From NCBI GenBank assembly GCA_002255905.1, contig NKIN01000002.1, positions 186,001-250,000 of the forward strand: a DNA stretch of 64,000 nt. The letters are read 5' to 3'. This DNA comes from Burkholderiales bacterium PBB1 (GTDB lineage Bacteria; Pseudomonadota; Gammaproteobacteria; Burkholderiales; Burkholderiaceae_C). Below are positions 1 through 64,000 of the stretch, piece after piece. Position 1 is the stretch's first letter, and each line of letters starts with the position of its first letter. The position numbers and the translations under genes were made by a program. The notes under the pieces were generated by a model, which ran no database searches, was not told the DNA's origin, and saw only the letters and a program-made list of their open reading frames with translations.

Positions 1-584
1 GCATGCACACCCCAATAGTTGACCGAGCCGAAACTGGCCGGGACCGGCTGCGACGCGAAGTACTTGCCCTGCAGCAACACCTCGGGGTTGGCATCGGCAA
101 AGGCCTTGACCTTGGCAGGGTCGGCCGCCTTGGTGGCGGGGTCGGGCTGGAGCGACGCCAGGCGACCGAAGAACTGCTGCGGTGATGACGCACCGAACAC
201 CGGCGCCGAGATGTTGCCCATCTGCCATACCTCGCCACCCGGCAGGTCGAACTGCAGTGCGAGGTTGCGCTGGGACTTGGCGTTGTCGGGCGCCTTCGGA
301 TTGGCGCCACCCACCGAGAAGCGCACTACCACCGGTACTGGCTTTCCGCTGAAGGCCGAGGACGTGGACAGCGCACGCGCGTCCGCCGTGCCGACGAATT
401 CGCCCACGGCGCAGACACCCTTGGCGCCAGAGCGTCGAAAGCCCTCAAACTTGCCGAAGGTGGACTCGAACTGATTCAGGAAGGTGTTCGGATCGACCGG
501 CGTGGCCGCAGGCGACTGCGCGTAGGCGCTTGCGGCCAACATGGCGGAGGCCGCGGCGGCGGCGGAGAGGACCAACTTTGTCAT
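1..584 (-). CDS. Catalase-family peroxidase, periplasmic (partial, runs off left edge)
   Basis: The reading frame opens at an ATG at 584-582, behind an AGGAG-type ribosome site, and continues without a stop to base 1, so the C-terminus is missing. About 194 residues are visible. The N-terminus is a clear Sec signal peptide: a short basic start, an Ala-rich core, and AYA before QSPAA. The mature part carries the catalase-fold sequence KGVCAVGEFVG, then VVVRFSVGGANPKAPDNAKS and LALQFDLPGG. These fit the small SrpA-like catalase-related peroxidases, heme proteins that consume peroxides in the periplasm. The proximal heme Tyr region lies outside the window. It follows the GST gene on the same strand but is separated from it by a terminator. 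Family assignment is from motif recognition. Confidence 0.85.
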   Translation of the reverse strand, partial: MTKLVLSAAAAASAMLAASAYAQSPAATPVDPNTFLNQFESTFGKFEGFRRSGAKGVCAVGEFVGTADARALSTSSAFSGKPVPVVVRFSVGGANPKAPDNAKSQRNLALQFDLPGGEVWQMGNISAPVFGASSPQQFFGRLASLQPDPATKAADPAKVKAFADANPEVLLQGKYFASQPVPASFGSVNYWGVH

Positions 585-735
585 TGACGTGACTCCTGAA
601 GCGTGAAGGTGGATGCGATACCGCGCTGGCGACCCGCGTCGGGCCTGTGGCAACGCTTGCACAATTTGTCGATCCGGCCGTGATCAAACTTACAGGGACG
701 GCGCCCAAGATTTGGCACTGTTCGATCCTCACCAT

Positions 736-760
736 GAAAAACGCCACCCAGTGGGTGGCG
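736..760 (-). terminator. Rho-independent terminator of the GST gene
   Basis: Read on the minus strand, CGCCACCC, a three-base loop and GGGTGGCG form a perfect 8-bp GC-rich stem followed by five T. It lies about 50 bases beyond the GST stop codon and before the peroxidase gene. It therefore separates the two minus-strand genes into different transcripts. Confidence 0.8.
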
Positions 761-809
761 CAGTGCCCTTTGGTTCGGACCGGCGGGCGGGTTCTCGGCA
801 GCCAGGTTC

Positions 810-1460
810 TCAGCCGCGCAGACCGATCTCGCTCCAGTTGGACGACAGCGACGCGGTCGCGCTGGGTCGGCTGTTGATCCGCTCGAACCAGGCGTGCAGG
901 TTGGTCAGCTCAGGGGCGACCTTGAACCCGGCCGACGCGCAGAAGTCGATGCAGCAGTACAGCACCAGATCGCCGATCGTGAGGCGGTTACCGCAGAGGA
1001 AGGTCTGGCCCTTGAGCAGCGTGTCGGCGAGCTTCAGGCCATCGGCGCCCTTGGCGTGCAGACCTTCGACGGCGTCAGGCAGGCAGCGTATGCGGTCCTT
1101 GAACAACTCCAGCCCTGCGCCGAAGCGGAAACCGTTGTACAGGTATTCGCAGGCATTGAGTTCCATGCGCCGCAGAGCCATGCGTGCCTCGGCGCGCTCA
1201 ACCGATGTGGTGCCGATCAGCGCCGGCGTGGGGTGCAGCTCTTCCAGGTATTCGCAGATGACCACCGTCTCGGCAATCACGCGGCCGTCGTCAAGCTCCA
1301 GGCTGGGTGTCTGGCTGGTGGGGTTCTTTTGCGTGTACGCGCTTTGACGGTTCTCACCTGCGAGGATGTCGATGTTGACAAGTGGCAGCGTGATGTTCTT
1401 CTCGAGCAGGAACATCCGCACCATGCGCGGATTCGGGCCGAAGGAATTGATGAGTTTCAT
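810..1460 (-). CDS. Glutathione S-transferase family protein
   Basis: A 216-residue protein with the two-domain soluble GST layout. The N-terminal thioredoxin-like part starts MKLINSFGPNPRMVRMFLLEK and includes the cis-Pro region TPSLELDDG, followed by the glutathione-contacting VIAETVVICEYLEE. The C-terminal helical domain carries the conserved LTIGDLVLYCCIDF segment. GSTs join glutathione to electrophiles or act in peroxide defence; the substrate here is unknown. The frame could start 13 codons upstream, but the ATG at 1460 has AGGAG just before it and gives the standard family N-terminus. A terminator follows the gene. A neighbouring peroxidase gene suggests, but does not prove, a role in oxidative stress. 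Confidence 0.9.
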   Translation of the reverse strand: MKLINSFGPNPRMVRMFLLEKNITLPLVNIDILAGENRQSAYTQKNPTSQTPSLELDDGRVIAETVVICEYLEELHPTPALIGTTSVERAEARMALRRMELNACEYLYNGFRFGAGLELFKDRIRCLPDAVEGLHAKGADGLKLADTLLKGQTFLCGNRLTIGDLVLYCCIDFCASAGFKVAPELTNLHAWFERINSRPSATASLSSNWSEIGLRG

Positions 1461-1566
1461 GGGGGTCTCCTGTGGGATGGGCGATGAGGAACATGTCAAA
1501 GCGGGTGGGCGAGTGCCAAGCCTGCCCCGTCATGTCCACGGTTGCGCGCGCTGTCTGCGCAGCGCG

Positions 1567-2307
1567 TCAGAACAACTCCTTGTAGGGGCGCAGATCGATT
1601 TCCTGCGCCCAGGCCGTGTTCGGCTGCTTGTGCAGATGCCAGTAGGTCTCTGCAATCGCGTCGACATCGAGCAGGCCGTCTTCGCCGCGCTGCTCGACCA
1701 TGCCGGGGATGGCCTGGCGCAGCCGCTCGCCGTTGACGCCGCCATCGATCAGCACGTGCGCCACATGCAGACCTTGCGGGCCGAACTCGCGGGCCATGCT
1801 TTGCGAAATCATGCGCAGCCCAGCCTTGGCGGCTGCGAAATGTGCGAATCCAGGCTTGCCTCGGAGGCTGCCCGAGGCACCGGTGAAGATCACGGTTCCC
1901 CGCCCGAGCGGTGCCATGCGCCGTGCCGCCTCGCGCCCGACGATAAAGCCACCCAAGCAGCCCACACGCCAGAAGCTCTCGAACTGTTCAACTGTCAGCG
2001 AGCGGAAGTCGATGATCTGGTTGTTGCCCGCATTGAAGACGACCGCATCAGCCGGCTCGCGTCCTTCGCCGGGCGCCATCGCCAGATTGAAGAGCCGCTC
2101 GACATCGGCCTCGGAGGTGGCGTCGATCACGACGCTCTGGGCGCTGCCCCCCGTGGTACGGATGCGGCTGACCACCTGATCAATCTTGGAAGCCGTGCGG
2201 CCCGCCACGAGCACGTGGTATCCGCCCGCCGCAAATCGCCGGCACACCGCGGCGCCGATGCCCCGCTCTGCGCCCACACCCACCACCACCGCTGTCGGAA
2301 TGCCCAT
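1567..2307 (-). CDS. Short-chain dehydrogenase/reductase family protein with Phe in place of catalytic Tyr
   Basis: A 246-residue Rossmann-fold SDR. The N-terminal cofactor motif is GVGAERGIGAAVCRRFA, a variant of TGxxxGIG. The segment VVFNAGNNQ corresponds to the NAG motif. The active-site stretch reads FTGASGSLRGKPGFAHFAAAK, so the usual YxxxK is FxxxK: the Lys is kept but the Tyr is Phe. I know SDR relatives with this FAAAK variant, so the change is probably inherited and not a sequencing error. Such proteins may not be ordinary dehydrogenases. The start was set at the ATG at 2307, because MGIPTAVVVG is the normal N-terminus; the 29 codons upstream look non-coding. Substrate unknown. Confidence 0.85.
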   Translation of the reverse strand: MGIPTAVVVGVGAERGIGAAVCRRFAAGGYHVLVAGRTASKIDQVVSRIRTTGGSAQSVVIDATSEADVERLFNLAMAPGEGREPADAVVFNAGNNQIIDFRSLTVEQFESFWRVGCLGGFIVGREAARRMAPLGRGTVIFTGASGSLRGKPGFAHFAAAKAGLRMISQSMAREFGPQGLHVAHVLIDGGVNGERLRQAIPGMVEQRGEDGLLDVDAIAETYWHLHKQPNTAWAQEIDLRPYKELF

Positions 2308-2506
2308 GTTGTGATCGCTTCGCCTCGTTGAGTCAGGCCCCAATCGGCGCCAGCCGCGAGCATACTCGCGGATGCAATCAGGCGTCGTGTCCAAGATGGC
2401 CTTGCGTCAGTGGCCGCGCGACGTTTTTTGAGCCTGAGTGCAACGGATCGTCGGCCTTCAACGCAACATCGCATCATCCAGTGACCTCCGCCATCAAGGG
2501 CATTCC

Positions 2507-2797
2507 GTGAACATTCGTCCTACGCTGCTGACTGCCGTGCTGGCAGGTGTCGTCGCTGCACTGGCCTGGCCGTTTCTTTGGGCCCAGTGGGGTGGCGCCG
2601 CGGTGGAGGGCGGTTTCGAATTCATCGTGGCCATGCTGCTCGTCGTCGTGTTGCCGGCCCACGCGTTCGTGGTGGGGTTCACCCGGTCACACGACGCGTC
2701 GACGCGCACGATCGACACGGCCTTGCTCAAGCGCATCGGCGCCTGGCTGGCGTCGGCGGTCGGCGTCACCGCATTCCGGGCGCTGGCTGGGATGTAG
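2507..2797 (+). CDS. Small inner-membrane protein of unknown function
   Basis: A predicted 96-residue protein starting at GTG, with AAGGGC six bases upstream. Three hydrophobic stretches can be seen: LLTAVLAGVVAALAWPFLWA near the N-terminus, FIVAMLLVVVLPAHAFVVGF in the middle, and a weaker one, IGAWLASAVGVTAF, at the C-terminus. This fits a small protein with two or three membrane helices. I do not recognise the family. It is followed after about 60 bases by an AHSA1-type gene on the same strand. Codon use resembles the neighbours. The frame could be opened further upstream, but those residues are not hydrophobic and look non-coding. Confidence 0.55.
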   Translation: MNIRPTLLTAVLAGVVAALAWPFLWAQWGGAAVEGGFEFIVAMLLVVVLPAHAFVVGFTRSHDASTRTIDTALLKRIGAWLASAVGVTAFRALAGM

Positions 2798-2858
2798 CCG
2801 CCCGTCGCACCTCGAACACCCGCTGCACCGACCCGTCCCCGGAGCCACCCGCTGCGCC

Positions 2859-3302
2859 ATGGATCGAGTCCACATCTTCCGTACCGAGCGGACGCTCCCG
2901 TTCACACCGCCAGCCATCTATGACGCTTTCGCGTCCGCGCCGCTGCTCGCCGCATGGTGGGGGCCCGACGGGTTCACCAATTCGTTCGAGGCCTTCGACT
3001 TCAAGGTCGGTGGCCGCTGGGTGTTCGTCATGCATGGTCCTGATGGCTCCAGCTACCCGAACCAGAACGTCTTCACCGAACTCGAACCTGCCCGGCGCGT
3101 CGTCATCCGGCACGACTGCCCGCCGCACTTCACGCTCACCGTCCAGTTGTCTGCGGTCGCCGGCGGAACCCATCTGACGTGGGAGCAGGCGTTCGACGAC
3201 GCAGTGACCGCGCGGGCGGTCAAGGCGATCGTGGTGCCTGCGAATGAGCAGAACCTTGACAGGCTCACGCGTGCTCTGAGCGCGTCTGCCAACCTGAGCT
3301 GA
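2859..3302 (+). CDS. SRPBCC (AHSA1-like) domain protein
   Basis: A 147-residue protein with the Activator-of-Hsp90-ATPase-1-like START fold. The N-terminal strand leads into FTPPAIYDAFASAPLLAAWWGPDGF, followed by FDFKVGGRWVFVMHGPDG, and FTELEPARRVVIRHD, then the long C-terminal helix. WWGP and GGRWVFVMHGPDG are typical of this family in proteobacteria. Members bind small hydrophobic ligands in a deep pocket and are often encoded near stress regulators, but no regulator is adjacent here. The biological role is unknown. The start ATG at 2859 gives the normal N-terminus; longer versions of the frame add a low-complexity leader without family similarity. Confidence 0.85.
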   Translation: MDRVHIFRTERTLPFTPPAIYDAFASAPLLAAWWGPDGFTNSFEAFDFKVGGRWVFVMHGPDGSSYPNQNVFTELEPARRVVIRHDCPPHFTLTVQLSAVAGGTHLTWEQAFDDAVTARAVKAIVVPANEQNLDRLTRALSASANLS

Positions 3303-3420
3303 ACCTTGTCTTCGTGGTCATTGGATGGCTGGCCAGGCAGCTGGGCTGGCGAGTCTCGTACTCGGGGTACGGCGTCAGCCGCCAGAAGAGGCAGGCCTGC
3401 ATCGCCTCGTATCCGTCAGG

Positions 3421-6051
3421 TCACTTCGCCAGGCTGTCGTACACCACCGGCACCACCAGCAGGCTCAGCACCGTCGAAGTGAGCAGGCCGCCCATGATGG
3501 CGATCGCCATCGGCACCCGCAGTTCGGCGCCAGCGCCGAAGCCCAGGGCCAGCGGCAGCATGCCCAGCACGGTGGCTGCGGTGGTCATCAGGATCGGGCG
3601 CAGCCGGATCGGTGCGGCCAGCAGGATGGCCTTGCGGCGCGGCAGGCCGCTTGCGCGCAGTTGCCGGATGTAGTCCACGATCAGGATCGCATTCTTGTTG
3701 GTGAGGCCCAGCAGGAAGATGACGCCCAGCATCGAGACCATGCCGAAGTCGGCCTGCGTGACCAGCAGGCCGAGCATCGCCCCCACGATGCACAGCGGCA
3801 GCGAGGCGATCACCACCACGGTGTCGAGCAGGCTGCGAAACAGCGCGTAGAGCACGACGAAGATGCACAGCAACGACAGGCCCAGCGTCTTCAGGAAGCT
3901 GCCGATGATCTCCTCGGCCTGCGCCGAATCGCCCCCGAGGTCGAGGCTGATGCCGGGCGGCAACGTGGCCCGGGCGGCTTCCACCGCGCGGTCGGTCACC
4001 TCGCCGATGACGGCGTTCGGTCCGAGGTTGGCCGTGATCAGCGCCACCCGCCGGCCGTTGTTGCGCTGGATCTCCAGCGGCACGCTGCCCTCCATGCGGG
4101 CGGTGCTGCTGGCGATGTCGGTGAGGCCGGGGATGGTCTTCAGCCGCTGTGTCAGCGCCTGCCCCGCCTGCTGCAGTGCGACCAGGTCCTCACCGATCAG
4201 CCGCAGCTGCACCGGCCGCTCGCCGCCACTGTCGACGAACGGGATGTCTTCGACGCTGGTGGTGACGCCGGCGATCGCCGGCATGCTGTGCCGGAATTGC
4301 TGCTGCAGTTCGGCCGTGCTGATCTGCCGGTCGGCCTTCAACTGGATGTGGATCGACCCTTTGTTTGCCTCGCCCTGGCGGTTGCCGACGATGGTGAATG
4401 CGGTCTCGACCGCAGGCGACTGGCGCACGAAGTCATCGAGCGCGGCCGTCACGGCCAGGGAATCTCGTAGCGGGTCGAATTGAGCCGCAGCCGGCCCGTC
4501 GGGTGGGGTGGCCGGTGGGCTGCTGTAATTCAGATAGAACTCCCCGCGATCGAGCGTGGGGATGAAGCCCTTGGGGATCAACGGAATCAACGCCAGGCTG
4601 GCCGCGAAGCACAGCGCCGACCCCCCCAGCACCACGCGCCGATGTCTCAGCGACCAGGCGAGCCAGCGGCTGTAGTGGCGCGTGAGCGCCGACGGCGCCA
4701 CCACGTGCATGGCCGCGGGCGAGGGTCCGCCGGTCGTGTCCGGGTCGCTGGTGGGCCGAGCCTCCAGCCAGTACACCGCCAGCACCGGCGACAGCGTGCG
4801 CGAGACCAGCAACGAGATCAGCATGGCCGCCGAGATGGTGATGCCGAACGGCCGGAAGAACTGCCCCAGCACGCCGCTCATCAGGCCGATGGGCAGGAAC
4901 ACGGCCACCACCGTGAGCGTGGCCGCGGTCACCGTCAGGCCGATCTCGTCGGTGGCCTTGATGGCCGCCTCGCGTGGGGACTGGCCCATGTCGAGGTGGC
5001 GCGAGATGTTCTCCAGGTCGACGATGGCGTCGTCGACCACGTTGCCGACGATCATCGCCAGCGCCAGCAGCGTGATGGTCTCGAGGTTGAAGCCATAGAG
5101 CACCATGACGACGGCGGTGCCCAGCAGCGAGGTCGGGATCGCCAGCGCCGAGATCGCCGTGGCACGCCAGTTCCACAGGAACGGAAAGATCACCAGGGCC
5201 GAGATCACCACCGCTTCGGCCAGGGCCTGAAGCGTCTGGCGTGTGGCGGCTCGGATGTAGTCGGCCTGTGTCTGCGCGAGCGTCAACCTGAGGTTTTGTC
5301 CCTCGGCAGCGCCGCGGGTGTTGATCTGCTGCACCGTGGCGGCGACGCGATCGGCCACATCCAGCGTGTTCGCGTCGCCTCGCTTGACGACCTGGAGTGC
5401 GAGTGCTGCACGGCCATTCATGCGCACCAGCGTGCCCGCCTGGGCGGCTGCCTCAGGCGCCTTGGGCTCAGCGGCACCCTTGGGCTCGCCCAGCGTGTGC
5501 ACCTTCAGCACGCCTGGCAGGGCTTGCAGGGCGGGCACGATCTCCTGCGTGGCCTTTGCGCTCAGACGGTCCAGCGGCAGTGCGTCGCTTTCGAGGGCGT
5601 AGGTCGCCACGACGGCTTCGTTGAGGTTGATCGGCAGCACCCGGGTGCGGGTGTCGGCAGGCAGCTTCAGCGTCTTCAGGGTGTCCTCGACGACCTGGCG
5701 CGATGCGTCGAGGTCACTGCCCACGTCGAAGGGCACGTTGACGACCACCTGCCCGGGGTAGGTCGTCGAGGCCACGTCCGATGTGCCACGCAAGGCGCGC
5801 ACTGCCTGCTCGATGGGCAGCGTGAGCCGGGCCTCGGTCTCTTCTGCGCCGTCGATCGCTGCGCTTGCCTGGACCACCACCACCGGGTAGGTGATGTCGG
5901 GGAACAGGGCGAACTTGAGCGAGCCGGCAGCGATTGCGCCCGCCACCACCAGCGCCAGCCAGAACGCCACCGTGATCCGCGGGTGGTTGATCGCCAGCCG
6001 CGAGATGTTGAAGCGTTCGCGCAGGGAGGGCGTCAGGTGGGGCGCAGGCAT
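3421..6051 (-). CDS. Compact RND-family efflux permease lacking docking subdomains
   Basis: A predicted 876-residue inner-membrane RND permease (HAE1 style, normally about 1020-1050 residues). The first helix is followed by FALFPDITYPVVVV. The proton-relay motif VVDDAIVDLEN in TM4 and the TM10 region LGLTNKNAILIVDYIRQL are intact, so proton coupling looks possible. In both periplasmic halves the sequence jumps directly from the porter repeat (after LPGVLKVHTLG, and after GLTDIASS) to the NGR-containing strand. The stretches that normally form the DN and DC docking subdomains appear absent. No membrane-fusion protein or outer-membrane factor gene is adjacent. The start chosen is an ATG, although a TTG 60 bases upstream is also possible; neither has a strong ribosome site. 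Substrate unknown. Confidence 0.85.
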   Translation of the reverse strand: MPAPHLTPSLRERFNISRLAINHPRITVAFWLALVVAGAIAAGSLKFALFPDITYPVVVVQASAAIDGAEETEARLTLPIEQAVRALRGTSDVASTTYPGQVVVNVPFDVGSDLDASRQVVEDTLKTLKLPADTRTRVLPINLNEAVVATYALESDALPLDRLSAKATQEIVPALQALPGVLKVHTLGEPKGAAEPKAPEAAAQAGTLVRMNGRAALALQVVKRGDANTLDVADRVAATVQQINTRGAAEGQNLRLTLAQTQADYIRAATRQTLQALAEAVVISALVIFPFLWNWRATAISALAIPTSLLGTAVVMVLYGFNLETITLLALAMIVGNVVDDAIVDLENISRHLDMGQSPREAAIKATDEIGLTVTAATLTVVAVFLPIGLMSGVLGQFFRPFGITISAAMLISLLVSRTLSPVLAVYWLEARPTSDPDTTGGPSPAAMHVVAPSALTRHYSRWLAWSLRHRRVVLGGSALCFAASLALIPLIPKGFIPTLDRGEFYLNYSSPPATPPDGPAAAQFDPLRDSLAVTAALDDFVRQSPAVETAFTIVGNRQGEANKGSIHIQLKADRQISTAELQQQFRHSMPAIAGVTTSVEDIPFVDSGGERPVQLRLIGEDLVALQQAGQALTQRLKTIPGLTDIASSTARMEGSVPLEIQRNNGRRVALITANLGPNAVIGEVTDRAVEAARATLPPGISLDLGGDSAQAEEIIGSFLKTLGLSLLCIFVVLYALFRSLLDTVVVIASLPLCIVGAMLGLLVTQADFGMVSMLGVIFLLGLTNKNAILIVDYIRQLRASGLPRRKAILLAAPIRLRPILMTTAATVLGMLPLALGFGAGAELRVPMAIAIMGGLLTSTVLSLLVVPVVYDSLAK

Positions 6052-6166
6052 GGGGCGGTGGCGTGGGGTGTGCCCGGTGCGAGGCGCAGGGACGAAGACC
6101 GCATTGTCCAAGATGGCGGCACTGCCATGGCCGCCGTCGTCAGTGACGGCGAGACATGCCGGTGGT

Positions 6167-7834
6167 TCAGACCAAAGGCTCTTTGTAGAACACCAGCACG
6201 AGCCCGATCAACAACATCGAACTGACGCTGAGCAGGCCGGCCGCACGCGACCAGCCCAGACTGCGGTCTTCGGCCAGTCGCAGTTCCAGCCAGCGGCCCA
6301 CCGCCATCATCGTGGCCAGCAGTCCCATGACCAGGTGGGTGGACTGGATCAGGTAATCGGTCTTCAGCTCGAACGGCGAGTGCGCATGCGTGACCAGCAG
6401 CAGGCCGCCCAAAGCGCACAGCACCGCAAAGGCGTAGCGCGGGTCGCTGGATTCCCGTCGGCCCGCCTTGCGGATGCGCAGCTCGATCACACCGAGTCCG
6501 AAGCACAGCAGTGTGGCCAGCCGATGCTGCAGCACCTCGCCGTTGCCGAAAGTGCTTTCCCAGAAACCGATCGGGCCCATCGGCCAGGTTTCGGCATCGC
6601 TGCGGAAGAACAGGAACACGCCCAGCATCACGAAGCCCAGCGGCCAGTAACGCGCCCAGGCCATGCGCGGCAGGTACGACAGCAGCGCGAAGGCGCCCAT
6701 GCCGACCAGGAAGAGGCCGGCCACGTTGTGGTTGTAGTCCGACCAATCGGTGGCGGCTGACGATGCGACGCGCCCGACGATGGCCAGCCGTTCGGCCTCG
6801 CCCGCCAGCAAGCTGGCATGCGACGGCGTCACGAGGCTGGGCAGGCGGGGGGCGAACATGCCGAGCACTTCGTGCAGCTGCGCGCTGGCCTGCGGGATGT
6901 CGATGGCCGGCGGCAGAGATGACAGCGAGGCTGCCACGAACAGCACGGCGACCAGCAGAAAGGTTTCGGCCTCGATGTAGAACGGCACGCGAGCCATGGC
7001 TGCCGGAGACCCGCTGGTCGCGTCGGGGCTGCGGTAGCGCCGCCAGGCGCGGCCGGCAGAGAAGTTCAGTGCCGCGAAGCCCAGCGTCACCGCCAGCAAC
7101 ACCGCCTTGGCCGCCACCAGACTGCCGTAACCGGTGCCGAACAGTCCTTGCCACGACCCCACGTAGTCGGTCGCCAGAACCACGCCGGTGACCACCAGCA
7201 CCACCACGCAGACCATGCCCACCGGCGAAAAGCGGGCCACGGCCTCGGGCCAGAACGCACGCAAGGCCGCCTCTTGGCGACCCGCACGCCACAGCGCCAG
7301 CAGCTGCACCACGCCACCGACCCACACTGCAGCCGCCAGTTGGTGCAGCACCGTCAGCTGCATCAGCAGCGCGCGCTCTTCGAAGCGACCGACCGCATGC
7401 ACCAGCCAGCCCCCGCTGATGACCACCGCCGCTGCGATCGCACTGCCGATGCGCCAGCGCAGCAACGAGTGCGGCGCCGCGGCGATCCAGCCTGCCGCTG
7501 CTGCCGCGGCCAGCGCCAGCAGCAGCCGCACGCTGCCCGCCTCGAATTGCACCGTCGACGCGTAGTCCGAGAGCGGCAGCGTGCCCAGCGTGGCCGCGAG
7601 CACCAGCCCCTTGGTGAGGATCTTCAGCGCCTGCGCACCGGCCAGCAGCAAGGCGCCCCAGCGCAGCACCCGGGCAGCCAGCGTCAGCGTGCCCGTGGGC
7701 GAGCCGCCCGGCGTGGCGGCCACCCGCAGCACGCTCAGCGCCCACACGATGCTGCCCACCAGCATGGCCAGCCCGACGAGCTGGAATCCGCCCATCAGGT
7801 CGTCGATGAAATTGGCGATGCCCTGAAGGAACAT
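6167..7834 (-). CDS. copD: CopD-domain copper transport membrane protein
   Basis: A 555-residue, highly hydrophobic protein with more than ten predicted membrane helices. The central part has the CopD-domain pattern: LHQLAAAVWVGGVVQLLALW, then VARFSPVGMVCVVVLVVTGV and LVAAKAVLLAVTLGFAALNF, with conserved His and Trp. The C-terminal third adds further helices (for example FLVGMGAFALLSYLP) and matches the longer CopD proteins of betaproteobacteria. CopD is thought to move copper across the inner membrane, with CopC handling it in the periplasm. The gene starts three bases after the copC stop, so the two are surely one operon. Copper is inferred from the family. Confidence 0.88.
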   Translation of the reverse strand: MFLQGIANFIDDLMGGFQLVGLAMLVGSIVWALSVLRVAATPGGSPTGTLTLAARVLRWGALLLAGAQALKILTKGLVLAATLGTLPLSDYASTVQFEAGSVRLLLALAAAAAAGWIAAAPHSLLRWRIGSAIAAAVVISGGWLVHAVGRFEERALLMQLTVLHQLAAAVWVGGVVQLLALWRAGRQEAALRAFWPEAVARFSPVGMVCVVVLVVTGVVLATDYVGSWQGLFGTGYGSLVAAKAVLLAVTLGFAALNFSAGRAWRRYRSPDATSGSPAAMARVPFYIEAETFLLVAVLFVAASLSSLPPAIDIPQASAQLHEVLGMFAPRLPSLVTPSHASLLAGEAERLAIVGRVASSAATDWSDYNHNVAGLFLVGMGAFALLSYLPRMAWARYWPLGFVMLGVFLFFRSDAETWPMGPIGFWESTFGNGEVLQHRLATLLCFGLGVIELRIRKAGRRESSDPRYAFAVLCALGGLLLVTHAHSPFELKTDYLIQSTHLVMGLLATMMAVGRWLELRLAEDRSLGWSRAAGLLSVSSMLLIGLVLVFYKEPLV

Positions 7835-7837
7835 GGC

Positions 7838-8251
7838 CTACTTGACTCCGGTGGCGGTACCGGTGCCGACGCGAAAGCGGCGGATCTCCTGCGTCAGGTG
7901 ACCATCGGCGGCGAACACCTGGCAGCGCAGCGCATAGTCGCCTTCGACCAACGCTGGCAGCGACACCAGCACCTGGCCGGGCCTGGCACCCGCCTTGATC
8001 ACCACGGCCTGCTCGACGTCGCCCTTGCTGACCAGGCTCACGCGCGACAGCTTGATCTCGACCCCGGTGTTGAACTGCAGCCGCACCTGCGTCGGCTTGT
8101 CGGGATGCACCGGCTCGCGCGCGAGCGAGTCTTCGGTGATCACCGCATGGGCGTGGGCAGGCAGCCAGGCGACGGGCAGCAGCAGCCCCAGCGCCGCGCC
8201 GAGCAGGCCACATCGGACGGCCCGCGGCAGGCTGGCGAAAAAGAGGGGCAT
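7838..8251 (-). CDS. copC: Periplasmic copper-binding protein CopC
   Basis: A 137-residue protein with a signal peptide ending HAHA, so that a His lies at or near the mature N-terminus, as expected for the Cu(II) site of CopC. The mature domain is the short beta-sandwich of the family. It contains PDKPTQVRLQFNTGVEIKLSRVSL and ends with FAADGHLTQEIRRFRV, where the DGH motif supplies further ligands. Lack of a Met-rich loop argues for a Cu(II)-only site. It is the first gene of copC-copD. The upstream gene on the same strand, a hopanoid-type aminotransferase, is only about 30 bases away, so co-transcription with it cannot be excluded. Confidence 0.88.
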   Translation of the reverse strand: MPLFFASLPRAVRCGLLGAALGLLLPVAWLPAHAHAVITEDSLAREPVHPDKPTQVRLQFNTGVEIKLSRVSLVSKGDVEQAVVIKAGARPGQVLVSLPALVEGDYALRCQVFAADGHLTQEIRRFRVGTGTATGVK

Positions 8252-8281
8252 GACCTCGGTCCTCGTTGCAGCAGAAATGAC

Positions 8282-9667
8282 TCAGGCCGCGCGTGCCTTC
8301 AGCGCGTGACCGGCGAGCGTCTTGCCGAGATCCCACACCGCGCCGGGGACGCGGTGGCAGTCGGCGATCACGGCGTCGAAGGCGCTGACGATCTGCGCCT
8401 TGTCCGCCTGATTGATCACCAGTGGCGGCAGCAGCTTGATGACGTTGAGCCCATGGCCGGCCACCTGCGTCAGGATGCGGTGGTCCTTGAACAGCGGAAT
8501 CGAGATCATCTGGCTGAACAGGCCCTTGTTGGCCAACTCCAGCGCGCCCCAGGCCGCCTTCAGGCCGAGGCTGCGCGGTGAGCCGAACTCGAGCGCGATC
8601 ATCAGGCCCTTGCCGCGCACTGCCTTCAGGAACTCGTAGCGCTCGACCATCGCACCGAGCTCGGCGATCAGTTCGCCACCGAGCGATGCCGCGTGCGCGA
8701 CGAGGTGTTCAGTCTCGATGACTTCCAGCGCCGCCAGCCCGGCGGCCATCGCCATGTTGTTCTTCGAGAAGGTGGAGCCATGCACCACCGCACGGTCGAT
8801 GCGGTTGAACACGGCTTCCATCACCGGCTTGCGCATGGCCACCGCACCCACCGGCACGAAGCCGCCGGACAGCGCCTTGGCCATCAGCACCATGTCGGGC
8901 TCGACACCCCAGTGCTCGACAGCAAAGAATTTGCCGGTGCGGCCCAGGCCGGTCTGGATCTCGTCGGCCACGAACAGCGTGCCGTACTGGCGGCACAGCT
9001 TTGCCGCTTCGGGCAGGTAGTTGTCGTCGGGGATGTTCACGCCCTTGCCCTGGATGGGTTCGACGATGAAAGCGGCCACGTCGCGTTTGCGCAAGGCTGC
9101 CTCGAGGGCGGACAGGTCGTTGAAGGGCACTGCGACGCAATCGGGAATGAGCGGTCCGAAACCGTCCTGGAAGATGCGCTCGCCGGTCAGCGACAGCGCG
9201 CCCATCGTCAGGCCGTGAAAGGAATGGTCGCAGTGGACGATCTTGCCGCGCCGGGTGGTGCTGCGGCTGAACTTGATGGCTGCTTCGACCGCTTCGGCGC
9301 CTGAGTTGCAGAAGAACAGCTTGCTGATGTCGCCGGGCGTGTGGCGCAACAGGCGTTCGGCCAGCAGGCCGCTGAGCACCGAGACATCGAGTTGCACCAG
9401 GTCGGGCAGCTGCAGTTCGAGCACGTCGCGCAGGGCGCCGACCACGGTCGGGTGGTTGCGGCCGAGGGCGAACACGCCCCAGCCGGCCAGCAGGTCGAGG
9501 TAGCGATCACCGGCCTCGTCGAACAGGTAGGGTCCCTCGGCACGCACGTAGCGGCGGTCGTAACCGATGGCACGCAGCAGGCGCACCATCTGGGTGTTGA
9601 GATGGGCCTCGTGGAGGGAGAAATTCTCCTGTTGGCGCGCAGCAATCAGATCGGCAAGGAAAGCCAT
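8282..9667 (-). CDS. Class III PLP aminotransferase, HpnO-like (aminohopanoid synthesis)
   Basis: A 461-residue PLP-dependent aminotransferase of the acetylornithine/ornithine class. Seen are FFCNSGAEAVEAAIKFSR (phosphate-binding GA motif), HSFHGLTMGALSLTG, VADEIQTGLGRTGKFFA, and the Schiff-base lysine in MAKALSGGFVPVGA. HGSTFSKNNMAM follows. Similar enzymes occur in hopanoid clusters as HpnO, which installs the terminal amine of aminobacteriohopanetriol. Here the next upstream genes are hpnG and squalene-hopene cyclase, which supports that role. The start is the ATG at 9667; a TTG 63 bases upstream is less likely. Alternative: a general acetylornithine-type aminotransferase. The enzyme class is certain, the hopanoid role is inferred from context. 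Confidence 0.8.
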   Translation of the reverse strand: MAFLADLIAARQQENFSLHEAHLNTQMVRLLRAIGYDRRYVRAEGPYLFDEAGDRYLDLLAGWGVFALGRNHPTVVGALRDVLELQLPDLVQLDVSVLSGLLAERLLRHTPGDISKLFFCNSGAEAVEAAIKFSRSTTRRGKIVHCDHSFHGLTMGALSLTGERIFQDGFGPLIPDCVAVPFNDLSALEAALRKRDVAAFIVEPIQGKGVNIPDDNYLPEAAKLCRQYGTLFVADEIQTGLGRTGKFFAVEHWGVEPDMVLMAKALSGGFVPVGAVAMRKPVMEAVFNRIDRAVVHGSTFSKNNMAMAAGLAALEVIETEHLVAHAASLGGELIAELGAMVERYEFLKAVRGKGLMIALEFGSPRSLGLKAAWGALELANKGLFSQMISIPLFKDHRILTQVAGHGLNVIKLLPPLVINQADKAQIVSAFDAVIADCHRVPGAVWDLGKTLAGHALKARAA

Positions 9668-9742
9668 GGCGGGGTACGACGGTGAGGTCGTCGGATTCTT
9701 GCAGACAGGCGCTTTGCGACCGAACGTCAATCCAAAGCAGCG

Positions 9743-10516
9743 TCAGGGGAAAAGCGGTTCGGACCTGTCGACCACCACACCGGGCCGCGGGCACGACAGC
9801 GCTTGCGTCAACAGCAGGTTGTCGCCGGCGCCCGCGCGCACTGCGCGCAGGCTGGCCAGCGACGCGCGAAAGCCGCGGGCCAGTTGCAGCAAGGTCAGCA
9901 GATCGCCAGGCCGACGAACCAGACCGCGCAGCAGAGGCGCCAGCGGGACTCGGCCGCTGTCATCGATGTGATCGGTGATGATGGAAGGCAAGGTCAGCTC
10001 CAGCGGGTCGACCACGCTGCGCACCACCAGCAGCGGCAGGCCATGCCGAAGGGCCACGCGCGCCATGGCGGCGCTTTCCATGTCGGCCAGAACCGCACCC
10101 GTCTGAGCGGCGAGTGCACGTTTGGCCGAGTGGCTGGCCACCACCTGCAGCGCATGGGCCAGTGCACCGGCAGACGCAGCAGGCTCGCCCAACGAGTCTG
10201 CGACCACCTGGCGCCATGCGGAGTCGGTGGGCCAGCGCTGGCCGTCGGTGGACACGACGACCTCGGGCAGGCACAGCGCGCCGGCGCGCAAGCCAGTCGC
10301 CAAGCCAGCCGCGCAGCCCCAGCTCACCAGGCCCGAGACGCCGGCCTCGACCAGCCCCTCTGCGGCTCGCGCCGCCCGCTGCTCGCCCACCCCTGACACC
10401 GCCAGCAGCGCCTGGTCGCCGATGCGGTGCTGCGTGCCCACAGGCACGGCGTGCCTGCACCAGGTGCGCGATTCAGAGGGCAGCGCGACGACGATGCCGA
10501 CGCGGCAAGGCTTCAC
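9743..10516 (-). CDS. hpnG: Hopanoid-associated phosphorylase/nucleosidase HpnG
   Basis: A protein of about 257 residues of the nucleoside phosphorylase/MTA-SAH nucleosidase fold. VGIVVALPSESRTW opens the fold, LVSWGCAAGLATGLRAGALCLPEVVV forms the core, and ADMESAAMARVALRHGLPLLVVRSVVDP is the ribose-binding segment with the family Met-Glu pair. HpnG removes adenine from adenosylhopane, made by HpnH, to give ribosylhopane. The GTG start at 10516 overlaps the end of the cyclase gene; a TTG at 10528 would be an alternative. The overlap indicates translational coupling with squalene-hopene cyclase. hpnH lies on the other side of the cyclase, divergently oriented. Confidence 0.85.
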   Translation of the reverse strand: MKPCRVGIVVALPSESRTWCRHAVPVGTQHRIGDQALLAVSGVGEQRAARAAEGLVEAGVSGLVSWGCAAGLATGLRAGALCLPEVVVSTDGQRWPTDSAWRQVVADSLGEPAASAGALAHALQVVASHSAKRALAAQTGAVLADMESAAMARVALRHGLPLLVVRSVVDPLELTLPSIITDHIDDSGRVPLAPLLRGLVRRPGDLLTLLQLARGFRASLASLRAVRAGAGDNLLLTQALSCPRPGVVVDRSEPLFP

Positions 10517-10517
10517 C

Positions 10518-12518
10518 TCAGGCCGCAATCCATTGCCGGGCCGGCAGCGCGGTCGGTGCGTCGGAAGGTGCTTCCGCAGGCACCGCGCGGTGAGACTGCA
10601 GCCCTGCCAGCCGGGCGTAGCGGGCCAGTGCCCAGACCGGAAAGTACGCGCTGTAGCCGTGGTACTTCAGGTAGAAGACGCGCGGGAATCCTGGTGCGGT
10701 GTACCAGGGCTCGGTCCACAGGCCGTCGGGGCCCTGCGTGGCAGCGAGATGGGCCGCGCCGCGAGCCACCGCATCGCACAGGCCTTCTCCTGCGGCCATC
10801 AGCGCGAGCATCGCCCAGGCGGTCTGGAAGGAGGTGCTTTCGCTGGCCTGTCCAGCCGTGGCCGGGTCTTCGTAGCTGTCGTTGTGTTCTCCCCAGCCGC
10901 CGTCGGCCCGCTGCACGCGTTTCAGCCAGGCTGCGGCACGCCGCACCGCCGGGTCGCTGGCCGGTACGCCCACCTGCTCGAACGCGGTCAGTACCGACCA
11001 GGTGCCGTAGATGTAGTTCGTGCCCCAGCGACCGAACCATGCCCCCGACGATTCCTGCTGCTGTCGCAGGTAGGCCATGCAGGCGTCGAGCTGCGCTCGC
11101 GCCGAGTCGCCCAGCAGATGCAGTGCGATCAGGCAGCGTGCGCTGACGTCGGCCGTCGGGGGGTCGAGCAGCGCACCGTGGTCGGCAAACGGGATTTCGT
11201 TGAGGTAGTAGTGGGTGTTGTCGACGTCGAAGGCACCGAAGCCACCGTTGCTCGACTGCATGCCGGCGACCCACTGCACCGCGCGGCGCAGATGCTCGTC
11301 GTCGGATGCGCGCCCGGCCGCATCCATGGCCCAGGCGACGGCACTGGTGTCGTCGAGGTCGGGGTAGTAGGCGTTGGCGAACTGGAACGGCCAACCCCCG
11401 CCGGCCAAGTCAGGCCGTGAGTCGCGCCAGTCGCCGGGTTCGTCGCTCAGCTGCACGGCATCCAGCCAGGCCAGGCCACGCCGGGCGGCTTGCTGCCCGA
11501 CCGGTCCGGCTTCCACCAGGGCCAGTGCAGCCAGCGCGGTGTCCCACACCGGCGGCAGACACGGCTGGCAGTACGCCGATGTGTCGGTGACGACCAGCAG
11601 ATCCTGTAGCGACTGGCGAGCGGCCACGCAATGCGGATGGTCTGACGGGTAACCCAGCAGGCGCAGCGCCTCGTACGCATTCACCATCGCCGGGAAAATG
11701 GCACCGAGTCCGCCTTCGCCGTTCAGTCGCTCGATGAGCCAGTGCTCGGCACGCCGCACCGCCCGCGCGCGCAGCCAGCGGGGGATGAATGGCTCGACCC
11801 GTTTGCCGATCGAATCGAAAAGCAGGAAGGCCCGGTTGAGCGTTGAGCGTACCGGGAAATAGTCGCGCTCCTGGTCGGGTGGGGTGGTGAACAGCTCGGC
11901 GATGCCGACCCCATCGGGGTTGCGCGCACGCGGCTTGAGGCTGCACAAGATGAGCAGCGGCACCATCACCGTGCGCGACCAGTACGACACCTTGGACAAG
12001 TGAAACGGGAACCAGCGCGGCAGCAGCAATGCCTCGACCGGGATGAAGGGCACCGCACGCCAGGGCACCTGTTCGAACAATGCCAGCGTGATGCGGGTGA
12101 ACACGTTCGCGCGGGCTGCGCCGCCGTGGGCCAGGATGGCACGCCGGGCCCGCTGCATGTGGGGGGCGTCGGGGTCGTCTCCGGCCAGCTTCAGTGCGTA
12201 GTACACCTTGACCGAACAGCTGAGGTCCATGGCCCCACCGTGGTAGAGGTACCAGCCGCCATCGGCTTGCTGACGTGCACGCAGATAGACGGCCAGCTTG
12301 GACGCCAGATCGCGATCGACCTCGTCCATGTAATGCATCATCAGCAGGTACTCGGCCGGGATGGTGCAGTCGGCCTCGAGCTCGAAGCACCAGTAGCCGG
12401 TGGCATGCTGCCGCTCGATGAGGGCGCTGACGCTGCGCTCCAGCGCCGCTTCGATGACTGCCTTGTTGCCTTGTGGCATGTCGGGCATGCCTAACTCAAG
12501 CAATTCACCCACGTTCAC
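10518..12518 (-). CDS. shc: Squalene-hopene cyclase
   Basis: A 666-residue terpene cyclase that folds squalene into hopene at the membrane, the committed step of hopanoid synthesis. The protonating motif DLDD is at residues 387-390, in a region reading YYPDLDDTSAVA. Several QW repeats are visible, such as RQQADGGWYLYHGG near residue 83, SSNGGFGAFD, ESSGAWFGRWG and QRADGGWGE. PGFPRVFYLKYHGYSAYFPVWALARY is the normal C-terminal signature. Length matches the family (about 630-680). The GTG start at 12518 follows GAGGA; internal ATGs at codons 11 and 14 are alternatives. It is the first gene of the minus-strand run toward hpnG and the aminotransferase. Confidence 0.95.
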   Translation of the reverse strand: MNVGELLELGMPDMPQGNKAVIEAALERSVSALIERQHATGYWCFELEADCTIPAEYLLMMHYMDEVDRDLASKLAVYLRARQQADGGWYLYHGGAMDLSCSVKVYYALKLAGDDPDAPHMQRARRAILAHGGAARANVFTRITLALFEQVPWRAVPFIPVEALLLPRWFPFHLSKVSYWSRTVMVPLLILCSLKPRARNPDGVGIAELFTTPPDQERDYFPVRSTLNRAFLLFDSIGKRVEPFIPRWLRARAVRRAEHWLIERLNGEGGLGAIFPAMVNAYEALRLLGYPSDHPHCVAARQSLQDLLVVTDTSAYCQPCLPPVWDTALAALALVEAGPVGQQAARRGLAWLDAVQLSDEPGDWRDSRPDLAGGGWPFQFANAYYPDLDDTSAVAWAMDAAGRASDDEHLRRAVQWVAGMQSSNGGFGAFDVDNTHYYLNEIPFADHGALLDPPTADVSARCLIALHLLGDSARAQLDACMAYLRQQQESSGAWFGRWGTNYIYGTWSVLTAFEQVGVPASDPAVRRAAAWLKRVQRADGGWGEHNDSYEDPATAGQASESTSFQTAWAMLALMAAGEGLCDAVARGAAHLAATQGPDGLWTEPWYTAPGFPRVFYLKYHGYSAYFPVWALARYARLAGLQSHRAVPAEAPSDAPTALPARQWIAA

Positions 12519-12882
12519 ACTGTCCTCGTTCGATCGTCATGTCGTGCGTCTGGCGGGAAGCTGCAGCGTCGCGTTGCGCCTGTTCGGGTGAGTGGCGGCG
12601 CGCTCAGCTGATGCCGCTCGTGGCGCGCTCGGCAATCCCGACCCGGAACGCACTATATGCGTGAACCATGGGTAGCCACCGAGCCAAGCCTGCGTGGCGG
12701 GATGCTGGAGCGCAGAACTGAATCGCTGCTGAAGCCCGGGGCGTCGCGGTCTTTACAGCCGTGGTTTGGTGCGGGCGCAGACCGAAGTTAGACTGCCACC
12801 GGCTGACCGTGCCGGTCTGATCGATCCCCCGGGCGTCGTGTGATGCCATCTGAAACACGACAGTCGAAGAACAGCCACCTGT
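12519..12882. other. Divergent intergenic region between shc and hpnH
   Basis: This 364-bp stretch separates two divergent hopanoid genes and must carry promoters for both. I see no convincing -35/-10 pair, no long inverted repeat, and no supported open reading frame. The region includes AT-richer spots near 12650 (ACTATATGCG) and 12753-12775, which could host promoter elements, but I would not assign them. Confidence 0.5.
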
Positions 12883-14022
12883 ATGAGCATCCCCTTCAAG
12901 CAGAAACTGAGTGTCGGCGCGTATGTCGTCAAGCAAAAGCTCCTGGGCAACAAGCGTTACCCGCTGGTGCTGATGCTGGAGCCGCTGTTTCGCTGCAACC
13001 TGGCCTGTGCCGGCTGCGGCAAGATCGATTACCCGGAAGACATCCTTGACAAGCGGCTGAGCGTGGCCGAGTGCCTGGAGGCGGTCGACGAGTGTGGCGC
13101 ACCGGTCGTGTCGATTCCCGGCGGTGAGCCGCTGCTGCACAAGGAAATGCCCGAGATCGTGCGCGGCATCGTCGCCCGCAAGAAATTCGTCTATCTGTGC
13201 ACCAACGCGCTGCTGCTCAAGAAGCGCATGGATGACTACACGCCGTCGCCGTATCTGACCTTTTCGGTGCACCTAGACGGCGACCGCGAACGCCACGACG
13301 AAGCAGTGTGTCAGGAGGGCGTTTACGACCGCGCCGTCGAAGCCATCCAGCTGGCGCTCGCGCGGGGCTTCCGGGTCAGCGTCAACTGCACCCTTTTCAG
13401 CGGCGAGACCCCTGAGCGCGTTGCTGCCTTCCTGGACTCCCTGGTGGATCTGGGCGTGGAGGCAGCCACCATTTCACCTGGGTTCAGTTACGAGCGGGCG
13501 CCGCAACAGCACGTGTTCCTGCAGCGTCAGGCCACCCGGCAGTTGTTCCGGGACATCTTCAAGCTGGGTGCCACACGCCGTGGTGCGCGCCGATGGCGAC
13601 TGAACCACTCCAGCCTGTACCTCGATTTCCTGGCAGGCAACCAGAACTACCAGTGCACGCCTTGGGGCAGCCCGGCGCGCAATGTGTTCGGCTGGCAGAA
13701 GCCCTGCTACCTGATGGCCGACGAAGGCTACGCACCCACCTTTGCCGCGCTGATGAAGGAGACGCCCTGGGAGAAGTACGGCTCCAGCAGCAATCCCAAG
13801 TGCGCCCAGTGCATGGCGCATTGCGGGTACGAGCCGACGGCGGTGAATGCGGCAATGGCCAATCCGCTGAAGGCCGCCTGGGTCGCGCTGCGCGGGCCGC
13901 GCACCAGCGGCCCGATGGTCGACAACGATGTGCCGACCCCACCGGCCAGTGGTGCCCGCGAGTACCCCGTGCACCTGATGATGAAGGCGCCTTCGGAGGA
14001 GACGACCGCCCCCCATCGTTGA
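12883..14022 (+). CDS. hpnH: Adenosyl-hopene transferase HpnH (radical SAM)
   Basis: A 379-residue radical SAM enzyme. The [4Fe-4S] motif CNLACAGC gives Cys38, Cys42 and Cys45, preceded by LVLMLEPLFR, and is followed by GGEPLLH, the SAM-binding GGE-type motif. The C-terminus holds CTPWGSPARNVFGWQKPCYL and CAQCMAHCGYEPTAV, with the Cys set of the SPASM-like extension typical of HpnH. The enzyme adds the 5'-deoxyadenosyl group to diploptene to form adenosylhopane, the first step of side-chain extension. The product is the substrate for HpnG, encoded divergently. Length matches the family. Confidence 0.94.
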   Translation: MSIPFKQKLSVGAYVVKQKLLGNKRYPLVLMLEPLFRCNLACAGCGKIDYPEDILDKRLSVAECLEAVDECGAPVVSIPGGEPLLHKEMPEIVRGIVARKKFVYLCTNALLLKKRMDDYTPSPYLTFSVHLDGDRERHDEAVCQEGVYDRAVEAIQLALARGFRVSVNCTLFSGETPERVAAFLDSLVDLGVEAATISPGFSYERAPQQHVFLQRQATRQLFRDIFKLGATRRGARRWRLNHSSLYLDFLAGNQNYQCTPWGSPARNVFGWQKPCYLMADEGYAPTFAALMKETPWEKYGSSSNPKCAQCMAHCGYEPTAVNAAMANPLKAAWVALRGPRTSGPMVDNDVPTPPASGAREYPVHLMMKAPSEETTAPHR

Positions 14023-14086
14023 GTGTCGAGGCGGTTAGCATCCGCGGCTGTCGCCAGCCGCGAATCACGTCGAACGGGAATGAGCC

Positions 14087-14335
14087 ATGCGGATGCTGTG
14101 GGGGTGCGTTTCATTGTTGGTGGTCCTGGCCATCGTGGGCTTGCTCGCGAAGACCCAGCTCAAGCACGCTGGCACCACCAGCACCAGCGCAACGGTCTCG
14201 TCGAATGCGGCATCGGCCGCCGGCTTGGATCCGGCGCTCGCAGCAACTCCGGTGCGCGACCTCCCTAGCAAGGTCCAGGACGATCTGGTTCGTGCGATGC
14301 AGGCCCCGCCGACCCGGGGCGACGATTCCCGCTGA
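14087..14335 (+). CDS. Small single-pass membrane protein of unknown function
   Basis: An 82-residue protein with one N-terminal hydrophobic segment (MLWGCVSLLVVLAIVGLLA) followed by Lys-Thr-Gln-Leu-Lys, a Ser/Thr/Ala-rich linker, and a short C-terminal part with PVRDLPSKVQDDLVRAMQA. The layout suggests an N-terminal membrane anchor with a small periplasmic tail, or a signal anchor. I do not recognise the family from memory. It lies 64 bases after hpnH and 13 bases before tadA, on the same strand, so it may be co-transcribed with either. The reading frame looks real by codon use. Confidence 0.6.
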   Translation: MRMLWGCVSLLVVLAIVGLLAKTQLKHAGTTSTSATVSSNAASAAGLDPALAATPVRDLPSKVQDDLVRAMQAPPTRGDDSR

Positions 14336-14348
14336 GCCGGTACACCCC

Positions 14349-14936
14349 ATGACCGCCACCTCCACGCCGCAAGATGAAGCGGCGATGCGCATCGCGCTCG
14401 ACCAGGCACACAACGCGTGGCTGGTCGGTGAGGTGCCGGTGGGCGCGGTGATCCTGCGCGCTGGACAGGTGATCGCCACCGGCTACAACCGCCCGATCAC
14501 CGAGCACGATCCGACCGCGCACGCCGAGATCGTGGCGCTGCGCCACGCCGCCACACTGCTGGGCAACTACCGTCTGCCCGAATGCGAGCTGTATGTGACG
14601 CTGGAGCCGTGCGCGATGTGTGCGATGGCGCTGCTGCACGCGCGCTTCAAGCGAGTGGTGTTCGGTGCAGCCGATCCGAAGACGGGCGCTGCCGGGTCGG
14701 TGATCGATCTGTTTGCCCAGCCGCAGCTGAACCACCACACGCAGATCCAGGGAGGCGTGATGGCCGAGTCCTGCAGTGCGGTGTTGCGAGACTTCTTTGC
14801 CGAGCGGCGCGAACAGTACCGGCAGCGGCGTGCCGCCCCGGTGTCGGAGGGCGAATCGGGCTTGCCGGATGCCGATGCGTCCTCCATCCCGGCTGGCGAG
14901 GCGCTCGAACTGCCGCCTGCCACCGACGTGCTCTGA
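14349..14936 (+). CDS. tadA: tRNA adenosine(34) deaminase TadA
   Basis: A 195-residue zinc-dependent deaminase converting A34 to inosine in tRNA-Arg(ACG), which allows decoding of CGU/CGC/CGA. The catalytic HAE (His58-Ala59-Glu60) sits in DPTAHAEIVALR, and the zinc Cys pair in PCAMC (Cys88, Cys91). GNYRLPECELYVTLEPCAMC and FGAADPKTGAAGSV are typical of TadA. The domain ends near residue 165; about 30 extra residues form an acidic, low-complexity tail without known motif. The start ATG at 14349 gives the expected N-terminus. The LD-carboxypeptidase gene follows after eight bases, so tadA may be transcribed into the peptide-uptake locus. Confidence 0.94.
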   Translation: MTATSTPQDEAAMRIALDQAHNAWLVGEVPVGAVILRAGQVIATGYNRPITEHDPTAHAEIVALRHAATLLGNYRLPECELYVTLEPCAMCAMALLHARFKRVVFGAADPKTGAAGSVIDLFAQPQLNHHTQIQGGVMAESCSAVLRDFFAERREQYRQRRAAPVSEGESGLPDADASSIPAGEALELPPATDVL

Positions 14937-14944
14937 ACAACGCG

Positions 14945-15931
14945 ATGACCTCCCTGATCCTTTACAGCCCGTCCGGTGTCGTCGCGGCGGCGCCGTTGCG
15001 CCGTGCGGCGCGGCGTCTCGCGGCGCTGGGCTACGAGGTCGAGATCGACGCCTCGGCACTGGCGAAGCATCAGCGCTTCGCCGGCGACGACGACACCCGC
15101 CTCGCGGCGCTGCACCGCGTGGCCGAGCGCGCGCCTGACATCGCGATGGCCACGCGCGGTGGCTACGGCCTGACCCGGCTGCTCGACCGCATCGACTGGC
15201 CGCTAATCCACCGCAGCATCGGGTGCGGTACGCGCTGGGTCGGACACAGCGACTTCACCGCGTTCCAACTCGGCTTGCTGGCGCACACGAAAGGCGCAGG
15301 CAAGGGTGCTGCGACCTGCCTGGCGCACGGCCACGACGATGACCATGCTCACCACCACCCCGACCACCCCGCGCGAGGGGTGGTGGGTCTGACCTGGGCC
15401 GGGCCGATGGCCTGCGGTGATTTCGGTGGCGAAGCGGTCGACGACATCACCGAGCCGTGTTTTGTGGAAGCGATGAGCGGTGCGCTGGAGGCGGTGGGTT
15501 TCCGCACCGAAGCAGGCTTCGACGGCTTGTCAGCACGCGGCATCTTGTGGGGTGGCAACCTGTGCATGCTCACCTCGCTGCTCGGTACCGCGCACTGGCC
15601 GAAGGCGGCGACCACCCGTGGCGGCATCCTTTTCCTGGAAGACGTGAACGAGCACCCCTACCGCGTCGAGCGCAGCCTGCTGCAGCTGCAGCAGGCTGGC
15701 GTGCTCGACGGGCAGAAGGCGGTGCTGCTCGGTGATTTCAGCGGCTATCGCCGCTCGCCACTCGATCGGGGATACACGCTCAAGACGGCCATCGCGCAGC
15801 TGCGCAGCCTGACGAAGACGCCCATCCTCACCGGTCTGCCGTTCGGTCATGTGCCCACCAAGGTGACGATGCCGGTCGGCGCCAAGGTCGAACTGCAGGT
15901 GCAAGGGCGCGACGTGCTGGTCGGCTGGTGA
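14945..15931 (+). CDS. ldcA: LD-carboxypeptidase (LdcA/MccF, peptidase S66) with His/Asp-rich insert
   Basis: A 328-residue cytoplasmic serine peptidase of the S66 family, which removes the terminal D-Ala from murein tetrapeptides (LdcA) or cleaves peptide-nucleotides (MccF). RGGYGLTRLLDRIDW forms the front. The nucleophile is Ser102 in GHSDFTAFQ, and Glu and His lie in FLEDVNEHPYR and GLPFGHVPTKV. Between LLAHTKG and GLTWAGPM there is an insert of about 30 residues with seven His and four Asp within residues 128-141. I do not expect this in the family; it could bind metal. There is no signal peptide. The stop overlaps the start of the ABC binding-protein gene, so it belongs to that operon. 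Confidence 0.9.
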   Translation: MTSLILYSPSGVVAAAPLRRAARRLAALGYEVEIDASALAKHQRFAGDDDTRLAALHRVAERAPDIAMATRGGYGLTRLLDRIDWPLIHRSIGCGTRWVGHSDFTAFQLGLLAHTKGAGKGAATCLAHGHDDDHAHHHPDHPARGVVGLTWAGPMACGDFGGEAVDDITEPCFVEAMSGALEAVGFRTEAGFDGLSARGILWGGNLCMLTSLLGTAHWPKAATTRGGILFLEDVNEHPYRVERSLLQLQQAGVLDGQKAVLLGDFSGYRRSPLDRGYTLKTAIAQLRSLTKTPILTGLPFGHVPTKVTMPVGAKVELQVQGRDVLVGW

Positions 15932-18138
15932 TGCGTGGCGTCGTCGGCGCCGGGCTGATCGCGCTGGCGAGCCTGTGCGCCGGCTGCAACAACAACCCGC
16001 TGCCCGACGGTGCGGCGGCGTCCAACACCCTGTTCACCGCCGTGTCCGGCAGTTCACCGCGGCACCTCGACCCGACCGCTTCGTACTGGAGCAACGAGAC
16101 GCCGTACACCTACCAGATCTACGAGCCACCCTATGGCTACCACTACCTGAAGCGGCCGTTCGTGTTGGTGGGCAAGGCGGCGGTCGAGGTGGCGCAGCCC
16201 CGGTACCTCGACAAGAACGGTCAGCCGTTGCCCGCTGAGGCGCCCGCGGCCGAGATCGCCGAAAGTGTCTACGACGTGCACATCAAGCCCGGCATCCGAT
16301 ACCAGCCGCACCCGGCGTTCGCGACCGATGCGCAGGGGCATTACCTCTATCACGCGCTGAAGCCGGGCGAACTCGGCGACCGCCGCTCGCCATGGCAGTT
16401 CGAACACCAGGGCACGCGCGAACTGGTGGCCGAGGACTATGTCTATGCGCTCAAGCGCCAGGCCACAACGCGCATCACCACACCGATCTACGGCATCTTC
16501 TCGGAATACGTGCTCGGTCTCAAGGACTACGGCGCGCTCATCAAGGCCGAGGACGCCAAGCTGCGCGCAGGGCTCGATCCGGCCGCGCGCGACAAGCCCT
16601 TTCTCGACTTCCGGAAGTGGCTGCTGATCGGCGCCACCGCACCCGAGAAGCACCTGCTGCGCATCCGCATCAAGGGCAAGTACCCGCAGTGGAGCTACTG
16701 GATGTCGCTGACCTTCATGGCCCCGGTGCCCTGGGAAGCCGACGCTTTCTATGCGCAGCCCGGCATGGCGGCCAACGGTCTGTCGCTCGACACCTGGCCC
16801 GTGGGCACGGGGCCGTACATGATGACCGAGTCGGTGCAGGACACGCGGCACGTGATGAAACGCAACCCGAACTACCGCGGCGAGCCCTATCCGTGTGAAG
16901 GTGTCGAGGCCGACCAAACCAACGGCATGCTGGCCGACTGCGGCAAGGCCACCCCGTTCGTCGACACCATCGTCGCGGTGATCGAGAAAGAGGGCGTGCC
17001 GCTGCGTGCCAAGTTCCGCCAGGGCTATTACGACGTGCCGCGCATCGAGCGGGTCGATGATGGGCTGGAATTCCTGGTCGAGATGGATGACTCCGAAGAC
17101 GTGCGCCGTGACTACACCGCGCGGGGTTTCCAGCTGCCGAAGTTTGCCGACGTGACCTCCTGGTACCTGGGCTTCAACATGCTCGACCCGGTGATCGGCC
17201 TTGGCGACACGCCCGAACGACAGGCGAAGAACCGAAAGCTGCGCCAGGCGATCTCGATCGCGATCGACTGGGAGGAATACAGCCGCATCTTCCCGAAGAG
17301 CGCCGGCGAAACCGCGATGGGCCCGCTGCCCGATGGCATCTTCGGTTCGCGCCACGGCCAGCCGCAGGGCGTCAACCCCGTGACGCATCGCCTGATCGAT
17401 GGCAAGGTGGTGCGCCGCCCGATCGCCGATGCGAAGAGGCTGCTGGCCGAGGCTGGCTATCCCGATGGCCGGGATGCCGCAACTGGCCGCCCGCTGGTGC
17501 TGAACTACGACTATTACAACCAGCCCACGCCCGAGGTGAAGTCGCAGCTCGACTGGATGGTCAAGCAGTTCGCGAAGATCGACGTGCAGCTCGAAATCCG
17601 CGCCACCGACAACAACCAGTTCCAGGACAAGGTGCGCAAGGGCAAGCACCAGATCTTCTGGTCGGGCTGGCTGGCCGATTACCCCGACGCCGAGAACTTC
17701 CTGTTCCTGCTGTACGGCCCGAACGCGAAATCGACCTCCGACGGCGAGAACACCGCGAACTACGCCAACCCCGAGTACGACGCGCTGTTCGCGCAGCTCA
17801 AGGGCGTCGACGACGGCCCCGAAAAGCAGGCGCTGATCGACCGGATGACGGCGATCGTCCAGCAGGATGCCCCGTGGTCCTTCGGCTATTTCCCGTATTC
17901 GTCGGGCGCGTTCCAGTCCTGGGTTCACAACGCCAAGCCGGCGGTGCTGGTGCGCGACATGGCGCGCTACATCCGCATCGATGCGGCCGAGCGGGCGCGG
18001 CGCCAGGCCGAATGGAACAAGCCGGTGTGGTGGCCGATCGGGCTCGGGGCTGCGGGGTTGATCGCGATTGTGTGGCTGGCCTTGCGCAGCTTCCGCCGGC
18101 GCGAGCGGGTCGACGCACGCGGCGTGGTGCTGTCATGA
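15931..18138 (+). CDS. ABC-transporter solute-binding protein, family 5 (peptide), lipoprotein with C-terminal membrane helix
   Basis: A 735-residue extracytoplasmic binding protein of the oligopeptide (SBP_bac_5) class. The N-terminus is a lipoprotein signal with lipobox LCAGC. Family marks are SPRHLDPTASYWSNE, then AEDYVYALKRQA, PVGTGPYMMTESVQDTRHV, KNRKLRQAISIAIDWEEY, and YPDAENFLFLLYGPN. It is longer than E. coli YejA (about 600), which it resembles in style. The last 40 residues contain a clear membrane helix (WWPIGLGAAGLIAIVWLALRSF) followed by RRRER, so the C-terminus should cross the inner membrane. The start ATG overlaps the ldcA stop by one base. A peptide substrate is inferred from the class. 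Confidence 0.9.
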   Translation: MRGVVGAGLIALASLCAGCNNNPLPDGAAASNTLFTAVSGSSPRHLDPTASYWSNETPYTYQIYEPPYGYHYLKRPFVLVGKAAVEVAQPRYLDKNGQPLPAEAPAAEIAESVYDVHIKPGIRYQPHPAFATDAQGHYLYHALKPGELGDRRSPWQFEHQGTRELVAEDYVYALKRQATTRITTPIYGIFSEYVLGLKDYGALIKAEDAKLRAGLDPAARDKPFLDFRKWLLIGATAPEKHLLRIRIKGKYPQWSYWMSLTFMAPVPWEADAFYAQPGMAANGLSLDTWPVGTGPYMMTESVQDTRHVMKRNPNYRGEPYPCEGVEADQTNGMLADCGKATPFVDTIVAVIEKEGVPLRAKFRQGYYDVPRIERVDDGLEFLVEMDDSEDVRRDYTARGFQLPKFADVTSWYLGFNMLDPVIGLGDTPERQAKNRKLRQAISIAIDWEEYSRIFPKSAGETAMGPLPDGIFGSRHGQPQGVNPVTHRLIDGKVVRRPIADAKRLLAEAGYPDGRDAATGRPLVLNYDYYNQPTPEVKSQLDWMVKQFAKIDVQLEIRATDNNQFQDKVRKGKHQIFWSGWLADYPDAENFLFLLYGPNAKSTSDGENTANYANPEYDALFAQLKGVDDGPEKQALIDRMTAIVQQDAPWSFGYFPYSSGAFQSWVHNAKPAVLVRDMARYIRIDAAERARRQAEWNKPVWWPIGLGAAGLIAIVWLALRSFRRRERVDARGVVLS

Positions 18139-18169
18139 CGTCTCGGATGCCGCCGCAGCGGAGTCGGCG

Positions 18170-19153
18170 ATGCTGAGCGCCATCGTCCGCCGCATCGCCT
18201 ATGGTGTGCTGATCCTGATCGGGGTGAACCTGGCAACCTTCTTCCTGTTTTTCACCGTCAACACGCCGGACGACATGGCGCGCTTGAATATCGGTGGCAA
18301 ACGGGTGACGCAGGAGCAGATCGACAAGTGGAAGGTCGAGCGCGGCTACGACAAGCCGCTGTACGTGAACCCGGCACGACAGGGCAGCGAGCGCTACACC
18401 GACACGATCTTCTGGGAGCGTTCGGTGTCGCTGTTCACGCTGAACTTCGGTCGTGCCGATGCCGAGAGCGCGGGCGACATCGGTCACCAGGTGAGTTCGC
18501 GGATGGCGGTCAGCCTGCAACTCGCGCTGCCGCTGTTCATCCTGCAGGTGATTGCAAGCACCGCGTTCGCGCTGCTGCTGGTGATGTTTCGGCAGACCCG
18601 CTTCGATGCCTGGGGCGTCGTGCTGTGCGTGGTGCTGTTGTCGATCTCGAGCCTGTTCTACATCATCGTCGGGCAGTTCTTCTTCTCGCGCGTGCTGCGG
18701 CTGGCGCCGATCTCGGGCTATGCGCCCGGGCTCGATGCGGTCAAGTTCCTGCTGCTGCCGATCGCGCTGTCACTGTTCGCCCGGTTGGGTGGCGAGGCGC
18801 GGCTTTACCGCGCGATGTTCCTCGAGGAAACCGGCAAGGACTATGTGCGCACCGCCCGCGCCAAGGGCCTGAGCGAGCCGCGCGTGCTGAGCGCCCATGT
18901 GCTGCGCAACGCGCTGATCCCCATCGTCACCAGCGCCGGTGGCTATCTGCCGTATGTGTTCCTCGGCAGCCTGGTGTTCGAGAGTTTCTTCGGCCTGCCA
19001 GGGTTGGGCGCGTATGTGATCGACGCGATCAGCAACCAGGACTTCGCGGTCGTGCGCACGATGGTGTTCCTGGGCTCGCTGCTCTATGTGCTGAGCTACA
19101 TCGTGATCGACATCGCCTACACCTGGATCGATCCGCGGGTGCGCCTGACATGA
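18170..19153 (+). CDS. ABC transporter permease, DppB/YejB type
   Basis: A 327-residue inner-membrane permease. The N-terminus MLSAIVRRIAYGVLILIGVNLATFFLFF is the normal first helix of DppB/YejB proteins. The C-terminal half carries the transmembrane core and the EAA loop: YRAMFLEETGKDYVRTARAKGLSEPRVLSAHVLRNALIP, followed by LGSLVFESFFGLPGLGAYVIDAI. It forms the channel with the next permease. The start was taken as the ATG at 18170, 31 bases after the binding-protein stop, because it gives the family N-terminus. The gene ends in ATGA, sharing four bases with the next gene. Confidence 0.92.
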   Translation: MLSAIVRRIAYGVLILIGVNLATFFLFFTVNTPDDMARLNIGGKRVTQEQIDKWKVERGYDKPLYVNPARQGSERYTDTIFWERSVSLFTLNFGRADAESAGDIGHQVSSRMAVSLQLALPLFILQVIASTAFALLLVMFRQTRFDAWGVVLCVVLLSISSLFYIIVGQFFFSRVLRLAPISGYAPGLDAVKFLLLPIALSLFARLGGEARLYRAMFLEETGKDYVRTARAKGLSEPRVLSAHVLRNALIPIVTSAGGYLPYVFLGSLVFESFFGLPGLGAYVIDAISNQDFAVVRTMVFLGSLLYVLSYIVIDIAYTWIDPRVRLT

Positions 19154-20616
19154 ACCTCATGCTGCCGAAGTTCGTGCTGCTGTGGACCGACGCGGTGATG
19201 TGGGCACTGGCGGCCGCGTTGCTGGTCTACGCCCGCGTCGTCTGGCGCAGCCCGACGTTGCGCGCGAGCTGGACGCTGGTGTTCCGCGATGCGGCGGCCT
19301 TCGCCTCAGCGATCGTGCTTGGACTGTGCCTGGTGCTGACGCTGCTCGACAGCGTGCATTTCCGCCGCGCGTTGCCAGCAGGGGTGGGCAGCGAAGCGGC
19401 TGCGTCAGCGGTGGCCTACGACACCCGCACGCAATCGCTGCTCGATGCGCTGCTCGTGCGCCTGGTCGATTCCCGCGAAGCGACCTATTCGCGGCCGCTG
19501 GCCTACCAGAGCTTCACGCTCGAATCGCTGACGGTCGATGGCGAAGTGCGCCGGCTGCCGCCTCGCCTGCTGCACGGCGGTGCGCACTTGAGCGACCCGG
19601 CGACGCAATGGTCCGCGGACATCGCGCTGCGCGTGGCGGCGGGCTTGGTCGTCGGCGCGGTTGTCGCGTTGCTGTTGAGCGCCTGGACCGTGCGCGGTGT
19701 GGCTCGCCGCCATGGTTGGGCGTGGCGCGAGGCCGCGGCGCGCGTGTGGCGTGACGACTGCGATATCCGCTGGCGTGCCGCGCTGATGATGGTCACGGGC
19801 CTGTGCCTGCTGGCCGGCCCGGCCGCGCTGCTGATGCACGACTACCACCTGCTCGGCACCGATCGCACCGGCAACGATGTGTTCTACCAGGCGCTGAAAA
19901 GCATCCGCACCGCCTTCGTCATCGGCACGCTGGCCACCATCGCCACACTGCCGCTGGCGGTGGGCCTGGGGCTGATGGCGGGCTACTTCAAGGGCTGGGT
20001 CGACGAGGCCATCCAGTACCTCTACACCGTGCTGTCGTCGGTGCCGAATGTGCTGCTGATCGCGGCCTGTGTGCTGATGGTGCAGGTGTTCCTCGACCAG
20101 CATCCCGAGCTGTTCGAGACCGGCGCCGAGCGCGCCGACCTGAAGCTGTTCCTGCTCTGCGCCATCCTCGGCCTCACCGGCTGGGCCGGGCTGTGCCGCC
20201 TGCTGCGTGCCGAAGCCTTGAAGCTGCGCGAGCTGGAATACGTGCAGGCAGCGACTGCGTTCGGTGTCGGCCCGTGGCGCATCCTCGCGCGCCACCTGAT
20301 GCCCAACGTGATGCACCTGGTGCTGATCACCACCGTGCTCGATTTTTCCGGGCTGATCCTCTACGAAGCGGTGCTGTCGTATGTGGGCGTGGGCGTCGAC
20401 CCGTCGATGAACAGTTTCGGCGGCATGATCAACTTGGCACGCAGCGAGATGAGCCGCGACCCGGTGGTGTGGTGGTCGTTCGCAGCGGCCTTCGGCTTCA
20501 TGGTCACGGTGGTGCTGGCGGCCAACTTCTTCGCCGACGGCGTGCGCGATGCCTTCGATCCGCGGGCGCGGGTGTTCCGGGCCCGGCGCGCGCCGGCGCC
20601 GGTCAAGGCGGGCTGA
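19150..20616 (+). CDS. ABC transporter permease, DppC/YejE type with long N-terminal extension
   Basis: A 488-residue permease. Residues from about 235 on form the standard domain: LLGTDRTGNDVFYQALKSIRTAFVIG, LGLMAGYFKGWVDEAIQYLYTVLSSVPNVLLI, an EAA loop with LRELEYVQAATAFGVGPWRILARHLMPN, and LSYVGVGVDPSMNSFGGMI. E. coli YejE is about 340 residues, so this protein has roughly 150 extra residues. These include helices near residues 8-30 and 48-66, a periplasmic part with VAYDTRTQSLLDALLVRLVDSREATYS, and another helix near 168-186. It overlaps the preceding permease by four bases. A gap of six bases separates it from the ATPase gene. Confidence 0.9.
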   Translation: MNLMLPKFVLLWTDAVMWALAAALLVYARVVWRSPTLRASWTLVFRDAAAFASAIVLGLCLVLTLLDSVHFRRALPAGVGSEAAASAVAYDTRTQSLLDALLVRLVDSREATYSRPLAYQSFTLESLTVDGEVRRLPPRLLHGGAHLSDPATQWSADIALRVAAGLVVGAVVALLLSAWTVRGVARRHGWAWREAAARVWRDDCDIRWRAALMMVTGLCLLAGPAALLMHDYHLLGTDRTGNDVFYQALKSIRTAFVIGTLATIATLPLAVGLGLMAGYFKGWVDEAIQYLYTVLSSVPNVLLIAACVLMVQVFLDQHPELFETGAERADLKLFLLCAILGLTGWAGLCRLLRAEALKLRELEYVQAATAFGVGPWRILARHLMPNVMHLVLITTVLDFSGLILYEAVLSYVGVGVDPSMNSFGGMINLARSEMSRDPVVWWSFAAAFGFMVTVVLAANFFADGVRDAFDPRARVFRARRAPAPVKAG

Positions 20617-20622
20617 ACCGCG

Positions 20623-22572
20623 ATGCTGACGATCACCGATCTGAAGGTGGCGATCGACGCCGATGCCGGCCTGATCCGTGCGATCGATGGGCTGTCGCTG
20701 TGCATCGAACGCGGCGAAACCTTTGCGCTGGTCGGCGAATCCGGCTGCGGCAAGAGCATGACGGCGCTGGCGCTGATGCGGCTGCTGCCCGACAACGGCC
20801 GCGTCACCGACGGCCGTGTCGAGATCGAGGGGCAGGAGACGCTGTCGCTGCCCGAATCGGCGATGCGCCGGCTGCGCGGTGGCCGCATCGGCATGATCTT
20901 CCAGGAGCCGGCGACCAGCCTGAACCCGGTGATGCGGGTGGGCGACCAGATCGTCGAGGCGATCGAGACGCACACGGCCTTGCGCGGTGCCGCGGCGCGG
21001 GCCAAAGCGATGGAGTGGCTGGGCCGCGTTGGCATCCCCGAGCCCGAGCGACGCATCGACGATTACCCGTTCCGCATGAGCGGCGGACAGAAACAGCGGG
21101 TGATGATCGCGATCGCCCTGGCCGCCGAACCGGCATTCCTCGTGGCCGACGAACCCACCACCGCGCTCGATGTCGCGATCCAGGCGCAGATTCTCGAGTT
21201 GCTGAAGCAGCTGCAGCGCGAGCAGGGCATGGGCCTGCTGCTGATCACGCACGACCTGGCCGTGGTGTCGGGCATGGCGCAGCGGGTCGCGCTGATGTAC
21301 GCGGGGCAGATCGTCGAGGTGGCCAGCGCGGCTGAGTTCTTCAACGAGCCGAAGCATCCGTATGCGCGGCTGTTGCTGCAGTCACTGCCCGAAGCGCAGA
21401 AGCGCGGCACGGCGCTCGCTGCGATCGCGGGCACGGTGCCGTCGCTGTCTCAAGCCTTCATCGGCTGTCGCTTTGCGCCACGCTGTGACCGGGCCTTCGA
21501 TCGCTGTAGCAGCGAGGCGCCGGTGCTGCTGCCGCCGATGACTTTGGCGCAGGACCCGGCGCTGCCGCTGCGTGAAGTTCGTTGCTGGTTGCATGTGTCG
21601 CCGACAGGAGCCGAAGCAGCCGACGCGGTCAGCGGGCGTGCCGCATCCGTCAGCGCGGCCACCGCCCCGCAGGCTGTGTCCAGCTTGCTGCCGAGCGATC
21701 AGTTGCTCCTCGATGTGCAGCACCTGTCGGTGCGCTTCCCGATCCGCACCGGCGTGTTTCAGCGCGTCAGCTCGCATGCGGTGGCGGTGGCCGATGTGTC
21801 GCTACAGATCCGCCGCGGCGAGACCTTTGCACTGGTCGGCGAGTCGGGCTGCGGCAAGACCACGCTGGGCAAAGCCATCGTGCAGTTGCTGCGCGGTCAG
21901 GCACAGATTGAAGGCCGGGTGCTGCTCGAAGGGCAAGACCTGTTCGGCCTGCAAGGCGAGGCGCTGAGGCTGGCGCGGCGCTCGGTGCAGATGATCTTCC
22001 AGGACCCCTACGCGTCGCTGAACCCGCGGATGCGGGTGCTCGATCTGCTGGAGGAAGGTGTGTTGACGCTGCGCCCTGAACTCGACGCAGCCGCACGGCG
22101 CGCGCTGCTCGAATCGCTGGTCGAGCGCGTCGGCCTGCGTCGCGAGGCGCTGCAGCGCTATCCGCATGAGTTTTCCGGCGGACAGCGGCAACGCATCGCG
22201 ATCGCGCGCGCACTGGCCGTGGAGCCCCGGCTGATCATCTGCGACGAGCCGACCTCGGCGCTGGATGTGTCGGTGCAGGCCCAGATCCTGAACCTGCTGA
22301 AGCAGCTGCAGCGCGAGCTGGGCCTGTCCTACCTGTTCATCACCCATCACCTGGGCGTGGTCGAATACATTGCCGACCACGTGGCGGTGATGCACCGCGG
22401 GCGCATCGAGGAAACGGGGCCGACGGCCGCCCTGCTGGCCAACCCGCGCGAGGCCTACACCCGCCGGCTGCTGGCCGCGGTGCCGCGATTGCTCAGGCGC
22501 TCATCGCAGGCGGTGTCGATCAGTGACATCCACGCCGCCACACGCGACCAGAACACGGGCCCAGAAGAATGA
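20623..22572 (+). CDS. Fused double ATP-binding subunit of peptide ABC importer
   Basis: A 649-residue protein with two complete ABC domains. Domain 1 has Walker [10 protein letters not shown], signature MSGGQKQR, Walker [13 protein letters not shown] and switch His in [10 protein letters not shown]. It ends with the oligopeptide-family extension containing Cys residues ([15 protein letters not shown]). Domain 2 has Walker [10 protein letters not shown], signature FSGGQRQR, Walker [13 protein letters not shown] and [16 protein letters not shown]. This is the DppD-DppF or YejF arrangement in one chain; a linker of about 60 residues rich in Ala separates the halves. The gene's ATGA end overlaps the receptor gene start, showing tight coupling with the outer-membrane component. 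Confidence 0.93.
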
Positions 22573-25382
22573 ACGGGGGAGGCGAGGTGAAAGACAGCGG
22601 CAACAGCAAGCACCGGCGCGTCAGCGCGTACCCGTGGGTCATCGTGATGGCTTGTAGTCTGGTCTGCGACTCGGTGTGGGCGCAGCAGACGCTGGAGCGC
22701 GTGGAGATCACCGGCTCGTCGATCCGCCGCATCGATGCCGAATCGGCGCTGCCGGTGCAAGTCATCAAGCGAGACGAGATCGAGCGCAGCGGCTACACCT
22801 CCACCGCGGACCTGATCAAGAACCTGCCTGCGGTGATGGGCTCGTCGGTCGAATCCGGCACCGTGGGTTCGGAGACCTACGGCTTTGCCGGCGTGTCGAT
22901 CCACGGCATTGGCGAGGGGCGCACGCTGGTGCTGCTCAACGGGCGGCGGCTGGCGCGGTTCGGGGGACAGTTCCTCACCGGTGACCAGAACGCCATCGAC
23001 CTGAACAGCATCCCGATCTCGGCGATCGAGCGCATCGAGATCCTGACCGATGGTGCCTCGGCGTTGTACGGCTCCGATGCGATCGGCGGTGTCGTCAACT
23101 TCATCACCCGGCGCGGCAGCACGCAGGGCTCGGCGAGTGTCGGTGTTTCACTGCCGCGTGCCGGTGCGCGCGAGACCAATGTCAGCGTGACGCAGGGCAT
23201 CGGCGACTACGACAGCGATGGCTACAACGTGATGCTCTCGGCCAGCGCCGATCGCCGCACCCAGTTGGCGGCCACGGCCCGCAAGTTCGCCCGCACCGGC
23301 GAGATCTTCTTCACCGAAGGCGGGCAGCGTTATCGATTTCTGGCCGCCTCCGGCTTCAGCATCCCGGCGAATGTGCTGGACGCCGATTTCAACCCGATCA
23401 ACCCGTCTCTGGCCGCGAACGGCCGATGCCCCGACCAGCATGTCGTGCTCGGTGCCGGTTGCGCCTACGACTTCGTTGCGGACCAGGAGATCTACCCCGA
23501 CCGACAGCGGCAGAGCCTGGTCACGTCGTTCGATCGCCGACTCGACGGTGGCGCGAAGCTGTTCGGTGATCTGGTGTACTCACGCAGCCGTTCGCGCGGA
23601 ACGGTGTCTTACAACTCCACCGAATTCGCGATCGCCCCCAGCTCGCCTTATTTCGGCCAGGCCCTGGCGGCCGGTGGCTACAACAACACCGATCCGGATC
23701 AGGGTGACCTGGGCGTGCTGGCCGACTACCGCGTCACCGATCTCGGCCGGCGCGTGACCGACGACCGCGCCGAGGCAGTCCATGCCGTGCTGGGTGTCGA
23801 GGGGCAGATCGGCCGCTGGGACCTGAACCTGGCCTACACACACAGTCAGAGCGTGGTACGGGGCAGCCTGGACAGCGGCTATGCGCTCAACAGCCGCATG
23901 CTCACTGCGCTGAACACCGTGGTCGATCCGTTTGCGTTGCTAGGTCAGCAGTCGCTGGCGGGTCAACAGGCGCTGGCCGACGCGCGCTACACCGGCTACT
24001 GGAATGGCGGCAAATCGACCCTTGACGGTATCGAGCTTCGCGGCACCACCGAGCTCAGGGCGCTGGCGGGCGGGCCGATGCAACTGGGCACCGGGGCCAG
24101 CTTCTTTCGCGAGCGGTACAACTCGCGGCCCAGCGCTCTGGCGCAAGGGCTGGGGGGCGAGACGCGTTTTGGCGACAACGCGGCCGAGGTACCGTCGTCG
24201 GGTGCGCGCAATGTCATCGGTGTGTACGCTGAACTGCTGGCGCCCGTGACCAAGGACGTGGAGCTGACATTGGGCCTGCGACACGACCACTATTCGGAGT
24301 TCGGCGACACCACCAACGCGAAGCTGTCGGCACGCTGGCAACCGGCACCGGGGCTGCTGATCCGTGGCTCGGTCGGCAGCGGCTACAAGGCGCCGTCGAT
24401 CCTGCAGGTGAAGGCCTCGCGCCAGCTGTTCGGGCTGAGCTCGATCTTTGTCGACTGCAGCGCACCTGACCGCAACGGCGTCACGCTCAACGACGTCGCG
24501 GCCTCGTTCGGCCCCGGTGTGGTCTGCCCCAACGGCAAGCAGGCCGACGTGATAGCGCAGGGCAACCGCAAGCTCAAGCCCGAGCGCTCGACCCAGGCCT
24601 CGCTCGGGCTGCGCATCGAACCCGTGCCGGCGCTGTCGTTCGGTGCCGATTACTGGATGGTCGGGCTCTACAACGCGATCGGGCAGATCGATCCGTCGGC
24701 CATCGTCGACGACCTGAATGCCAACCGTGGCAGCTTCACCACCGCCGTGAATGCCGGCACCGGCGTCACCCAACTGGCCTTTTTCACGCCCAATCTGAAT
24801 CAGGGCAAGGCGTTCAAGTCCGGCATCGACTTCGATGTCGTCGGTCGCGCCAACCTGTCGCGCCTGGGCCAACTGACCTCCCAACTGACCTCCCAGCTGA
24901 GCGCCACCTACCTGCTGCGCGATCAGTACCAGATCGTGGCCGGCGGTCCCTATTCGAGCAGCCTCGGGCGTTTCGGTGACGACGGCACGGTGAGCTTCCG
25001 CTGGCAGGCCCGCTGGGTCAACACCATCGAGCTCGGCAGCACGACGCACACGCTGGTGCTGAACTACAAGTCAGGCTATCGCGACCCGGACGTTGCCGCC
25101 AGCGCCTACGTGAACCGGGTCAACGCCGACGGATCGATCGGCGACGCAGTGGACTCGCTGACGCGCCGGGTGTCCGACAACCTCACCGTGGACTGGCAGA
25201 CCCGGTGGCGCGTGATGCCGCAGCTCGATCTGAACGTCGGCCTGATCAATGTGTTCGACCAGGATCCCCCACTGTCGCTCGCGGTCGGTGGGCTGAAGCA
25301 GGGCTTTCAGGTCGGCTATGACGATCGCTACTACGATCCCCGTGGTCGCACCGTGTATGCGAACCTGAACTACCGGTTCTGA
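22569..25382 (+). CDS. TonB-dependent outer-membrane receptor
   Basis: A 937-residue receptor. A signal peptide (WVIVMACSLVCDSVWAQ) is followed by a TonB box-like LERVEITGS, then the plug: LPVQVIKRDEIERSGYTSTADLIKNLPAV, TLVLLNGRRLARFG, IERIEILTDGASALYGSDAIGGVVNFITR. The beta-barrel has many alternating strands, and ends in an aromatic residue (NYRF), as needed for barrel assembly. The plug style is that of the large receptors of Xanthomonas and other proteobacteria that import sugars or peptides, not of classical siderophore receptors. It overlaps the ABC ATPase gene by four bases and is followed by tonB-exbB-exbD-exbD, so ligand and partners should be dedicated. A 12-bp tandem duplication lies at 24869-24892. 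Confidence 0.93.
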   Translation: MNGGGEVKDSGNSKHRRVSAYPWVIVMACSLVCDSVWAQQTLERVEITGSSIRRIDAESALPVQVIKRDEIERSGYTSTADLIKNLPAVMGSSVESGTVGSETYGFAGVSIHGIGEGRTLVLLNGRRLARFGGQFLTGDQNAIDLNSIPISAIERIEILTDGASALYGSDAIGGVVNFITRRGSTQGSASVGVSLPRAGARETNVSVTQGIGDYDSDGYNVMLSASADRRTQLAATARKFARTGEIFFTEGGQRYRFLAASGFSIPANVLDADFNPINPSLAANGRCPDQHVVLGAGCAYDFVADQEIYPDRQRQSLVTSFDRRLDGGAKLFGDLVYSRSRSRGTVSYNSTEFAIAPSSPYFGQALAAGGYNNTDPDQGDLGVLADYRVTDLGRRVTDDRAEAVHAVLGVEGQIGRWDLNLAYTHSQSVVRGSLDSGYALNSRMLTALNTVVDPFALLGQQSLAGQQALADARYTGYWNGGKSTLDGIELRGTTELRALAGGPMQLGTGASFFRERYNSRPSALAQGLGGETRFGDNAAEVPSSGARNVIGVYAELLAPVTKDVELTLGLRHDHYSEFGDTTNAKLSARWQPAPGLLIRGSVGSGYKAPSILQVKASRQLFGLSSIFVDCSAPDRNGVTLNDVAASFGPGVVCPNGKQADVIAQGNRKLKPERSTQASLGLRIEPVPALSFGADYWMVGLYNAIGQIDPSAIVDDLNANRGSFTTAVNAGTGVTQLAFFTPNLNQGKAFKSGIDFDVVGRANLSRLGQLTSQLTSQLSATYLLRDQYQIVAGGPYSSSLGRFGDDGTVSFRWQARWVNTIELGSTTHTLVLNYKSGYRDPDVAASAYVNRVNADGSIGDAVDSLTRRVSDNLTVDWQTRWRVMPQLDLNVGLINVFDQDPPLSLAVGGLKQGFQVGYDDRYYDPRGRTVYANLNYRF
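24869..24892 (+). repeat. Tandem 12-bp duplication inside receptor gene
   Basis: The 12-mer CCAACTGACCTC occurs twice in direct tandem, followed by a degenerate third copy (CCAGCTGA). It is in frame and adds the residues QLTS twice in the barrel region. A replication-slippage origin is likely. It does not disturb the frame. Confidence 0.75.
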
Positions 25383-25406
25383 GGTTTCCGATCCCCGCCG
25401 TTGCCG

Positions 25407-26090
25407 ATGGATTTTTCTCGACCTGCCGACGATCCGCGTCGCCATGCATGGGGGCTGGGCATCGTCGTCCTGCTGCACGTGCTGGTGATCTACGCGCTGG
25501 TGAACGGGCTGGCGCGGCAAGCCATCGATGGGGTGCGTGTGCCGGTGGTGGCACGGTTGATCGAAGAGGTTGTCCCGCCGCCACCGCCACCCCCATCGCC
25601 GCCGCCTGCTGCGGTGGTGGCGCCGGTGAAGCGCCTGCCACCGCCACCGGCGGTCGTGCCGCCGCCAGAGGTCGCCGTGGCGCCTCCGATTGAGGTCGCT
25701 CCCACCATCACCGCTGCCCCTGTGCCCCCTGTTCCCGTGCCGCTCGAGCTGCCGACTGCGCTGCCGACGGCGGCGATCGAGTCGGCGGCCCCTGCCTCGG
25801 GGGTGGGTCGGCCGCAGGTGCTGGCCGCCGGCATTGCCTGCAGCCGCACGCCACCGCCGGTGGCGCCGAGCGTGTCCACCGAGATCAAGGGCAGCCTGTT
25901 CGTGATCGGCACCTTGAAGGCCGGACGGGTGGTGCAGGTCGACATCGACCGCAACACGCTGAAGGGCGTGCCTGACCGGCGCACGATGCGTGCCTTCATC
26001 AACGCCGTCGAGGTGGCGATGAAGGAGGGCTATGTGTGCACCGGCGATGGCGTGCAGATCCGCCAGGAATTCTTTTTCGACATCCAATGA
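25407..26090 (+). CDS. TonB-like energy transducer, proline-rich
   Basis: A 227-residue protein with TonB layout. The short cytoplasmic N-terminus leads into one membrane helix (residues about 15-34, LGIVVLLHVLVIYALVNGLA) with a His as in TonB. A proline-rich spacer follows, from residue 57 (seven Pro in a row, then SPPP), and a C-terminal alpha/beta domain from about 155. That domain is divergent: STEIKGSLFVIGTLKAGRVVQVDI and FINAVEVAMKEGYVCTGDGVQIRQEF align in style with the TonB fold, but the common YP motif is missing. Cys145 and Cys211 could form a disulfide in the periplasm. It sits 24 bases after the receptor gene and before exbB, which supports the call. Confidence 0.85.
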   Translation: MDFSRPADDPRRHAWGLGIVVLLHVLVIYALVNGLARQAIDGVRVPVVARLIEEVVPPPPPPPSPPPAAVVAPVKRLPPPPAVVPPPEVAVAPPIEVAPTITAAPVPPVPVPLELPTALPTAAIESAAPASGVGRPQVLAAGIACSRTPPPVAPSVSTEIKGSLFVIGTLKAGRVVQVDIDRNTLKGVPDRRTMRAFINAVEVAMKEGYVCTGDGVQIRQEFFFDIQ

Positions 26091-26114
26091 CGGCCTCGTG
26101 GCCGCACCTCTCCG

Positions 26115-26939
26115 ATGAACAAGCCCTTGTCTGACGATTTCCGCTTCACTTTCGAGCGGACCCTGCGCCACTGGGCCTGCGGCCTGCTGGTGGGCCTCGC
26201 CTCGCTGGGGGTACAAGCGCAGGAACCCGCACAGCCGACCGTGGTGGCAGCCGCGTCGGGTCTCACCCAGACCGTGGTCGACAACCCCTACGGCCTGGCT
26301 GCGCTGTGGGCACAGGGGGACTGGGTGGCCCGGGGCACCCTGCTCATCCTGGTGCTGATGAGCGTGGGCAGCTGGTACATCCTGGTCACGCGATTGGCCG
26401 CGAGCCTGAAGTTGAGCGCCGAGGCCCGATCGGTGCGGCAAAGCTTCTTCAAGGCGACCACGCTGAGTGCAGGTGTGGCCACACTGGGGGCGGGCAGCGC
26501 CTTCCGCTACATCGCCGAGGCCGGCATCAACGCCCGCGAGCACCACGAGGGCACGCTGACCGAGCACATCGATCGCAACACCTGGATCACGATGAGCGTG
26601 CAGCGCAGCGTCGACGAGGTCCAGTCGCGGCTGCAGGGCGGCCTGGCGGTGCTGGCCACGGTGGGCTCGACGGCGCCGTTCGTCGGGTTGTTCGGCACCG
26701 TCTGGGGCATCTACCACGCACTGACCGCCATTGGCATTGCCGGTCAGGCCAGCATCGACAAGGTGGCGGGCCCGGTGGGTGAAGCCCTGATCATGACGGC
26801 CATCGGCCTGGCCGTGGCGGTGCCGGCGGTGCTGGGCTACAACGCGCTGGTACGCCGCAACAAGGTCACGATGGACGCGGTGCGCGGCTTTGCGGCCGAC
26901 CTGCATGGCATCCTGCTCGGCGCGAAGACCCTGCGCTGA
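26115..26939 (+). CDS. exbB: ExbB-type proton channel protein
   Basis: A 274-residue MotA/TolQ/ExbB protein. An N-terminal hydrophobic stretch (residues about 18-36) with AQEPAQP after it resembles a signal segment seen in longer ExbB forms. The three core helices are TLLILVLMSVGSWYILVTRLA, GLAVLATVGSTAPFVGLFGTVWGIYHAL, and ALIMTAIGLAVAVPAVLGYNALVR. The conserved GSTAPFVGLFGTVWGI and the helix 3 Thr/Ala pattern are those of active channels. With ExbD it uses proton flow to drive TonB. It is part of the dedicated set behind the receptor; a second exbB lies at 31202-31837. Confidence 0.92.
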   Translation: MNKPLSDDFRFTFERTLRHWACGLLVGLASLGVQAQEPAQPTVVAAASGLTQTVVDNPYGLAALWAQGDWVARGTLLILVLMSVGSWYILVTRLAASLKLSAEARSVRQSFFKATTLSAGVATLGAGSAFRYIAEAGINAREHHEGTLTEHIDRNTWITMSVQRSVDEVQSRLQGGLAVLATVGSTAPFVGLFGTVWGIYHALTAIGIAGQASIDKVAGPVGEALIMTAIGLAVAVPAVLGYNALVRRNKVTMDAVRGFAADLHGILLGAKTLR

Positions 26940-26969
26940 GCGACGGTTTCAACACCACAGCACCGGCCC

Positions 26970-27395
26970 ATGGCTCTTCAATTGCGCTCCGGCAGCGACG
27001 ACGACGAGGTCAACGCCAGCATCAACACCACGCCGCTGGTGGATGTGATGCTGGTGCTGTTGATCATTTTTCTGATCACCATTCCGGTGGTCAGGCAGAC
27101 GGTGCCGATGTCGCTGCCCAAAGAGGTCAACCAGCCCCGTCAGACCAAGCCCGAGAACATCGAGATCTCGGTCGATCGTGACGGTCGCGTCTACTGGAAC
27201 GCACAGCCGCTGGCCGACGCTGCGGCGCTGGTCGAGCGGCTGAAGGTCGAGGGCGCGAAGCAGCCGCAGCCCGAGGTGCAGGTGCGCGGTGACGAGAAGA
27301 CGCGCTACGAGGCGGTGGGCCGCGTGGTCTACGTGTGCCAGCGCGCGGGCATCGCCAAGGTCAGCTTCGTCACCGAACCACCACCGAAATCCTGA
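26970..27395 (+). CDS. exbD: ExbD/TolR-family protein (ExbD1)
   Basis: A 141-residue protein with one N-terminal membrane helix, preceded by INTTPLVDVMLVLLIIFLITIP, which contains the essential Asp of ExbD within PLVD. The periplasmic domain includes IEISVDRDGRVYWNAQPLADAAALVERL and VGRVVYVCQRAGIAKVSFVTEP, typical of ExbD. It couples to ExbB (30 bases upstream) and TonB. A second ExbD is encoded 28 bases downstream, so this set has two ExbD proteins that may form mixed dimers or serve separate functions. Confidence 0.92.
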   Translation: MALQLRSGSDDDEVNASINTTPLVDVMLVLLIIFLITIPVVRQTVPMSLPKEVNQPRQTKPENIEISVDRDGRVYWNAQPLADAAALVERLKVEGAKQPQPEVQVRGDEKTRYEAVGRVVYVCQRAGIAKVSFVTEPPPKS

Positions 27396-27423
27396 GCCCG
27401 TTCCACACCGAGAAGCGCATTCC

Positions 27424-27849
27424 ATGGCCATGAACATCGGCTCTGCCCGCAGCGACGAACCCGAGGTGATGATGGACATCAACACCACGCCGCTGATCGA
27501 CGTGATGCTGGTGCTGATCATCATGCTGATCATCACCATCCCTGTACAACTGCACGCGGTGAATCTGAACATGCCGCAGGCGAGCGAGGCGCCACCAGTG
27601 AAGCCGGCGGTGGTGACGCTGGTCATCGAGGCCGACGGCACGCTGCGCTGGAATGGCGAGGTGCTGGCCGACCGGGCAGCCCTGGAGACACGCTTGAAGA
27701 CGGCAGCCGCTCAGGCACAGCAGCCCGAGCTGCACCTGAGGGCGAACAAGGCGGTCGACTACGGTGTCGTCGCGATGGTGCTGGCGAGCGCGCAGCGGCT
27801 GGGCATGACCCAGCTGGGTCTGGTGGGCAACGAGCAGTTCGCACCCTGA
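27424..27849 (+). CDS. Second ExbD/TolR-family protein (ExbD2)
   Basis: A 141-residue ExbD homologue. The helix region is MMDINTTPLIDVMLVLIIMLIITIP, again with the key Asp in PLID, followed by a periplasmic domain with VVTLVIEADGTLRWNGEVLADRAALETRL. It differs from ExbD1 in the periplasmic half. The order tonB-exbB-exbD1-exbD2 is the one described for Xanthomonas campestris, where ExbD2 is not needed for iron uptake; similarity of function here is only an inference. It is the last gene of the plus-strand run and is followed by a stem-loop terminator shared with adk. Confidence 0.9.
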   Translation: MAMNIGSARSDEPEVMMDINTTPLIDVMLVLIIMLIITIPVQLHAVNLNMPQASEAPPVKPAVVTLVIEADGTLRWNGEVLADRAALETRLKTAAAQAQQPELHLRANKAVDYGVVAMVLASAQRLGMTQLGLVGNEQFAP

Positions 27850-27855
27850 AAGCAC

Positions 27856-27891
27856 CGAAGCCTCTGGCGCGCGGGCGGGCCAGAGGCTTCG
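27856..27891. terminator. Stem-loop between convergent exbD2 and adk
   Basis: CGAAGCCTCTGGC and GCCAGAGGCTTCG form a perfect 13-bp stem with a 10-base GC-rich loop. It begins seven bases after the exbD2 stop and lies between two convergent genes, so it can act in both directions. There is no T-run on either side, so termination efficiency is uncertain. Confidence 0.65.
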
Positions 27892-27923
27892 GGGCCTGAC
27901 CGCATGGTGCGGTCAGGGCGTGG

Positions 27924-28646
<723 letters not shown>

Positions 28647-28683
28647 TTAAAACCGAACGCGGTGGTCGCTGTGCGGGGTTCGT

Positions 28684-29445
28684 CTAGACGCGAGAAGACA
28701 GGATCCGGCGCACCCGTTCCAGGTCGTCCGGGGTGTCGACGCCGATCGCTGCAGCGGCCGCACTCAGGTGCACCGCGATGCGCTCGCCATGCCACAGCAC
28801 CCGAAGCTGCTCCAGCGACTCGATCTGTTCCAGAGGGCTTGCCGCCAGCGACGGAAACCGACGGAGGAAGCCAGCCCGGTACGCATAGATGCCGATGTGA
28901 CGCAGCGGCGCGATCGAGCCGATGGCCGGGGCACCGGCCGCGCTGCCATCGCGCCACCACGGGATCGGGGCGCGTGAGAAATACAGCGCACGTCCTGCCC
29001 GATCGCAAACGACCTTCACCACGTTCGGGTTGCCCAGGTCGTGCGGGTCGTCGATCGCATGGGCGGCGGTGCTGACGACGCATTCGGGCTGTGCTTGCAG
29101 CGTGCCAGCGACGGCGTCGATCAACGCGGGTTCGATCAGCGGCTCGTCGCCTTGCACGTTGACGACCACAGCATCGCCATCGAGCCCGAGCAAGCCACAG
29201 GCTTCGGCCAGTCGGTCGCTGCCATTGGCGTGGTCGCGGCGCGTCAGGATGGCATTGACCCGGTGCGCCTCGCAGGCCGCGACGATCTCGGTATCGTCCG
29301 CGGCCACCACGATCTGCGCGGCAGACGACCGCGCCGCCTGCTGCGCCACCCGCACCACCATCGGCACGCCGGCGATGTCGGCCAGTGGCTTGCGCGGCAG
29401 GCGTGTCGAGGCCATCCGCGCAGGAATGAGCACCGTGTAGTCCAT
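28684..29445 (-). CDS. kdsB: 3-deoxy-manno-octulosonate cytidylyltransferase (CMP-KDO synthetase)
   Basis: A 253-residue nucleotidyltransferase that activates KDO as CMP-KDO for LPS inner-core synthesis. The N-terminus has the nucleotide motif [29 protein letters not shown] binds metal and CTP, and [16 protein letters not shown] and [13 protein letters not shown] are typical of KdsB. It shows that the organism makes LPS. It lies between the Trm112-type gene and adk on the same strand, with spacing of 14 bases to the former. Confidence 0.95.
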
Positions 29446-29459
29446 CGCGGCGTCGGGTC

Positions 29460-29690
29460 TCAGGTCGGACTCGACGCAGAAAGGTTCGGGAAGCCGGGGG
29501 GTGCCGGTGGCTCGCTGCCGATCTGCCGGGCTTCACCTTCCAGCATCACCGGGATGCCGTCGCGCACCGGAAATGCCAGCCGGTCAGCGTGGCAGACCAG
29601 CTCCTGGCGTTCGTGGTGCGGTGGGCGCCAGTGGTCCAGCGGGCCTTTGCACAGCGGGCACACCAGCAGTTCAAGCAGTCGTGTCTCCAT
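29460..29690 (-). CDS. Trm112/YcaR-family small protein
   Basis: A 76-residue protein with the Trm112-like fold: [14 protein letters not shown], then [30 protein letters not shown]. Three Cys are present, as in E. coli YcaR. In bacteria this small protein is almost always encoded between lpxK and kdsB, as here; its molecular role is not settled. The C-terminus has a short Pro-rich tail ([11 protein letters not shown]). The ATG at 29690 lies inside the end of lpxK, a 20-base overlap that suggests coupled translation. Confidence 0.92.
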
Positions 29691-30735
29691 CGGGTGTCCT
29701 GATCGTGAAACGGGGTGGCAGCGCGGTTTGCAACACCGCATCGAACGCTGCATCGGCCTGGAAGTCTAGCGGTGCGACCCACACACGGACCACCGCACCG
29801 ACGGCAGCCAGGCGCTCCGGGCGCAGTTTGACGGCGTCCTTTTCGGTGACGACGACATCGGTCGCGTCGGCCGGCCAGGGCAGGGTGGCGTAATCGTGGT
29901 GATCGGGCAGCGGCAACGGCGTGATCGCTAGACCTGCCGCGCGCAGCATGCCGAAGAAGCGCTCGGGATGCGCCACGCCGGCTGCGGCCAGCACGGGTGT
30001 CGGGCTTGCGGCCAGGCGGACCAGACAGGACATCGTGGCGGCCTCACCAGCCCACCAGTCAGGCAGGGCCACCAGCCCGGCCAGCTTCCTGTAGGCCAGC
30101 GAACCCGGCCATGCGGTCGAAGGCTGCGCAGCGTTGTACAGCACCGTGGTGCGTGGTGGTGGCTGGGGCGCCAGGGGTTCGCGCAACGGGCCTGCGGGCA
30201 GCAGCCAGCCATTGCCCGCACCGCGCTCATCGAACACCACCACCTGGGCCGCGCGAGGCAGCCGCCGATGCTGCAGGCCGTCATCGCTGACCAGGATGTC
30301 GATCTCGGGATGAGCCGCCAGCGCGGCTCGCGCCGCGGCGACTCGGTCGGCGCCCACGAACACCGGCACACCCAGCCGCAGGCGCAGCAACAGCGGTTCG
30401 TCGCCGCTGTCTGCGGCGGGCGTGTCCGGCAGCACCTCCATCACCGCTGCGGCCTCGCGGCGGCGGCCATGGCCGCGCGACACGATGCCGGGGTGGTGGC
30501 CACCCACCCGCAGACGCTGCACGAGGGCCATCACCGTCGGCGTCTTGCCGGCGCCTCCGGCGATCAGGTTGCCGACGACGATCACCGGCACCGGCACCGG
30601 CTGTGGTTTCAACCACCGCCAGCGATACAGCGCCCGATGCAGCGCCACGACCGCGCCGAACAGCAGAGAGAGCGGCCAGAGAGCGAGGGCCACGGGCCCC
30701 CGGCGCAGCCAGGCGCGCTGGAGCGCCGCTTGCAT
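29671..30735 (-). CDS. lpxK: Tetraacyldisaccharide 4'-kinase
   Basis: A 354-residue inner-membrane-associated kinase that phosphorylates the lipid A precursor at the 4' position. The N-terminal hydrophobic segment ([17 protein letters not shown]) anchors it. The P-loop is [15 protein letters not shown] (usual form GGTGKTP, here Ala for Thr). [41 protein letters not shown] and [10 protein letters not shown] are family motifs. ATG at 30735 was chosen; a GTG one codon earlier is equally possible. The exbD gene of the second ExbBD set ends 20 bases upstream. Confidence 0.95.
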
Positions 30736-30754
30736 CACGCCCGGCCGGAACCGC

Positions 30755-31195
30755 TCAACGGCCCGCCTCGGGCGTGTGGCGTTGTGCGGCGAAGGTCAGG
30801 CGCGGCAGGCCCGCGCGCCGCGCGGCGTCCATCACGTTCACCACCGACTGATAGGCTGCGGTTGCATCTGCCGACACGATCACTGGCGTGTCGCCTGGCC
30901 CGCCGGCGGCCTTGCCAAGTTCGAGCGTCAGCAGCTCGACACTGCGGCCGTCCACCGCGCGGCCATTGACGGCATAGCGGCCGTCGGCCGCCACGGCGAC
31001 GATCACCTCGCGGTCGCGGTCGCGGTCGCGCGACTTGTCGGCATCGGCTGCGGGCAGATTGACCTGCAACTCGGTGAACTTGGAGTAGGTGGTCGACAGC
31101 ATCAGGAAGATCAGCACCACCAGCAGCACGTCGATGAACGGGATCAGGTTGATCTCCGGTTCTTCCGGCCGTGCCTTGCGGAAGTTCATCGCCAT
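30755..31195 (-). CDS. exbD: ExbD/TolR-family protein (housekeeping set)
   Basis: A 146-residue ExbD-type protein: MNFRKARPEEPEINLIPFIDVLLVVLIFLM contains the membrane helix with the key Asp in PFID. The periplasmic part has VSADATAAYQSVVNVMDAARRAGLPRLTF. After the helix comes a charged repeat (RDRDRDRE) encoded by a hexanucleotide repeat at 31011-31028. It is co-directional with exbB (six bases apart) and lpxK. This exbB-exbD-lpxK arrangement is usual in Burkholderiales, so this is likely the general energy-coupling set, distinct from the set at 26-28 kb. Confidence 0.92.
   Translation of the reverse strand: MAMNFRKARPEEPEINLIPFIDVLLVVLIFLMLSTTYSKFTELQVNLPAADADKSRDRDRDREVIVAVAADGRYAVNGRAVDGRSVELLTLELGKAAGGPGDTPVIVSADATAAYQSVVNVMDAARRAGLPRLTFAAQRHTPEAGR
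31011..31028 (+). repeat. Hexanucleotide repeat within exbD
   Basis: CGGTCG is repeated three times with part of a fourth copy. On the coding strand it encodes the alternating Arg-Asp stretch just after the membrane helix. Changes in copy number would stay in frame and change only linker length and charge. Confidence 0.7.
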
Positions 31196-31201
31196 GGCCG
31201 G

Positions 31202-31837
31202 TCAGCTCGCCGTGCGCGGGACCGCGAATCGCATCAGGTGCGGGGTCAGCCGGTCGCAGGCCTGTTCGAGGTCCAGCGTGTAGGCATCGACGAGGCCGCG
31301 AAAGTGCCGGTAGGCGATGAGTGAAGGGATCGCCACCATCAGCCCGAACGCAGTGTTGTAGAGCGCCACGGAGATGCCGTGTGCCAGGGCTGCCGGGTTG
31401 CCACCGCCGGTCGGTGCTTGCGAGCCGAAGATCTCGATCATGCCGATCACCGTGCCCAGCAGCCCCAGCAGCGGCGCGGCCGATGCGATCGTGCCCAGCG
31501 GGCTCAGGTACTTTTCGAGACGGTGCACGGCGGCGCGTCCCGACGATTCGAACACGTCGCGCAAGGCGTCTTCGGTGATGCGCGGCTCGGCGATCACGGC
31601 GCGCACGCCGCTGGCCAACACCTGGCCCAGCACCGAGTTGTCGGCCAGCTTGTTGACCACGTCCGATGACGGCAGGCTCGCGCGGGTCACCGACACCACT
31701 TCCTCGAGCAACCGCGGTGGCGTGACCTTCGCAGATCGCAGGTTGATCAGCCTTTCGAAGATCAAGGCCAACGCCAGCACCGAACACAGAATCAAGGGCC
31801 AGATCGGCCATCCAGCGGCTTGTATGATCGAAATCAC
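31202..31837 (-). CDS. exbB: ExbB/TolQ-family proton channel (housekeeping set)
   Basis: A 211-residue ExbB protein with three helices: AGWPIWPLILCSVLALALIFERLI, then YLSPLGTIASAAPLLGLLGTVIGMIEIF, and ISVALYNTAFGLMVAIPSLIAYRHF. The helix 2 and 3 motifs are those of an active channel. It starts a minus-strand operon exbB-exbD-lpxK-Trm112-kdsB-adk. Compared with the ExbB at 26115-26939 it is shorter and lacks the N-terminal leader, consistent with a separate origin. Confidence 0.93.
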   Translation of the reverse strand: MISIIQAAGWPIWPLILCSVLALALIFERLINLRSAKVTPPRLLEEVVSVTRASLPSSDVVNKLADNSVLGQVLASGVRAVIAEPRITEDALRDVFESSGRAAVHRLEKYLSPLGTIASAAPLLGLLGTVIGMIEIFGSQAPTGGGNPAALAHGISVALYNTAFGLMVAIPSLIAYRHFRGLVDAYTLDLEQACDRLTPHLMRFAVPRTAS

Positions 31838-32195
31838 GTCGGTACTTTCCGCGCTGTGGCGTCAAAAACAGGGCTCAGACGCGGCCGATTATGGCCTTGC
31901 TGGTCGGCTTTCCGGGCTGGCCACACCGCGCCTTTGCGATCGGATGTTTCAACCCGCCGAGACGCGATGGCTTGGAGACTTCGAGGCGGGCCGAGCCGCA
32001 GGCAGGATTTCCACCGCAGCTGTGGACAACTTTGTGGGTATCTGGCCCGGCAACGCCCAAAAACCTTGATCTCACTGCGCTTCGCACACATTGCCTCATC
32101 TTTGAGCAGACATAACTTCATGCAAATCAACGGCTTGCAGCTTTGTGACGATCGGGTGACAGGACCGACGGCTCGCCGAGCGCGAAGGGCTGCGG
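31838..32195. other. Divergent intergenic region between exbB and xseA
   Basis: This 358-bp region must hold promoters for exbB (minus) and xseA (plus). It contains AT-richer patches around 32045-32145 (for example ACATAACTTCATG). I see no supported gene, strong inverted repeat or confident promoter pair. A TGTGGACAA sequence near 32024 resembles a DnaA box with one mismatch but stands alone. Confidence 0.5.
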
Positions 32196-33533
32196 TTGTG
32201 GACTTCTCGACCCGCATCAGCGCTGGGTTTGCGCGTGGTTGAGCCGCAGGAGGCTGGCTTTTCGCGCCTTGTCTGGGGCGTGGCAGCACTGGTGCACGCG
32301 ATCGGTGACACCTTGGCCGCACGGTTCGCTGCGTGCACGGTGCGCGGAGAGCTCTCCGGCTACAGCCGGGCCGCGAGCGGCCACTGCTACTTCACCCTGA
32401 AAGACGCCAACGGCGATGCCGCCGCAATCCGTTGCGCGATGTTCAAGCGGGCGGCCAGCCTGCTGCAGTTCACACCGGCCGATGGCCAGCAGGTGCAGCT
32501 GCGCGGTCGCGTGGCGGTGTACGAGCCGCGCGGCGAATTGCAGTTCATCGTCGAGTCCATGCAGCGCAGCGGCGACGGGTCGCTGTACGAGCAGTTCCTG
32601 AGGCTGAAGCAAAAGCTCGAATCAGAAGGGCTGTTCGACCCCGCGCGCAAGCGACCCCTGGTGTCGCACCCGCGTCGCATCGGCATCGTCACCTCGTTGG
32701 GCGGTGCGGTGCTGCACGATGTGGTCACCTCGCTGGCGCGCCGTGCGCCTCAGGTCGAGCTGCTCGTCTACCCGAGTCTGGTGCAGGGCAGCGAGTCACC
32801 GGCGGCACTGGTCTCGGCGATCGAGATGGCTGGCGCGCGGCGTGAAGTCGACACGTTGCTGCTGTGTCGCGGTGGCGGCTCGATCGAGGACCTGTGGGCC
32901 TTCAACGACGAGCGCGTCGTGCGCGCCATCGCGGCATGCCCGATCCCGGTCGTCAGTGGCGTCGGCCACGAGACCGACACCACGCTGGCCGATTTCGTGG
33001 CGGACCTGCGTGCGCCCACACCGACGGCGGCGGCCGAGTTGAGCACCCCGTCGCGCGAGGCGGATCTGGCACTGCTGGAGACCATCGCCGCGGCGCTGCA
33101 GCGCCGCGTGCACCGAGCCGTCGATACCGAGGCACAGCGGCTCGACACGCTGGCCATGCGTTCCATGCGTCCTGTCGATGCGGTACGGCGCCAGGCGCAG
33201 GGGTTGAAGCTGTGGTCGCTGCGGCTGGACGCGTCCACGCAGCGGCTGCTGGCGACCCGTGCGCAGGCGTTGCAGTTGTCGGCGGCGCGTTTCCATCAGG
33301 CGAGCGCCGGGTCATTGCAGGCTGCGGCGCGGACACTCGATCGCCTCGACGTGCGCCTGAGCGGGCTCGATCCGACACAGGTGCTTCGGCGTGGCTACGC
33401 CTGGGTGAGTGACGACGTCGGTCGGCCGCTGGTCTCGACCTCGCAGCTCGGCGTCGGGCAGTCGGTGCGCGCGGTCCTGAGCGACGGCGTGGCGACCGCG
33501 CAGATCACCTCCGTGACGAAGACCGCTGACTGA
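32196..33533 (+). CDS. xseA: Exodeoxyribonuclease VII large subunit
   Basis: A protein of up to 445 residues. The N-terminal OB-fold (VRGELSGYSRAASGHCYFTLKDANGDAAAIRCAMFK) binds single-stranded DNA. The catalytic middle part holds KRPLVSHPRRIGIVTSLGGAVLHDVV, CRGGGSIEDLWAFNDE, and SGVGHETDTTLADFVADLRAPTPTAAAE. A coiled helical region follows, and RGYAWVSD lies in the C-terminal cap. With XseB it degrades single-stranded DNA; xseB is not in the window. The TTG start at 32196 follows GAAGGGC; a GTG at 32235 is an alternative that would trim 13 residues outside the conserved part. Confidence 0.93.
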   Translation: MWTSRPASALGLRVVEPQEAGFSRLVWGVAALVHAIGDTLAARFAACTVRGELSGYSRAASGHCYFTLKDANGDAAAIRCAMFKRAASLLQFTPADGQQVQLRGRVAVYEPRGELQFIVESMQRSGDGSLYEQFLRLKQKLESEGLFDPARKRPLVSHPRRIGIVTSLGGAVLHDVVTSLARRAPQVELLVYPSLVQGSESPAALVSAIEMAGARREVDTLLLCRGGGSIEDLWAFNDERVVRAIAACPIPVVSGVGHETDTTLADFVADLRAPTPTAAAELSTPSREADLALLETIAAALQRRVHRAVDTEAQRLDTLAMRSMRPVDAVRRQAQGLKLWSLRLDASTQRLLATRAQALQLSAARFHQASAGSLQAAARTLDRLDVRLSGLDPTQVLRRGYAWVSDDVGRPLVSTSQLGVGQSVRAVLSDGVATAQITSVTKTAD

Positions 33534-33615
33534 TGCGCCCGGAATTTCGGCGCGACGATCCATGATCGCTCAGGGGGCGTGCCCTGCCGGCGCGATCGAT
33601 CGAGGCATCGCTGCC

Positions 33616-33621
33616 TACAAT
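33616..33621 (+). promoter_or_regulatory. Possible sigma-70 -10 box of sodB
   Basis: TACAAT lies about 55 bases before the sodB ATG, inside a 12-mer (CTGCCTACAATC) that also occurs before serS at 53939. No good -35 box is found 16-18 bases upstream, so support is weak. Confidence 0.3.
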
Positions 33622-33676
33622 CGACCACTGAATTCTTGTTTGCTAATGGGACGAGCTTCCCACTGAAAGGACCATG

Positions 33677-34258
33677 ATGGAACACATCCTGCCGGCACTG
33701 CCGTATGCACTCGACGCCCTGGCGCCTCACCTGAGCAAGGAAACGCTGGAGTACCACTATGGCAAGCACCACAACGCCTATGTGGTGAACCTGAACAATC
33801 TGCAGAAGGGCACCGAGTTCGAGTCCCTTGGCCTTGAAGAGATCATCAAGAAGTCCTCCGGTGGCGTCTACAACAACGCCGCGCAGATCTGGAACCACAC
33901 CTTCTTCTGGCACAGCATGAAGCCGGCCGGCGGTGGTGAACCCAAGGGCGCGCTCGCCGCAGCCATCAACGCGAAGTTCGGCAGCTACGCCGCCTTCAAG
34001 GAAGCCTTCACCAAGAGCGCCGTCGGCAACTTCGGTTCCGGCTGGACCTGGCTTGTGAAGAAGGCCGACGGCAGCGTCGACATCGTCAACACCGGCGCGG
34101 CCGGCACGCCGCTGACCACCGGCGACAAGGCGTTGCTCACGGTCGATGTCTGGGAGCACGCTTACTACATCGATTACCGCAACCTGCGTCCGAAGTGGAT
34201 CGACACGTTCCTGACCTCGCTGGTCAACTGGGACTTCGCCGAAGCCAACTTCGCCTGA
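33677..34258 (+). CDS. sodB: Superoxide dismutase [Fe]
   Basis: A 193-residue iron-type superoxide dismutase, cytoplasmic. Metal ligands are His27, His74, Asp157 and His161 (the last two in [13 protein letters not shown]). Gln70, in NNAAQIWNH, marks the Fe-type enzyme, and the KHHNAYV and [10 protein letters not shown] motifs agree. Two ATGs stand together; the second (33677) has proper spacing from AAAGGA, so it was chosen. A strong terminator follows, so the gene is probably monocistronic. Confidence 0.97.
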
Positions 34259-34272
34259 GCGAACTCCCCTTG

Positions 34273-34309
34273 AAAGACAAACGCCGGTCCATGACCGGCG
34301 TTTGTCTTT
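34273..34309. terminator. Bidirectional rho-independent terminator between sodB and the DUF192 gene
   Basis: AAAGACAAACGCCGGTC and its exact complement form a 17-bp perfect stem with a three-base loop. T-rich flanks on either strand come from the stem ends. It lies 15 bases after the sodB stop and about 30 bases beyond the convergent DUF192 stop, so it should serve both genes. Confidence 0.88.
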
Positions 34310-34339
34310 GGGGCGGTCCTCGGCCCTGCGAGCTGTGCA

Positions 34340-34807
34340 TCAAGGCGAGAACGGCGGTCCCGTGAGCTTGAACCCGGCGGCGATGCCACGCTTCGCAAAC
34401 CAGCCGTCGTTCATTTCGAGCACGAAGCGCACCGGCTGGGTCGAGCAGTGCGGATCGAGTGTGCGCGGCTTCATCCGATCGGTGTTGACGATGGTGCCGT
34501 TGTCGGCGATGAACGCCACGTCGAGCGGGAGCAGTGTGTTCTTCATCCAGAAGCACTGCTGGCCCGGTCGATCGAACACGAACAGCATGCCGTGGTTGGC
34601 CGGCATCGACTCGCGGAACATCAGCCCGATCTCTCGCTGCTGCTCGGTGCGAGCGACTTCGGCGGTGATGACGTGGATGCCCGCATTGAGCGTCATGGAG
34701 GGCAGACTCTGTGCCGTGTTCTGCGCCCAGGCCGGCGGAACCGCGAGTGCGAACCACCACAGCCATTGAATTCCAGCGCGCACGAAGCGCAGATTTTTGA
34801 TGGGCAT
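34340..34807 (-). CDS. DUF192 family exported protein
   Basis: A 155-residue protein with a signal peptide (IQWLWWFALAVPPAWAQ) and a DUF192 domain: ARTEQQREIGLMFRESMPANHGMLFVFDRPGQQCFWMKNTLLPLDVAFIADNGTIV, then ALEMNDGWFAKRGI-type segments. DUF192 proteins are small periplasmic or extracellular beta-barrels of unclear function. The conserved GLMFR, MLFVF and WMKNT blocks are all intact. It is convergent with sodB and divergent from icd; the start lies about 145 bases from the icd ATG. Confidence 0.9.
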   Translation of the reverse strand: MPIKNLRFVRAGIQWLWWFALAVPPAWAQNTAQSLPSMTLNAGIHVITAEVARTEQQREIGLMFRESMPANHGMLFVFDRPGQQCFWMKNTLLPLDVAFIADNGTIVNTDRMKPRTLDPHCSTQPVRFVLEMNDGWFAKRGIAAGFKLTGPPFSP

Positions 34808-34951
34808 GGCGTGCAGTCAGCGTGGCGGTGAATCATTATTGAAGAGGGCTTCGCGACACCCGGGTCGCGTACAGCGCTGAACTAGAATCGATGCGCGCAG
34901 TATTGGATTCACGTTGAATTGTCAGCCTCTCACGAAGCGGAGCCCCCGTCC

Positions 34952-36205
34952 ATGTTTCAACATATCAAAGTGCCGGAGAACGGCGAAAAGATCACCGTTA
35001 ACGCTGATTTTTCGCTGAACGTTCCCGACCAGCCGATCATCCCCTACATCGAAGGTGACGGCACCGGTTTCGACATCACGCCCGTGATGATCAAGGTGGT
35101 CGATGCGGCCGTGGCCAAGAGCTATGGCGGCAAGAAAAAGATCCACTGGATGGAGATCTACGCCGGCGAAAAATCGACCCAGGTCTACGGCCCCGATGTG
35201 TGGCTGCCGGAAGAAACACTGACGGTATTGAAGGACTACGTGGTGTCGATCAAGGGCCCGCTGACCACACCCGTGGGCGGTGGCATCCGCTCGCTGAACG
35301 TGGCGTTGCGTCAGGAACTCGACTTGTACGTCTGCCTGCGACCGATCCAGTACTTCACCGGTGTCCCATCGCCAGTGAAAGAGCCCGAAAAGACCAACAT
35401 GGTCATCTTCCGCGAGAACTCGGAAGACATCTACGCCGGCATCGAGTTTGAAGCCGAGAGTGACAAGGCCAAGCGCCTGATCAAGATCCTGCAGGAAGAC
35501 TTCGGCGTCAAGAAGATCCGCTTCCCCGACACCTCGGGCATTGGCGTCAAGCCGGTGTCGAGGCAGGGCACCGAGCGCCTGGTGCGCAAGGCCATCCAGT
35601 ACGCGATCGACAACGACAAGCCTTCGGTCACGATCGTGCACAAGGGCAACATCATGAAGTACACCGAAGGTGGCTTCCGTGATTGGGCCTACGCTCTGGC
35701 ACAAAAGGAATTCGGTGCGCAGCTGGTCGATGGCGGTCCGTGGTGCAAGTTCAAGAACCCGAACAACGGCAAGGACATCATCGTCAAGGATTCCATCGCC
35801 GACGCCTTCCTGCAGCAGATCCTGCTGCGCCCGGCCGAGTATTCGGTGATCGCGACGCTGAACCTGAACGGCGACTACGTCTCTGACGCGCTGGCCGCGC
35901 AGGTTGGTGGCATTGGCATCGCCCCGGGCGCGAACCTGAGCGACTCGATCGCGATGTTCGAAGCCACCCATGGCACCGCACCGAAGTACGCTGGCAAGGA
36001 CTACGTGAACCCCGGTTCAGAAATCCTGTCTGCCGAAATGATGTTGCGCCACATGGGCTGGATCGAGGCGGCTGATCTCATCATCGCTTCGATGAAGCGC
36101 TCGATCCTGTCCAAGAAGGTCACCTACGACTTTGCCCGCCTGATGGACGGCGCGACCCAGGTGTCGTGCTCCGGTTTCGGGCAGGTCATGATCGACCACA
36201 TGTGA
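34952..36205 (+). CDS. icd: Isocitrate dehydrogenase [NADP]
   Basis: A 417-residue NADP-dependent isocitrate dehydrogenase of the TCA cycle. [15 protein letters not shown] opens the fold, and [20 protein letters not shown] holds the substrate Ser (residue 114) that AceK phosphorylates in enteric bacteria. [14 protein letters not shown] and the NADP-specific [16 protein letters not shown] (Lys-Tyr pair) confirm the type. The ATG at 34952 gives the E. coli-like length; a TTG 33 bases upstream lacks similarity. TAGAAT at 34883 could be its -10 box, but no -35 box was seen. A terminator lies after the stop. Confidence 0.96.
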
Positions 36206-36522
36206 CTCGACCGGGAGGCGTCCGCAGTTTGACGCTTTTCCAGCCGCACGAAGCCCCAGTTCGTTGATTCGACTGGGGTTTTCTGTTTGTGGGCGTTCCA
36301 CGGAGCGTGCTGGCCTCCAGCGCTTGACCGCGGTTGCCCAGGGGTGTCGATGGCAATGCATGCGGAGACTTGCCTCGTGCTTCCTAAGCCCGAATGCGTG
36401 TCAACGTTGAGCGGGATCAAAGCGGCAGGTAGGCAGCCGATGAATCATGCAGCCATGGAGAGACGTCAACCCGCGGTTCGACGGACCCACCGCTGTGCCG
36501 CATCACTCACCAGGAGCGTGCC
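36206..36522. other. Intergenic region between icd and hsp20 gene
   Basis: This 317-bp region contains the icd terminator at its start and a ribosome site (AGGAG) of the small heat-shock gene at its end. Between them no supported gene was found. No clear heat-shock promoter or RNA-thermometer hairpin could be assigned by eye. Confidence 0.5.
36253..36288 (+). terminator. Terminator after icd
   Basis: GCCCCAGT-TCG and CGA-CTGGGG form a stem of nine or ten pairs with one bulged base around a TTGATT loop. TTTTCTGTTT follows directly, giving the classical rho-independent layout about 50 bases after the icd stop. Confidence 0.8.
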
Positions 36523-36951
36523 ATGACCGATACCCGTGTCAATGAAATCTTCGACCTGGATCCAACCGAATCCATCTTCAGCAATCTGCTGCACCCATGG
36601 CGGTTGGAACCCACCAGCGGGGCGCCGCAGATTCGCCTCGATGTCAGCGAATCCGAGGCTCGCTATGTCGTCAAAGCCGACATCCCGGGTGCACGAAAGG
36701 AAGACATCGACGTCCGCATCGATGGCAACCACGTGACGATCAGCGCCCAGGTGAAGCAGGACAACGAGGAAACGTTGGGCAGTCGGATGCTGCGCAGCGA
36801 GCGGAAATGCGGATCGGCCTGCAGAAAGTTCGCGCTCGCCGAGAACATTGGCGATGCCGAGGCGGAGGCGACGTTCGAAAACGGCGTCCTGATGCTCACG
36901 CTGTCGAAGGGCGCAACCACTGCCTCGGAGAGGCGACTGACGATCGATTGA
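36523..36951 (+). CDS. Small heat-shock protein (Hsp20/alpha-crystallin family)
   Basis: A 142-residue small heat-shock protein. The alpha-crystallin domain runs from about residue 40: RLDVSESEARYVVKADIPGARKEDIDVRIDGNHVTISAQ, followed by ERKCGSACRKFALAENIGDAEAEATFENGVLMLTLSK, which has the ENGVLML signature. These chaperones hold unfolding proteins in large oligomers. The start ATG has AGGAG nine bases upstream. Cys residues in CGSAC are unusual for the class, and could be redox-sensitive; that is only a possibility. The next gene is convergent. Confidence 0.93.
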   Translation: MTDTRVNEIFDLDPTESIFSNLLHPWRLEPTSGAPQIRLDVSESEARYVVKADIPGARKEDIDVRIDGNHVTISAQVKQDNEETLGSRMLRSERKCGSACRKFALAENIGDAEAEATFENGVLMLTLSKGATTASERRLTID

Positions 36952-36996
36952 CGGGCACCCCCGCCGCTGCCACGAGCGGTAGCGGGCGCGAGGAGG

Positions 36997-37473
36997 TCAC
37001 TCTGCCGGTCGGCGCACCATCTTCGGCAGGTTCTGCTCCAACTCGGTGATGATCTTCGGCAGCCCGCCAGCTTCTGACACGAAGTGCCGCTCGGCATCTT
37101 CGGTGTGCGAGCGGATCGAATCCCACAGGTCCGAGCGCAGCAGGCGCAGCGGATCGCCGGTGGGCTTCTCGAGTGCGCTCAGGCCGAAGCGGTGGTGGAT
37201 GGCAACGCCACTCAGCACGAACTCCGCCAATTCACGGCCGTGTGTTTCGACCAAGGGGCGCAGCAGCAGATGCTCGCCGTAAACGACACCTCGCCGTGCC
37301 AGTTCGCCTTCAATGAAGGTCTCGAAATGCCGTACCAGCAGGTACTGGCTTTCGCCCACCAATTGCACAACGAGGGCGACGTCGCGGTCCGCGCGATCGA
37401 TGATCTGCGAGGCCACTTCGGCCGCAGACGCCATCGCTTTTTTTGCCCCGCTACCGCCTGTCAGATCCGCCAT
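36997..37473 (-). CDS. Hypothetical protein, mostly helical
   Basis: A predicted 158-residue protein that I do not recognise. The N-terminus is small and charged (MADLTGGSGAKKAMASAAEV), and the rest looks alpha-helical, with DRADRDVALVVQLVGESQYLLVRHFETFIEGELARRG and HGRELAEFVLSGVAIHHRFGLSAL as longer amphipathic segments. No signal peptide, membrane helix or metal motif was seen. ATG at 37473 was chosen; a GTG at 37506 is possible. It is convergent with the hsp20 gene and lies downstream of yicC on the same strand. Confidence 0.6.
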   Translation of the reverse strand: MADLTGGSGAKKAMASAAEVASQIIDRADRDVALVVQLVGESQYLLVRHFETFIEGELARRGVVYGEHLLLRPLVETHGRELAEFVLSGVAIHHRFGLSALEKPTGDPLRLLRSDLWDSIRSHTEDAERHFVSEAGGLPKIITELEQNLPKMVRRPAE

Positions 37474-37586
37474 GGCTTCTACTCGCTTATTGAGGTGTTG
37501 CAGCACTCATTGAATTGCTGGAGCGCGGTCGCGGGCGAGCATAACCCAATCGATCTGAGGTGCGCGCCCGATCACAGGTGGCCGCG

Positions 37587-38531
37587 CTACTCGATGTTCT
37601 GCACCTGCTCGCGCAACTGCTCGATCGACACCTTCATGTCCAGCGAGATGGTGGTGAGCTCGAGGCTGGAGGCCTTGGAGCCAAGGGTGTTGGCCTCGCG
37701 CAGCAGTTCCTGAATCAGGAAATCGAGTCGCTTGCCGACCTCGCCACCGGCCGCCAGCATGCGGGCCATCTCGTCGAGGTGGGCGTGCAAACGGGCCAAT
37801 TCTTCGGCGACGTCGATGCGTATCGCGTAGGCCGCTGCCTCGTTCAGCGCGCGTTCCTGCAGCGCCTCACGCGAGACGGTCTGTGTCGCGCCGGTCTGCT
37901 CCAGCGCCTCTTGCCAGCGCTCGAGAAACTTCTGCTGCTGGCGCTGCACAGTGGCCGGAACCAGGGGCACGGCTTTGGCGGCGAGCTCGCGCAGGCGGTT
38001 CACCCCGCCCATCAGCACGTCGACCAGGCGCTGGCCTTCCCGCGCCCGCGCCTCCCGCAGGCCGGCAATGGCCCGCCTGGCAGCGTCCAGCGCCACATCG
38101 TCCAGTGGCTCACCGGACGCACCGGCCTTGCACCAGTGCAGCACTTCGTGCACCGTCAGCGCTTGTGCGTCAGGCAGCCAACCGCGGATCGTGCCTTGCA
38201 GATGCAACAGCCGATTCAATTGCTCTGGTTGAGGCTGCGGCCAGGCGGTGTCGGAGGCCGACTGGCTGTTCAGGCGCAACTCGATCTTGCCTCGGCGGAA
38301 GGCCGCGGTCAGCAGCTCGCGCAGGGTGGGCTCGAGGGCTCGCAGGTCGTCGGGAAGGCGCAGGTTCAGGTCGAGAAAGCGTCCGTTCACGCTGCGCAAT
38401 TCGACATTGACGCTGGCCCGCGAGAGAGCGGCGGAGCGGGTGGCCGGCAGCTCGTTTGCCACTGTCGAAACTGCTGGCTCGGCCGCGCCAGCAGTGGCGC
38501 TGGCGTAGCCGGTCATGCTGTAGACTGGCAT
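37587..38531 (-). CDS. yicC: YicC-family endoribonuclease
   Basis: A 314-residue protein of the YicC/YloC family, recently shown in other bacteria to be an RNase active on small RNAs. MPVYSMTGYASA is the conserved N-terminus (SMTGYA); VELRSVNGRFLDLNLRLPDDLRALEPTLRELLTAAFRRGKIELRL, and the C-terminal part with RIDVAEELARLHAHLDEMARML and GKRLDFLIQELLREANTLGSKA are the core motifs. Compared with E. coli YicC, an insert of about 20 residues lies after the N-terminus (residues 12-36). It is divergent from the kinase gene, with only 29 bases between the two starts. Confidence 0.92.
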   Translation of the reverse strand: MPVYSMTGYASATAGAAEPAVSTVANELPATRSAALSRASVNVELRSVNGRFLDLNLRLPDDLRALEPTLRELLTAAFRRGKIELRLNSQSASDTAWPQPQPEQLNRLLHLQGTIRGWLPDAQALTVHEVLHWCKAGASGEPLDDVALDAARRAIAGLREARAREGQRLVDVLMGGVNRLRELAAKAVPLVPATVQRQQQKFLERWQEALEQTGATQTVSREALQERALNEAAAYAIRIDVAEELARLHAHLDEMARMLAAGGEVGKRLDFLIQELLREANTLGSKASSLELTTISLDMKVSIEQLREQVQNIE

Positions 38532-38560
38532 CGGATGTCACCCCCTGCAAACCCCTGATT

Positions 38561-39529
38561 ATGTCGAAGCTGAAGCCCGCTCCGCTGCCTTCCGGCACCG
38601 TGGTCGGTGGCTACCAGATCGTCAAGAAGCTGGCGGCCGGCGGGTTCGGTGTGGTGTACCTCGCGGAGGATCCGCAGCGCCACATGGTGGCGGTCAAGGA
38701 ATACCTGCCGTCGTCGCTGGCCGAGCGATCACCGGGTGAACTGACGCCTCGGGTCAAGCCCGAGAAGCAGCCGCTGTACCGGCTGGGGCTGAAGAGCTTT
38801 TTCGAAGAAGGTCGTTCGCTCGCTCAGATTTCGCATCCGAGCGTCGTCTCGGTGCTGAACTTCTTCCGCGAGAACGAAACCGTCTACATGGTGATGAACT
38901 ACCTGCAGGGCGAAACGCTGCAGGATTTCATCGTCACCGCGCGCGACCTCAAGCGCGACAAGGTATTCCGCGAGAGCACGATCCGCAGCCTGTTCGATGA
39001 AATCCTGCGTGGCTTGCGCATCGTGCACCAGCACAAGATGCTGCACCTGGACATCAAGCCGGCCAACATCTTCATCACCAACGACAACAAGGCGGTGATG
39101 CTCGACTTCGGTGCCGCGCGCGAGGTGCTGAGCAAGGAAGGCAACTTCATCCGCCCGATGTACACGCCGGGCTTCGCGGCGCCCGAGATGTACCGCCGCG
39201 ACGGCACGCTCGGCCCTTGGACCGACATCTACGCCATCGGTGCGTGCATCTACGCCTGCATGCAGGGCTACCCGCCAAACGACGCGCCGCAGCGCATCGA
39301 GAAAGACCGTCTGGCGCTCAGCCTGTCACGGCTGCGCAATGTGTACTCCGACAACCTGATCGAAGTGACCGAGTGGTGCATGTCGCTCGACCCGCTGTCA
39401 CGCCCGCAAAGCGTGTTTGCGCTGCAGAAGGAGCTGGCGCGCGAGACCGAACGCCGCTACACCAAGCTGAGTTTCGGCGAACGCCTGAAGATGCAGCTCG
39501 AAAACCTGACGACCGGCGCCAAGGCTTAA
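38561..39529 (+). CDS. Serine/threonine protein kinase (Hanks type)
   Basis: A 322-residue soluble kinase without membrane helix or sensor domain. The Gly-rich loop is KLAAGGFGVVYLAED, the catalytic Lys is Lys46 in VAVKEYLP, the catalytic loop reads HLDIKPANIF (HLD, not HRD), and the metal motif is DFGAAR. The activation segment ends with PGFAAPEMY and GPWTDIYAIGACIYACMQG. An active enzyme is likely, as Lys, Asp, Asn and DFG are all kept. It is encoded 14 bases before a PP2C phosphatase, a usual pair for reversible phosphorylation. Substrates are unknown. Confidence 0.93.
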   Translation: MSKLKPAPLPSGTVVGGYQIVKKLAAGGFGVVYLAEDPQRHMVAVKEYLPSSLAERSPGELTPRVKPEKQPLYRLGLKSFFEEGRSLAQISHPSVVSVLNFFRENETVYMVMNYLQGETLQDFIVTARDLKRDKVFRESTIRSLFDEILRGLRIVHQHKMLHLDIKPANIFITNDNKAVMLDFGAAREVLSKEGNFIRPMYTPGFAAPEMYRRDGTLGPWTDIYAIGACIYACMQGYPPNDAPQRIEKDRLALSLSRLRNVYSDNLIEVTEWCMSLDPLSRPQSVFALQKELARETERRYTKLSFGERLKMQLENLTTGAKA

Positions 39530-39543
39530 GCCGACCTCACCGC

Positions 39544-40452
39544 ATGCGCTTCTCCATCTACCAGGTCAGCCGCAAGGGAGGCCGCGAGAAGAACGAAGAC
39601 CGCATGGGGTATTCGTACACCCGTGACTCCGGCTTGTTCGCGGTGGCCGACGGCATGGGTGGACATCCAGAAGGCGAAGTGGCGTCACAGCTGGCGCTGC
39701 AGACCATGTCGGCGCTGTTTCAGCGCGAGGCCAAGCCTGTGTTGGCCGACCCGCTTGCGTTTCTGAACCATGCCATCATGGCCGGCCACCAGCAGCTGCT
39801 GCGCTATTCGGCGCAGAAGGCGTTGCCCGACACGCCACGCACCACCATCATCGCTTGCGTGCTGCAAGGCGACTCCGCCTATTGGGCGCATTGTGGCGAC
39901 TCGCGGCTGTACATCGTGCGGGGCGACAAGCTGGTGGCCCGCACCCGCGACCACTCCTATTCAGAGCTGCAGGACGCGTTGCATTCGGTGGTACCGATGC
40001 GTGAGCGCCTGAACCGCAATGTGCTGTTCACCTGCCTGGGCAGCCCGGGCAAGCCGGTGATCGACACCACGGGCCCGTTCCTGCTGCAAGGTGGCGATCG
40101 GCTGATGCTGTGCTCTGACGGCCTGTGGAGCACCGTCACCGATGCGTCGATCACCGAGCAGCTGGCGCAGCACACGATCACTGAAGCGGTGCCGGAGCTG
40201 GTCGAGCAGGCGTTGCGCAACGGCGGGCCGAAATGCGACAACGTGTCGGTGATGGCCATCGAGTGGGAGACCTCTGAAGCCGCCACGGGCGTGTCCACGC
40301 AAGCGCTGGGCGAGGAGGTGTTCGCCTCGACCATTCAGGCGAGCGTGCTCGGACACGATGTGATCGACGACCTCGACGATGCCGAGATCGAGCGCTCGAT
40401 CAAGGAAATCAACGACGCCATCCGGCGCTCGTCAGCTCCCAAAAAAACCTGA
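39544..40452 (+). CDS. PP2C-family serine/threonine phosphatase
   Basis: A 302-residue metal-dependent phosphatase. [60 protein letters not shown] and [11 protein letters not shown] give all PP2C motifs with the metal-binding Asp residues. After about residue 240 a C-terminal tail rich in Asp/Glu ([20 protein letters not shown]) extends the domain. It probably reverses phosphorylation by the kinase encoded immediately upstream. No membrane segment is present. rph begins 10 bases downstream on the same strand. Confidence 0.93.
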
Positions 40453-40462
40453 GGGTTCAACC

Positions 40463-41188
40463 ATGAGTTACACACGCACGCAGGGGCGCGGCGTCGATGC
40501 ACTGCGGCCGGTTCGCATCACGCGCCACTACACCAAGCACGCCGAAGGTTCGGTGCTGATCGAGTTCGGCGACACCAAGGTGCTGTGCACAGCGTCGGTC
40601 GAAGAGAAGGTGCCACCGCACAAGCGCGGTTCGGGCGAGGGCTGGGTCACCGCCGAATACGGCATGCTACCTCGCGCCACCCACACCCGCAGCGACCGTG
40701 AGGCGGCCAAGGGCAAGCAAAGCGGCAGAACCCAGGAAATCCAGCGGTTGATCGGCCGCTCCCTGCGCTGCGTGTTCGACCTGAAGGCGCTCGGTGAACG
40801 CACGATCTCGCTCGACTGCGACGTGATCCAGGCCGATGGCGGCACACGCACCGCGGCCATCACCGGGGCCTTCGTGGCAGCGCACGATGCGGTGTCGGGT
40901 CTGTTCGCGCAAAGCAAGCTGGCGGCCTCGCCGATCCGCGATTTCGTCGCAGCAGTGTCGGTCGGCATCGTTGACGGCACACCGCTGCTCGACCTGGAAT
41001 ACGTCGAAGACTCGTCCTGTGACACCGACATGAACGTGGTGATGACGGGTTCCGGCGGCTTTGTCGAAGTGCAGGGCACCGCCGAGGGTGCGTCGTTCTC
41101 GCGCGCCGAGATGGACCAGCTGATGCAACTTGCCGACCAGGGCATCCGCCAGTTGGTGGCCGCGCAGCGCCAGGCGCTGGGCTTGTGA
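40463..41188 (+). CDS. rph: Ribonuclease PH
   Basis: A 241-residue phosphorolytic 3'-5' exoribonuclease that trims tRNA 3' ends. The N-terminus with [34 protein letters not shown], the phosphate-binding region [35 protein letters not shown] and [20 protein letters not shown] are all family signatures. Length is normal. The start ATG follows GAGGG. It lies between the phosphatase gene and rdgB, five bases from the latter, as is usual in the order. Confidence 0.96.
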
Positions 41189-41192
41189 CGCG

Positions 41193-41807
41193 ATGAAGCT
41201 GGTGCTGGCATCGAACAACGCCGGCAAGCTGGCCGAGTTGCAGGCGCTGTTCGCACCGCTGGGCCTGGCGCTGGTGCGACAGGGTGACCTCGGCATCCCG
41301 GAGGCCGAGGAGCCGCACCAGACCTTCCTCGAAAACGCACTCGCGAAAGCCCGTCACGCGGCGCGTCTCGCCGGAAGCGCGGCCATCGCCGACGACTCCG
41401 GCCTGTGCGTCGATGCTCTGGAAGGCGCGCCCGGCGTGCGCTCGGCGCGCTATGCCGAAGACCATGGCCAGGCGAAGGGTGATGCCGCCAACAACCGGGT
41501 GCTGCTGGACAAGCTCGCCGCGTTCCCCGAGGCGTCACAGCGCAGCGCGCGCTTCGTCTGTGCCCTGGTCGCCGTTCGGTCGGCCGATGATCCCCAGCCG
41601 CTGGTGGCCATGGGCCGCTGGGCGGGTGTGATCTGGCCGGCACCACGCGGCGACGCCGGCTTCGGCTACGACCCCTTGCTGTACATCCCCGAGCTGGAGC
41701 GAACCGTCGCGGAATTGAGCGCCGCAGACAAGAACGAGCGCAGCCACCGCGGCTTGGCATCGCGCGAGATGCTGCGGCAGATGCGAGAGGTGTGGGGCCT
41801 TGGCTGA
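41193..41807 (+). CDS. rdgB: Non-canonical purine NTP pyrophosphatase (RdgB/HAM1)
   Basis: A 204-residue enzyme that hydrolyses ITP, dITP and XTP to keep them out of nucleic acids. LVLASNNAGKLAELQALF is the N-terminal substrate motif. EEPHQTFLENALAKARHAA, AIADDSGLCVDALEGAPGVRSARYA and GDAGFGYDPLLYIPE with SHRGLA complete the family set. The gene starts five bases after the rph stop and overlaps hemW by eight bases. Confidence 0.95.
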   Translation: MKLVLASNNAGKLAELQALFAPLGLALVRQGDLGIPEAEEPHQTFLENALAKARHAARLAGSAAIADDSGLCVDALEGAPGVRSARYAEDHGQAKGDAANNRVLLDKLAAFPEASQRSARFVCALVAVRSADDPQPLVAMGRWAGVIWPAPRGDAGFGYDPLLYIPELERTVAELSAADKNERSHRGLASREMLRQMREVWGLG

Positions 41808-43104
41808 TCGCACCGTGCTGCCGGCGATCGTGCCCGCTGATGGCGCGGAGTCAGCATCGGCAGCCGTCAACGTCGATCCTGGCCAACTGCTGGCCCGCTA
41901 CCTGCGCCCCGGCACGTTGAACCTGTCGGTGCTGCCGCCGCTGTCGTTGTATGTGCACCTGCCGTGGTGCCTGAAGAAGTGCCCCTACTGCGACTTCAAC
42001 TCCCACGAGCGTCGCGCCGTCGATGGGGGTGATGGTTCGCAGACGCTGCCATTTGACCGCTACCTCGACGCGCTGCGCTGCGATCTGGAGGCGGCGCTGC
42101 CATTCATCTGGGGCCGGCGCATCCACACTGTGTTCATCGGAGGCGGTACGCCGAGCCTGTTTCCGCCCGAGCGCATCGACCAGCTGATCACCGACATTCG
42201 CGCCCGCCTGCCGCTGGAGCCTGGCTGCGAGATCACGATGGAGGCCAACCCCGGCACCTTCGAGCGCGACCGATTTCGCGGCTACCGCGCAGCGGGTGTC
42301 ACGCGCTTGTCGGTCGGCGTACAGAGCTTCGACGATGCCAAGCTGACCGCGCTGGGCCGGGTACACGATGGCGAGCAGGCGAGGGCAGCGCTGGCCGAGG
42401 CGAGCGACGCTTTTGACACCTACAACCTCGACCTGATGTATGCCTTGCCTGGGCAGACCTTGACCGAGTTGGTGGCTGATCTGGAGACGGCCCTGTCGTG
42501 CCAGCCGCCCCACCTGTCGATCTATCACCTGACCATCGAGCCCAACACGCTGTTTGCGAAGCACCCACCCGCTGGTGACCTTGCCGTGCCCGATGACGAC
42601 ACCGCCTTCGACATGCTCGACCGGATCGCGCAGGCCACCGAAGCGGCCGGCTTGTCGCGCTACGAGGTGTCGGCCTTCGCTCGACCGGGGCACCGTTGTG
42701 CCCACAACCTCAACTACTGGCAGTTCGGCGACTACCTCGGCATCGGCGCCGGGGCGCACAGCAAGCTCAGCTACCCGCACCGCGTGGTGCGGCAGGTGCG
42801 CTTTCGCGATCCGTCGACCTACATGACGAATGCGCTGGCGGGCAGGGCGATTTCGCAAGACGAAGAGGTGCGGCGCAAGCAACTGCCGTTCGAGTTCATG
42901 CTCAACGGGCTGCGCTTGAAGGAGGGCGTGGAGCTGACGCGCTACACCGAGCGCACCGGCCTGCCGCTGAGCTCAATCGAACGCGCGCTGGACGAGGCCG
43001 TGCGCAAGGGCCTGCTGCTGCGCGAAGCGAACTGGATCCAGCCCACGCCGCGTGGGTATGACCTGCTCAATGATCTGCAGGCGCTGTTTCTGCCAGCCGC
43101 CTGA
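41800..43104 (+). CDS. hemW: Radical SAM heme chaperone HemW
   Basis: A 434-residue HemN-like radical SAM protein. The cluster motif CLKKCPYC (Cys57, Cys61, Cys64) is followed by DFNSH, and IGGGTPSLF, EANPGTF and RLSVGVQSFDD are typical. Absence of the extra Cys after the motif (CDF) marks HemW, which delivers heme to membrane proteins, as opposed to coproporphyrinogen oxidase HemN. HNLNYWQFGDYLGIGAGAHSK is the C-terminal family motif. The start is TTG inside rdgB, with GAGAGG upstream; GTG codons at 41815 and 41830 are alternatives. Confidence 0.92.
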   Translation: MADRTVLPAIVPADGAESASAAVNVDPGQLLARYLRPGTLNLSVLPPLSLYVHLPWCLKKCPYCDFNSHERRAVDGGDGSQTLPFDRYLDALRCDLEAALPFIWGRRIHTVFIGGGTPSLFPPERIDQLITDIRARLPLEPGCEITMEANPGTFERDRFRGYRAAGVTRLSVGVQSFDDAKLTALGRVHDGEQARAALAEASDAFDTYNLDLMYALPGQTLTELVADLETALSCQPPHLSIYHLTIEPNTLFAKHPPAGDLAVPDDDTAFDMLDRIAQATEAAGLSRYEVSAFARPGHRCAHNLNYWQFGDYLGIGAGAHSKLSYPHRVVRQVRFRDPSTYMTNALAGRAISQDEEVRRKQLPFEFMLNGLRLKEGVELTRYTERTGLPLSSIERALDEAVRKGLLLREANWIQPTPRGYDLLNDLQALFLPAA

Positions 43105-43300
43105 GCGTGGGCGTTGATGCGTCGCGCCAGCCGGTCCCGTACCCATCCAGCACATCGGGGCCGTCGAGCCCGTGTACGCGGATCGCTTTCATCACGGGTC
43201 AGCCTGGTCCACGCCGGGCTCGAACGGCTCCCTGCACCGATGCAGGACAGGCGTTATGGTTGGTGAACTTCACAATCTCATTGAGGCTGGAGACAAACTG

Positions 43301-43768
43301 ATGACGACACTGCAGATCAACGGCCGATCCACCGTGGTTGACGCCCCTGAAGACACCCCTTTGCTGTGGGTCCTGCGCGACCACTTGGAGATGACGGGTA
43401 CCAAGTTCGGCTGCGGCATGGCGATGTGCGGTGCATGCACGGTTCATCTCGACGGCATCCCCACACGTGCCTGCGTGACGCCTGTCAGCTCGGTGGCGGG
43501 CAGGAAGGTGACAACGATCGAAGGTGTCGGGGCGACCAAGACGGGCGCAGCGGTACAGGCGGCCTGGCAGAAGATCGGTGTTCCGCAGTGCGGTTACTGC
43601 CAAGCAGGGCAAATCATGACGGCGACGGCGCTGCTCAACGGCAATGGCAAGCCGAGCGACGCCGAGATAGATAACGCGATGGCCGGCAACCTGTGTCGCT
43701 GCGGAACGTACACGCGCATACGCGCTGCCATCAAGACGGCTGCTGGCATCAAGGGAGACGCCGCATGA
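43301..43768 (+). CDS. Molybdenum hydroxylase, [2Fe-2S] small subunit (IorA-like)
   Basis: A 155-residue two-cluster iron-sulfur subunit. Cluster II ligands are in [16 protein letters not shown] and cluster I in [10 protein letters not shown] plus [11 protein letters not shown]. It passes electrons from the molybdenum cofactor of the large subunit. The best-known similar pair is IorAB, isoquinoline 1-oxidoreductase, but related enzymes oxidise aldehydes or N-heterocycles, so the substrate is open. The ATG at 43301 follows GGAGA; the 15 codons upstream in the same frame are unlikely to be coding. ATGA overlap with the large-subunit gene shows coupled translation. Confidence 0.92.
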
Positions 43769-46107
43769 TCGCGAACGACCTGGCGAAGTTGATCAACGTT
43801 GGTGACGCTTCCTCAGCCTCCCAATCCTGCGGACCGACGCGGCGCTCCTTGTTGAAGGGCATGCCACTCACCGGCCTGGTCTTGTATGTGGGCCTGCCGG
43901 GCATCGGATCCGCAGCGGAGCAGCCGCAGAAGTACGGTGGCGACGCCATGCCGCACGGGGTGATAGACAACCCGAAGGTCTACGTGTCCATCGCGCCTGA
44001 TGGCACGGTCAGCATCGTCGTGAACCGGTCGGAGATGGGCCAGGGTGTTCGCACCAGCTTGCCGAAGATCGTCGCCGATGAGTTGGAAGCCGACTGGAAG
44101 CGCGTGAAGGTGGTTCAGGCGCCCGGCGACGAACCCAAGTACGGCAATCAGGACACCGACGGTTCGCGCAGCACTCGTCATTGGTTCGACCCGATGCGGC
44201 GGTGCGGCGCCAGCGCTCGCACCATGCTCGAACGGGCTGCCGCGGCGAAGTGGAAGGTGCCGGTCGACGAGGTTCATGCGCGCCACCATGAAGTGATCCA
44301 CCAACCCAGCGGCCGAAGGCTGGGGTATGGCGCACTCGCGCTTGCGGCTGCCAAGCTCGACGTGCCTGAAGCAGCCACGCTCAAGCTCAAGGATCCCAAG
44401 CAGTATCGCTACATCGGCAAGAACGATGCGTTCCTGACGGACGGCAAGGCGATCGCCACCGGTACCGCGCAGTTCGGCATCGACACACGCCTGCCGGGCA
44501 TGGTCTACGCAGTGGTCGCGCGCCCGCCGGTGCTCGGTGGCAAGGTGAAGTCGTTTGACGCGAGCGACGCGCTGAAGGTCCCGGGCGTGCTGAAGGTCTT
44601 CGCACTCGAGGGCGCGCCGCCACCGTCGGAGTTCCAGCCGATCGGTGGCATCGTCGTTGTCGGCAAGGACACCTGGGCTGCGGTCAAGGGACGCAGCCTG
44701 TTGAAGATCGAGTGGGACGACGGCGTGCACGGCAGCTACGACTCCGACAGCTTCCGCAAGGAACTCGAAGCGGCGGTGTCGAAGCCGGGCGGCAAGGAGG
44801 TTCGCAACGAGGGCGACGTCTATGCCGCCCTGGCGAAAGCCGCCAAGCGCATCGAAGCGAACTACTACGTGCCCCACTACGCCCACGCGTCGATGGAACC
44901 TCCAGTGGCCACGGCGCGCATCAGCGGCGGAAAGTGCGAGGTGTGGGCGCCGACTCAAGCACCTCAGGCGGCAGTCGATCGCCTCGCCAAGCGACTGAAT
45001 CTATCGCCCGAGAACATCACCGTGAACGTGACGCTGCTCGGCGGCGGCTTCGGACGCAAGTCGAAGTGCGACTTCGTGCTGGAGGCGGCGCTCGTGTCGA
45101 AGGAACTCGGCGGTACGCCGGTCAAAGTGACGTGGACGCGCGAAGACGATCTGCAGCACGATTACTTTCACACCGTGACGGCCCAGCACCTGGAGGCGGG
45201 CATCGATGCGAGCGGCAAGGTCACCGCGTGGCTGCATCGCAGCGCGGAGCCCACCATCGTCTCCATCTTCGCGCCCGACCCCAAGCACCTCGCGCCCTTT
45301 GAACTCGGTCTCGGCCTGACCAACATGCCGTACGCGATTCCGAATGTGCGCATGGAGAACCCGGAGGCGACAGCGCACACCCGCATCGGCTGGCTGCGCT
45401 CGGTGAACAACATCCAGCATGCATTCGCGACGCAGTCCTTCGTTGCAGAGTTGGCACAGGCCCAGGGCAAGGATCATCGCGATCTGCTGCTCGAGTTGCT
45501 GGGCCCCGACAGGCAGATCGATCCAACGTCGATCGGTGAGAAGTGGAACCATGGCGAATCGCCTCAGCGCTACCCGATCGACACCGGGCGGTTGCGTGGT
45601 GTGATCGAGCGCGCGACGAAGGAGGCGTCATGGGGGCGCAAGCTGCCGAAGGGCCACGGGCAGGGCTTGGCGGCCCACTACAGCTTCGTGACCTACATCG
45701 CCGCAGTGGTGGAGGTCGTGATCGACGCGAAAGGCGAGATCGTGATTCCGCGGGTCGATGTGGCGGTCGATTGCGGAGCGCAGATCAACCCCGACCGCAT
45801 CCGTTCGCAGATCGAGGGGGCTTGTGTCATGGGACTGAGCCAGGCGCTGGTCAGTGAAGTCACTTTCAAGCAGGGCCGGCCGCAACAAACCAATTTCCAC
45901 CAGTTCGAATTTCTCCGCATGAACGGGGCACCCCAGAAGATCGTGGTGCACCTGATGCCGTCGAGCAATTACGACGCCCCGTTGGGCGGCGTGGGCGAGC
46001 CGGGCGTTCCGGTCATGGCGCCCGCACTGATGAACGCGATTCAGGCGGCCGTGGGCAAGCGCATCCGGCAGTTGCCGCTGCGCGAACAGCTGTCGTCCCC
46101 AGCCTGA
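43765..46107 (+). CDS. Molybdopterin-binding large subunit (IorB-like aldehyde/isoquinoline oxidoreductase) with Tat signal
   Basis: A 780-residue molybdenum-cofactor subunit of the xanthine dehydrogenase class. The N-terminus contains [26 protein letters not shown], a twin-arginine export signal, so the complex probably works in the periplasm. MoCo-binding and catalytic regions are seen in [36 protein letters not shown], and [18 protein letters not shown], the last with the catalytic Glu. Fe-S electrons would come off through the small subunit; no cytochrome or FAD subunit gene is next to it, and no XdhC-type chaperone. Substrate unknown. The gene is convergent with cheB. Confidence 0.9.
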
Positions 46108-46167
46108 ACGATGGCGAGTGGAGGGTGTGCCCGAACCGACAGGCGCCGGGACTTCGCTGACCCCGCG

Positions 46168-47253
46168 CTACACGCGCGTCATTGACATGCCCGAGGTGCT
46201 GCGCAGCCGCTCGATCAGTTTCGACGCGATGTGCGTCAGCGGCAGCACCTCATGGGCGGCACCGGCTGCAATCGCTTCACGCGGCATGCCGAACACCACG
46301 CAGGTCGCCTCGTCCTGCACGAAGTTGTAGCTGCCTGCGTCGCGCATCTCGCGCATCGCGGTGGCGCCATCGGCACCCATGCCGGTGAGCATCAGGCCCA
46401 GTGCATTCGGCCCCACGACGCGGGCAGCCGACTTGAACAACACTTCGACCGACGGCTTGTGCCGGTTCACCGGATCGCCGTCACGCACCCGGGCGATGTA
46501 GTTGGCGCCGCTGCGCTCGACACTCAGGTGCAGACCGCCAGGCGCGATGTAGGCGTGGCCGGGCAGGATGCGTTCGCCATCACGCGCTTCGGCCACGCGA
46601 ACCTTGCACAGGCCATCCAGGCGGGCCGCGTAGCTCTTGGTGAAGCCAGGCGGCATGTGCTGCGTGATGACCACTGCCGGACAATCGGGTGGCAGATTCA
46701 TCAGCACTTCTTTCGTGGCTTCGGTGCCGCCCGTGCTGGCCCCGATGAAGATGATCTTTTCGGTGGACAGCCGGCCGATCGACGTGGCTGGCGCGCTGGG
46801 GCGCGCCGCGCTGCTGATGCCCCCCGCAGCAGGCGCCACGGCGCGGCGCAGGTGCGCCTTCGAGGCGATGCGCACCTTGTCGGTGATGTCATGCGCCAGC
46901 AGCTTCAAGCCATCGGCCACGCCGATCTTGGGCTTGGCGACGAAGTCGACCGCACCCAGCTCGAGCGCGCGCATCGTGACATCGGCACCGCGCTCGGTCA
47001 GCGTCGACACCATCACCACCGGCATGGGCCGCAGACGCATCAGCTTGCCGAGGAAGTCGATGCCGTCCATGCGCGGCATCTCCACATCGAGCGTGATCAC
47101 GTCGGGGTTCAGCTCGCGGATCATTTCTCGCGCCACGAAGGGGTCGGCTGCTGCGCCCACGCATTCCATGTCGGGCTGCCTGTTGATGATCTCGGTCAAC
47201 AGACCGCGCACCAGCGCCGAATCGTCCACCACCACCACACGGGTCTTCGCCAT
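46168..47253 (-). CDS. cheB: Chemotaxis protein-glutamate methylesterase CheB
   Basis: A 361-residue two-domain response regulator. The receiver domain has phospho-acceptor Asp56 in [12 protein letters not shown] and KPK near residue 107. The C-terminal methylesterase has catalytic Ser173 (GASTGGTEA), His199 (TQHMPPGFT) and Asp295 (GMGADGA). It removes methyl groups from chemoreceptors in response to CheA phosphorylation, giving adaptation. It is the last of three minus-strand genes, cheR-cheD-cheB. Confidence 0.96.
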
Positions 47254-47300
47254 GGCTTGCTCGAATCAATCAGTGGCTGTCGAAAGTGATGTCCAAGCCG

Positions 47301-48014
47301 TCAGAACAGATCCACCGAGCCACCACGGCTGCTCGATGTGACCGCGCGTTCGACGGCTGCCTTGTCCTGAGCGACCAGCGCGTCGCTGCTGGTCGGCGCC
47401 AGTCGCTTGACCATCGCCTTGCCGCTGGCCGGCAGGAAGCAGACCTTGCGAGGGTAGATGTCCAGCACATCCTTGGACACGACGGTGATGTGCTCGGTTT
47501 TCAGATAGTCCAGCACGAAGCTGGTGTTGCGCTCGCCGACATTGAGTGAACTCATGCCGCTGATCACCGCCCCACCGCCGAACACCTTGGCCTCGAGGCT
47601 GGTGCGTGACGCACCTCGCTTGAGCAGTTCGTTGATCAGCAATTCCATCGCGTAGGAACCATAGCGACCGGAGTCGCCCACGCCTTCAGGCAGCATGAAA
47701 TGGTTCATGCCGCCAACACGGGCGTTGCGGTCCCACAGGCAGGCAGCGATGCACGAGCCCAGGGTGGTCATGATCAGCAGGTCCTCGTCGTCGACGTAGT
47801 ACTCGCCGGGCAACACCTTGACCGCATCGCTCTTGAAATGCGCTTCGTAGAAAAAGAAAGAGGCCTCACCCGGCTTGGGCGCCTTGGCGCGCAGCCGCGC
47901 CAGCCGCGAGCCGGCAGGCGGTGTGCCGAAGCCCTGCGTCGAGGGCTCGCCCATCGGCGCCGAGCGAAGCCGCGACAGGGACGACGTAGCGAGGGTATTC
48001 GGGGCGATCGACAT
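47301..48014 (-). CDS. cheD: Chemoreceptor glutamine deamidase CheD
   Basis: A 237-residue CheD. The core reads VLPGEYYVDDEDLLIMTTLGSCIAACLWD (catalytic Cys in the GSC motif), GGMNHFMLPEG, with its His, and KVFGGGAVISGMSSLNVGERN. CheD deamidates Gln in chemoreceptors and can interact with CheC. The N-terminal 50 residues (MSIAPNTLATSSLSRLRSAP...) are an extension not needed for the fold; a later start is possible. It lies between cheR and cheB, which is the normal order in Burkholderiales. Confidence 0.94.
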   Translation of the reverse strand: MSIAPNTLATSSLSRLRSAPMGEPSTQGFGTPPAGSRLARLRAKAPKPGEASFFFYEAHFKSDAVKVLPGEYYVDDEDLLIMTTLGSCIAACLWDRNARVGGMNHFMLPEGVGDSGRYGSYAMELLINELLKRGASRTSLEAKVFGGGAVISGMSSLNVGERNTSFVLDYLKTEHITVVSKDVLDIYPRKVCFLPASGKAMVKRLAPTSSDALVAQDKAAVERAVTSSSRGGSVDLF

Positions 48015-48041
48015 GGTCTTGGTCTCGGGTGCGAGAGGCGG

Positions 48042-48917
48042 TCAGACGCGCTCGTAGATCGTCTTGCCGCGCAGCCGGAACAGGTTGCGCGCTTCGGTGA
48101 AATTCTCGGAATGCCCCACGTACAGCAAACCCCGCGGCTTCATCGTTGCGTGGATCTTCTCCAGCACCCGCAACTGCGTGGCCGCATCGAAATAGATCAT
48201 CACGTTGCGGCAGAAGACGATGTCGAACGGGTCGCCGAGCGACCAGCGTGCATCCATCAGATTGAGCGCGCGAAACTCGATCATCCGGGCCAACTCCGGG
48301 CGAACGCGGATCAGCCCCGATTGCGCGCCCTTGCCGCGCAGAAAGTGCTGCCGCAAACGCTCCGGTGACAGCCCGCGCGAATCCAGCGGATAGACCCCGG
48401 CTGCGGCCGTGGTCAACACGTTGGTGTCGATGTCGCTGGCGACCAGCCGGGCGCCGTGGTTCGGCCCCAGCGCTTCGTTGACCGTCATCGCGATCGAATA
48501 AGGCTCTTCGCCGGTGGACGCCGCGCTGCACCAGATGCGCACCGGGCCGGGGCCGCTCCGGGTGCGCAGGTCATCGACCAGCGCACTGAAATGATGGTCT
48601 TCGCGGAAGAACGAGGTGAGGTTGGTGGTCAGGCAGTTGATGAACTCCTGCCATTCGGCATCGGCAGTCGCACCGTGGGACTGCTCCAGCCATTGCAGGT
48701 AACTCGCAAACGAGTGGTGACTGGTTTCGCGGACGCGGCGCGAGACCCGGCTGTAGACCATGGCCTGCTTGCCAGCGCCAAGGCTGATGCCTGCGCGTTC
48801 GTAGATCAGTTTGCGAACGCGTTCGAAATCGGCGGCGTCGAAGGCCAGATCGCGTGTAGCCGCTGAGGAGGCGTCATCGGGGCGTGGGCGTGCAGGGGCA
48901 GACATCACGGCAGACAT
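48042..48917 (-). CDS. cheR: Chemotaxis protein methyltransferase CheR
   Basis: A 291-residue SAM-dependent methyltransferase that methylates receptor glutamates. The N-terminal helical domain (FERVRKLIYERAGISLGAGKQAMVYSRVSRRVRE) is followed by NLTSFFREDHHF, and the SAM-binding CSAASTGEEPYSIAMTV, ASDIDTNVL, FCRNVMIYFD and LLYVGHSENF motifs. It begins the minus-strand operon cheR-cheD-cheB. The region from here to the divergent diguanylate cyclase gene (194 bp) should contain promoters for both directions; none could be assigned with confidence. Confidence 0.96.
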   Translation of the reverse strand: MSAVMSAPARPRPDDASSAATRDLAFDAADFERVRKLIYERAGISLGAGKQAMVYSRVSRRVRETSHHSFASYLQWLEQSHGATADAEWQEFINCLTTNLTSFFREDHHFSALVDDLRTRSGPGPVRIWCSAASTGEEPYSIAMTVNEALGPNHGARLVASDIDTNVLTTAAAGVYPLDSRGLSPERLRQHFLRGKGAQSGLIRVRPELARMIEFRALNLMDARWSLGDPFDIVFCRNVMIYFDAATQLRVLEKIHATMKPRGLLYVGHSENFTEARNLFRLRGKTIYERV

Positions 48918-49111
48918 GGTCGTCGGGCGCTCCGGTCAGGCGTGGTGGGCGGCATGACTGACTATCGGCAGCCTGCCGTGCGACTTGAATGGGGGTACCT
49001 GCCGTGTGATCGCCCAAAATGGCGTCGATTCACCCGCCTGACGCCTGCTGTTACGTTTTGCGACACCGCTAGACTGAGCGCCTGTTTGGCCGATTTGTGC
49101 CGTCCCACCTG

Positions 49112-49825
49112 ATGTCCACTGCCGACCCGAGCGCTGAGCTGCAACTCCAAACGGCCTTGATGCTGCTGAAGCAGGCAGGCCGCGAGCTCAGCCTGGATGC
49201 CCAGCCCGGCTCGACCCCATGGCTGCAGGCGGTGGTGGATGCGTTGTGCGATCTGTCCAGCCGTGACGCGCTCACCGGGCTGGCCAATCGCCGGCAGTTC
49301 GAGCTGACCATCACCGGCGAAATCGACCGCGTGGCCCGTGCTGGGGAATCGGCGCTGGTCCTGATGGCCGACATCGACCATTTCAAGCGCGTCAACGACA
49401 CCTACGGCCACCCTGCGGGCGATCAGGTGATCAGAGTGGTGGCCGCGGCGCTCCAGGACTGTGTGCGACCCATGGACACCGTGGCGCGCTACGGTGGCGA
49501 AGAGTTCGCGATCATCCTGCCCAACTGCCCCACGGCATTCGGGCTCACGGTGGCTGAACGGATTCGCGCCAAGGTCGAGCGGCGTCCGATCAATGTGGCG
49601 CCCGGCGTCGACGTGAATGTCACGATCAGCATCGGCGGCGCGTTTGCGCCGCAGTGGGTGCGTTCGTCGGCCGCCCTGTGGGTCGAGCGCGCCGATCGCC
49701 AGCTGTACCTCGCGAAAACCCAGGGTCGCAACCGCGTTTGCCTAGAACACGCTCCAGTGGTCCAGGTCAGTGCCGAAGAGAAGGGGATGCTGTTCGGCAC
49801 GTCCCAGTTCCAAGACCTTGAATGA
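49112..49825 (+). CDS. Diguanylate cyclase (GGDEF domain)
   Basis: A 237-residue protein with an N-terminal helical part (about 50 residues) and one GGDEF domain. The active-site loop is GGEEF at residues 128-132, so catalysis of c-di-GMP synthesis should be possible. An inhibitory I-site RxxD (RPMD, residues 119-122) lies exactly five residues before it, predicting product feedback. DALTGLANRRQF and DIDHFKRVNDTYGH are normal motifs. No membrane or sensor domain is present. ATG at 49112 was preferred to an in-frame GTG at 49097. It is divergent from cheR and 10 bases ahead of a FlhG-like gene, linking it to motility control. Confidence 0.93.
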   Translation: MSTADPSAELQLQTALMLLKQAGRELSLDAQPGSTPWLQAVVDALCDLSSRDALTGLANRRQFELTITGEIDRVARAGESALVLMADIDHFKRVNDTYGHPAGDQVIRVVAAALQDCVRPMDTVARYGGEEFAIILPNCPTAFGLTVAERIRAKVERRPINVAPGVDVNVTISIGGAFAPQWVRSSAALWVERADRQLYLAKTQGRNRVCLEHAPVVQVSAEEKGMLFGTSQFQDLE

Positions 49826-49835
49826 TGTTCTCGAC

Positions 49836-50651
49836 ATGACTCCCCCCATCGATCCCTCCGCCCGACCCAGTACGCACGCCAGCGGCCAACGTGCGCACAC
49901 GATCGCGGTCACCAGCGGCAAGGGCGGTGTCGGCAAGACCTTCATCTCGGCCAATCTGGCGGCGGCGTTGACGCGCCGGGGCCAGCGGGTGCTGGTGCTC
50001 GATGCCGACCTGGGTCTGGCCAATCTCGACGTGGTGCTGAACCTGTACCCCAAGACCACGCTGCACGACGTGTTCACCGGCAAGTGCGATCTGGAGGCGG
50101 CGATCCTGCCCGCGCCGGGCGGCTTCTCGGTGCTGCTGGCAGGCTCGGGGCTGGTCGAGTATTCACGGTTGACCAACGATGTGCGCGAGCAGTTGCTGGA
50201 CATCATCGACAAGATGAAGCCGCGCTTCGACTACATCATTCTCGACACCGGCGCAGGCATTTCCGACGTGGTGCTGTTTGCCGTATCGCTGGCCGACGAC
50301 GTGCTGGTGGTGGCGACGCCCGAACCGACCTCGCTCACCGATGCCTACGCCACCATCAAGGTGCTGGCAACACAGCAGGCGCGCCGCGTCATCAAGCTGG
50401 CGGTCAACCAGGTGGCCCGTCAGGGCGAGGGGCGCACGATCCGCGGGCAGTTGCAGCAGGTGGTTGATCGTTATGTGTCACCGATGCTCGGGACTGGCAC
50501 CGAATCACTGAAGCTCGATCTCGTCGGCGAGGTTCCGATCGACCCGGCGGTGCGCGAGGCGATCTTGAAGCGCCAGCTGCTGACCGAAGCATTGCCTGGC
50601 AGCCCGGCGGCGCTGGGCGTGGGCCTGCTGGCCGACAAGCTGCTCGGGTGA
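49836..50651 (+). CDS. MinD/ParA-type ATPase, FlhG-like
   Basis: A 271-residue P-loop ATPase. The deviant Walker A is SGKGGVGKTFISANLA (residues about 27-42), with VLDADLGLANLDVVLNLYPKTTLHDVFTG, and FDYIILDTGAGISDVVLFAVSLADDVLVVATPEPTSLTDAYATIK. This is the FlhG/YlxH/FleN pattern, a regulator of flagellar number and placement. FlhG is usually found next to flhF; that gene is not here, so the function is likely but not assured. A neighbouring cyclase and che genes support a motility role. The end (GTGA) overlaps the globin gene by four bases. Confidence 0.85.
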   Translation: MTPPIDPSARPSTHASGQRAHTIAVTSGKGGVGKTFISANLAAALTRRGQRVLVLDADLGLANLDVVLNLYPKTTLHDVFTGKCDLEAAILPAPGGFSVLLAGSGLVEYSRLTNDVREQLLDIIDKMKPRFDYIILDTGAGISDVVLFAVSLADDVLVVATPEPTSLTDAYATIKVLATQQARRVIKLAVNQVARQGEGRTIRGQLQQVVDRYVSPMLGTGTESLKLDLVGEVPIDPAVREAILKRQLLTEALPGSPAALGVGLLADKLLG

Positions 50652-51031
50652 ACGCCACACCGTTCGAACTGCTCGGTGGCGAGGCGGCCGTTAGGCAGTT
50701 GGTCGACCGCTTCTACGACCTGATGGACCTGGAGCCCGCCTATGCCGCATTGCGCGCCCTGCATCCCGACACCCTGGACGGTTCGCGCGACAAGCTGCAC
50801 TGGTTTCTGTGCGGATGGCTCGGCGGGCCGCAGCACTATGTAGAAAAGTTCGGACATCCCCGGCTGCGGGCTCGGCACCTGCCGTACTCGATCGGCATTG
50901 CCGAACGCGACCAGTGGATGGCGTGCATGAAGCAGGCGATGCGCGAGTCGAGTGTCGACGAGTCGATGTCGGCGCGCCTCGCCGAATCGTTCTTCGGCAC
51001 CGCCGACTGGATGCGCAACAAGGGCGGCTGA
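50648..51031 (+). CDS. Group II truncated hemoglobin
   Basis: A 127-residue globin of the trHbO class. FELLGGEAAVRQLVDRFYDLMDLEPAYAALRALHP starts the two-over-two helical fold. CGWLGGPQHYVEKFGHPRLRARHLPYSIG holds the proximal His region, and RDQWMACMKQAM carries the Trp in helix G that marks group II. Such globins bind O2, NO or peroxide. GTG start overlapping the FlhG-like gene (GTGA) suggests translational coupling with the motility-type genes, an unusual setting. The next gene is convergent. Confidence 0.92.
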   Translation: MNATPFELLGGEAAVRQLVDRFYDLMDLEPAYAALRALHPDTLDGSRDKLHWFLCGWLGGPQHYVEKFGHPRLRARHLPYSIGIAERDQWMACMKQAMRESSVDESMSARLAESFFGTADWMRNKGG

Positions 51032-51040
51032 CGCCAGCGC

Positions 51041-51748
51041 CTACCCGGCCCGAGCAGGTCGCTTCTGGCCTGCGGCCTCGGTCTTCGACGTCGGTTGAGG
51101 CCCCGTCGGTTTCAACAGCACCAGCAAGGCGCCGTTGCCCCCATCGGCTGCGCGCGCGTGGGCGAAGGCGATCACCTCGTTTTTTTGCACCAGCCAAGTC
51201 TTGACCTTGGATTTGAGTACCGGTTCGCGTCCAGGTGAGCCGTGGCCCTTGCCGTGGACGACCCGCACGCAGCGCAGCCCATGGCGCACCGCATCGCGCA
51301 GGAAGCTCGCGAGCTGCTCGCGCGCCTCGTCGCGCCGCAGACCGTGCAGGTCGATGTGGGCCTGGATGGCCCAGACGCCGCGCCGGAGCTTGCGCACCAC
51401 CTCCGGCCCGATGCCTTGGCCGCGCCACGAGAGCGCATCGTCGGTTTCGAGCAGCGATTCGACATCGAATTCGTCTGAAATCGCCTCACGCAGCACGGCC
51501 GCCTCGTCGCGCTCGCGCTGGCGTGGCAGAGGCTCGGCGCGTGGTCGTGCCAGCGGCAGCACCGCCGCGCGGCGCAGCGGCTGCACGGGCCCGACGGTGT
51601 GCTCGAACAAGTGCCGCTCACGCTGTTCGCGCGCAGCGCTGGCCCGTGCGTCGGCCTCGCGTCGCGCGGCCTCGGCGGCGGCCTTCGACAGCGACTTCTT
51701 CAGTGCAGCCAGGTCCTGCAGGCTGCGCACGCTGCGCGGTGGCGTCAC
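51041..51748 (-). CDS. Smr-domain protein (SmrA-like endonuclease)
   Basis: A 235-residue protein. The N-terminal half is rich in Ala/Arg/Glu and looks like a coiled or disordered region. The C-terminal Smr domain begins near residue 130 with [42 protein letters not shown], containing the conserved LHG and HGKG motifs. It ends with [19 protein letters not shown]. Stand-alone Smr proteins such as E. coli SmrA/SmrB nick DNA or act on stalled ribosomes and mRNA. The exact role here is not determined. Its start overlaps the radC stop by four bases. Confidence 0.92.
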
Positions 51749-52419
51749 AGCAGACCTCTTTCTGCGAACGAGACAGCCTGGTCGGCGCCCACCACCACGT
51801 GATCGATCACGCGCACGTCGATCAACGCCAGCGACTGCTTCAGCGACTGTGTCAGGAACTCGTCGGCCCGTGACGGTTCGGCGACACCAGACGGATGGTT
51901 GTGGGCCAGGATCACCGCGCTGGCCTGCAGCGCCAGTGCGCGCTTGACCACTTCACGCGGGTAGACGCTGGTCTGACTCAGCGTGCCGCGAAACATCGAC
52001 TCGAACTGCAGCAGCTGGTTCTGAACGTCGAGAAACATCACCGCAAACACTTCGTGTTCCTCGTGTGCCAGTTGCAGGCGCAGGAAGTCCTTCACTTGCT
52101 GAGGCGACGACAGCACGGTGCGCTGGGCCAGCTGCTGCGAGAGCGAGCGGCGGGCCAGCTCCATCACGGCCGTGATCTCGGCCCGCTTGGCGGGCCCCAG
52201 ACCCTTGATGCATTTCAAATCGGCCGCGCTGGTCTGCAGCAGACCCTGGAGTCCGCCGAAGGCATCGAGCAGTTGCTGCGCCAGCTGCAGCACCGAGGTG
52301 CCTTGCAGCCCGGTGCGCAGCAGCAGCGCGATCAGCTCGGCATCGGCCAGTGCCGCGGGTCCTCGCGTCAGCAGCTTCTCGCGCGGTCGAGCGGCTGCCG
52401 GAATGTCTTTGAGCACCAT
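51745..52419 (-). CDS. radC: DNA repair-related protein RadC (JAMM family)
   Basis: A 224-residue protein. The N-terminal helix-hairpin-helix part carries [30 protein letters not shown] and [12 protein letters not shown]. The JAMM metalloprotease-like domain has [11 protein letters not shown], and [14 protein letters not shown] with the zinc ligands His, His and Asp. Despite the name, its role in DNA repair is doubtful. ATG at 52419 gives the normal length; the frame could start 19 codons earlier but without similarity. It is divergent from the fkbp gene, 90 bases apart. Confidence 0.94.
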
Positions 52420-52509
52420 GAATGCCTGCCGTGATGTCGCGCCGGGAAGTCGGCGACGGCGACTCGTAAAATTCAACCCAGTCTATCCAACCTCCAACGG
52501 GGCACGCCC

Positions 52510-52953
52510 TTGAACTCTGTCCTCGCGGGCTCCTTCCTCACATTGCATTACCGGCTGGCCGGGCCCGACGGCGCCGACATCATCAATACCTTCAGTGACA
52601 AGGCGGCCACCTTGTCGCTGGGGACCGGCGAGCTGTCCCCGGCGATGGAGGCACGCCTGATCGGCTTGCCCGAGGGCACGCGTGCCACCTTCGAACTCGC
52701 CGCCGGCGAGGCGTTCGGTGCGCGCAACCCCGAACTGCTGCAACGCGTCAAGCGTGCGATGCTCGATGAGCTGGGCGACCCTGACGAGCAGTACCACCCT
52801 GGCGACGTGGTGCAGTTCCCTACGCCGGACGGGCAGGGTGCGTATGCGGGTGTCGTGCGAGAGGTCGGCGGCGACTGGGTTCTGTTCGACTTCAACCACC
52901 CGCTGGCCGGCCAGCCGGTGACCTTCGAAGTGCATCTGATTGGAGTGTTGTGA
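52510..52953 (+). CDS. FKBP-type peptidyl-prolyl isomerase (SlpA/FkpB-like)
   Basis: A 147-residue FKBP-type isomerase with an inserted IF domain. [21 protein letters not shown] and [48 protein letters not shown] start the fold, and [48 protein letters not shown] finishes it. FDFNHPLAG is the family hallmark. It works as folding helper in the cytoplasm. The start is TTG, with no ATG available in front of the domain. The gene's stop overlaps the ispH start by one base (TGATG); this fkpB-ispH pair is widespread in proteobacteria. Confidence 0.93.
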
Positions 52954-53918
52954 TGAGTGGCGAGATCCGAGTTGAAGAAGTGCTGCTGGCCGAGCCGCGC
53001 GGCTTCTGCGCCGGTGTCGATCGCGCGATCGAGATCGTCGAGCGCGCCATCACCAGATTCGGTGCACCCATCTACGTTCGCCACGAGATCGTGCACAACA
53101 CGTATGTGGTCAACGACCTCAAGACCAAGGGCGCCATCTTCATCGAGGACCTGGCCGACGTGCCGCCCGGCGCCACGCTGGTCTTCAGCGCCCATGGCGT
53201 GTCGCAGGCGATCCGCCGCGAGGCGACGGAGCGTGGCTTCACCGTGTTCGATGCCACCTGCCCACTGGTTACCAAGGTGCACGTCGAGATGGCCAAGCTG
53301 CGTAAAGAAGGCTACGACTTCATCATGATCGGCCACAAGGGCCACCCGGAGGTCGAAGGCACCATCGGACAGCTCAGCGAAGGCATTCACTTGGTCGAGG
53401 ACGTGGCCGACGTCGAGCGGGTGCCGGTCGATGCGGATACGCGACTGGCGGTGGTCACGCAGACCACGCTGTCGGTCGACGATGCGGCCGAGATCCTGGC
53501 TGCGGTGAAGCGCCGCTTCCCGAACGTGCGCGAACCCAAGCAGCAAGACATCTGCTACGCCACGCAAAACCGCCAGGACGCGGTCAAGGTGCTGGCGCCG
53601 AATGTCGATGTGCTGGTGGTGGTGGGCAGCCTCAGCAGTTCGAACAGCAACCGGTTGCGCGAAGTGGCGCAGCGTCTGGGTACCGATGCCTACATGGTCG
53701 ACTCGGCCGAGGACCTGAAGCCCGAATGGTTCGCCGGCAAGAGCCGTGTCGGCCTGACAGCCGGCGCCTCGGCACCGGAGATCCTGGTCAAGCAAGTGAT
53801 CGAGCGCCTGAGGGCGCTGGGTGCGGTGTCGGTACGCACCATGCCGGGCGTGCTTGAAACAGTCCACTTCCCGCTGCCGATGGGGCTCGGCGACAAGTCG
53901 ATGCAGACGACCGGCTGA
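52953..53918 (+). CDS. ispH: 4-hydroxy-3-methylbut-2-enyl diphosphate reductase
   Basis: A 321-residue [4Fe-4S] enzyme, last step of the MEP pathway, forming IPP and DMAPP. Three cluster Cys lie in [24 protein letters not shown] and [10 protein letters not shown]. Conserved substrate His residues are in YVRHEIVHN and SAHGVS, and [11 protein letters not shown] closes the family set. The MEP route supplies the isoprenoid precursors used for hopanoids by the cyclase cluster elsewhere in the window. It is coupled to the fkbp gene by overlap. Confidence 0.97.
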
Positions 53919-55301
<1,383 letters not shown>

Positions 55302-55380
55302 ACCAGACGTGTACCGGCGCTGTCTGCTGGGCTAGAATCTCAGGCTCCGGTTTTGACCAACCGGCAGCATTGAACGTGCT

Positions 55381-55470
<90 letters not shown>

Positions 55471-55482
55471 GATCAAGCAAAA

Positions 55483-55508
55483 ACGGGCCTTCGCGGTCCG
55501 TTTTTTTT
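55483..55508 (+). terminator. Terminator after tRNA-Ser
   Basis: ACGGGCC and GGTCCGT pair over seven positions (one G-T wobble) around a TTCGC loop, and a run of eight T follows. It lies about 14 bases beyond the tRNA CCA end, so it closes the tRNA transcript. Confidence 0.88.
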
Positions 55509-55574
55509 GTCCATCGGTGAACCCATCCACCGAACACGACTCGAGTCAGGGTCACTGAAACCTTCGTGCTCTCG

Positions 55575-56768
55575 ATGGACACCCTGCGCAGCAACACATG
55601 CCCTGACACGGGCCGACATGTTTTCTGGGCTGAGTCAGCGGTTGTTGCGCTGAGCAAGGCATCGCATCGGCGCTCGCGACAGCTGCAGGCCCCCGTCTGC
55701 CTTGTTCTCCTCTTTTGTACCCAGTTCTTGCTGGGTTGCGCGGCGGTAGCTCAGCCGTGCCCGCCCCGCTACGCCACATCGCCACAGTCTGATGGTGCCT
55801 GTGGCTTCGTCAACGCGCCCAATCCCCAGGCGCCACCGTCACGCGACAACTGGTCGATCTGGACCCGCTTTCTGGGCCAGAAGCCACAAGGCACGGTGCC
55901 GATCGACCCGATTCCGGTACGCCGCCTGGACCGCGCGGCGCTCGACGCACTGAGCGACAAAGCCTTCCACATCATTCGCCTCGGACATTCATCGCATCTG
56001 CTCAAGCTGCGCGGCCGCTACTGGCTGATCGATCCGGTCTTCAGCGAGCGTGCATCGCCGTTTTCCTTTGCCGGCCCGAAGCGGTTTCATCCGACACCGC
56101 TGTCGCTGGATGAACTGCCGCCGATCGAAGGACTGATCCTTTCGCACGACCATTACGACCACCTGGACAGGTTGACCATTGAAACGCTGAAGCAACGCGT
56201 GCAGCGGCATTACGTGCCACTGGGCGTGGGCGCGCGCCTGGTCGGCATGGGCGTGCCGGCCGAGCGCATCGAGGAACTTGATTGGTGGCAGTCGCATGTT
56301 GCCGGCGATGTCACGCTTACTGCCACGCCGGCACAACACTTTTCCGGACGCACACCGTGGGACCGCAACAGCACCCTGTGGGCATCGTGGGTCATTGCCA
56401 CCGACGGGGCGCGTATCTATTACAGCGGTGACACCGGCTATTCCGACAGCTTCAAGCAGATCGGCGAGCGATTCGGCGGGTTCGACATCGCGCTGATGGA
56501 GAACGGTGCCTACGATGTCTACTGGCCAAGCCTGCACCTGACGCCCGAGCAGACCGTACAGGCCTTCGTTGATCTGCGCGCGAAGCTGCTTTATCCGGTA
56601 CACAACAGTACCTTTGACCTGGCCCTGCATGGGTGGCGCCACCCGATGGACAGTGTGTTGGCCCTGGCCGCGCAAATGAACCTGCCGCTGGCCACACCCG
56701 AGATCGGTGAGGTGCTGACCCTGGGTCAGCCACGTGAGAACCGGGCATGGTGGAGGGCATTGCGTTGA
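55575..56768 (+). CDS. Metallo-beta-lactamase-fold hydrolase, putative lipoprotein
   Basis: A 397-residue protein. Residues about 30-49 hold a hydrophobic core ending in LLGC, a lipobox, although the preceding N-region is long. The hydrolase domain has LGHSSHLLKLRGRYWLIDPVFSERASPF, the metal motif LSHDHYDHLD, AQHFSGRTPWDRNSTLWASWVI, YSGDTGYSDSF and the late His in YPVHNSTFDLALHGW. This is the NAPE-PLD/UlaG-like class, zinc hydrolases of phosphodiester or lactone substrates. The substrate is not predictable. If the lipobox is used, the enzyme sits in the cell envelope. An in-frame GTG at 55566 is another start. Confidence 0.88.
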   Translation: MDTLRSNTCPDTGRHVFWAESAVVALSKASHRRSRQLQAPVCLVLLFCTQFLLGCAAVAQPCPPRYATSPQSDGACGFVNAPNPQAPPSRDNWSIWTRFLGQKPQGTVPIDPIPVRRLDRAALDALSDKAFHIIRLGHSSHLLKLRGRYWLIDPVFSERASPFSFAGPKRFHPTPLSLDELPPIEGLILSHDHYDHLDRLTIETLKQRVQRHYVPLGVGARLVGMGVPAERIEELDWWQSHVAGDVTLTATPAQHFSGRTPWDRNSTLWASWVIATDGARIYYSGDTGYSDSFKQIGERFGGFDIALMENGAYDVYWPSLHLTPEQTVQAFVDLRAKLLYPVHNSTFDLALHGWRHPMDSVLALAAQMNLPLATPEIGEVLTLGQPRENRAWWRALR

Positions 56769-57516
56769 GTTAGCCGACGGGGGGTGCGTACCGAGGTTCT
56801 CAGCCAGAGTTCGTGGTGCGACACGCTGACTGAGGCCGCATTCGACGGTGTTCGCACGGTCCGAACAGAGGGGCTCGGCGGACCCGATACGCACGAGGCC
56901 TGCTGCGCCTGCGCATGCTCTCTGCACTCGAGGCAGTCGCCTACATCCAGATCTTTCCTGAGAGACTGGCGCTCCAGGATCTGACGACGGGTGAGCGCAT
57001 TGACGCGATACCCAAACTGGGCAGTCAGAGCGCCTCTTCTTGTCCGGACTGTTTGTCATCGGGGGCACTGAGTGGATCGGTTCAAGTGCCACATGCCCAC
57101 GCATGATTCGTGTACGGCGGGCAGGTTGTACTTGTCTGGACCGATGCCGCACGGTGATGCCCAGCGCCCAGGCCGGGCTGGCCGTTGCCAATCCTCGGGT
57201 GAGGTGAAGCGGAACGCGCTGGCTCTCTCTGCGCCATGCGCTGTAGATCGCAGCTCCGTGAGCGGCCCGGCCGTCCAAGTGCTTCGCGACCGTTGTGGTA
57301 GGTTCCCAGCCCTGTGGTGACTGTGAGCGGAACGACCCAGCCCAACTCACCGAACCAAGGGTGGTCGGGATCGGCTGGATCGGCGTCAGATCCGCGCTGG
57401 TACCCACGATCAGTGAGGCGGCGCTGAGCCTTGTCCTGCGGCGCGCGCGATCGCGTCAGGCGCTCCATTGTTGCGGCGCACAATTCGCATTCACCACTGC
57501 TTTGAGGAGGTCGTGA
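56769..57516. other. 748-bp gene-poor region
   Basis: No supported complete gene was found here. Open frames on the minus strand run across it but match nothing known to me and overlap the neighbours in the wrong frame. A short plus-strand frame at 56915-57106 looks like part of a protein. The end of the region has the ribosome site (GAGGAGGT) of the next gene. No insertion-sequence ends or repeats were recognised. Confidence 0.5.
56915..57106 (+). pseudogene. Possible N-terminal remnant of a gene
   Basis: A 63-residue frame from an ATG. Its first half (AVAYIQIFPERLALQDLTTGERIDAIP) has the pattern of a genuine folded protein start, alternating hydrophobic strand and turn residues, whereas the second half (SQSASSCPDCLSSG) looks like read-through of non-coding DNA. 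It may be what remains after deletion or frameshift of a longer gene, since no continuation was found in the other frames by eye. There is no good ribosome site. Confidence 0.25.
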
Positions 57517-58281
57517 ATGCGTCGTGTCGTTTTCAATCAGAAGGGCGGGGTCGGCAAGTCCACCATCACCTGCAACCTGGCCGCCATTGCGGCCCATCAA
57601 GGCCTGCGCACGCTGGTGATCGACCTGGATAGACAGGGCAATTCCAGCCACTACCTGATGGGCGCCGATGCCGAGGAGGGCACGGCCGGCGCTGCCGAGT
57701 TCTTTGATGCCACGTTGAAATTCAGCGTGCGCGCGCCGAACACGGCCGATTTCATCGTCGAGACGCCATGGGAAAACCTGCACCTGATGCCAGCCAGCGC
57801 CCTGCTCGACGAACTGCATGGCAAGCTGGAGAGCCGCCACAAGATCTACAAGCTGCGCGACGCCTTGGTGGAGTTGGCCGACGACTACGACTCGATCTGG
57901 ATCGATACGCCGCCGGCGCTGAATTTCTACACCCGCTCGGCGTTGATCGCGGCCGAGGCATGTCTGATCCCGTTCGACTGCGACGACTTCTCACGTCGCG
58001 CCTTGTACGGTCTGCTGGAAAGCGTCAAGGAAATCCAGACCGACCACAACCCCGACCTGCACATCGAGGGCATCGTCGTCAACCAGTTCCAGCCGCGAGC
58101 CAGCCTGCCGCAGCGCACGGTGCAGGAACTGATCGCCGAAGGCCTGCCCGTGCTCGACCCGTACCTGAGCGCCAGCGTCAAGATCAAGGAATCGCATGAA
58201 CTGGCCCGCCCGATGATCCACCTGGACCCGCGCCACAAGGTGACACAGGAGTTCGTGGCGTTGTACGACACGTTGGCTTGA
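57517..58281 (+). CDS. Orphan ParA-family ATPase
   Basis: A 254-residue ParA/Soj-type ATPase. The deviant Walker A is FNQKGGVGKSTITCNLAAIAAHQG, with VIDLDRQGNSSHYLMG as the A' motif, and DSIWIDTPPALNFYTRSALIAAEACLIPFDCDDFSRRALYGLLESV as the Walker B region. ParA proteins position DNA or large protein assemblies by ATP-driven binding to the nucleoid. No parB or parS-like repeat is next to it, and the gene lies between unrelated genes, so the cargo is unknown. A strong ribosome site (GAGGAGGT) is just before the ATG. Confidence 0.9.
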   Translation: MRRVVFNQKGGVGKSTITCNLAAIAAHQGLRTLVIDLDRQGNSSHYLMGADAEEGTAGAAEFFDATLKFSVRAPNTADFIVETPWENLHLMPASALLDELHGKLESRHKIYKLRDALVELADDYDSIWIDTPPALNFYTRSALIAAEACLIPFDCDDFSRRALYGLLESVKEIQTDHNPDLHIEGIVVNQFQPRASLPQRTVQELIAEGLPVLDPYLSASVKIKESHELARPMIHLDPRHKVTQEFVALYDTLA

Positions 58282-58403
58282 GGTCTTTGCTGGACGGGCT
58301 GTCGAAAGGTCTGAAAAGAGGGATTCGGCAGGCCTGATGCACGCACGGTACCTCGTGCCTGCGTGCTATCTTCATTGCCCATGTCAGAACAGGATCGACA
58401 CCC

Positions 58404-59186
58404 ATGAGCTATCACATCGATCTCTCCGGCCGCGTTGCGCTGGTCACCGGCGCGTCCAGCGGGCTGGGCACGCAGTTCGCGAAAACCTTGGCCTCTGCAG
58501 GTGCAGGGGTGGTGCTGGCCGGGCGCAACATGGAGCGGCTGATCACGCTGCGCGCCGAGATCGAGGGCGACGGCGGAGACGCGCACGTCGTCGAGCTTGA
58601 CCCGACCGATGTCGCCAGCATCCGCTCGGCCGTCGCCCACGCTGAGACCGAGATGGGCACGATCGACATCCTGGTCAACAACTCCGGTGTCAGCACCACG
58701 CAAAAGCTGACCGACGTGACCGAGGACGACTACGACTTCGTGTTCGACATCAACACCCGCGGCAGCTTCTTCGTCGCGCAGGAGGTCGGCAAGCGGATGA
58801 TCGCGCGGGCCAAGGGCGCAGCGCCGGGCACCTTCACCGGTGGGCGCATCGTCAACATCGCGTCGATGGCAGGGCTGAAGGCACTCAGCAAGATCGGTGT
58901 CTACAGCATGAGCAAGGCGGCGGTCATCCACATGACCCGCGCGATGGCGCTGGAATGGGGCAAGCACGGCATCAACGTCAACGCGATCTGCCCGGGCTAC
59001 ATCGACACCGACATGAATCACCACGAGTGGTTGACCGAAGCCGGCAAGCGGCTGATCGACACGCTGCCGCGCAAGCGCATCGGCCAGCCGAAAGACCTGG
59101 ACGTCGTGCTGATGATGCTCTGCGCCAACGAAAGCCATTTCGTCAACGGTGCGGTGATCCAGGCGGACGACGGCTACGCGCTCTGA
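58404..59186 (+). CDS. SDR-family NAD(P)-dependent oxidoreductase
   Basis: A 260-residue classical SDR, close in style to FabG. The cofactor motif is TGASSGLGTQFAKTLA. The NNSG motif is in ILVNNSGVS, catalytic Ser in IVNIASMAG, and YSMSKAAV contains the YxxxK. CPGYIDTDMN is normal. It reduces or oxidises a carbonyl/hydroxyl; the substrate is unknown. It precedes, after about 110 bases, the two CoA-transferase genes on the same strand, which could point to beta-hydroxy/keto acid metabolism, but that is speculation. The ribosome site is weak. Confidence 0.9.
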   Translation: MSYHIDLSGRVALVTGASSGLGTQFAKTLASAGAGVVLAGRNMERLITLRAEIEGDGGDAHVVELDPTDVASIRSAVAHAETEMGTIDILVNNSGVSTTQKLTDVTEDDYDFVFDINTRGSFFVAQEVGKRMIARAKGAAPGTFTGGRIVNIASMAGLKALSKIGVYSMSKAAVIHMTRAMALEWGKHGINVNAICPGYIDTDMNHHEWLTEAGKRLIDTLPRKRIGQPKDLDVVLMMLCANESHFVNGAVIQADDGYAL

Positions 59187-59297
59187 GGTGCTTGCAGCGC
59201 CTTTTCTCTCGCAGTTCAGAGCCTGACGGCGGCACAATCGGGGTGTGGTTCGGCCCACCGACCGTGCACGTGTTTCCGAGTCCTCGAGAGGAAGTCA

Positions 59298-60017
59298 ATG
59301 AACAAGGTTTATCCGAGCGCCGCTGCGGCGCTCAAGGGCGTCGTGGCCGATGGCCAGTTGATCGCAGTCGGCGGTTTCGGCCTGTGCGGCATTCCTGAGG
59401 CGCTGATCGCGGCACTGCGCGACAGTGGTGTCAAGAACCTGACGGCGATCTCCAACAACGCCGGTGTCGACGGGTTCGGTCTGGGCCAGTTGCTGGAAAC
59501 GCGCCAGATCAAGAAGATGATTTCGAGCTACGTCGGCGAGAACAAGGAGTTCGAACGTCAGTACCTGGCCGGCGAACTGGAGTTGGAGTTCACGCCGCAG
59601 GGCACGCTGGCCGAGAAGCTGCGTGCGGGCGGCGCCGGCATTCCCGCGTTTTTCACCAAGACCGGTGTCGGCACGATGGTGGCCGAGGGCAAGGAAACCC
59701 GCGAGTTCGATGGTTCGGTCTATGTGATGGAGCGCGCGCTGTGCCCCGAGGTCAGCCTGGTCAAGGCCTGGAAGGCCGATGAAAGCGGCAACCTGCTGTT
59801 TCGCCTTACCGCGCGCAACTTCAACCCGGCCGTCGCGATGGCCGGCAAGCTCACCATCGTCGAGGTCGAAGAGATCGTGCCGACCGGCACCTTCGACCCG
59901 GATGCGGTGCATCTGCCTGGCATCTACGTGCACCGCCTGGTGCTCAACAAAAATCCCGAGAAGCGCATCGAGAAGCGCACGCTGACCGAGAAGTCGACAG
60001 AGAAAGCAGGAGCCTGA
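59298..60017 (+). CDS. scoA: 3-oxoacid CoA-transferase subunit A
   Basis: A 239-residue alpha subunit of succinyl-CoA:3-ketoacid CoA-transferase. The N-terminus [18 protein letters not shown] has the CoA-binding Gly-rich motif. [55 protein letters not shown] and [13 protein letters not shown]-type segments follow. It transfers CoA from succinyl-CoA to acetoacetate in ketone or PHB use. A GAGAGGAAG ribosome site precedes the ATG. The beta-subunit gene starts two bases after the stop. Confidence 0.95.
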
Positions 60018-60019
60018 CC

Positions 60020-60658
60020 ATGGCCTGGACCCACGACCAAATGGCAGCACGCGCTGCGCAAGAGCTGCAAGACGGCTTCTATGTGAATCTGGGCATCGGC
60101 CTGCCGACGCTGGTGGCCAACCATGTTCGGCCGGACATCGAGGTCTGGCTGCAAAGCGAGAACGGCATGCTGGGGATCGGCCCGTTCCCCACCGAAGACG
60201 AGGTCGACGCCGACCTGATCAACGCCGGCAAGCAGACGGTGACCACGATCCCCGGTTCGTCGATCTTCGGCTCGCACGACAGCTTTGCGATGATCCGCGG
60301 CGGCAAGATCAACCTGAGCATCCTGGGTGCGATGCAGGTCAGCGAAAAAGGCGACCTGGCGAACTGGATGATCCCCGGCAAGATGGTCAAGGGCATGGGC
60401 GGTGCGATGGACCTGGTGGCCGGTGTCAAGCGCGTCATCGTGCTGATGGAGCACGTCGCGAAGAAGAAGGACGGCACGATCGATCTGAAGATCATCCCGA
60501 AGTGCACCTTGCCGCTGACGGGTCTGGGTGTGGTCAACCGCATCATCACCGACTTGGCAGTGATGGATGTGACGCCCGGCGGGCTGAAAGTGGTGGAACT
60601 GGCTGAAGGTGTGACCCGCGACGAGCTGCAGTCGAAGACGGGTGTGCCGTTGCACTGA
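60020..60658 (+). CDS. scoB: 3-oxoacid CoA-transferase subunit B
   Basis: A 212-residue beta subunit. The catalytic Glu that forms the CoA thioester lies in [59 protein letters not shown] and [19 protein letters not shown] are family motifs. It assembles with subunit A, encoded just upstream. A rho-independent terminator follows 26 bases after the stop, so the pair ends the transcript. Confidence 0.95.
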
Positions 60659-60683
60659 GCCCTGTTCAGTTGCTCACCAGCCG

Positions 60684-60710
60684 AAGGCGCGTCGTTGACG
60701 CGCCTTTTTC
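60684..60710 (+). terminator. Terminator after scoB
   Basis: AAGGCGCGTC and GACGCGCCTT form a perfect 10-bp stem with a three-base loop, followed by three further T. The layout is classical rho-independent and lies just after scoB. Confidence 0.88.
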
Positions 60711-60760
60711 GTTGGCACGTTCTGTTCGTGCAGCCGAGGGCTAGGGGTGACCGGCTCCGC

Positions 60761-60787
60761 TCATGTCACCCGGGCCGGGTGACATGA
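60761..60787. repeat. 27-bp near-perfect palindrome between scoB and pyrD
   Basis: Two 13-base arms (TCATGTCACCCGG and its exact complement) surround one central base. It lies in the convergent gap between scoB and pyrD, about 45 bases beyond the pyrD stop. It has no T-run. It may be a terminator for pyrD, a protein-binding site, or a small repetitive extragenic element. Confidence 0.7.
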
Positions 60788-60832
60788 ACGGAACACAGCG
60801 GCCCACCGCAGTGCTCACGCGCTGACGCTGCT

Positions 60833-61876
60833 CTAGCTGCGTTGCGACTTCAGAGCCCGGGCAGCCTCGTTCACCAGCTCGGGTCCCTTGTAGATGAACC
60901 CGGTGTAGATCTGCACCAGATCAGCGCCAGCGGCCACCTTGGCGAGTGCATCCGCGCCGCTCATCACGCCGCCGACGCCAATGATTGGGTAGCCAGCACC
61001 GAGCTCGGCGCGGAGTTGGCGGATCACCGCATTGCTCGCCTCGAAGACCGGAGCGCCCGACAGGCCGCCGGATTCGTTGGCGTTCGGGAGGCCTTGGACG
61101 GCTTCGCGTGAGATCGTCGTGTTGGTCGCGATCACGCCGCTGATGCCGTGGCTCTTCAGCGTCCTGGCGATCACGCGAATCTGATCGTCGACAAGGTCGG
61201 GTGCGATCTTCACGAACATCGGTACCTGGCGCCCGTGGCGCTGGGCCAGCACCAGTTGGCGCTCCGACAGCGTGCCGAGCAGCGCATCGAGCGCCTCGTC
61301 GCTTTGCAGCGCCCGCAGGTTCTGGGTGTTGGGCGAAGAGATGTTGACTGTCACGTAGTCGGCATGCGGGTACACGCCGTCCAGGCAGGTCAGGTAGTCG
61401 TCGACCGCACGCTCGATCGGCGTCGCAGCGTTCTTGCCGATGTTCAGCCCGAGGATGCCGCCCTGTTGCCGAAACTTCGCGCGCTGCACGTTGGCGATGA
61501 AGGCGGCGAGCCCGCCGTTGTTGAAGCCCAGGCGGTTGATCAGCGCGTTGGCTTCGGTCAGGCGCCACATCCGCGGCTTCGGGTTGCCGGGCTGTGCCAG
61601 CGGCGTCACCGTGCCGACCTCGACGAAGCCGAAGCCTAAAGCGCCGAACCCGTCGATGCAGCGGCCGTTCTTGTCGAGCCCGGCCGCCAGGCCGATGCGG
61701 TTTGGAAAGCGCAGGCCGGCCACCGTCACCGGGTCGTCAATGCGCGTCTGGCGGATCGCGCACATCAGCGAGGTGTGCTGGATGCGTGCGAGGGTGTCGA
61801 GCGTCAGGTCATGCGCCTGTTCCGGGTCGAGACCGAACAGGAACGGGCGTGTCAGTGCGTAGGGGAGGAGGGCCAT
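60833..61876 (-). CDS. pyrD: Dihydroorotate dehydrogenase (quinone), class 2
   Basis: A 347-residue membrane-associated flavoenzyme of pyrimidine synthesis, passing electrons to quinone. The N-terminal helices ([24 protein letters not shown]) form the membrane-binding and quinone tunnel part that marks class 2. [48 protein letters not shown] binds [17 protein letters not shown] contains the catalytic Ser, and [33 protein letters not shown] closes the flavin site. It is divergent from rpiA, 48 bases apart. Confidence 0.96.
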
Positions 61877-61924
61877 GAAGGGTGCGCGGGATAATTCGAG
61901 ATTGTCTCAAACGGTGTCCTTTTC

Positions 61925-62596
61925 ATGAATCAGGATGAACTGAAAGTGATGGTCGGCCGCGCCGCGCTGGCACAGGTGGTGCCGGGCAGCGTGGTGGGTG
62001 TGGGCACGGGCTCGACGGTCAACTGCTTCATCGATGCGCTGGCTGCAATGCGCGACCAGATCGTCGGCGCGGTCTCGAGCAGCGAGAAAAGCAGCGAGCG
62101 GCTGCGCGCCCATGGCATCGCGGTGCTCGACAGCAATGCAATCGAACGCATACCGGTCTACATCGACGGCGCTGACGAGATCGACCCGCGCGGGCACATG
62201 ATCAAGGGCGGCGGTGCGGCACTGACGCGCGAAAAGATCGTCGCCGATCTGGCCGATCGCTTCGTGTGCATCGCCGACGTGTCGAAGCGCGTCGCCGTGC
62301 TCGGCCGCTTCCCGTTGCCAGTGGAGGTGATTCCGATGGCCGCAGCGCAGATTTCACGGCGCTTCGTGGCCTTGGGTGGTCGTCCGGTGCTGCGTGCGGG
62401 TGTGGTGACCGACAACGGTGGCCACCTGGTCGATGTGCATGGCCTGCACATCACCGACCCGTTGGCGATGGAGACCGAGATCAACCAATGGCCCGGTGTG
62501 GTCAGCGTGGGCATCTTCGCGCGGCACCGCGCGAGCCTGTGTCTGTTCGGTGGCCCCGATGGGGTCGAGCCGGTGACGTACTCAGCGGCGTCCTGA
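61925..62596 (+). CDS. rpiA: Ribose-5-phosphate isomerase A
   Basis: A 223-residue isomerase that interconverts ribose 5-phosphate and ribulose 5-phosphate. [15 protein letters not shown] is the phosphate-binding N-terminal motif. [41 protein letters not shown] (catalytic Asp/Glu/Lys) and [21 protein letters not shown] are typical. The ATG has no clear ribosome site. GATAAT at about 61889 could be its -10 box. Confidence 0.96.
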
Positions 62597-62662
62597 CACG
62601 ACCAGATCGCGCCGAAAACAGCGTAATCTCGCTGCCTTATTCATTGAAGTGGATGCATGCCC

Positions 62663-62848
62663 ATGGCCAAGCCCAACTACTCGTTCGAAAAACGTCAGCG
62701 TGAGCTGGCCAAGAAGAAGAAGAAGGAAGAGAAAGTGAAGGAAAAGGCGGGGCGCAAAGCCGGTGCCGACGGCGAGCCGGACGCGGCGGCCGAAGAGGGA
62801 GAAGGCGTGGTCCCTGCAGCCGATTCGACAGGCCAGGCGCCGAGCTGA
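62663..62848 (+). CDS. Small Lys-rich conserved protein of unknown function
   Basis: A 61-residue protein, extremely basic at the N-terminus (MAKPNYSFEKRQRELAKKKK and further Lys/Glu) and acidic in the C-terminal half (DGEPDAAAEEGEG). I have seen proteins with this PNYSFEKRQRELAKKKKKEEK start in Burkholderiales, always as hypothetical. It has no hydrophobic segment and probably is disordered or forms a coiled helix. It may contact nucleic acid, but there is no proof. Another ATG, six bases upstream, is also possible. The gene sits 66 bases after rpiA and is convergent with mnmC. Confidence 0.7.
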   Translation: MAKPNYSFEKRQRELAKKKKKEEKVKEKAGRKAGADGEPDAAAEEGEGVVPAADSTGQAPS

Positions 62849-62867
62849 GACAGCCCCTTGGGCGCGA

Positions 62868-64000
62868 CTAGGCGTTGCGACGCGCGCGTCTAGCGGCCTC
62901 GCGCACCACGAAGCGGGCAGCGTCGACGCTGTTCAACAAGCTGGACTCGATGGGCATCGGTGCCCCCGTGATCGAAGCGGCCGTGATCTGCGCGGCCAGC
63001 GCCGCCCAGGTGATCCCCCGAGACCCGAACCCCGTGCAGGCGTGGAGCCCTGGTGCCCTCGGCACCTGGGCAGGCTGCTCCAGTCGCGTCAAGCCGAGCG
63101 CCGCGTTGACGTCGGGCACGGCACCAAGCACTGGCAAGCGATCGTCGGTGGTCCAGCGCCAGCCGGTGCGGCCGGTGAGCCGGGCGGCATTGATCTGCGG
63201 CGTCTGGCCGGTCAGGCGCGACAACTGGGCCAGGTTGTGGCGGTGGTCGCTGTCGCGCACCGTAGGATCGTCGTCGCCCGCCTGCGACGTGGCGCCAAAG
63301 AGGATCATCCCGTCGATCGGCGGCAGCAAGTAACCCGCTCCCGTGATCGGAACGCGCGGCAGGTCGAGCGCACCGGACTCGCCCGTCAGCGCCATGCTGA
63401 TCTGCCCGCGCAGCTTCTGCAGCGGCCAGGCCTCTGGCGATGCGGCGGGCATCAGGGGTCGCAGCAGCCGCAGCGCGTCGCCTGCGTTGGCCAGCACCAC
63501 CGTGTCCGATACGGCCAGCAGGCGGCCCGAGGCATCGCGCAGCGCCCATCCGTTGGGTTCGCGCGTCAGCGATTCGACGGCGCAACCCGTCCGCAGCACG
63601 GTCCGCCGCCCCGCGCGTTCGATGAACGAGCGCGCCAGCCCCGCCGGTTGCACCCATCCGCCACCGGGATACCACCAGACCGGATGGTGCACCGCGATGC
63701 CGCAGCGCGCCGAGGCCTGCTGCGCCGTCAGCGCCTGGACGTAGCCGGGTGGCAGACCCAGGCGCTGCAAGGTGTCGTGCATCGCGGGCCAGCCGTTGTC
63801 TTGGTCTTCCAGGCGTAACAGGCCCTGCACGCTGCCTTGAACGCCATGCCCTGCCAGCGCGATCGCGACGGCGCGCTGCGCCTCGAGCGCCGCGGCCCGA
63901 TTGAAGCGTGCATGGGCGCCATCCTGCGGGTTCACGGTGCCGTGGAACAGGCCAGCCGGGTTGCCTGAAGTCTCCATCGCCAGCGCTTGGTGGCGCTCGA
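62868..64000 (-). CDS. mnmC: MnmC FAD-dependent oxidase domain (partial, runs off right edge)
   Basis: The visible part is about 377 residues and continues past base 64000 without a stop or required start, so the N-terminal methyltransferase half and the FAD-binding start are outside. SGNPAGLFHGTVNPQDGAHARFNRAAAL is a hallmark of the oxidase domain of MnmC, which turns cmnm5s2U into nm5s2U in the tRNA wobble base. HPVWWYPGGGWVQPAGLARSF, LPPIDGMILFGATS, GRTGWRWTTDDRLPVLGAVPD, and GFGSRGITWAALAAQ are later motifs of the DAO-like fold. The internal ATG at 63977 is not a true start, because the homologous sequence extends upstream. Confidence 0.93.
   Translation of the reverse strand, partial: ERHQALAMETSGNPAGLFHGTVNPQDGAHARFNRAAALEAQRAVAIALAGHGVQGSVQGLLRLEDQDNGWPAMHDTLQRLGLPPGYVQALTAQQASARCGIAVHHPVWWYPGGGWVQPAGLARSFIERAGRRTVLRTGCAVESLTREPNGWALRDASGRLLAVSDTVVLANAGDALRLLRPLMPAASPEAWPLQKLRGQISMALTGESGALDLPRVPITGAGYLLPPIDGMILFGATSQAGDDDPTVRDSDHRHNLAQLSRLTGQTPQINAARLTGRTGWRWTTDDRLPVLGAVPDVNAALGLTRLEQPAQVPRAPGLHACTGFGSRGITWAALAAQITAASITGAPMPIESSLLNSVDAARFVVREAARRARRNA

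Follow-up and report, generated by a model that had tools for sequence, protein, structure and literature searches.

A recurrent Burkholderiales gene neighbourhood links an Opp/Dpp-like importer to TonB-type genes and a changeable receptor slot

The locus lies in a window of 64 kb, by which we mean the whole stretch of DNA that was analysed, and consists of ten open reading frames, all on the + strand, running from ldcA to a second ExbD gene in the order given by the first-pass annotation. The reading frame calls bear out this co-directional arrangement, and Pfam supports the assignments with N- and C-terminal S66 domains, SBP_bac_5, two BPD_transp_1 domains, two stretches each of ABC_tran and oligo_HPY, Plug and TonB barrel domains, MotA_ExbB and two ExbD domains; the matches of the importer genes all exceed the Pfam cut-offs. 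The features are as follows, beginning with tadA, which ends 8 bases before ldcA begins.

14385..14936, + strand: tadA, presumably a tRNA adenosine deaminase (reading frame; product named by recognition), a long-standing neighbour of ldcA
14945..15931, + strand: ldcA, S66 LD-carboxypeptidase (PF17676, 112 bits; PF02016, 70 bits; alignment)
15928..18138, + strand: family-5 solute-binding protein bearing a lipobox-like LCAGC and, at its C terminus, a hydrophobic segment (PF00496, 139.5 bits; alignment)
18170..19153, + strand: OppB-like permease (PF00528, PF19300; best NCBIfam model Opp2B, 155 bits, cut-off 350)
19150..20616, + strand: OppC-like permease extended at its N terminus by about 230 residues (PF00528 at residues 271-474 only; the best NCBIfam matches begin near residue 230)
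20623..22572, + strand: fused ATPase with OppD- and OppF-like halves and two nucleotide-binding domains (two stretches each of ABC_tran and oligo_HPY)
22569..25382, + strand: TonB-dependent outer-membrane receptor, the changeable slot (Plug, 84.5 bits; barrel, 91.8 bits; receptor tree; remnants in G163 and G157)
25407..26090, + strand: TonB-like protein with an N-terminal hydrophobic segment and a Pro-rich linker (position and conservation in the locus; weak TonB_C in two homologues only)
26115..26939, + strand: ExbB (PF01618, 108.7 bits)
26970..27395, + strand: ExbD, copy 1 (PF02472, 114.8 bits)
27424..27849, + strand: ExbD, copy 2 (PF02472, 87.2 bits)

The three stop/start overlaps that had been reported are real in the reading frame calls: the ldcA stop at 15931 meets the start of the binding-protein gene (15928 if GTG is used, 15931 if ATG is used), and the other two lie at 19150-19153 and 22569-22572. 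The start of the TonB-like gene has been corrected and is most likely the ATG at 25407. A scan for sigma-70 promoters was uninformative, with 0 found against 1.0 expected and 9 terminator-like sites against 6.3 expected.

Judged by its sequence, the importer is Opp/Dpp-like and not YejABEF, the type to which it had first been assigned. Among solved structures, a profile of the binding protein is nearest to HbpA (104.6 bits), OppA (85 bits) and DppA and far from 7z8e (24.7 bits), which we take to be YejA. The permeases match the Opp models of NCBIfam better than those for YejB (86 bits, cut-off 445) and YejE-type proteins (73.5 bits, cut-off 439), and the YejABEF type was rejected. The ATPase alone has a Yej model, YejF, as its best NCBIfam match by E-value (555 bits, under the cut-off of 834), and the fused architecture is present. 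This protein passes the NCBIfam dipeptide ATPase subfamily model (551 bits, cut-off 408), but it passes the nickel and staphylopine ATPase models too, and the dipeptide match is therefore unspecific. No named OppA, DppA, OppB or OppC equivalog of NCBIfam was reached, the binding protein reaching no more than 45.6 bits where the cut-offs are 393 or higher and the permeases 155 and 184 bits against 350.

The C-terminal hydrophobic segment of the binding protein exceeds the threshold in 133 of 140 loci, the lipobox pattern is present in 122 of 131, and the OppC-like permease has at least 430 residues in all 115 loci scored. The Asp of the ADY motif of the binding protein aligns with that of ADYNEP in OppA, and all 141 of the 141 loci retain it. 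The sets of loci overlap (apparently, for example, L110 and L231), so that locus counts, including those for gaps, the segment, the ADY Asp and neighbouring genes, are not genome counts. MppA is the murein tripeptide binding protein that uses the Opp permease. In MppA, according to the published account, an Asp holds the free amine of the bound peptide (PMC6022919). The choice of peptide as the cargo class, made in the earlier reading, is thus supported by the protein family and by this aligned and conserved residue.

ldcA is the sole S66 gene found in its own genome. Its product retains the Ser of GHSD, the Glu of LEDVNEH and the His of FGH in the alignment, which we take to be the catalytic triad, and no signal peptide was seen in the window protein. 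It scores 289.8 bits with the NCBIfam LdcA equivalog, under the cut-off of 378, and the closest relatives of solved structure bear the names muramoyltetrapeptide or murein tetrapeptide carboxypeptidase.

The window TonB matched no Pfam or NCBIfam model, and TonB_C was likewise not matched by the proteins of L110 and L074. Weak TonB_C matches (E 2e-4 and 0.005, neither reaching the cut-off) come from homologues in two Rhodoferax loci, where the gene is situated upstream of that for the binding protein. The name “TonB” therefore rests on position, on a hydrophobic segment near the N terminus and a Pro-rich middle part, both recognized by eye, and on these Rhodoferax homologues. With NCBIfam, ExbB scores higher as TolQ (150 bits, cut-off 221) than as ExbB (104 bits, cut-off 206) and the two ExbD proteins score higher with TolR, all under the cut-offs, so that the assignment to TonB and not to Tol rests on context. 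ExbB/ExbD matches beside the importer in L034, L036 and L146 were not counted as a TonB set, since they adjoin a YbgC-like gene as in tolQ-tolR, nor were those in L123 and L130, which adjoin TolA- or TolB-like genes; these neighbours were named by recognition and are presumptive.

The binding protein of the ABC importer is present in 72 of 250 sampled genomes of the family. Among the matches listed, 37 of these 72 genomes have an ExbB homologue within 15 kb and in the same direction; the ExbB place is on the same contig in 38, only one of them far from the importer, and on another contig in 27, with none placed in 7. These places are the ones listed for importer-bearing genomes, and second copies are incompletely represented. 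Forty loci, 34 of which had been selected for a nearby ExbB, were read in detail. Among these 40, ldcA is directly upstream of the importer in 36, a homologous receptor is present in 30, and 22 show the complete order, running from ldcA through a recognized receptor to the second ExbD. One carrier of this complete order, L110, is the cultured Albitalea terrae S-16. The gene order, sought in other genomes, thus recurs across related genera and is not confined to one genome. Other arrangements were also encountered. In two Rhodoferax loci (L125 and L128) ExbB-ExbD-ExbD-TonB lies directly upstream of the importer, and in G188 and G312 the order ExbB-ExbD-ExbD-receptor is upstream of it. Outside the family the importer mostly occurs without a receptor, and in only 1 of 20 order-wide loci was it accompanied by a receptor and ExbB/ExbD; in this locus, G058, which belongs to another family, the receptor and ExbB/ExbD are placed after the importer, and ExbB/ExbD are 24-31% identical to those of the window. 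No TonB was matched at G058 in this order-wide set (n=20). The gene neighbourhood recurs in many genomes and is more than chance. Because of this recurrence and of the alternative arrangements in Rhodoferax, G188, G312 and G058, the last with only distantly related ExbB/ExbD, the locus probably encodes one TonB-to-ABC path across both membranes, and gene context in this way supports the complete path that had been proposed for the receptor and importer. No description of such a locus appeared among the papers listed by a literature search.

The receptor slot itself changes, a feature that had not been noted before: from zero to several receptors, of several lineages, are present per locus. No receptor was recognized in 9 of the 40 loci read, and two of these nine belong to congeners (G163 and G157) in which deletion has left receptor remnants only, with the TonB set kept. 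The profile used to find receptors in the 40 loci was built from the same 29 rows as the receptor tree, which were picked from a longer list and come in part from those loci. The best named NCBIfam models for the window receptor, all far below their cut-offs, are those for cobalamin and siderophore receptors (B12, 114 bits against 600). The heme-receptor model gives 85.5 bits against 316.85 and the siderophore model 55.7 against 223.5.

On balance we favour the conclusion that this conserved locus probably serves to take up short peptides across the whole envelope, as a unit with a stable inner route and an exchangeable receptor. The receptor, opened by TonB-ExbB-ExbD-ExbD, would admit to the periplasm a peptide whose size or scarcity makes porins inadequate. 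The binding protein, predicted to be held at the inner membrane by its C-terminal helix and probably lipidated as well, would take the peptide by its free N-terminal amine via Asp584 of the conserved ADYPD motif, and the permease pair and fused ATPase, as is typical of Opp/Dpp families, would import it. If the peptide were a murein tetrapeptide, LdcA could trim it by the chemistry known for its family and so feed Mpl. The importer, the TonB set and ldcA appear to be the stable parts in this group, while the receptor is exchanged or lost, so that outer-membrane specificity would change while the inner route stays.

What does this path carry? Murein peptides are a leading candidate. It is also quite conceivable that ldcA is a mere positional neighbour and that the importer and receptor take up general oligopeptides as nutrients. 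Of 20 further S66 loci, 11 have tadA on the strand of the S66 gene and no more than 1.2 kb from it, and 6 of these 11 are in genomes without the importer; this persistence of the pair argues for a positional association and against a murein-specific one. The gap between ldcA and the binding-protein gene points the same way, with a median of 164.5 bases and a value of 50 or less in just 14 of 54 loci and above 50 in 40. Most genomes with the importer (64 of 79) also have no S66 gene, and the two occur together in 15 genomes against 25.3 expected, i.e. more rarely than expected, when a weak binding-protein match in G083 and a weak S66 match in G090 are left out. Elsewhere a gene that is presumably fabI-like is near the importer in 41 of 100 loci, and genes taken by recognition to be mltD-, gloB- and rnhA-like are near fewer. 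The nutrient reading accounts less well for the retention of ldcA beside the importer in 36 of 40 loci and for the 4-base overlap of the two genes in the window, L107, L262 and L263, all of one genus.

These last observations favour a murein-specific route, which we put forward tentatively: the receptor and importer would carry murein tri- or tetrapeptides or muropeptides shed by neighbouring cells, LdcA would yield the tripeptide and Mpl, which is present in the genome, would re-use it. Among ten S66 regions fetched, a receptor adjoins the S66 gene in five, in other families (L200, L202, L203, L204 and L209), and by Pfam L200, L203, L206 and L209 between them hold a MurQ-like SIS protein, Amidase_2 with a PG-binding domain, GHL10, an S13 DD-carboxypeptidase, a D-Ala-D-Ala dipeptidase and SBP_bac_5. 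However, the receptors of these murein loci form their own clade in the receptor tree, so that the window receptor was rejected as their specific sister, and signal peptides are apparent by eye in the S66 proteins of those loci, unlike in the window LdcA, where none was seen. The genome also carries an AmpG-family match (452.7 bits, cut-off 350; G000:C15:376306-377793) which, with Mpl, counts against such a route.

A different objection, which we consider unlikely, is that the TonB set is the general energiser of the cell and that its closeness to the importer means little. ExbB homologues (E up to 1e-40) occur in 235 of the 250 family genomes, and the importer is missing from at least 163 of these 235; the two congeners with receptor remnants retain the set. 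Against this, the genome holds seven MotA/ExbB-family genes and six receptors, one such ExbB-family gene lying about 6 kb from another receptor, and such genes are repeatedly found near the importer, in several arrangements and, at G058, with a different ExbB.

In E. coli, Dpp and a heme receptor can move heme, and family-5 binding proteins also carry some of the cargoes heme, cobalamin, nickel and metallophores; such a cargo is very improbable here, for although the best solved relative of the binding protein is HbpA, named a heme-binding protein, and the best NCBIfam models are NikA for the binding protein (45.6 bits against 393) and the B12 receptor, both far under cut-off, the receptor scores poorly with the heme and siderophore models, the Asp for the peptide amine is invariant, an LD-carboxypeptidase would have no role, and a search of the 64-kb window with two consensus patterns, allowing as many as 3 mismatches, gave no Fur-like site.

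Comparison with known systems helps to place the peptide uptake unit. OppABCDF of E. coli with MppA shares SBP_bac_5, two BPD_transp_1 permeases, the oligo_HPY ATPase and the Asp for the peptide amine, but the locus differs in its fused ATPase, its binding protein, which is larger and carries a membrane segment at the C terminus, the permease extension of about 230 residues, and its own receptor and TonB set. RagAB is an oligopeptide uptake system of Porphyromonas (PMC11817032). It is alike in its TonB-dependent uptake of peptide or protein but has a lid protein, RagB, and no such gene is among the ten of the locus. YejBEF-YepA of Agrobacterium tumefaciens, described as a muropeptide ABC importer (PMC9790009), also has a fused ATPase, and the locus would work similarly if its cargo were murein. 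It differs in that the genome of the locus has AmpG and LdcA and in that a receptor and TonB are attached; the structure 7z8e is distant (25 bits) and YepA itself lay outside the comparison. Replacement of AmpG, the role of YejBEF-YepA, was rejected for the locus since its genome carries AmpG. In the Caulobacter GlcNAc cluster a TonB-dependent receptor is beside inner-membrane uptake and catabolic genes (PMC13046382), and the parts for a wall-related compound are likewise together; the cargo is a sugar and the permease a PTS one, and TonB genes are not named in the excerpt of that paper.

If the uptake unit is real, one group of Burkholderiales has a powered system dedicated to bringing peptides across both membranes, and the conserved locus behind it lends itself to single-gene knockouts. 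The importer would then represent a subfamily of ABC importers whose binding protein is membrane-anchored, and the exchange of receptors at one fixed position could be studied as a natural experiment. It would also become testable whether Gram-negatives feed on the wall peptides of other cells by means of TonB. The most inclusive reading, which we regard as rather doubtful, is that this would be the first recognized complete TonB-powered route for murein peptides from outer membrane to cytoplasm in a Gram-negative. Wall peptides that other bacteria shed would pass from an exchangeable receptor to the binding protein, which is anchored twice, and on to its ABC importer; the adjacent LdcA would prepare them for Mpl while AmpG handles the cell's own wall, and pressure from outside (phage, bacteriocin or choice of competitor) would drive exchange or deletion of the receptor cassette with the inner route kept.

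Ammonia oxidisers, which have no evident need to scavenge, carry the importer as well, and this counts against the uptake unit, as do the receptor-free importers outside the family, the ExbB genes placed on another contig, the loci read in which no receptor was recognized, and the cobalamin and siderophore models that score best with the receptor. In a tblastn search of plasmids with the receptor, the best places were less than 60% identical.

The open frames of the window bear out the first-pass annotation: the existence of all ten genes at 14945-27849 is confirmed, and they run in one direction with little space between them. Domain searches recognized an S66 LD-carboxypeptidase (LdcA), a family-5 binding protein, two permeases, a two-domain ATPase, a TonB-dependent receptor, an ExbB and two ExbD proteins. 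The gene between the receptor and exbB had no Pfam match; counterparts of its product in two Rhodoferax loci matched TonB_C weakly. Upstream, tadA ends 8 bases before ldcA, which encodes the sole S66 match in its genome. Named relatives include Burkholderiales bacterium Ga0077547 (94% in the binding protein), Albitalea terrae (70%), Piscinibacter, Rubrivivax, Rhizobacter and Aquincola, and these place the window in Burkholderiales. LdcA contains a His-rich stretch, HGHDDDHAHHHPDH, at about 15320-15370, and in some of its relatives tails or loops elsewhere in the protein are rich in His. Just upstream of the locus, at 9743-14022, are what we recognize as hopanoid-type genes (squalene-hopene cyclase-like, HpnH-like and nucleosidase-like). 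A second ExbB/ExbD-like pair, whose ExbB has an ExbB-family match, is present at 30755-31837 on the minus strand, beside genes that we take to be lpxK-like and kdsB-like.

The gene order, first noticed in this single genome, recurs beyond it, and a synteny check found the neighborhood conserved within the family sample. The binding protein is present in 72 of 250 family genomes (E up to 1e-100), at least 37 of which carry a co-directional ExbB homologue no more than 15 kb away (35 downstream, 2 upstream), a tally that rests on the matches listed and may be an undercount. For the remaining importer genomes, the listed ExbB matches were on another contig in 27, had no listed place in 7 and were far away on the same contig in 1. 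We read 40 loci, 34 of them selected for a near ExbB and 6 not selected on that ground. In 36 of these ldcA and tadA are upstream; of the remaining four, L258 is truncated some 850 bases ahead of the binding-protein gene. A receptor matching our receptor profile was found in 30 of the 40, or 31 if we include the receptor of locus L246, which belongs to a different class and carries a carboxypeptidase-regulatory-like domain, and none was recognized in the other nine. The complete order, receptor and ExbB-ExbD-ExbD included, is present in 22. Other arrangements also occur. In two Rhodoferax loci the binding-protein gene is directly preceded by ExbB-ExbD-ExbD-TonB, and genomes G188 and G312 have the genes arranged as ExbB-ExbD-ExbD-receptor-importer. 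Genome G058, from a different family, has after its importer a receptor (28% identity) together with ExbB/ExbD proteins that are only 24-31% identical to those of the window; no TonB was matched at this locus. Such recurrence, with the order changed and other components in place, is the strongest indication that receptor, energizer and importer serve one cargo. Gene context gives good support for a conserved TonB-plus-ABC peptide uptake locus, and no description of this locus was found in the literature searched.

The importer looks, from its sequences, like a distinct Opp/Dpp-type subfamily. A binding-protein profile built from 16 sequences and run against solved structures scored 105 bits with HbpA, 85 with OppA, 75 with DppA, 53 with MppA and 25 with 7z8e, which we take to be YejA. 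The binding protein is probably anchored to the inner membrane by its C-terminus, since a hydrophobic segment there exceeds the set threshold in 133 of 140 loci; OppA, unlike this protein, is not known to be held in this way. A lipobox pattern is found in 122 of 131 loci, and none of the second permeases from the 115 loci examined is shorter than 430 residues. The ADY motif, aligned to ADYNEP of OppA, is retained in 141 of 141 loci and presumably includes the counterpart of the amine-holding Asp of MppA. In MppA, the murein tripeptide is bound with its free amine held by an Asp (PMC6022919).

The receptor slot is less constant. Importer-adjacent receptors belong to several lineages, since explaining this label on the tree takes 3 changes, of which well-supported branches force at least 2. 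Several receptor frames, some of which may be fragments, occur in L249 (two), L258 (three), L265 (three) and L259 (four). Ten of 14 congeners have a receptor, and in G163 and G157 (loci L262 and L263) the importer and the TonB set are kept with receptor remnants between them:

L262, about 10130-10400: receptor remnants of G163, matching window 24999-25074 and 25284-25491
L263, slot between the ATPase gene and tonB, reverse strand: receptor remnant of G157, matching window 25296-25494

The window segment 25284-25491 spans the receptor 3' end into tonB. In these two genomes at the least, then, a deletion removed the receptor. Such exchange and loss argue that selection from outside acts on the receptor, and that the importer does not depend on it for every function.

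The first-pass annotation had suggested murein peptides as a possible cargo of this route, a hypothesis worth entertaining although we consider it somewhat doubtful. In its favor, ldcA stands upstream of the importer in the 36 family loci and is alone of its kind in the genome. Further, in other Burkholderiales families, 5 of 10 regions (L200, L202, L203, L204, L209) have an S66 gene with a receptor from the same broad family immediately next to it, a biased rate because the regions were hand-picked, partly because genome G022 showed such a pair. Pooled over four Pfam-checked S66 regions (L200, L203, L209 and L206, in the last of which no receptor was seen), rather than attributed whole to any one, the genes include a MurQ-like SIS protein, Amidase_2 with PG_binding_1, GHL10, an S13 DD-carboxypeptidase, an M15 D-Ala-D-Ala dipeptidase and SBP_bac_5. 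The five receptor-adjoining regions are probable murein-degradation clusters, and their S66 products have an apparent signal peptide. Against murein, the pairing of tadA with ldcA is old. Of 20 more S66 loci, also picked by hand, 11 have tadA on the same strand at most 1.2 kb from ldcA; six of these 11 come from genomes that lack the importer, and for the other 5 it is on another contig. AmpG and Mpl are both encoded in the window's own genome, and LdcA therefore has work without this importer. Among 150 genomes of the order, S66 and importer co-occur in 15, where 25.3 would be expected (Fisher p 0.0004, with no correction for relatedness). The receptors of these murein-type loci group together in a single clade (100/100), but it is not the sister of the clade to which the window's receptor belongs. 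The latter clade is most closely related to receptors in G007, G021 and G170; no importer or S66 gene was seen close to these. Finally, the window's genus is the sole one in which the 4-base overlap of ldcA was observed, and the median gap between ldcA and the binding-protein gene is 164.5 bases (54 loci). A second importer-ldcA neighborhood is found in L215 (genome G119, 4404-9436), where a different importer, with permeases and ATPase 27-41% identical to those of the window, precedes tadA-ldcA and is co-directional with it.

The importer core of the peptide uptake locus is old and widespread. The binding protein occurs in 80 of 150 genomes of the order (E up to 1e-40), and also in named ammonia oxidizers, Pseudomonas oryzihabitans and Achromobacter. 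Outside the family the importer is mostly alone, with G058 the only one of 20 order-wide loci to have a receptor with ExbB/ExbD. In the congener locus L107 (13500-22208) no ATPase, receptor or TonB gene was matched after the second permease, which is followed by an opposite-strand gene, presumably MTA phosphorylase-like. No second permease or ATPase was matched past the first permease in five Nitrosomonas loci (L153, L159, L168, L182, L183), three of which end within about 0.7 kb of it. A fabI-like gene, named by recognition, lies near the importer in 41 of 100 loci (L114, L158 and 39 more), and ppiD-, lon/clpX- or mltD-gloB-rnhA-like genes, similarly named, do so in fewer.
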